From assembly GCA_012271025.1 (NCBI GenBank), contig JAAXHF010000678.1, positions 1 through 24,141 of the forward strand: a stretch of 24,141 nt of DNA, given 5' to 3'. The DNA comes from Deltaproteobacteria bacterium (GTDB lineage: Bacteria > Desulfobacterota_B > Binatia > Bin18). The notes under the pieces are model-generated. The model was not told the DNA's origin, ran no database searches, and worked only from the letters and a program-made list of their open reading frames with translations. Every line of letters starts with the position of its first letter. Positions within the stretch are counted from its first letter, which is position 1. Positions 1-24,141 of the stretch are shown one piece after another. Position numbers and translations under genes: made by a program.

Positions 1-398
1 AAGGTCACCCAGTCCCAGCGCATCCCGGTCTGCATGATCGACAGCGGGATGGTCTCGGTCCGCTCCATGCGCAGCATCGCCCGCTCGCGGTCCTCGGGCC
101 GGACCGGGGCAAAGCCGAACCCGCAGTTGCCAATCGCCACGGTCGTCACCCCGTGCCAGCCCGACAGCGTGGCGTACGGGTCCCAGCCGCTCAGCGCGGC
201 GTCGTAATGGGTGTGAATGTCCATGAAACCGGGCGCGACAATCAGGCCGGTGGCGTCAATGACGCGGCCGGCATCACCGCCGACATTGCCCATGGCGGCA
301 ATCTTGCCACCCCGGATACCGATGTCCCCCCGGTAGGCCGGCATGCGCAAACCATCGACAACCGTGCCGTTTTTAATCAATACATCATACTCGGCCAT
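1..398 (-). CDS. N-acyl-D-amino-acid deacylase-type amidohydrolase (5' part only)
   Basis: This is the first 132 residues of a metal-dependent amidohydrolase of the D-aminoacylase group; the gene continues beyond base 1. The N-terminus shows the small beta-domain typical of the superfamily (YDVLIKNGTVVDG, then VIDATGLIVAPGFMDIHTHYD), with the HxH metal-binding pair in DIHTHYD. It is followed by WDPYATLSGWHGVTTVAIGN and CGFGFAPVRPEDRE, which are characteristic of the N-acyl-D-amino-acid deacylase family. The family hydrolyses N-acyl groups from D-amino acids or related cyclic amides; the substrate here is unknown. The ATG at 398 is supported by a strong GGAGGG ribosome site nine bases upstream. 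It lies 129 bases downstream of the dehydrogenase gene and may be the last member of the long minus-strand block. Confidence 0.85.
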   Translation of the reverse strand, partial: MAEYDVLIKNGTVVDGLRMPAYRGDIGIRGGKIAAMGNVGGDAGRVIDATGLIVAPGFMDIHTHYDAALSGWDPYATLSGWHGVTTVAIGNCGFGFAPVRPEDRERAMLRMERTETIPLSIMQTGMRWDWVT

Positions 399-527
399 AA
401 CAGCCCTCCTTTTGTGGTGGTAATCCCCTGAACTCCCCTGTCCATCCGGTGACCGAGCCGAATCCGGCAGACTCGACTCGGCCCAAGTATAGAGGCAAAC
501 CGAAAGGCGAGTAAAGAGAACGGCCCG

Positions 528-1424
528 TCATGAAGACTTCTTGCCGGCCACATCCACGCCTGAGCGCTGCACGATATCGTGGACGATAGCCATGATGTCG
601 TCCTGGCCGTGACCGGCGTCACGAAAGCGGGTCAGGGCCTGTTCGACGAGCGGGCCGACCTCGGCCGGCACCCCACACTCCTTGGCCAGCTCGACCGCCA
701 GGTGCACGTCCTTGGTGGCCAGGGCGGTGGCGAAGCCCAGCCCGGTCTCGCCTCGCAGAAAGGCCGGCAGGGCAAATTCGTTGATCGTGCTGTTGCCCGA
801 GCCGGTCTTGATGGCGTCGACCAGCAGCTGGGGATCAACCCCGGCCTTGGCGCCAATCGCCAGCCCCTCGGCTGCGCCCATGAAGTTCACAAAGGCCATC
901 ATGTTGTTGACCAGCTTGGTCACGTTGCCGCAGCCGACCGCGCCCATGTGAAACACATTGCTGCCAATCGCGCTCAGTAGCGGCTGAAAGCGCGCGAACT
1001 CGGCCTGTGTAGCGCCGACAAACACAGTCAGGCTGGCGTCCCGGGCGCGGGGTACGCCGCCGGTGACCGGGGCGTCGAGCACCTGAAAGCCGCGCGCGCT
1101 GCCCGTCTCGGCCAGCTTTCTGACAACCGCCGGCGAGTTGGTGCTCATGTCGATATAGGCCGCCCCCTCGGCGAGTCCGGCGAACACGCCGTCATCACCC
1201 AGGACCACCGCCTCGACCTCGGGCGGACCGGGCAGCGAGGACAGGACGACCTCGGACGCGGCGGCCACCGCCCGGGGACTGTCGGCCCACGCGGCGCCGA
1301 GGTCTTCGAGCGGGCCGGCGGCTTCGCGGCGCACATCGTACACGCTCAGAGCATGGCCGGCCCGGCGCACATTGGCCGCCATGGGGTTGCCCATGTTTCC
1401 CAAACCGATGAATCCGACTTTCAT
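528..1424 (-). CDS. NAD(P)-dependent beta-hydroxyacid dehydrogenase (3-hydroxyisobutyrate dehydrogenase family)
   Basis: A complete 298-residue protein, the usual family length. The Rossmann fold begins with GLGNMG at residues 7-12, and Asp30 at the end of beta-2 suggests NAD rather than NADP (inference). The substrate-binding loop is DAPVTGG at 117-123 (the family usually has Ser where Thr121 is), and the catalytic lysine is Lys170 in GNVTKLVNN. The family oxidises 3-hydroxy acids such as 3-hydroxyisobutyrate, tartronate semialdehyde or 2-hydroxymethylglutarate reversibly in the cytosol. It lies 10 bases downstream of the luciferase-like monooxygenase gene, with GAGGGAG ahead of its ATG, so the two are very probably co-transcribed. 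The exact substrate is not readable from sequence. Confidence 0.9.
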   Translation of the reverse strand: MKVGFIGLGNMGNPMAANVRRAGHALSVYDVRREAAGPLEDLGAAWADSPRAVAAASEVVLSSLPGPPEVEAVVLGDDGVFAGLAEGAAYIDMSTNSPAVVRKLAETGSARGFQVLDAPVTGGVPRARDASLTVFVGATQAEFARFQPLLSAIGSNVFHMGAVGCGNVTKLVNNMMAFVNFMGAAEGLAIGAKAGVDPQLLVDAIKTGSGNSTINEFALPAFLRGETGLGFATALATKDVHLAVELAKECGVPAEVGPLVEQALTRFRDAGHGQDDIMAIVHDIVQRSGVDVAGKKSS

Positions 1425-1434
1425 GCGTACTCCC

Positions 1435-2580
1435 TCAGGCGAGTTCCTGGCGCAGCGCGGGCAGGACTTCCTTGCCCGTCAGCTCAATGCTGCGCATGGT
1501 CAGATCGTGGGGCAGACCACCGTACTGCCCCTCAAAGAGCATGTGGCCGATGCCCAGACGCTGAATGATCTCCTTGAGCCGTTGGGTCACCTGCTTGGGC
1601 GTACCGACCACAAACCCGCCGGCCTCCTGGAGATCGTCAATCGTCATCTGAAAAACCGGCTTGTGTTTCTTGGCGCCCGAGCCTTCGGACAGAATCGAGG
1701 TCGTGCCGCGCGAGGTCATGCCAACCGGCATGTAGTAGTGCATCGGGCCTTTGAGCGAGGTCTGCGTCCGCCACAGATAGTGTTCGTAGGACTTGCGCGC
1801 CTCGGCCTCGGTGTCGGCCACAAACAGGCCGGTCATGTAGCCCAGGTTGTCCGGGGTGGCGGGATAACCGCTGTGCTCGGCCGTTTCCCGGTACAGATCA
1901 AACCACTGCTCGGCCATGTCCATGGGCGCCAGGAAGGAGACATACGGATAGCCGTGCTGGGCAGCCCACTTGATCGACGCCGTGCTGCCGATGCCGGGCA
2001 CCCAGATCGGCGGGTGCGGCTCCTGGAGCGGAAAGCACCACGGGTTCACATACCGGAACTGAAAGTGCTTGCCCTCCCAGCGGAAGGGGCCGGGCTGGGT
2101 CCAGATCTTCAGAATCAGATCGTGCGACTCCTGATAGCGTTCGCGGTTCAGCCCGGGGTCGATGTTCATCGAAAACTGCTCAATGCCGATACCCCGCACG
2201 AAGCCTGAGATGACCCGCCCGCCGGACATCAGGTCGAGCATGGCGACCTCTTCGGCCAAACGGACCGGATTGTCCCACAGGGCGATCACGTTGCCGAGCA
2301 GCAGGATCTTGCACGCCTGGGTGCGTTGGATCAGGGCTGCGGCACTGATATTGGCCGCGTAGTGCATGCACGTCGGCGTGTTGTGGTGCTCGTTGACCAT
2401 CAGCCCGTCAAAGCCGACGGTCTCGGCGTAGGCGTACTCGTCAATATAGCGCCGGATCAGATCCGAGCCCGTTTTGCGGTCGAAATACTTGTTGGGATAG
2501 GTCAGCCGAATGGATGGGTATTGATCCAGCTCGGGCGTGTCCGGATACGGCATTTCGCTGAAGTAGTAAAAGTCGACCAT
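1435..2580 (-). CDS. luciferase-like (LLM class) flavin-dependent monooxygenase
   Basis: A 381-residue protein of the bacterial luciferase-like TIM-barrel family, which uses reduced FMN or F420 to hydroxylate or oxidise organic substrates. Family signatures seen are VGFDGLMVNEHHNT near the N-terminus, LGNVIALWDNPVRLAEEVAMLD, and SGGRVISGFVRGIG, followed by a C-terminal segment with VADTEAEARKSYEHY and VVGTPKQVTQRL. I chose the ATG at 2580 over a GTG at 2598 because an AGAGGGG ribosome site sits in front of the ATG and the GTG would overlap the upstream stop codon. It is 14 bases downstream of an alpha/beta hydrolase and 10 bases upstream of the dehydrogenase. A monooxygenase-hydrolase-dehydrogenase set suggests stepwise breakdown of a ring or amide compound; that is inference. 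Confidence 0.9.
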   Translation of the reverse strand: MVDFYYFSEMPYPDTPELDQYPSIRLTYPNKYFDRKTGSDLIRRYIDEYAYAETVGFDGLMVNEHHNTPTCMHYAANISAAALIQRTQACKILLLGNVIALWDNPVRLAEEVAMLDLMSGGRVISGFVRGIGIEQFSMNIDPGLNRERYQESHDLILKIWTQPGPFRWEGKHFQFRYVNPWCFPLQEPHPPIWVPGIGSTASIKWAAQHGYPYVSFLAPMDMAEQWFDLYRETAEHSGYPATPDNLGYMTGLFVADTEAEARKSYEHYLWRTQTSLKGPMHYYMPVGMTSRGTTSILSEGSGAKKHKPVFQMTIDDLQEAGGFVVGTPKQVTQRLKEIIQRLGIGHMLFEGQYGGLPHDLTMRSIELTGKEVLPALRQELA

Positions 2581-2594
2581 AGAGTTCCCCTCTT

Positions 2595-3389
2595 TCACTG
2601 TGAGCCACGAGCCAGAAACGCTTCCAGCACAGCCACAAACTCGGCCGGCCGCTCGAACTGCGGCGAATGGCCGCAGCGCTCAATCACTGTCAACTCCGAG
2701 CCTGAAATGGCCTGCTGATACGCCTCGCCATGGGCGAGCGGCACAAGGCCGTCGTGCTTGCCCCATACAACCAGGGTCGGCGCCTTGATCCGGCGCAGAC
2801 GGTGGATCAGCTTGGGGTTATGCATATACGGCTTCCAGCCCACCAGCTGGGCCATGAGCTGGCTGTTGTCGCGCAGGATCATCTGTTCCGGGCTGGGCTT
2901 GGCGGGAAACAGGCGCTCCCGCTCAGCCACCTGGGCCAGATCGTAAAAAGCCAGGTCGGTCAGCTCCTGGGGGGTCAGCAGAAAGATATCGGCGATTTCG
3001 GCGCCCTCGACCTTGAGCCCGACCGCATTGACCAGGCTCAGCCGCGATACCCGCTCGGGACAGCTGGCGGCCAGCTCGGCGGCCAGCCAGCCGCCCATTG
3101 AGAAGCCGACCACCGGCACCTGTTGCCAGCCGTAGTGATCGAGAAAATCGGCGTAAAAATCGACCAGATCGGGCATCGAGTCGAGCCACGGGGGACGGCT
3201 CGAGCAGCCAAAACCCGGATGGGTCGGCACGTACAGCTCGTGGTGCTGCGCCAGCATGTCGTGATACTGGAGCCAGCCGGGGTTGCCACCGGCGCCGTGC
3301 AGCAGCAGCAGCGGCCGGCCCTGCCCACCCCGCAGAACCTGGACCCGAGCGCCGGTCAGCTCAACAAATTCTTCGCCGTGTTCCGCCAT
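2595..3389 (-). CDS. alpha/beta-fold hydrolase (meta-cleavage hydrolase-like)
   Basis: A complete 264-residue alpha/beta hydrolase. The oxyanion-hole motif [13 protein letters not shown] (27-39), the nucleophile elbow GFSMGG with Ser97, the acid Asp213 in [11 protein letters not shown] and the base His241 in [12 protein letters not shown] form a complete catalytic triad. The overall layout resembles C-C bond hydrolases and epoxide hydrolase-like esterases of aromatic degradation (BphD-like family), but no substrate can be assigned. There is a clear GGAGG ribosome site before the ATG. It sits 11 bases downstream of the second hydrolase and 14 bases upstream of the luciferase-like monooxygenase, which suggests translation as one operon and action on a product or precursor of that oxygenase. 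Confidence 0.9.
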
Positions 3390-3400
3390 GCTTCCTCCTT

Positions 3401-4315
3401 TTACAAGTGCTGGGCGTACCAGGCCTCGATATGCGACAGGCTCTGGTCCAGGCCCGGACCGGTCAGAATATCGCTGTGGCCGAGGCCGGGCAGGATGACG
3501 ATTTTTTTGGGCTCGCCGGCCTTGGCGTACATGGACTGCGACTCTTCCATTGACACCCGCTCATCGGCATCGCCGTGCAGCCACAGAATCGCCCGGGGGG
3601 CAATATCGGCCACCACCGATTCCGGCTGGTAGGCAATCATCGGCAGACCCGAGGACAGGCTGATTTCCCGGCTCCACTGCGGGTACTGATCCAGGATCTG
3701 ACCGAACAGCGCAGTCGTGCTGTCCGGTTCGGGCACAATCTCGTTGGCCTGCACGTATTCCAGCTCCCCGCTGAGGACGCGCCGTGTCCGGTCGGCCTCC
3801 AGGCGTTGCAGCAGAGCCCGCCACTCCCAGAAGTGGCAGGCATCCCGAATCCAGCGTCCGCAGTCGCCAATGCCGCACACACTGATCGTCGCCTTGACCC
3901 GTTCTTCAACGCCGGCCGCATAGCTCACATTCGCCCCGCCCAGACTGACCCCGAACAAGCCCAGCCGCTCGGGATCGACCTCGGGCTGACGCTGCAGAAA
4001 GGTCACCGCATTGCAGATATCTTCTATCTGGCGCAGCGGAATGATCTGGCGCCGGGGCTCACCACCACTGGCGCCCAGGAAGCGATAGTCAAAGGTCAGC
4101 ACCACATAGCCCAGGCCGACCAGGCGCCGGGCAATCTCGGGCAGCATGACCTCTTTGACTGCGGTAAAGCCGTGGCACATGACAATCCCGGGCCGGGTCT
4201 GACCGGCGCTCAGGTCGTCCGGTACGAACAGCACACCGGCCATCGGGATATTTTCGCTGTAGAACTGTACGGGTTTTTCGTGCCCAACGCCTTCCGGCAT
4301 CTGAGATGTTGTCAT
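3401..4315 (-). CDS. alpha/beta hydrolase (dienelactone hydrolase/acyl-peptidase-like)
   Basis: A 304-residue cytosolic serine hydrolase. Visible elements are [14 protein letters not shown] with the oxyanion-hole HG (48-49), the nucleophile elbow GVSLGG with Ser124, an acid in LHGDADERV (Asp249 or Asp251) and the base His280 in LPGLGHSDI. The arrangement fits the dienelactone hydrolase/DUF1100-like branch that cleaves esters or small acyl compounds. I chose the ATG at 4315 (MTTSQMPEG) because AAAGAGAG lies a few bases ahead; an upstream ATG at 4360 would add residues encoded by a decayed repeat of this gene's own 5' end. The next gene downstream is another hydrolase 11 bases away. Confidence 0.87.
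4257..4303 (-). repeat. copy A of a 47-base imperfect direct repeat, inside the hydrolase 5' end
   Basis: This segment encodes codons 5-20 of the hydrolase (around [16 protein letters not shown]). It matches bases 4331-4376 at about 42 of 47 positions, with one single-base gap. The offset is about 74 bases. See the partner copy. Confidence 0.85.
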
Positions 4316-4330
4316 ATGGCTCTCTTTCCG

Positions 4331-4376
4331 CTGTAGAACTGCGCGGGTTTTTCTGCTCAACGCCTTTCGGCATCTG
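4331..4376 (-). pseudogene. copy B: decayed duplicate of the hydrolase 5' end
   Basis: This is a partial duplication of the hydrolase N-terminal coding region, lying just upstream of the real gene. On the minus strand it reads ATG-CCG-AAA-GGC-GTT-GAG and so on, paralleling MPEGVG in the intact gene. It then loses one base, which shifts the frame so that it reads KNPRSSTAE instead of EKPVQFYSE. It is too short to function as a gene. Its 3' end contributes the sequence used as ribosome site by the intact copy. Confidence 0.75.
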
Positions 4377-4384
4377 CTATGGAA

Positions 4385-4981
4385 TCATTGGTCGCCGGCG
4401 CTGTCCTGCTCTCCCCCATTCCCGGCTTCGGCCGCTGCGTCCAGGCCGGGCTCCTCGTCAAGACTCCACTCTTCTTCATCGCGGATGCGGCTCGACGGCG
4501 GGGCGAGCTGGTAGACTGCTTCGGTGAGGTTCATCACGTGGCGCGTGTTGGTGCCCAGGTCGCCCTTGCCGACCCGGGACGAGGAGTGGATGTACAGCGC
4601 GCTGCCGCTGGGCCGGGCGGCATAGGCGCGGATAAACACATCGTCCTGAAAGCCGAACAGCTTGGTGGTGACGACGGCTCTGACCGCATGCGTCTGGGGA
4701 TCGGTCTCGGTCACCTCCCAGCCCAGGGCTTCGGCGGCTCGCCGGGCCACATCGCCGAGCAGAGCCGGCGGTGCCTGATAGCGGATCATGCGCAGCTCGG
4801 GAAAGACCGAGTCCTGGGTGGTCTGGGCGACGTTGGTGTTCAGATAGGTCAGCGCCCGGGTCAGCAGGCCCGGCGGGTCAGTCATCGGCAGACCGTTGCT
4901 GATGATCGTCGCCGCAGCCAGCCCGGCCCCAATAAAGGCAACGAAAAAGACAACCTGCAGTGCGCCTTTGATAAAGTCCAT
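4385..4981 (-). CDS. DUF1499 family membrane-anchored protein
   Basis: A 198-residue protein with one hydrophobic N-terminal segment (about 8-28), then a DUF1499 domain (about 50-165). The domain is recognised by the pattern HSSSRVGKGDLGTNTRHV near residues 132-147, which matches the family's SRVGxxDLGxNxxR signature. The last 30 residues are strongly acidic (DEEEWSLDEEPGLD). The function of DUF1499 proteins is unknown. I used the ATG at 4981 because GGAGAGAG precedes it; the frame is open to 5095 but that extension would overlap the preceding gene. It lies 44 bases downstream of the DUF255 protein gene and is likely in the same transcript. Confidence 0.82.
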   Translation of the reverse strand: MDFIKGALQVVFFVAFIGAGLAAATIISNGLPMTDPPGLLTRALTYLNTNVAQTTQDSVFPELRMIRYQAPPALLGDVARRAAEALGWEVTETDPQTHAVRAVVTTKLFGFQDDVFIRAYAARPSGSALYIHSSSRVGKGDLGTNTRHVMNLTEAVYQLAPPSSRIRDEEEWSLDEEPGLDAAAEAGNGGEQDSAGDQ

Positions 4982-5025
4982 AGGCTCTCTCCGTTGGCTC
5001 CGAGATGGAAAACGGGAATGGGCGC

Positions 5026-7137
5026 TCAGTCCAGCAGCAGCGCTTTCAAGCTCCCCCAGTCGGTTGCCGGCGGCGAACAGGTAAAGTTGTGACACACATA
5101 CGTGGTCAGCTTGCCATCGACCTGCACCTTGCCGGTCAGGGCTGCCGGCCCTTTTCCGTCAGCCAGGCTTTGCGGGTCCAGACACGCGACGGTCTTATTG
5201 GGCAGATACAGGGCGTTGATGCGGGCCAGGAGCTGGCGCGTCTCCGGCGCGCTGGCGTCTCCGACCAACACAATCTGTTTGGGACGCTGGAGGTGGAAAT
5301 CCAGCACCCCGAGCAGCTGGCTGAACCCGAACGGACTACGCTCCATATCGTCATAAAACAGGCGCAGGGTCTGCTCGGCCTTGTCCAGATAGTCTTGGCG
5401 CTCAGTCAGGGAGAAGAGACGCAGCAGGGCCAGCGTGGCCAGCGAGTTGCCGGACGGGATGGAGCCGTCAAAGGCCGACTTGGAGCGGCTGATCAGGCGC
5501 TCGTGGTCGTCGCTGGTAAAAAAGAAGCCGCCCTGCTCGGTGTCCCAGAAACGCTCGAGCAAGACCCGGCTCAGGGCCACGGCACGGTCGAGGTAGTCCG
5601 GCTCCGAAGTCGCCTCGTACAGGTCGAGCAGGCCGCAGGTGAAGGCCGCATAATCGTCCAGATAGGCGTTGAACTTGGCCTGGCCGTCTTTATAGCTGCG
5701 TAGCAGCCGGCCGTTGAAGGTGGACGATGATCTCTTTCCGAGCGGTTGGTCATCATCGTTCACCTTCTCCGATAGCTTGGTCAGGATGAAGGCGGCGTTG
5801 CGACGGGCAATATCGAGGTAGTGCGGGTTGTCCAGCACCCGGGCGGCCTCGGCAAAGCCCGACAGCATCAGGCCGTTCCAGCAGGTCAGGATTTTCTCGT
5901 CCCGGCCGGGCTTGATCCGGTCCTCACGGACGTTGAACAGGCGCTGTTTGGCCGTGGCGATCAGCTGGCCGACCTCGTCAACCTCGCGGCCAAACAGCCG
6001 GGCCAACTGGTCCAGCTCCAGGCTCGGGTGGAGGATGTTGTGGCCCTCAAAATTACCCACATCAGTCACGTCGTAGTAGCGGCACACGATCTCGCCGACC
6101 TCTTCACCCAGCACCTCTACGATCTGCTCCTGGTCCCAGACAAAAAACTTGCCCTCAACGCCCTCGGAGTCGGCGTCCTGGGTCGAGTAGAAGCCGCCCT
6201 CGGGGCTCAGCATCTCGCGTTCGACATAGGCCAGGATTTCTTCGACAACGCCACGGAAAAACGGATCTTGGGTGGCCTGATACGCCTCCAGATACAGCCG
6301 GGTCAGCAGGGCGTTGTCGTACAGCATTTTTTCAAAATGAGGCACCAGCCAGCGCTCATCGACCGAGTAGCGGTGAAAGCCGCCGCCCAGATGGTCGTAC
6401 ACTCCGCCCTCGGCCATCTTGCGCAGGGTGTGGCTGGTCATTTCAAGGTAGTGACTGTTTCGATTGGTATGCAGCTGGCGCAGAAACAGGCTGAAGACGG
6501 CGGTGTTGGGAAACTTGGGCGCTCCGCCCAGGCCGCCGTGGGTGTGGTCAACCTGTTCGGCCAGCTGGGCCGCAGCGTTCTGCACAGTCTCGATCTGGAG
6601 CGGCCGCTCGGTCTCCCGGCGTTGGGACAGTTTGTCCAGATTATCGAGAATTTGGCGGGTGGATTTGGCCACCTCGTCGGGCTTGTCACGGTAGGCCTGG
6701 GCCACGCCCAGCAACACACGCGGAAAGGCCGGCAGATTATGACGGTCAACGGGCGGGAAATATGTGCCGCCGTAGAACGGCTCGGCATCCGGGGTCAGAA
6801 ACATGGTCATCGGCCAGCCGCCCCGTCCGGTCAGCATCTGGACCGCGTGCATGTAGATTTCGTCAACGTCGGGCCGTTCTTCTCGGTCGACCTTGATGTT
6901 CACGAACAAGTCGTTCATCAGCGCGGCGATTTTCTCGTCTTCAAACGACTCGTGCTCCATGACGTGACACCAGTGGCAGGCCGAGTAGCCGACGCTGAGC
7001 AGAATCGGCTTGTTCTCGGCCTTGGCCTTGGCAAACGCCTCTTCGCCCCACGGATACCAATCGACCGGATTATGGGCGTGTTGCAGCAGATACGGACTCG
7101 TCTCCTTGGCCAGGCGGTTGGTGAATGTCTGCGCCAT
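5026..7137 (-). CDS. DUF255 thioredoxin-domain protein (YyaL/SSP411 family)
   Basis: A 703-residue protein of the conserved YyaL/spermatogenesis-associated protein 20 family, at typical full length. The N-terminal thioredoxin-like domain (about 1-165) has the family signature [21 protein letters not shown] and the redox-like motif CHWCHVM with Cys54 and Cys57. The rest (about 200-600) is an alpha/alpha-barrel domain related to N-acylglucosamine epimerases and six-hairpin glycosidases, including [12 protein letters not shown] and [17 protein letters not shown]. The molecular function is not established. The ATG directly abuts the TGA of the upstream Uma2 gene (stop at 7138-7140, start at 7135-7137), which implies translational coupling. 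Confidence 0.93.
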
Positions 7138-7725
7138 TCAGTCGTCCTTAGGTTCTGTCGGGCGGGGGGGCAGGATATCGCTCACGGCGACCCGCTTGTC
7201 CTGCAGGAGCGGTATCTTGTGGCCGAGTTCGTAGGTCCGCATCCGCTCATAGCGTTGGGCGGCGGCATTCGGATCGGTCATCACCTCGCTACAACGATGC
7301 ACCGCGTCTACAATCCAATACTCTGGGATGCCACTGCGTGCATAGATACCAGCCTTGCGCCCGCGGTCCTGGCGCAGGCTGGCCTCGGCAACTTCTATGA
7401 CGAGAAGAATCTGGTCCGGCTGCGGATGGCTTTCGGCATAATCCAGAGGGTCGGGAAGACACACCACCACGTCCGGTTCGGGTTGATTGTAGGCATCCAG
7501 ACTGATGGGCGACTGAATGCGGATATGCACGTCAGAGCCACAGCTCCGCATGAGTCGATAGTTCAAGCGGTTCACGACCGCAGCGTGCGGGGTGTTCTGG
7601 GGCGACATGGTCAGGATCGTTCCATCCAGCAGCTCAACTCGCTCCCCGGCCAGTAGTCCGGTATCAACCAGCTGCTGGAACTCTGGTCGGGAAAAAAGCC
7701 GAGGCGTAGGCAGTGCGCTTGCCAT
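7138..7725 (-). CDS. Uma2 family protein (DUF820, PD-(D/E)XK nuclease fold)
   Basis: A 195-residue protein of the Uma2/DUF820 family, which has a PD-(D/E)XK nuclease-like fold. Family marks are FQQLVDTGLLAGERVELLDG with Glu31, QPEPDVVV with Asp85, LVIEVAEASLRQDRGRKAGI with Glu111 and Lys124, and IPEYWIVD. The putative active-site residues are all present. The family is common in cyanobacteria, Chloroflexi and other free-living bacteria, often in many copies, and its biological role is unclear. The ATG at 7725 follows a GAGG ribosome site; a GTG at 7740 overlapping the upstream TGA as GTGA is an alternative and would add five residues. Placement between a CoA-transferase and the DUF255 gene suggests passenger status. 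Confidence 0.85.
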   Translation of the reverse strand: MASALPTPRLFSRPEFQQLVDTGLLAGERVELLDGTILTMSPQNTPHAAVVNRLNYRLMRSCGSDVHIRIQSPISLDAYNQPEPDVVVCLPDPLDYAESHPQPDQILLVIEVAEASLRQDRGRKAGIYARSGIPEYWIVDAVHRCSEVMTDPNAAAQRYERMRTYELGHKIPLLQDKRVAVSDILPPRPTEPKDD

Positions 7726-7736
7726 AGCGTTGCGCC

Positions 7737-9047
7737 TCACAGAAAATAAATGCGCTTGGCCTCTTTGAGCAGGTCCGGTTTGAAGTCCGGATGACAGATC
7801 TCGACCAGGGCGGCCGCCCGCTGTTTGAGAGTCTTGCCCCGCAGCTCGGCAATCCCGTACTCGGTGACGACATAATCGACAAAGGCGCGCTGAGCGGTGA
7901 CCACACTGCCCGGCTCCAGCATCGGCACGATGCGCGAAATGCGGCAGCCGTTGACAATCGAAGACGAGGGCGTGACGATCACCGATCTGCCGGGGTTGCT
8001 GAAGGCGGCGGTAATGGTGAAGGTCGTCTGCCCGCCCGTCCCGGTATACATGAACGGCCCGAACGACTCGGAGCAGGCCTGACCGCCGAGGTCGACCGCC
8101 AGCGCGTTGTTGACGGCGACATAGTTCTTCTGGTTGACCAGCAGGCGCAGGTCGTCGGTATAGGTGAAATCGTAGAACTCGAAATTGGGGTTGCCGTCGA
8201 TAATCGCCAGTTCGTCGTCAAACACCCCGATGCCCGCGCTGGCTACGACCTTGCCGGGATTGACGGTTTTATACTTGCCGGTGATAACCCCCTCCCTGAC
8301 CAGACGGGCAATGCCGCCGGGAATGACCTCAGTATGAATCCCCAGGTCATTCTTGTCGCCCAGATACATGGCAATTGGCGAGGACACGCTGCCCAGGCCG
8401 ATTTGCAGGGTATCGCCGTCGTGGACCAGATTGCTGGCCACCAGGGTACAGATCAGCTCGGTTGCGGCGACTTCCTCGTCGTTGCGCTGGGTCGGCGGCA
8501 GCTGGGCCGGCGGCTGGGTGGGTTCGACAAAATAGTCGATCTCCGACACGTGGATGTAGTTCTCTCCGCCGGTGCGGATGAAGTCCTGGTGCACCTCGGC
8601 GACGACCGTCCGGGCGGCCTTGGCCATGGTTTTGGACATGAACAGCCCGTGCCCGAAGCTGCAGTAACCGTGCTTGTCGGGAGCCGAGACCGGGGTCATG
8701 TACACGTCGCAGGTGAGGCCCGGCGGCAGTTCTCCGCGCCGAAAATACATCACCGGGATGAAATCCATCCGGCCCTCGTTCATCAGCGGGCGGGTGGTCG
8801 TGCCGAGATAGGTGGCCTCAATCGTAAACGCCTGCTCGACGCCGGGCTGGTCCCAGTTGAACAGCGGCCCGATAGTCCCGACCCTGACCTCGCGCAGCTC
8901 CTCTTTGCGCTCCAGCAGCGCCTGGCTGAGGGTCAGCGGCGTGGCGTGCAACCAGTTGAGCTGCACGCTGTCGCCGTCCCGCACCGCAGCTTTCACGGCC
9001 TGTTGGGGAGAGACAAGTTTATCGCCACAGTGTTCGCGCCAGTCCAT
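7737..9047 (-). CDS. acetyl-CoA hydrolase/4-hydroxybutyrate CoA-transferase family protein
   Basis: A complete 436-residue class I CoA-transferase of the acetyl-CoA hydrolase/transferase family. The catalytic glutamate that forms the CoA thioester is Glu240 in LGIHTEVIPGG. Other family patterns are LQIGLGSVSSPIAMYLG before it, and GGQACSESFGPFMYTGTGGQ plus VTPSSSIVNGCRISRIVPML in the C-terminal half, which ends in VVTEYGIAELRGKTLKQRA. Such enzymes move CoA from acetyl- or succinyl-CoA to short-chain (hydroxy)acids such as 4-hydroxybutyrate or propionate. An AGGAGG ribosome site precedes the ATG. It is the first gene of the minus-strand block and is divergent from the SelW-like gene, about 200 bases away. 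Confidence 0.93.
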   Translation of the reverse strand: MDWREHCGDKLVSPQQAVKAAVRDGDSVQLNWLHATPLTLSQALLERKEELREVRVGTIGPLFNWDQPGVEQAFTIEATYLGTTTRPLMNEGRMDFIPVMYFRRGELPPGLTCDVYMTPVSAPDKHGYCSFGHGLFMSKTMAKAARTVVAEVHQDFIRTGGENYIHVSEIDYFVEPTQPPAQLPPTQRNDEEVAATELICTLVASNLVHDGDTLQIGLGSVSSPIAMYLGDKNDLGIHTEVIPGGIARLVREGVITGKYKTVNPGKVVASAGIGVFDDELAIIDGNPNFEFYDFTYTDDLRLLVNQKNYVAVNNALAVDLGGQACSESFGPFMYTGTGGQTTFTITAAFSNPGRSVIVTPSSSIVNGCRISRIVPMLEPGSVVTAQRAFVDYVVTEYGIAELRGKTLKQRAAALVEICHPDFKPDLLKEAKRIYFL

Positions 9048-9246
9048 ACGTCGCCTCCTTGTGCGTGAGAAAGATGGCTGGACGAAGAGGGGATCGAGCC
9101 CCGTTTCCCGCTCTCAGATGCGTCGCCACCGTTCTGGCCGGAGCATAGACCACGGGACGGCAGAAAGCAAAGCCGTTTTCGTTGAGTGTGGGGCGGCAGT
9201 GTGCTAGGGCTGACGGCAGGTTTGCTCAACCGACAAGGAGACGGAG

Positions 9247-9483
9247 ATGGACATTCGGATCGAATACTGCGCGGCTTGAGGCTATGAACCCGAAGCCGTC
9301 AGTCTGACGGAACACCTGTTGAACGACTACAAGCAAGACATCAGCGGCCTGACCCTGGTCCCGTTCGGTGACGGACGCTTTGAGGTCAGCGTCAACGGCA
9401 CGAAGGTCTACTCAAAGCTGGAGACTCACCAGTTTCCAGACTATGGCGATATCAAAGCCGCCCTGGAGCAGCGGGCGGCCTGA
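9247..9483 (+). CDS. SelW-like (Rdx family) selenoprotein with in-frame TGA as Sec11
   Basis: A 78-codon gene of the SelT/SelW/SelH (Rdx) thioredoxin-like redox family. It is missed by a standard code reading because codon 11 (bases 9277-9279) is TGA. Read as selenocysteine it gives IRIEYCAAUGYEPEA, the exact CxxU redox motif (Cys8, Sec11) at the family's usual place after the first beta strand. Both sides of the TGA belong to the family: the downstream part contains LTLVPFGDGRFEVSVNG, KVYSKLETHQFPD and IKAALEQ. AAGGAG lies six bases before the ATG, and the real stop is TGA at 9481-9483. A hairpin that fits a bacterial SECIS begins 16 bases after the TGA. The alternative, a Cys (TGC) to stop mutation, is less likely given that hairpin and the intact downstream frame. 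It converges on the cupin gene seven bases away. Confidence 0.88.
9296..9310 (+). promoter_or_regulatory. candidate bacterial SECIS hairpin
   Basis: CCGTCA, loop GTC, TGACGG: a perfect six-base-pair stem with a three-base loop inside the coding region, right after the TGA codon. The loop starts 22 bases after the TGA and its first base is G. Both agree with the rules described for bacterial SECIS elements (apical loop about 16-37 bases from the UGA, a G in the first two loop positions). In that model SelB would bind it and deliver Sec-tRNA. I could not compute folding energy. Confidence 0.7.
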
Positions 9484-9490
9484 GTGGGCG

Positions 9491-10165
9491 TTACAACATC
9501 TCGGCGTGGCCCCACACGATGTTCAGACATGTCGCGCCGTTCTTGGTCGTGACGGTGTGGGTACAGCCTTGGGGCCGATAGCTCATGTTGCCGGTCGCCA
9601 CCTCGCCGGCCTCGTCCGCGTTTGAGCCCTCAATAACAAAAATCAACTCATCGCCGACGTGACGGTGGAGCGGCAGCTCGGCGCCCGGTTCAAACCGGGC
9701 CAGCACGGCGCGTCGCTCCGCCTCGGCGTCCTGCCAGATGTTTTTCAGCCGGACGCCGGGCCGCGCCTCGGTCCATTCCAACTCACTGAGGGTAAAGACC
9801 TGCGACGGCGGCGCGTCGCCCCGCTCACCCGTCATGCTGATCCCACCCGTGATCACGGCCAGCACGGTCGCCCCCTTCGGGCTCGACACAGTATGCACGC
9901 AGCCGTTGGGTCGGTAGCCGAGATTGCCGGCCGTGACCGTGCCGAATTCGTCGCCTAGCGCCCCTTCCAGGACAAAGATGAGTTCGTCGCCGTCGTGGCG
10001 GTGCATGGGCAGGGCAGCCCCGGGCTCAATCCGGGTCATGATCGCCCGACGCTGGCTCGCCTCGTCGCTCCACAGCTGCTTGGCTCGAATTCCCGGTTGC
10101 AGCTCCTGCCATTCCAGCTCGCCGACCTCAATCACGCGCGACAGTGGACCGTCGTGTTTTGCCAT
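9491..10165 (-). CDS. two-domain cupin (ChrR-like) protein
   Basis: A 224-residue protein made of two similar cupin domains in tandem (about 14-105 and 126-218). Each begins with a LEWxExxPGxRxK segment and carries the metal-binding set: His55, His57, Glu61, His91 in the first and His167, His169, Glu173, His203 in the second. The repeats match closely (for example HRHDGDELIFVLEG against HRHVGDELIFVIEG), so the protein arose by internal duplication. The domain resembles the C-terminal cupin of ChrR anti-sigma factors, but no sigma-binding zinc domain is present. It may be a small metal-dependent enzyme or sensor. I used the ATG at 10165, with GAGAAGGA upstream; the frame is open further to 10411, but that part shows no domain. 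Confidence 0.82.
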   Translation of the reverse strand: MAKHDGPLSRVIEVGELEWQELQPGIRAKQLWSDEASQRRAIMTRIEPGAALPMHRHDGDELIFVLEGALGDEFGTVTAGNLGYRPNGCVHTVSSPKGATVLAVITGGISMTGERGDAPPSQVFTLSELEWTEARPGVRLKNIWQDAEAERRAVLARFEPGAELPLHRHVGDELIFVIEGSNADEAGEVATGNMSYRPQGCTHTVTTKNGATCLNIVWGHAEML

Positions 10166-10348
10166 GGTGTCCTTCTCCCTCTCCGAACAGATATGTGTGC
10201 CGAGCTTAAGCATACGACCCCGTCGCAGAGCAAGAGGTCGGGACGGACGGCAGCGGTCTTGCCTTCTCGACCCGGCGCGTCCACAGTAGGGCTGATACGG
10301 AAGCGGAATGGTTTGTGTATGCAAATTCGGCAGCACTGGAGGTTTGGT

Positions 10349-10765
10349 ATGCGGTATGTCCTGTTCTTTGCGGTCCTGGTTGGTGCGGGATTTCAGGCGC
10401 TCCCGGCTCACGTGGAGGCTTTTGACATCACACCGGGGAAATGGCGCTTTGAGTATGAGAGCCGGGCATCATTTCAGCCCCAGCCGCAGACGCGCACCGA
10501 TACCCAGTGTGTTACCGAGCCGAACTGGGACCCAACAGCCTCAATCACCAAGAGCAGCGACTGCCGGCTCAGCAATACCGCGCAAGACGCCACCTCATTC
10601 AGCGGGACCCTGACCTGTAGTCGCGGGCAGGGTAATCCACCCATGACCGGGAGCATCAGCTACACGTCAACCGGCACCAGCCTGACCGGCCGCACCGCCT
10701 TCAAAGGCGAAGGCTACAATATGGAAATGAAGACCAGCGGCACCCGAATCGGCGAGTGCGACTGA
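10349..10765 (+). CDS. DUF3617 family secreted protein
   Basis: A 138-residue exported protein. It has a signal peptide (MRYVLFFAVLVGAGFQALPA, cleavage near residues 20-24) and then the DUF3617 pattern: FDITPGKWRFEYES, TDTQCVTEPNWDP, CRLSNTAQ, and TSLTGRTAFKGEG with paired cysteines. DUF3617 proteins are periplasmic or surface proteins of unknown role. GGAGG lies seven bases before the ATG. The gene is divergent from the cupin gene, with 183 bases between them that probably hold both promoters. No operon partner is visible. Confidence 0.78.
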   Translation: MRYVLFFAVLVGAGFQALPAHVEAFDITPGKWRFEYESRASFQPQPQTRTDTQCVTEPNWDPTASITKSSDCRLSNTAQDATSFSGTLTCSRGQGNPPMTGSISYTSTGTSLTGRTAFKGEGYNMEMKTSGTRIGECD

Positions 10766-11087
10766 GCGCCCCATGCCGCGCGGCTGACAAGCAGCCACCA
10801 GCCTCAAGCGATCATAGGCGGGCCAGACCATTCACGGCCCTCTTCCGTTCGTTCTGCTCCTCTCCCGGAGCAAGGAATCAACCCCCGGTCGGCGCGCAAG
10901 CTAAAGGCGAGGCTGGAAAATGATCATGAACAGGTGGAGCATTCCAGAAAGGACCAGAGAGGGCCAGCATGCATAACAGTGTTTATGTCCCCCTCGCAAG
11001 GACCAGCCGCCGCCCATCACAATGTTTATCACCGATGCTCAAGCGGCGCCCGCTTCCCCTCTCTTCACCAGTATTTTGAGACCGCCC
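10766..11087. other. intergenic stretch with no recognisable gene
   Basis: About 320 bases between the DUF3617 gene and the end of the HNH gene. I see no ORF with a credible ribosome site, no RNA gene and no clear terminator. It marks the edge of the compositionally different HNH segment. Confidence 0.5.
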
Positions 11088-12083
11088 CTATTCTCCCCAG
11101 GCGTTCTTACAATCCCCAAGGTGCTTTCTGAGAGCTTCTGTGTTTGGCCGGGATTCTGTATTTTCCGGCAGCCAAATGCGGCGGCCACACCACTTTTTGT
11201 ACTCGCTCTCCGCCATGCGTGGGGCAAGCAGCACTTCCATTGTGTCTGGATCAATCGCCAGCAACTGGCAATCGAACAAGGTATGCAGGTCGGCCCGGAG
11301 AAGAAGACCGTTGGATGTTCTATCCGTGTGAGGACCGCGATACGGAGCGATATGAGCTGCCTCAAGGACATCAAGAATAGAGCAGCCTGTAATCGCGCAC
11401 TTCTCCTCATAGGCTGAAAGCAGAGAATCTCGAAACTGCTTTTGCCCGCGGCGTTGGACGATCGTTCGCTTCATCCACTTTCGCGCGTCTTCCTCATTAT
11501 TCGGGTCGAAGGACTCTTCATCGGCCTCTTTTGGCAGGGGGACTAGCTCCTGAGGGACAGATCTAGCAAGGCCGATAAGCTCACGTAGCCTACAGACGAA
11601 ATCCTCAGATTCAGCGGCCTCTTCGACATAGCGGATGTTGCTTTGGCCCCTACCCCATATGCCTTTGCGAGCGCGCGGCACGGAGAGTGTACGATCAGGG
11701 ACTTCTAGCAGCTTGCAGTTCTCCTTTCTGGCCTTCGCGAAATAGATGCGCTCTCCGAATTTCTGCTGATCGCGCCACACACGAGCATTGTGATACCACC
11801 CGACGACGACGCAGCCACCCCCTAGTGGCGTCGCCGAGAAGACGATTGTCACATCGTCTACATGGGTTGCGCCGGGTGCCGCGCCCAAGCGCTCTAGATC
11901 GAGCTTGCCACCACCCGGTATCCGCACATAGCCGTAGAGCGAGTCACCGATGGGTAGGAAATTTTTGACCTCTTCACCATCCTGATTCTCTGAGACATAA
12001 CTGCCACCGTTGACGATCCGGTCAGACTGAGTCTGTCCCTTGTAGTGTTTCATCCAGCCTATGTTGAAGATTAGCAGCGCCAT
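11088..12083 (-). CDS. HNH endonuclease with unknown N-terminal domain
   Basis: A 331-residue protein. The C-terminal part (about 215-300) is an HNH nuclease domain of the HNH_2 type: FRDSLLSAYEEKCAITGCSI followed by EAAHIAPYRGPHTDRTSNG and LLRADLHTLFD, with His244, Asn258 and His267 as the HNH residues. The N-terminal 180 residues (IFNIGWMKHYKGQ, NFLPIGDSLYGYVR, GGGCVVVGWYHNARV) form a separate domain I cannot name. In this architecture it could be a DNA-recognition module, as in modification-dependent McrA-like enzymes (inference). The gene uses noticeably more A/T third-position codons than its neighbours, which suggests horizontal transfer. The start at 12083 is a choice among several; GGAG lies close to it. 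A long palindrome lies just upstream. Confidence 0.8.
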   Translation of the reverse strand: MALLIFNIGWMKHYKGQTQSDRIVNGGSYVSENQDGEEVKNFLPIGDSLYGYVRIPGGGKLDLERLGAAPGATHVDDVTIVFSATPLGGGCVVVGWYHNARVWRDQQKFGERIYFAKARKENCKLLEVPDRTLSVPRARKGIWGRGQSNIRYVEEAAESEDFVCRLRELIGLARSVPQELVPLPKEADEESFDPNNEEDARKWMKRTIVQRRGQKQFRDSLLSAYEEKCAITGCSILDVLEAAHIAPYRGPHTDRTSNGLLLRADLHTLFDCQLLAIDPDTMEVLLAPRMAESEYKKWCGRRIWLPENTESRPNTEALRKHLGDCKNAWGE

Positions 12084-12146
12084 GACTCCATTCCGTCTTT
12101 CGCAGTTTCCGTTCGAGAGTCTGTGCATCGGGCCCCGCCAACGCCG

Positions 12147-12194
12147 CTCATCACTGTGTCTGAGGAACCGGGGGGTTTCTGACACAGTGATGAG
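12147..12194. repeat. 48-base near-perfect palindrome
   Basis: Arms CTCATCACTGTGTC (12147-12160) and GACACAGTGATGAG (12181-12194) are perfect 14-base inverted repeats. Inside, seven more pairs (12163-12169 with 12174-12180, one of them G-T) close on a GGGG loop, leaving a two-base bulge. It lies between the lipoprotein gene and the HNH gene. No T-run follows on either strand, so it is not a classical terminator. It could be an operator, a REP-like element or a scar of two head-to-head transposon ends. Confidence 0.8.
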
Positions 12195-12250
12195 ACGGGC
12201 AGAGTAGGAGGGCTGAGACGAGCAAATGTGTGCGATTTACTCGTCCACAC

Positions 12251-12631
12251 TCAATTGGGAGCCGTAGTGATCTTCGTCACTTTCTCGTCAGCATCGTAGG
12301 AGATGGCCAGGGTAAAGCTCTCGCCCGTGAACCCTTCCACCGGCGTTCCAACAATTTCCCACGCCCCCAAGGTCAGGACATCCAGCACGGCATGGCCCAC
12401 GGCACGGCCCGTCGAGGGTGCATTGCCGCGTTGCAAATGGAACTCGTCCGTCCGCCCCTCGGCGGTGGCTAAGGTTTTGGCGGGCTGGCCGAGATGCAGC
12501 AAGACTTCATCCCGGGATTGCCCGATACGTAAGGCGCCAGTATTGGGGTCGGGGCGACCGGACATGGCCATCCCGACTGAACACGCGTGCAGAAATACCA
12601 CGCACACGAGGAGCACTCCTTTCCCGTACAT
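12251..12631 (-). CDS. small lipoprotein, SmpA/BamE-like
   Basis: A 126-residue predicted lipoprotein. The signal peptide MYGKGVLLVCVVFLHAC has a lipobox-like LHAC with Cys17 as the lipidation site. The mature part begins with a polar stretch, then RIGQSRDEVLLHLGQPAKT. This resembles the GxTxxEVxxxLGxP turn of SmpA/OmlA (BamE-like) small domains. The end, GESFTLAISYDADEKVTKIT, fits the final beta strands. The role may be envelope-related, but true BamE function is not supported because the gene stands outside any bam context. A strong GGAGGAATT ribosome site precedes the ATG. Confidence 0.7.
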   Translation of the reverse strand: MYGKGVLLVCVVFLHACSVGMAMSGRPDPNTGALRIGQSRDEVLLHLGQPAKTLATAEGRTDEFHLQRGNAPSTGRAVGHAVLDVLTLGAWEIVGTPVEGFTGESFTLAISYDADEKVTKITTAPN

Positions 12632-12703
12632 AATTCCTCCTTCCTCGGTCTGACTTCGACGCGAACCTAGGCAGCTACCAGAAATCTCGTAGAAAAGCTC
12701 CCC

Positions 12704-13549
12704 CTACCGCTTGGTCGCAGTCCACGTCCCGCCACAGCCTTGATTATTGAACCACGTCCCGGACGCGGAGCGGCTAAAGAACCGCCCACTCAACGACACT
12801 TCCCGTCTGCCCCCTGCCTGTAAAGGAAAGCTGGCTTCCAAGTACCCATTAAAGTCTACGATGGAGTACCCGTTGCTGGTGTCGGGCGGCACATTCGGGT
12901 CGCCGGGAGCTACAGGGAATGTGACGTATTCTGTGGGATGATGGGTACAGCCAGGGTAGGTGTACCGAATGACCATATCCCAGGTCCCATGGTATTGGGC
13001 CAAGTGTTGGGCCAGAACGTCCTCCAGAGACGGCGCGGTGGTCGTGGGAGGAATCACGATATGACTTCCCGCCTCTGCCAGCTCCAAATGTTGGGTCGAT
13101 TCGTTCCAGACAAACCGGCCATTCTCCCCCGACGCGGGAAAGTCGGGGACCAGACATTCCGCCTCCACGCCCTCCAAAAACTCTTCATCTGCCGTGCCCA
13201 CGGTGAAGGTGCTCCGGGCGAACTCAACGCCATCGTCATACGCCACGGCCGTATGCGTCCCTGCACTCAGATGGTTCCAATTCACCTGGGTGATGAAGCC
13301 GTTATGGACTGTCCCGCAGGCCAGGCGCGTGTCGGCGCGCGGCTGCTCGGTCGCCATAGGGATATGGCCGCCGCCGTCGAGGCGGACTGTGATGGTGCCC
13401 GCGTCACACTTCTAGCCCGAGATAAAGCCGACCCCGGAGACCAACGCCCCATGGGCGGGGCTTTCCAGAACCCGAGCGAAAACGCGGGAGCCACTGAGGA
13501 GCAGGCTCAGCCCACATACGACTACACACAAACCGCGCCAGACACGCAT
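12704..13549 (-). pseudogene. secreted protein gene interrupted by an amber codon (Trp46 to stop)
   Basis: Read from the ATG at 13549, which has GGAGG six bases upstream, the frame gives a signal peptide (MRVWRGLCVVVCGLSLLLSG), then LESPAHGALVSGVGFISG. A TAG follows at 13412-13414 (codon 46), and the same frame then continues for 236 codons as KCDAGTITVRLDGGG, NGFITQVNWNHL, GVEFARSTFTVG and GCGGTWTAT. I recognise the SGVGxISGWxC pattern from secreted proteins in other bacteria, in which Trp occupies this position, so one base change TGG to TAG explains the break. The part after the stop has its own ATG at 13357 but no signal peptide or ribosome site. The function is unknown. A sequencing error remains possible. 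Confidence 0.72.
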
Positions 13550-13558
13550 AGGCACCTC

Positions 13559-13604
13559 CTTGACGTTCCTGGCTATTCATCGCTACGCGCGCCGGAACGT
13601 CAAG
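13559..13604 (-). promoter_or_regulatory. 11-base inverted repeat next to the ribosome site
   Basis: CTTGACGTTCC (13559-13569) and GGAACGTCAAG (13594-13604) are perfect inverted repeats separated by 24 bases. On the minus-strand transcript the pair forms a hairpin whose 3' arm runs directly into the AAGGAGG ribosome site of the interrupted secreted-protein gene. It could be an operator or a translation-controlling hairpin. Confidence 0.55.
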
Positions 13605-13814
13605 AGGGCTCGGCCGCCGTGCTCGGCTCGGGTGTCCGGTTTGCGGGCCGAGCTGAACAATCTTCGGCCAAACTGCCCTTTCACCCACGATTCATTCAGT
13701 TGCGCCTGACCGACCTCGGCCTGTAAGTCCCTGATTTTCCTAGACTCCGTCTCGGCCGCTTCGGCCGCTACGTCCGATAACGCCTAAAGTGTCAAGCTTC
13801 CAAGATGAGAGGAC

Positions 13815-13858
13815 GGGGCCGTGCTCAGGTGGTTAGGGCGGCAGGAGAGCACGGCCCC
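13815..13858. repeat. 12-base perfect inverted repeat (hairpin)
   Basis: GGGGCCGTGCTC (13815-13826) and GAGCACGGCCCC (13847-13858) pair perfectly around a 20-base loop. It is very GC-rich and has no T-run on either side. It lies about 120 bases beyond the 3' end of the SnoaL-like gene. Confidence 0.75.
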
Positions 13859-13892
13859 TGGGGTGGGGAAGCAGGCAACCTACCGGAACCCG

Positions 13893-13919
13893 GCAGCGCC
13901 CGCAAATAGGTGGCGCTGC
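13893..13919. repeat. 8-base inverted repeat (second hairpin)
   Basis: GCAGCGCC (13893-13900) and GGCGCTGC (13912-13919) pair perfectly around an 11-base loop. Together with the hairpin 34 bases upstream it makes a two-stem structure. Confidence 0.6.
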
Positions 13920-13978
13920 TGAGGGGCCACATTTCATCAAAATTTAACATGGCCGGCCGGCTGATAACGGACGAAGTG

Positions 13979-14479
13979 TCACTGGAGCTGGGCCGCGACA
14001 AAGGCGTTCAAAGCGGGATAATCAAAGTAATCGGTATGGCGAATCACCCGCCCCTTGTGGATCTGCAACACGGTGAGGCCTTCGGCTTTGACCTCTACCG
14101 CCTCATTTGCGGGACCGCCAAAATACTGGGCGGACGCGGTGCCTGTGATTTCAACATACAGCACCACACGGTCGTTCGACGCAAAACTCTTCACGATACG
14201 GACGGTGGTATCCTCCCCGAGATTGGCCGCCATGTAGTCGAGAAAGGCCGCGAGCGAATCCAGCTGAGAAGCGAGACCACTCTCAGCCAGAGCAGTCGGG
14301 TCTTCAAACACCATATCCGGCGCCGCTACGGCCCGCACCTGCTCAAACTCTTTGCCATACAAGGCCAAGTAATACGCTTGAGCAATGTCCAGAGGGGTCA
14401 TGGGGAGGCTCCCTGCCGTTGGTGTGGTGAAAAAGACGAAACTCAAGAGCACAGCGCCAACTCGCAGGCTTTTTTTCAT
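13979..14479 (-). CDS. secreted SnoaL/NTF2-like protein
   Basis: A 166-residue protein with a signal peptide (MKKSLRVGAVLLSFVFFTTP, cleavage near 25). The mature part follows the SnoaL/NTF2-like cone fold pattern: an N-terminal helix TPLDIAQAYYLALYGKEFEQ, FEDPTALAESGL, a middle strand set VRIVKSFASNDRVVLYVEI, and a closing EVKAEGLTVLQIHKGRVI followed by HTDYFDYPAL. The family covers polyketide cyclases, limonene epoxide hydrolase-like enzymes and binding proteins, so a specific activity cannot be given. The ATG at 14479 is chosen because the signal peptide begins there; the frame is open to 14605 but codes for no recognisable domain. The ribosome site is weak (AAGG). Confidence 0.75.
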   Translation of the reverse strand: MKKSLRVGAVLLSFVFFTTPTAGSLPMTPLDIAQAYYLALYGKEFEQVRAVAAPDMVFEDPTALAESGLASQLDSLAAFLDYMAANLGEDTTVRIVKSFASNDRVVLYVEITGTASAQYFGGPANEAVEVKAEGLTVLQIHKGRVIRHTDYFDYPALNAFVAAQLQ

Positions 14480-14675
14480 GTTGGCGCCTTTCGCTTCCTC
14501 ATAATGTCCCATACCACGCAAACGGTAGCTCGAATAATGTATTTTGAGAACACAGAGAGAACCGCTGAATGTGTGTCCGGGGTAAACATCTTCAGACTGA
14601 GACACCGCCCGACCGGGCCTGCCCTTGACCGCACCGAGCGCCCGATGCTACGGGAGCGGGCGGGAGACAAGAGAT

Positions 14676-15704
14676 ATGGATATCGGTCTATACGCCACCA
14701 CCCACGGCTTTGGCTATCGGGACGAAGTCAACTTTCTGGCCCGTTCGATCAGCGTCGCGCACATGCAGCCGGTCCAGACTGCCCAGCTGGCCGAACGCCT
14801 CGGCTATCACTCGATGTGGTTTCCCGACCATGTGTGCATGCCCATGGCCTCGACCAGCGCCCATGTGGCCAACGCCTCGGGCACACGCGCCTACGAGTCG
14901 CGGCATACCATGCTTGACGCCGCCGTCGTTATGGGCGCGGTGGCGGTCAGCACCAGCCGCCTCAAGCTCGGTACCAGCGTGCTGATTGCGCCCTACCGTA
15001 ACCCGCTGAGCGATGCGCGCCAGTTTGCGACGATCGACCAGCTGTCGGGCGGCCGGCTGTTGTTCGGCGTCGGAGCCGGTTGGATGCAGGAGGAGTTTGA
15101 CGCGCTCGGCCTTGAGTATGCCAAGCGCGCGGCCCAGACCGAGGAGTGCATTGAGGTCTATAAACGCGCCTGGGCTGACGAGACGGTCGGCTTCCAGGGC
15201 CAGTTCTACCGCTTTGACGCGGTATCAATGGACCCCAAACCCGTTCAGCGCCCTGCCCCGCCGATTATTTATGGCGGGGTGACCACGGTCGGCGCCCGTC
15301 GGGCGGCGCGCCTGTGTGACGGCTTCTACCCCATTTTCCTGGACTCGCACGCCGAGCCGAGCAGTTACGCCAAGGCTCAGGAGGTTATCCGCTGTGAGCT
15401 TGAGCGCCAGCGCAAAGACCCGGCCGAGTTTGCCATGATCGGCGTCAGCTCAGCCCGGTTGACCAAGGCGGACGATCCGCAGGCCCGGGCCAATCCCCGC
15501 CGTATCTGCACCGGCACACCGGATCAGATCCTGGCCGACCTGGAGTGTTTTGCCCAGGCCGGCTATTCGCTGATAGTGTGTTTTTTCGACTGCCCGTCGG
15601 GTCAGCGCCAGGAACTCGAAGACCAGATGCAGCAGTTCAGCAAGCAGGTTCTGCCCCAGGCGGCCGGCATTGTCGCCCAAGGCGGCTGGAAAGCCCAGGT
15701 GTAA
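14676..15704 (+). CDS. LLM class (F420-dependent type) oxidoreductase
   Basis: A complete 342-residue luciferase-like protein of the F420-dependent subgroup (TIGR03619-like). Features seen are LAERLGYHSMWFPDHVCMP, RLKLGTSVLIAPYRNPL, QLSGGRLLFGVGAGWMQEEF and PVQRPAPPIIYGGVT, ending with a helical RICTGTPDQILADLECFA. Members oxidise or reduce varied substrates using F420 or FMN; nothing here fixes the substrate. GGGAG lies 10 bases ahead of the ATG. Its TAA stop is followed after two codons, in the same frame, by a fragment of another luciferase-like gene. Confidence 0.88.
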   Translation: MDIGLYATTHGFGYRDEVNFLARSISVAHMQPVQTAQLAERLGYHSMWFPDHVCMPMASTSAHVANASGTRAYESRHTMLDAAVVMGAVAVSTSRLKLGTSVLIAPYRNPLSDARQFATIDQLSGGRLLFGVGAGWMQEEFDALGLEYAKRAAQTEECIEVYKRAWADETVGFQGQFYRFDAVSMDPKPVQRPAPPIIYGGVTTVGARRAARLCDGFYPIFLDSHAEPSSYAKAQEVIRCELERQRKDPAEFAMIGVSSARLTKADDPQARANPRRICTGTPDQILADLECFAQAGYSLIVCFFDCPSGQRQELEDQMQQFSKQVLPQAAGIVAQGGWKAQV

Positions 15705-15710
15705 AAGTAT

Positions 15711-16025
15711 GTGGCCGAAACCGACGCGGAGGCCGAGTCAGTTGCCGGCCCGGCCTACCGGCAGTTTTACGATAACATCATGAAGCTGTGGAAAGACTTC
15801 GGCACGGTCCACGTCTTCTTTACGCCCGAGCTGTCGGTCGCCCGTAAGCTTGATGTGGCAATCGTTGGGTCGCCGGCGTCGGTCCAGGACCAGCCGGCCA
15901 GGCTGTGCGAAGACACCGGCTGCAACTACCCGACCCTGGCCTTTGCCTGGGGCAGCCTGAGCCGACAGCAGTCCCAGCGTTCGCTGGATTTGTTCGCCAC
16001 CAAAGTAATGCCGGCCTTTGTCTGA
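15711..16025 (+). pseudogene. C-terminal fragment of a second luciferase-like monooxygenase
   Basis: About 104 codons that match only the C-terminal third of luciferase-like proteins: VAETDAEAESVAGPAYRQFY, FTPELSVARKLDVAIVGSPA, CNYPTLAFAWGSLSRQQSQR and LDLFATKVMPAF. The N-terminal two thirds are absent. The fragment is in the same frame as the complete gene before it, separated by that gene's TAA and two codons (AAG TAT). It does not resemble that gene's own C-terminus, so it comes from a different paralogue truncated by deletion. A GTG at 15711 could start it, but no good ribosome site is present. It is probably non-functional, or a rare readthrough tail. Confidence 0.7.
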
Positions 16026-16038
16026 GCCGGGGGCACCC

Positions 16039-17013
16039 TCAAGCGGGGCGTTTCAAGACCGTCTGTTGCAGCTCGGCAATCCGTTCCATGACCTCGGTCG
16101 AAAGCGGCCCGGCCCGGGTCGCGGCAATTGCCTCGGCCAACTCGGCCCGATTTTTGGCCCCGGTCACAACCGTGCTGACGCCGGGCAGACTGAGCGCATA
16201 GCGCATGGCCGCCACGGCCATTGAGTCCCGGTCGGTCAGAAAGCCGAGTTCGCTATGGGCCAGGGCAAAGTCGGCGGCGACCGGGTGGTCGTCGGGCAGG
16301 GAGCGGTCGATGGCGTCGGTCAGCGAGCCGGCGGCAAACGGTCGGATGCCAAACACCCCTAGCCCATTGGCCTGGGCAGTCTGCACCATTTTGAGATGAT
16401 CCCGGTAGGCGCCGTCACCGGCCGCGCCCATCTCGCCCTCGGAGTTCAGGATATTCGTCACCAGCTGGACCGTTTCCAAACGGGCCTCGGACAGCAACTC
16501 CTCAATCACGTCGTGGCGCGCAATGCCGGTAAAGCCGATGGCGCCGACCACGCCCTCGTCCTTGAGCTGTTGCAGGGTGTCGAGCACCCCGTTCGGGCGG
16601 CGGACCTCGTCCAGGCTGAGCCGGAGCGGCACGCTGGGTTCCGCAGGCTCGACCTGGTTGTGCAGCTGGAAAATATCGATCCGCTCGCAGCCCAGGCGGC
16701 TCAGGCTGGCCTCGACAGAGCGCCGAATGGCGCCGGCCAGATCGGTCCGTTCCTGAGGCTGGAGAAAGACCTTGGTGGCGATCAGAGGCTTCTCGCCCAG
16801 CTCGGGCAAGACCCGACCGACAATCTCTTCGGCCGTGCCTTTGCCGTAGACGGGAGCCACATCAATCGTGTTGATGCCGGCGGCCACCGCAGCTCTGACG
16901 GTTTCGAGGCACTCTTCTTCGGTCGTCTCGCCCCACACCATACCGATGCCGCCACCGCCGAGGGTGACTTCCGAAACCCGCAGACCGGTCTTGCCGAGTG
17001 TACGATAGTGCAT
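16039..17013 (-). CDS. aldo/keto reductase
   Basis: A complete 324-residue NADPH-dependent aldo/keto reductase. The catalytic tetrad is present: Asp51 and Tyr56 in INTIDVAPVYGKG, Lys81 in LIATKVFL and His118 in IDIFQLHNQ. The C-terminal part carries the coenzyme-binding region LSLPGVSTVVTGAKN. It reduces aldehydes or ketones to alcohols in the cytosol; the substrate is unknown. The gene begins two bases after the crotonase stop codon, so the two form a translationally coupled pair. It converges with the luciferase-like fragment at its 3' end. Confidence 0.92.
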   Translation of the reverse strand: MHYRTLGKTGLRVSEVTLGGGGIGMVWGETTEEECLETVRAAVAAGINTIDVAPVYGKGTAEEIVGRVLPELGEKPLIATKVFLQPQERTDLAGAIRRSVEASLSRLGCERIDIFQLHNQVEPAEPSVPLRLSLDEVRRPNGVLDTLQQLKDEGVVGAIGFTGIARHDVIEELLSEARLETVQLVTNILNSEGEMGAAGDGAYRDHLKMVQTAQANGLGVFGIRPFAAGSLTDAIDRSLPDDHPVAADFALAHSELGFLTDRDSMAVAAMRYALSLPGVSTVVTGAKNRAELAEAIAATRAGPLSTEVMERIAELQQTVLKRPA

Positions 17014-17015
17014 GA

Positions 17016-17885
17016 CTAGCTCGCTTTCTGGTTGGTTTTGGCCCGCAGCGCCCTGGCCGTATCCGGCGGCAGGCCGCTCGGATCGATCAGCATGCCGTGG
17101 ACGTGCAGATTGTGGGTATGGGCCAGCTGGTGCAGGGAGAACGAAGTCTGCATGGCCGCCACCCGTCCCTGGGCATCTTCGGCCGCATTGACCGCCTCCT
17201 TGGTCAGCTTGAGGGCAAACAGCGGCTTGCGGCTAATTTTAGCCGCCATCTCCAGCGCGGCCTGTTCGAGCTGCTCACGGGGCACGACCCGGTTGACCAT
17301 GCCGATGCTTCTGGCCTCGTGAGCCGACAGCCAGTCGGAGGTAAACAGCAATTCCTTGGCTTTGCGCGGCCCCATCTCCCACGGGTGGGCAAAATACTCG
17401 ACCCCGTCCACCCCAAAGCTGACCGTCGGATCGACAAACTGGGCGTCCTCACTGGCAATGATGATGTCGCAGGGCCAGATCAGCATCAGTCCCCCGGCGA
17501 TGCACTTGCCCTGAACCACGGCGATGGTCGGTTTGGGGATATTCCGCCAGCGTTCACAAAAGCCCAGATAGATTTCCTTCTCGCGCGCCATCTGGGCTTC
17601 GGCGCCGGCACAGGTGAAGCCGCACCAGGTGCCAACCGTGTCGAACTCGGCCATCGCCTCCGAGGCATTGGGTTCGCGCAAATCGTGGCCGGACGAAAAG
17701 TGGGGGCCGTTAGCGGCCAGGAGAATCACCTTGACCTCGTCATCCTGGGCGGCCGTGTCAAAGGCGTGGTTCAGCTCGTACAGCAGACGGGTGTCCTGGG
17801 CGTTACGGGTCTCGGGCCGGTTGAGGACGATCCGAGCCACATGCGGCGCCGGACTCTCGTACAAGAGACTGCGAAACTCTTTCAT
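17016..17885 (-). CDS. enoyl-CoA hydratase/isomerase (crotonase family)
   Basis: A 289-residue crotonase-fold protein. It shows the oxyanion-hole segments VILLAANGPHFSSGHDL and KCIAGGLMLIWPCDIIIA, and the region DPTVSFGVDGVEYFAHPWE expected around the active site. Members hydrate or isomerise enoyl-CoA esters in fatty acid or aromatic-acid breakdown. The usual pair of catalytic glutamates cannot be placed with confidence, so a hydrolase or isomerase role is equally possible. I used the ATG at 17885 because GGAGGAG lies directly before it; an ATG at 17996 would add a low-complexity leader. It is co-transcribed with the aldo/keto reductase and divergent from the ABM-domain gene. Confidence 0.9.
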   Translation of the reverse strand: MKEFRSLLYESPAPHVARIVLNRPETRNAQDTRLLYELNHAFDTAAQDDEVKVILLAANGPHFSSGHDLREPNASEAMAEFDTVGTWCGFTCAGAEAQMAREKEIYLGFCERWRNIPKPTIAVVQGKCIAGGLMLIWPCDIIIASEDAQFVDPTVSFGVDGVEYFAHPWEMGPRKAKELLFTSDWLSAHEARSIGMVNRVVPREQLEQAALEMAAKISRKPLFALKLTKEAVNAAEDAQGRVAAMQTSFSLHQLAHTHNLHVHGMLIDPSGLPPDTARALRAKTNQKAS

Positions 17886-18016
17886 ATCTCCTCCAGACGG
17901 CAAAAATCGGACCGACGGCCAGTGTACACCGCGCTTGGGGCCTCGCCAACATGCGTTTGCATCGGGCTGACAGGGCTGCAATAATCGCGGCCACATCGTA
18001 CTCAGGGAGGACTCAC

Positions 18017-18322
18017 ATGCTTGTTGTTTCAGGGACTATTCCGATCAAGGCCGAAAGCCGTGACGAGGCCGTCCAACTGGCGCTTGACATGGCAAAAGCC
18101 ACCCAGGCCGAAGACGGCTGTCTGTTCTACCAGTTCTACGCCGATCTGGCCGATCCCAACCTCATACGTGTGTTTGAGGAGTGGGAATCTGAGGAAGCCC
18201 TCGCCCGACATATGCAGACCGACCACATGGCCACATTCCTCAAGGCCATTCCCCGGCTGGTGGCCGGCCCGGTTGAGGCCAAGAAGTATACGGTCAGCGC
18301 CGCAGACCCGCTCAGCGCCTGA
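18017..18322 (+). CDS. antibiotic biosynthesis monooxygenase (ABM) domain protein
   Basis: A 101-residue single-domain protein of the ABM/YgiN type, with a ferredoxin-like fold that normally dimerises. Pattern: VVSGTIPIKAESRDEAVQ, then EDGCLFYQFYADLADPNLIR, FEEWESEEALARHMQTDHM and a final beta strand VEAKKYTV. Members are cofactor-free oxygenases acting on quinols or small metabolites, or stress proteins. AGGGAGG lies six bases ahead of the ATG. It ends 169 bases before the copper monooxygenase operon in the same direction. A shared transcript is possible, but I cannot see whether the gap holds the operon's own promoter. Confidence 0.87.
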   Translation: MLVVSGTIPIKAESRDEAVQLALDMAKATQAEDGCLFYQFYADLADPNLIRVFEEWESEEALARHMQTDHMATFLKAIPRLVAGPVEAKKYTVSAADPLSA

Positions 18323-18491
18323 GGCACCGGGCGGGCGACTCCTTCTCCCCTGGTCGTCTCCTCTGCAAAACGGGCGGATTCTGCGTAGGGGCGGGTTTCA
18401 AAGACGCCTCTACAGCCCGGCGTGTCTTTCCGCTGTTCTCCGCCACCTGCCTGTGCTACACACACATGTGCGCTCAAGGAGGGTTGCTAGC

Positions 18492-19304
18492 ATGTTTGCT
18501 CGTCACAAAGAGATTCGGGAAGAGATCCCGTATGTCCGCTTTTTGGTCATCTGCGTCAGCCTGGGTCTGCTGGTCCAGCTCAGCATTCGGCTGTGGCAGG
18601 AGGCCTGGTGGTTTCCGGTCGGCATGGACGCCACAACGCCCGAGTTTGCCACCTATTGGCTGGGTCTGTTGTATCTCGAATTCGGCATTCTGGCCGTGGT
18701 CGGATTTCTGGGCTGGATGGCCTACCGCAAGCCCTGCCAGGTGTGCGAAGCCCAGCGTCGGGAACACCACCGCATTCTGGCCCAGCATGAACTGAGCCAT
18801 ATCGGCAAGCTGTGGGCGACGGTGGTGGTAGCCGCCATGTTTGGCTTTGGGGTGAGCTATTTTGCCGAGCAGGACGCCTCCTGGCACCAGATCGTGGTTC
18901 GCGACACGGCTTTTACTCCGAGCCATATCCCTCTGTTTTTCTTCACCTTTCCGATGCTCATCATCATGACCGGGCTGAGTTCGTGGTACGCCTATAAACG
19001 GCTGCACTATTTGTACGTGGGCGAGAACGGCAAGGGCCTGCCGATCTCCTACCTGCTCTTCCCGGCTGGCGGCTGGTTGCTCCTGGCGAATGTCAGTTTT
19101 AACGAACTCGGCCACTCCAGCTGGATCACCGAAGAGTTGTTCGTCCAGCCCTACCACTTCCCGTTTGCCTGGGCGACGTACTTCTTTTTTGCTGGCTTTG
19201 CCCTGCTGTTCGCGACCGTGCCGCATATCTTCAAGAACCTGAGAGCCATGGCCGAGCAGGCGGCCCAGGCAGACGTGCCAGAAGAGCGATCCGCCCGAGT
19301 CTAG
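18492..19304 (+). CDS. pmoC: copper membrane monooxygenase subunit C (PmoC/AmoC family)
   Basis: A 270-residue integral membrane protein with about six hydrophobic segments, subunit C of the methane/ammonia/hydrocarbon monooxygenase family. Copper ligands described for M. capsulatus PmoC can be matched by spacing: the CuC set Asp128, His132 and His145 (in DASWHQIVVRDTAFTPSH), and the CuD set Asn204, His208 and His222 (NELGH then FVQPYH). All six are conserved. An unusual CxxC pair (Cys82, Cys85 in KPCQVCEAQ) lies after the second membrane segment. AGGAGGG eight bases before the ATG is a very strong ribosome site; the longer open frame from 18021 is not used. First gene of the C-A-B operon. 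Particulate methane, ammonia and hydrocarbon monooxygenases all have this subunit, so the substrate is undecided. Confidence 0.95.
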   Translation: MFARHKEIREEIPYVRFLVICVSLGLLVQLSIRLWQEAWWFPVGMDATTPEFATYWLGLLYLEFGILAVVGFLGWMAYRKPCQVCEAQRREHHRILAQHELSHIGKLWATVVVAAMFGFGVSYFAEQDASWHQIVVRDTAFTPSHIPLFFFTFPMLIIMTGLSSWYAYKRLHYLYVGENGKGLPISYLLFPAGGWLLLANVSFNELGHSSWITEELFVQPYHFPFAWATYFFFAGFALLFATVPHIFKNLRAMAEQAAQADVPEERSARV

Positions 19305-19323
19305 TCCCGCATTGACCCTCAGC

Positions 19324-20067
19324 ATGAATGCGCAGGACCTCACCGCTCTGGGCCGGACGAAAGAGGCGAAGATCTTCGACCTGATGCTGATCCTCGCCCT
19401 GGTCGGCTTCTTTACCGTCATCCCCCACGTCAGCCGGATGTTGTACTTTGGCGACTGGGACTTCTGGGTCGACTGGAAAGACAAACTGTGGTGGCCGATC
19501 GTCGGACCGGTCTCGGCCCTGCTGGTCAGCTCGGTCGGGCACTATCTGGCCTGGCACTATCTGCGGCTGCCGCTGGGCGCGACCTTTGCCGCCGTCTTCG
19601 TCCTGGTCGGGGCGTGGCTCAGCCGGGTGTTCAGCTTTCACGGCCTGGAGTTCTATCCGCTCAATTTTGTCTGGCCGTCAACCACCATCCCGCTGGCCAT
19701 GCTGCTCGACCTGACCCTGTTCTGGAGCCGGAGCTATCTGGTCACCAGCTTGGTTGGCGGTTTTCTGTGGGGCTTTCTGTTCTACGCGGTCAACTGGCTC
19801 ATGCTGATGCCGTTTCTGCAACCGCTGAACCTGTTCGGCAAGACCTTCACCGTCGCCGACCTGATGGGCTACTACTTCATCCGGCCTCAAACGCCCGAGT
19901 ATCTGCGGCGGATCGACGTCGGCACCCTGCAATCCTTTCTGGGCCAGCGGATCTGGATCAGCGTGTTCATGGCCGGCGTCACCTGTACCCTGGTCTACTG
20001 GCTCGGCATCCTGCTGGGTCACGCCCTGGGCGTGCTGCCGACCAGGAAAATCCTCAAACAGACCTGA
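19324..20067 (+). CDS. pmoA: copper membrane monooxygenase subunit A (PmoA/AmoA family)
   Basis: A 247-residue membrane protein, the same length as M. capsulatus PmoA. It carries the family signature GDWDFWVDWKD (residues 43-53), then YLRLPLGAT, SFHGLEFYPLNFVWPS and a C-terminal PQTPEYLRRIDVGTLQSF. Compared without gaps to M. capsulatus PmoA, the Glu100 position holds Ala97 (VGAWLSR instead of LGEWINR). The ATG at 19324 is used; a TTG at 19312 is an alternative and neither has a strong ribosome site, so translation may depend on coupling to pmoC, 19 bases upstream. PmoB follows after 22 bases. The gene encodes the standard marker of this family, but its sequence departs from pmoA and amoA of known methanotrophs and nitrifiers. 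Confidence 0.95.
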   Translation: MNAQDLTALGRTKEAKIFDLMLILALVGFFTVIPHVSRMLYFGDWDFWVDWKDKLWWPIVGPVSALLVSSVGHYLAWHYLRLPLGATFAAVFVLVGAWLSRVFSFHGLEFYPLNFVWPSTTIPLAMLLDLTLFWSRSYLVTSLVGGFLWGFLFYAVNWLMLMPFLQPLNLFGKTFTVADLMGYYFIRPQTPEYLRRIDVGTLQSFLGQRIWISVFMAGVTCTLVYWLGILLGHALGVLPTRKILKQT

Positions 20068-20089
20068 CAGCCCGGACGAGCAGGCAAAC

Positions 20090-21382
20090 ATGGCCAGCTT
20101 TGCACGCATCTGGATCGCGGCCGTCCTGGGGCTGAGCCTGCTGATCGGCACGCCGACGCCGCTGTCGGCCCACGGCGAGCACAATCTGGAACCCTTTGTG
20201 CGCATGCGCGGCCTGGCATTTTTCAACGTCAGCTTCTCCCACGACCGGCTCAAGGTCAACGAAACCATGACCATCAGCGGGAAATTCCGCATGATGGAAT
20301 CCTGGCCCCGGATCCTGCCCGAGCCCGAACTCAGCTGGATCGGGGTTCTGGTGCCGGGTCCCAAGCTGGCGACCAGAGAGCGCTGGATCAACGGCCGCTT
20401 CATCCAGAACGCCTTTCATATCGAGATGGGCCGACTGTACGATTTTCGCCTCGTGCTCCAGGCCCGCCAGCCCGGACGCTACCACGTCCACCCCATGATC
20501 AACCTGGCCGGCACGGGTGGTCTGGTCGGCCCGGCCAAGTGGATCGAGGTCGAGCCCGGCGACAGCCCGCCGAGCTACCAGGTCACACTGTCGGCCACCG
20601 GTGAGACGATTGATCTGGAACACTTCGGCTTTGGCCGGATTCTGGGCTGGCATCTGGCTTTCGGCCTGCTGGGCCTGGCCTGGCTGGTCTACTGGGCCGC
20701 AAAACCGCTCCTGGTCCGCCACATGCTGCTGCTCGAAGGGGTGGATGAGGAACAGTTCAGCCGACGGGATAAAAGGGTCGCGGGTGTCTTCGGTGCAGTC
20801 CTGGCAACCGTGCTGCTCGGCGGCCTGTGGATCACCAACGCCAACATGCCGCCGACCATCCCGCATCAGACCCCCAGAGAGTGGAACCTGCCGGACTCCC
20901 AGCCTCTGCCCCAGGCTGTGCGGACGACGATCATGGAGATGCGCTACCAGCCGACCAGCCGGGCACTGCGCGTACAGGTCGAGGTGACCAATCTGGCCGA
21001 GTCGCCTGTTCTGCTGCGGAAATTCACCACCAGCTATCTGTCTTTTGTCAACCGGGACAGCCTGGGAGCGTATCCCGACCCCGAGGGCACGGCGCTGCTC
21101 ATGGACGTCCAGCCGAGCGGCCTGATCCAGCCGGGCCAGACAAGCGTGCTGACGCTGAGCATGCAGGACAGCGTCTGGGACCGCGACCGGTTTATCGCCT
21201 TTGACCAGCCTCAACTCAGCGCGGCCGGGACCCTGATATTTGTTGAGCCCCAGCCGCCGGCCGGTCAGGCCCTGCCCCTGATCATGCACAGCAATGACCG
21301 CGAGGCGCCCGGCGTTCCATGGGAGTTGGTCCGCAGCGCCAATGAGGTGTACGCCAACCTGCAGGTGGACTTTGCGCCGTGA
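20090..21382 (+). CDS. pmoB: copper membrane monooxygenase subunit B (PmoB/AmoB family)
   Basis: A 430-residue subunit with a signal peptide (cleavage after Ala27), a first cupredoxin domain (28-175), two membrane helices (about 183-203 and 229-249) and a second cupredoxin domain (about 265-430). The CuB ligands are complete: His28, the new N-terminus (in AHGEH), and His132 and His134 in GRYHVHPM, corresponding to His33, His137 and His139 of M. capsulatus. The bis-His site of that enzyme (His48, His72) is absent: Ala43 and Arg67 occupy those positions in an ungapped comparison. RRPGDWHVH of M. capsulatus reads RQPGRYHVH here. The gene ends seven bases before the convergent radical SAM gene. 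No pmoD or electron-transfer gene follows. Confidence 0.95.
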   Translation: MASFARIWIAAVLGLSLLIGTPTPLSAHGEHNLEPFVRMRGLAFFNVSFSHDRLKVNETMTISGKFRMMESWPRILPEPELSWIGVLVPGPKLATRERWINGRFIQNAFHIEMGRLYDFRLVLQARQPGRYHVHPMINLAGTGGLVGPAKWIEVEPGDSPPSYQVTLSATGETIDLEHFGFGRILGWHLAFGLLGLAWLVYWAAKPLLVRHMLLLEGVDEEQFSRRDKRVAGVFGAVLATVLLGGLWITNANMPPTIPHQTPREWNLPDSQPLPQAVRTTIMEMRYQPTSRALRVQVEVTNLAESPVLLRKFTTSYLSFVNRDSLGAYPDPEGTALLMDVQPSGLIQPGQTSVLTLSMQDSVWDRDRFIAFDQPQLSAAGTLIFVEPQPPAGQALPLIMHSNDREAPGVPWELVRSANEVYANLQVDFAP

Positions 21383-21388
21383 CTCCGC

Positions 21389-22486
21389 TCAGGTTATCTG
21401 TCTCGTCGAAAACAGGCTCAGCTGACACGCCTGACCGGGCCGCCGAAAGGCTGTGCTGGACAGCTGGGGAAAGGGTCGGTCCAGCCCGGCTTTGCGGCTC
21501 ATGACGGCAAACAGACCATGAATCGACTCGGCCAGCACCCCCTCCCCCCGCATCCGGGTCTTCCACCGCGCGTCGTTCAGCTTTCCCCGCCGTATTGAGC
21601 GAATCCGGTTCAAGACGGCGTTTTTCCGCTCGGGATAGTGGTCTTCCAGCCACTGGTCGAAGAGTTCGGCCACGCCATACGGCAGCCGCACGATAGTATG
21701 GCCGGCAAACTGCGCGCCGGCCTGGGCGGCAGCCGTGAGCAGAGCCGGAATCTCGTGCTCGGTCAGTCCGGGGATGATGGGGGCGATCATCACCCCAACC
21801 GGAATGCCGGCCTCGGCCAGGGCGGTAATGGCGGCCAGGCGACGCGCCGGAGTCGAGGCGCGCGGTTCGAGACGCCGGGCCAATTCGGCGTTCAGCGTAG
21901 TCAGCGATAGACACACCAGGGCGGCCCGACCTTCGGCCAGTTGGGCCAGCAGGTCACGGTCGCGGCTCACCAAGGCGCTCTTGGTCACAATGCTGACCGG
22001 GTTGCGATACGCGGCCAGCACCCTGAGACAGCCTCGGGTCAACTCAAGCCGGCGCTCAACCGGCTGGTAGGCGTCGGTGATGCCGCTGAAAAAGATCGGC
22101 TGAGGCTGCCAGGACGGCGCGGCCAGAGCCTTATCCAGCAGCTGGGGCGCGTCGTGTTTGACCAGCAGATTCGTTTCGAAGTCCAGGCCGGCAGACAGTC
22201 CGAGCCACTCATGGGTCGGCCGGGCGTAACAGTAGATACAGCCGTGCTCGCAGCCGCGGTAGGGGTTGAGGCTGACCCGAAAGCCAACATCCGGGCTGGT
22301 GTTATAGCTCAAGATAGTCCGCGACGGGTCACGCAGCAGACGAGTTTTCGGGCCGGGCTGGTCTGGGGCTGAATCCGGCGTATCAGGATCGGCAGGATCA
22401 GGTTGATAGCTTATGGTCTCAAAGCGACTGGTCGGATTGCGAGGCGTACCTCGCCCCTTGAGCCGGCTGGTGGGATGTCTGTCCAT
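21389..22486 (-). CDS. PA0069 family radical SAM protein
   Basis: A 365-residue radical SAM protein. The [4Fe-4S] cluster motif CxxxCxxC is Cys79, Cys83 and Cys86 in YRGCEHGCIYCYARPTHEW, and TSPDVGFRVSLNPYRG before it is typical of the PA0069/Rv2578c branch. Further family marks are IFFSGITDAYQPVERRL, VSIVTKSALVSRD and VMIAPIIPGLTE. The N-terminal 50 residues are proline-rich and probably disordered. Homologues are related to spore photoproduct lyase-like enzymes, but their function is unknown. The protein is 3'-to-3' with pmoB, so it is not part of the monooxygenase operon. The start at 22486 has only a weak ribosome site. Confidence 0.92.
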   Translation of the reverse strand: MDRHPTSRLKGRGTPRNPTSRFETISYQPDPADPDTPDSAPDQPGPKTRLLRDPSRTILSYNTSPDVGFRVSLNPYRGCEHGCIYCYARPTHEWLGLSAGLDFETNLLVKHDAPQLLDKALAAPSWQPQPIFFSGITDAYQPVERRLELTRGCLRVLAAYRNPVSIVTKSALVSRDRDLLAQLAEGRAALVCLSLTTLNAELARRLEPRASTPARRLAAITALAEAGIPVGVMIAPIIPGLTEHEIPALLTAAAQAGAQFAGHTIVRLPYGVAELFDQWLEDHYPERKNAVLNRIRSIRRGKLNDARWKTRMRGEGVLAESIHGLFAVMSRKAGLDRPFPQLSSTAFRRPGQACQLSLFSTRQIT

Positions 22487-22569
22487 ATGCCGGACAGCTT
22501 AACACTTTCGCCTTATTTTCGCTATAGCTTGCTGTCGTACACACCGAGCTTTTTCCCTTGTTTGCGTCC

Positions 22570-22597
22570 CACCACCATGCCGGATCAGAGGGTGGTG
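22570..22597 (-). terminator. possible hairpin terminator of the TauE/SafE gene
   Basis: CACCACC (22570-22576) and GGTGGTG (22591-22597) form a seven-base-pair stem around a 14-base loop that includes the stop codon. No T-run follows, so a terminator role is weakly supported. Confidence 0.25.
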
Positions 22598-23352
22598 TAG
22601 ATCAGGCGGGCGGCGGCCAGCGCCGCCCCGATGTACAAGACGGCCATAAACGGTCGCTCTGGAATGCTGGCGTGCAGCCTGGCGCCGAGAACGGTCCCGA
22701 TTGGCACACACGGCAAAAAAATCAGCGACTCGACCAGACTGGCAACGTTGATCAAGCCGAGTCCGATATAGGTGGCCAGCTTGGCCAGATTGACCCAAAA
22801 AAAAACGACCAGATTGGTCGCCACGATCTGGTATTTGTCCAGCCGCTGTTCGAGCAGATACAAACTCACCAGCGGACCGGCCGCATGAGCCAGGGTCGAG
22901 ACAAAGGACGCCAGCAGCCCGACCGAGCCGCCGGCACCCGGATGGTCGGGAAAACGCGTCAGCCTGCCACCAAGCAGCCGGTAGACCTGAAGACCGATAA
23001 AACCCAGGCAGATGCCGCCCACACTCAGGGTGAGCAGCGGGATGAAGTTGGGGCTGTAGCGCAAATAGCTCAGCAGGACCGCCCCCAGACAGAAGCCGCA
23101 GGCCGAGCCCGCTCCCAGCCAGCGGACGTGGGGGCGCGACTGGCGGCCCCAGTGGTGGCCAATGCTGAGAATGTCACCGACGATGAGCAGCGGCAGCAGT
23201 ACGCCGAGGACCGTGTCAATGGGCAGCACCAGGGCCAACAGGGGAACGGCCACAAGGCCAACCCCGCCGCCAAAGCCGGCTTTGCCGATCCCGATGATGA
23301 GCGTTGCGATAATCCCGACGGCGTAGTACAGCCAGGGGCTTGGCTCAGGCAA
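22585..23352 (-). CDS. TauE/SafE family sulfite/organic anion exporter
   Basis: An integral membrane protein of about 255 residues with roughly eight hydrophobic segments. The two family half-motifs are visible: IGIGKAGFGGGVGLVAVP near the N-terminus and LLASFVSTLAHAAGPLVSLY in the middle. TauE/SafE proteins export sulfite, sulfoacetate or other small anions. The start is uncertain. I chose a TTG at 23352 because AGAGAGGA lies about nine bases upstream; a TTG at 23427 would overlap the preceding gene by 29 bases. The gene follows the SpmB-like membrane protein on the same strand, so the two may be co-transcribed, but no shared function is obvious. Confidence 0.85.
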   Translation of the reverse strand: MPEPSPWLYYAVGIIATLIIGIGKAGFGGGVGLVAVPLLALVLPIDTVLGVLLPLLIVGDILSIGHHWGRQSRPHVRWLGAGSACGFCLGAVLLSYLRYSPNFIPLLTLSVGGICLGFIGLQVYRLLGGRLTRFPDHPGAGGSVGLLASFVSTLAHAAGPLVSLYLLEQRLDKYQIVATNLVVFFWVNLAKLATYIGLGLINVASLVESLIFLPCVPIGTVLGARLHASIPERPFMAVLYIGAALAAARLIYTTL

Positions 23353-23398
23353 GGCGCGCGATCCTCTCTTCCCGGCCGGTGGCGAGCGGCACAGCGTC

Positions 23399-24141
23399 TC
23401 AGCCCACCAGCCAACGCACCGCCACAAGCGCCCCGAGAATGCCGGCCAGGTCGGCCGTCAATCCTGCGGCCAGGGCGTGACGCACCCGTGTGACGCCAAC
23501 CGCGCCAAAGTAGACGGCCAAAACATAGAACGTTGTCTCGGTACTGCCCTGAAGCGTAGACACCAGATAGCCGACCAGACTGTCCGGCCCCTCGGCCTGC
23601 ATGATCTCGGCCATAATGCCGTAGGCGCCAGAGCCCGACAGCGGACGCAGCAGGGCCATGGGCAGGGCTTCGGCCGGAAAGCCGATCAGGCTGAGCCCTG
23701 GGCCGACCACGGCAATGATGGCGTCGAGCAGGCCCGAGGCCCGGAACATGCCGGCCGCAACGATAATGGCGACCAGAAACGGAATGATTCTGAGCGCGAC
23801 CTGAAAGCCCTCTTTCGCCCCGGTAATCATGGCGTCATACACGGCCACCCGTTTGGCCATGCCATACACCAGCATCAGCACAATCAAGACCGGCAGCAGC
23901 CAGGTGGAGACGGCGTCCCGCAGCACCTCGCCGACCGACAGGCCGCTAGCCAGGCTGGTCCGCAGATGGACGATGAAACCAAGGCTCAGAGCGGCCAGCG
24001 TCACCAGCGCGGCAAGACAGCCCGGCCGCGAGGTCGGTCGGTCGGCGCCGAGAGCGTCCTGGTCAGGGGACGGCATGTCCTGGTTCGGGCGGGAGACGGG
24101 GGTCTCGGACAGACCCGCCGCCGGTCCGACCGGTACGGCCC
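23399..24141 (-). CDS. SpmB-type nucleoside-recognition membrane protein, possibly an SpmA-SpmB fusion (partial)
   Basis: The last about 170 residues match SpmB/YjiH-type nucleoside recognition (Gate) domain proteins: LLPVLIVLMLVYGMAKRVAV, ITGAKEGFQVALRIIPFLVA, MFRASGLLDAIIAVVG, SGSGAYGIMAEIMQAEGPDS and LQGSTETTFYVLAVYFGAVG. Upstream of this lies a polar, proline-rich stretch and an extra hydrophobic segment (CLAALVTLAALSLGFIVHL). The frame stays open to the right edge of the window, so this may be the C-terminal half of a fused SpmA-SpmB protein as found in several proteobacteria. An ATG at 24076 is an alternative start but has no ribosome site. Such proteins are membrane proteins of unknown transport role; sporulation is not implied. 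Confidence 0.8.
   Translation of the reverse strand, partial: AVPVGPAAGLSETPVSRPNQDMPSPDQDALGADRPTSRPGCLAALVTLAALSLGFIVHLRTSLASGLSVGEVLRDAVSTWLLPVLIVLMLVYGMAKRVAVYDAMITGAKEGFQVALRIIPFLVAIIVAAGMFRASGLLDAIIAVVGPGLSLIGFPAEALPMALLRPLSGSGAYGIMAEIMQAEGPDSLVGYLVSTLQGSTETTFYVLAVYFGAVGVTRVRHALAAGLTADLAGILGALVAVRWLVG

Follow-up and report, generated by a model that had tools for sequence, protein, structure and literature searches.

Copper membrane monooxygenases (CuMMOs) control the oxidation of methane, ammonia and light alkanes, and it is already known that sponge Binatota carry them (Murphy 2021, Robbins 2021, Ramirez 2023). According to the passages on these enzymes in Murphy 2021 (PMC8262859), CuMMO genes occur in two of two Bin18 genomes and nine of 48 Binatales genomes, with two copies in two genomes, and the Binatota PmoA groups either in a TUSC clade or in one with Actinobacteria/SAR324; in these passages the substrate was left open. 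In the part of Robbins 2021 dealing with CuMMOs, the bacterial enzyme was found among sponge MAGs only in UBP10 and assigned to the hmo clade, which was read as hydrocarbon-specific. Ramirez 2023 (PMC9999580) described transcription of the bin18 pmoA and interpreted it as a methane sink, and a paper on archaea in Nat Commun 2025 cites Binatota as Hmo carriers.

The locus described here lies in a stretch of 24,141 nt, which was analysed as a whole and is called the window below. It comprises pmoC, pmoA and pmoB in the C-A-B order on the plus strand (18492-21382), and all three ORFs are intact (Table 1). The first-pass annotation had proposed a complete pmoCAB-type operon at this position, and our analysis confirms it with the same coordinates. 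Subunits A, B and C together exceed the Pfam cut-offs that define the CuMMO superfamily, and they do so by far, so that the matches are not due to chance. The frame of pmoA is already open from a TTG at 19312; the ATG at 19324 was taken as the start because it fits the length of the 247-aa database entry P0004. Comparison of the pmoC 5' regions of the window, L132, L044, L043 and L042 (L041 and four other loci were left out) revealed no element conserved between genera and, in these five sequences, no sigma-54-like site.

Table 1. Features of the pmoCAB operon, with positions in the window.
Feature	Position	Strand	Basis
Shine-Dalgarno sequence AAGGAGGG upstream of pmoC	18476..18483	+	inferred by motif in sequence
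pmoC-type subunit C, 270 aa	18492..19304	+	Pfam AmoC, 147 bits (cut-off 26.7)
CuC ligands D128, H132, H145 of subunit C	18873..18926	+	conserved, 75/75 rows
CuD ligands N204, H208, H222 of subunit C	19101..19157	+	conserved, 75/75 rows
pmoA-type subunit A, 247 aa	19324..20067	+	Pfam AMO, 198.7 bits (cut-off 27.5)
pmoB-type subunit B, 430 aa, signal sequence	20090..21382	+	Pfam Monooxygenase_B, 311 bits (cut-off 22.7)
CuB ligand H28 of subunit B	20171..20173	+	alignment
CuB ligands H132 and H134 of subunit B	20483..20491	+	alignment

The ligand sets of the superfamily, CuB (HHH) in subunit B and CuC (DHH) and CuD (NHH) in subunit C, are complete, and alignment confirmed every ligand residue named in the first-pass annotation. 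All 75 aligned PmoC rows, including that of the window, have the set DHHNHH. In PmoB, H28 aligns to residue 1 of the mature chain in the solved pMMO, and the HHH set is present in 75 of 76 rows; the odd row out is that of L142, a split ORF, and lacks the N-terminus. The predicted folds of subunits C and B match the solved pMMO and AMO subunits. Because each subunit was modelled as a single chain, and confidence is low at H28 (21-37) and 209-212, these predictions do not probe the copper sites.

By sequence, the host is closely related to Candidatus Binatota MAGs, known sponge symbionts among them. The MAG CO36406bin_19 is 97-100% identical to the window across the subunits, and bin18 from the sponge Aplysina aerophoba (L045, which we equated with the bin18 of the papers by name and host) is 77/77/63% identical in C/A/B. 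The nearest of the genomes compared, G001, matches window positions 9000-24141 piecewise, the main pieces at 92-97% identity. P0004, the database record of a protein encoded in the window, is assigned to a contig of 5,031,492 bases, which hints at a near-complete chromosome. In a scan of 84,980 species genomes the best 80 of 106 loci were eight from Binatota and 72 others, with PmoA identities to the window of 77-100% and 34-41%, respectively; PmoC identity is 73-99% within Binatota and about 28-39% elsewhere. One of the eight Binatota records is bin18, and three are probably Ircinia sponge MAGs, as their isolate names follow that pattern (PMC9531527). A lineage outside the classical ones had been predicted beforehand, and Binatota, one of the candidates then named, is indeed the host lineage.

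The genes around the operon, correctly listed in the first-pass annotation except for an aldo/keto reductase that we add here, encode a PA0069-family radical SAM protein, an ABM protein, a crotonase and luciferase-like enzymes. In G002, of the same genus, ABM, pmoCAB, radical SAM, TauE and Gate genes follow each other on one contig in the order seen in the window and at 93-98% identity; as this assembly is independent, we reject the idea of a chimeric contig. Between the two genera carrying this operon only pmoCAB is common and the flanking genes are unrelated. Thus, the earlier argument from the neighbours is weak: the flanks hold general enzymes and therefore say little about function, and we rejected them as a functional clue because, apart from pmoCAB, no gene of the window has a syntenic counterpart in the flanks of the operon in the second genus.

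Some further observations concern this neighbourhood. Three luciferase-like genes or gene pieces lie within the 24 kb (1435-2598, 14625-15704 and 15711-16025), and Pfam support was checked for 14625-15704 only. The last of them (plus strand) corresponds to the C-terminal third of such a gene, of which G002 has an intact copy of 355 aa (L132:15167-16231, 92% identity), so the front part was lost or rearranged in the window. Positions 11088-12631, in a local GC dip (0.556), hold an HNH-endonuclease-like gene, named by reading of the sequence and not by family search, and a small hypothetical protein; neither has a match in the stretches of 11 relatives that were compared.

The genomes of the relatives contain a second, distant CuMMO, which we call copy 2, copy 1 being the type found in the window. 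PmoA-type proteins were detected in 27 of 145 relatives searched. In the family of G001 (G001-G016), 14 of the 16 genomes have such a protein and nine have two; these nine are the genomes with copy 1 (L014-L020, L025, L027) and belong to two genera, with two and seven genomes. Copy 2 is present in all nine examined genomes that have copy 1, and from the genomes of these relatives we infer that the host of the window also has copy 2 and the downstream pathway described below. Among 395 genomes drawn from the phylum as grouped, five have PmoA, and copy 1 is present only in G001. Separately, a partial PmoA match (L137, G504:C25) was noted in a genome from a different family of the phylum so grouped, either contamination or a rare carrier. 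Three more distant genomes of the Binatia class (G063, G078 and G123; L135, L136 and L142) have, beside an Hmo-like copy, a second PmoA (256-299 bits) that the tree puts on the side of the classical pMMOs; it may correspond to the TUSC type in Murphy 2021.

The two copies differ strongly in sequence (29-32/40-41/31-34% identity in C/A/B) and in their surroundings. In copy 2 an additional ORF separates A from B, and a multicopper oxidase gene is nearby in L125 and L130. Among the matches listed, a PQQ dehydrogenase lies within about 7 kb of copy 2 in six of the nine genomes; in the remaining three the contig with copy 2 is short (7-22 kb) and has no PQQ dehydrogenase among these matches. Copy 1 is a bare CAB operon without extra ORF, multicopper oxidase or PQQ dehydrogenase alongside, and no alcohol dehydrogenase or copper-delivery gene adjoins it. 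In the single-contig chromosomes G008 and G016 it is more than 400 kb away from the nearest PQQ dehydrogenase among the matches listed. We also noticed three ORFs around copy 2 in L125 (5261-5914, 7120-7485 and 9247-9837) that begin with signal-like sequences and lack a Pfam match; two of these resemble each other and could be copper proteins of the PmoD/CopC type.

Low dN/dS values for copy 1 (0.09-0.22) and copy 2 (0-0.144; 15 comparisons each) show that both are under purifying selection. Between the two genera dS is near saturation, with 1.14-1.72 for copy 1 and 1.39-1.93 for copy 2, and both copies are therefore probably older than the split of these genera; on this ground a recent horizontal gain of copy 1 in one genus is not favoured. 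In the open-licence PMC literature, figures and supplements excluded, we found no paper that separates copy 1 from copy 2. Within this scope, what is apparently new is the division into two deep copies, of which one is bare and the other has accessory genes, and their fixation in both of the sampled sponge genera. It bears on the published inference of a methane sink in sponge Binatota, which rests on pmoA transcripts: since these genomes have two very different pmoA genes, a pmoA transcript alone cannot be read as methane oxidation. With the substrate of each copy in hand, the sponge methane cycle that has been proposed could be tested directly.

Copy 1 formed one clade in every tree built. 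Support was 100/99 for PmoA (ten locus rows and six database proteins), 100 each for PmoC and PmoB (quick trees), 100/100 for the concatenation and 100 in the broad PmoA tree; the metagenome proteins P0006-P0010 (55-82% PmoA identity) lie inside this clade. From 123 C, 136 A and 130 B matching locus rows, 75, 77 and 76 were kept for the single-gene trees after removal of near-duplicates, with 13 database and three AMO rows added to the PmoA tree; the concatenated tree comprised 52 operons and the broad PmoA tree 176 rows, and none included TUSC, SAR324, Verrucomicrobia, NC10 or archaeal rows by name. The classical rows (methanotrophs, Cycloclasticus and, in the PmoA tree, AMO) were separate from copy 1 with support of 99-100 each time, and copy 2 fell into the broad hydrocarbon-monooxygenase clade. 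Grouping of copy 1 with Methylococcaceae (AU p 4e-82) or with Methylocystaceae-type rows (5e-10) was rejected, and grouping with actinobacterial rows (0.024) or with copy 2 (0.032) mildly so. In all three subunits copy 1 is not inside any sampled methanotroph or ammonia-oxidiser clade (Verrucomicrobia and NC10 not included by name). A position of all three subunits within a methanotroph or nitrifier clade, which the first-pass annotation had named as evidence against its view, emerged neither from the trees nor from the AU tests.

The gene trees disagree on where exactly copy 1 leaves the stem that links Hmo with pMMO/AMO. The PmoA tree puts it on the hydrocarbon-monooxygenase side (100/99), with a weak union with copy 2 (90/46); the PmoC tree joins it weakly (32) to the classical rows; and PmoB (93) and the concatenation (98/94) put it in an intermediate position, with actinobacterial Hmo on one side and the classical rows on the other. 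Long branches meeting each other were flagged in the PmoA, PmoB, PmoC and concatenated trees. As a side observation, records L058 and L061 with pmoCAB are titled Klebsiella pneumoniae; L058 clusters with gammaproteobacterial MAGs, and both titles look like mislabelled MAGs.

All three subunits score below the NCBI cut-offs, both with the pMMO models TIGR03078/03079/03080 (C 138.7 of 280.6, B 250.4 of 394.9 and A 198.9 of 318.15 bits) and with the AMO models NF041641/NF041557/NF041640 (C 156.8 of 319, A 220.3 of 290 and B 317.7 of 336 bits). The control, a Methylomonas pMMO, passes five of these six cut-offs and two of the three TIGR ones; as it passes the AMO models, these cannot separate pMMO from AMO. 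The Rhodococcus plasmid Hmo and copy 2 are also below the equivalog cut-offs.

A PQQ dehydrogenase of the methanol/ethanol family is present in 16 of 16 genomes of the family. In G001 one such gene has next to it, downstream, a gene for a MoxJ-type protein with a fused cytochrome c domain, and from this layout and the DYD motif we tentatively take it to be XoxF-type. Class III formaldehyde dehydrogenase exceeds the cut-off in eight of the nine genomes carrying copy 1, and formate-tetrahydrofolate ligase (FTHFS) is found in all nine. Fae of the tetrahydromethanopterin route is absent from all 16 family genomes, and so the commonest formaldehyde route of methanotrophs is missing. HAO-type PF13447 was detected in none of the nine carriers and in one of the 16 family genomes (G004, without copy 1). 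Of the genes that the first-pass annotation had proposed to look for, the relatives have a PQQ dehydrogenase of the methanol/ethanol family and, in eight of nine carriers, class III formaldehyde dehydrogenase, and the carriers lack HAO-type PF13447. The gene content of the carriers favours a hydrocarbon substrate over ammonia and would allow growth on methane.

Taken together, copy 1 is probably a working CuMMO of a Binatota bacterium near known sponge symbionts, which oxidises methane or a C2-C4 alkane beside a second CuMMO. By homology to pMMO and AMO, CuB of subunit B and CuC/CuD of subunit C would activate O2 in a trimer of CAB heterotrimers, and one oxygen atom would be transferred to a small hydrophobic molecule to yield an alcohol; methane or a C2-C4 alkane, not ammonia, is the most likely substrate. 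This alcohol could be oxidised by the periplasmic PQQ methanol/ethanol-type dehydrogenase; in the case of methane, the resulting formaldehyde may pass to the glutathione-type class III formaldehyde dehydrogenase, C1 units entering by formate-tetrahydrofolate ligase. Copy 1 would act beside the distantly related copy 2 in the same cell. The substrate had been called undefined before, and rightly so. Against this explanation speak the missing Fae, the scores under the pMMO/AMO equivalog cut-offs and the lack of an alcohol dehydrogenase or copper-delivery gene next to copy 1.

Two readings compete with this explanation. That copy 1 is a specialised methane monooxygenase, the sponge symbiont being a true methanotroph which leaves larger alkanes to copy 2, we regard as a tentative option: the PQQ dehydrogenase, formaldehyde dehydrogenase and FTHFS of the carriers are consistent with it, as is the concatenated tree, where copy 1 leaves the stem on the classical pMMO/AMO side, while its position outside every sampled methanotroph clade, the absence of Fae and the PmoA tree argue against it. 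Equally tentative is a C2-C4 hydrocarbon monooxygenase of the actinobacterial Hmo/Bmo type. In subunit A, copy 1 sides with actinobacterial Hmo and copy 2, Robbins 2021 in its CuMMO part placed the bacterial sponge enzymes in the hmo clade, and the named outside relatives closest in tblastn are encoded on plasmids of Rhodococcus and Mycolicibacterium (41-44%); however, this identity is no higher than the approximately 40% to methanotrophs, and the concatenated tree separates copy 1 from both actinobacterial rows and copy 2.

It is tempting to speculate, although we consider it rather unlikely, that copy 1 represents a functional class of its own, distinct from pMMO, AMO and Hmo, with its own substrate and no dedicated accessory genes, kept by selection in two sponge-associated Binatota genera beside an Hmo-type enzyme; its substrate could then be, for example, methane produced in traces within the sponge or a small molecule derived from the host. 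An ammonia monooxygenase is very improbable: the best NCBIfam matches are AmoA/B/C models and PmoB comes near its cut-off, but all three subunits stay below models that Methylomonas pMMO also passes, the three AMO sequences sit in the classical clade, and we rejected ammonia oxidation because no carrier has an HAO-type protein. It is hardly credible that copy 1 is a functionless surplus copy, either decaying or created by the assembly, since the bare operon and a subunit A dN above that of copy 2 stand against intact genes with all ligands in the window and the nine other carriers, the low dN/dS and the gene order repeated in G002.

Copy 1 is a further member of a published enzyme group, divergent enough to be a variant of the CuMMO family. 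In their passages on PmoA, Murphy 2021 and Ramirez 2023 treat the Binatota sequences as two clades and do not single out copy 1. The CuMMO of Binatota Bin18 (bin18, L045) is its ortholog, with the same bare CAB order and the same ligands, and copy 2 shares superfamily and ligands with it in the same cells. The actinobacterial Hmo plasmids of Mycolicibacterium chubuense NBB4, Rhodococcus sp. ZPP and M. dioxanotrophicus have the CAB order and the ligands of copy 1 and, like copy 1, score below the NCBI pMMO/AMO cut-offs (tested for Rhodococcus only). They are 36-38/41-44/30-33% identical to it in C/A/B, and two of these three plasmids have a gene annotated as NDMA-dependent methanol dehydrogenase in the vicinity. 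The pMMOs of Methylococcaceae and Methylocystaceae resemble copy 1 in subunits, gene order, ligands and fold, but they are only about 28-39/34-41/29-35% identical to it in C/A/B and form a separate clade.
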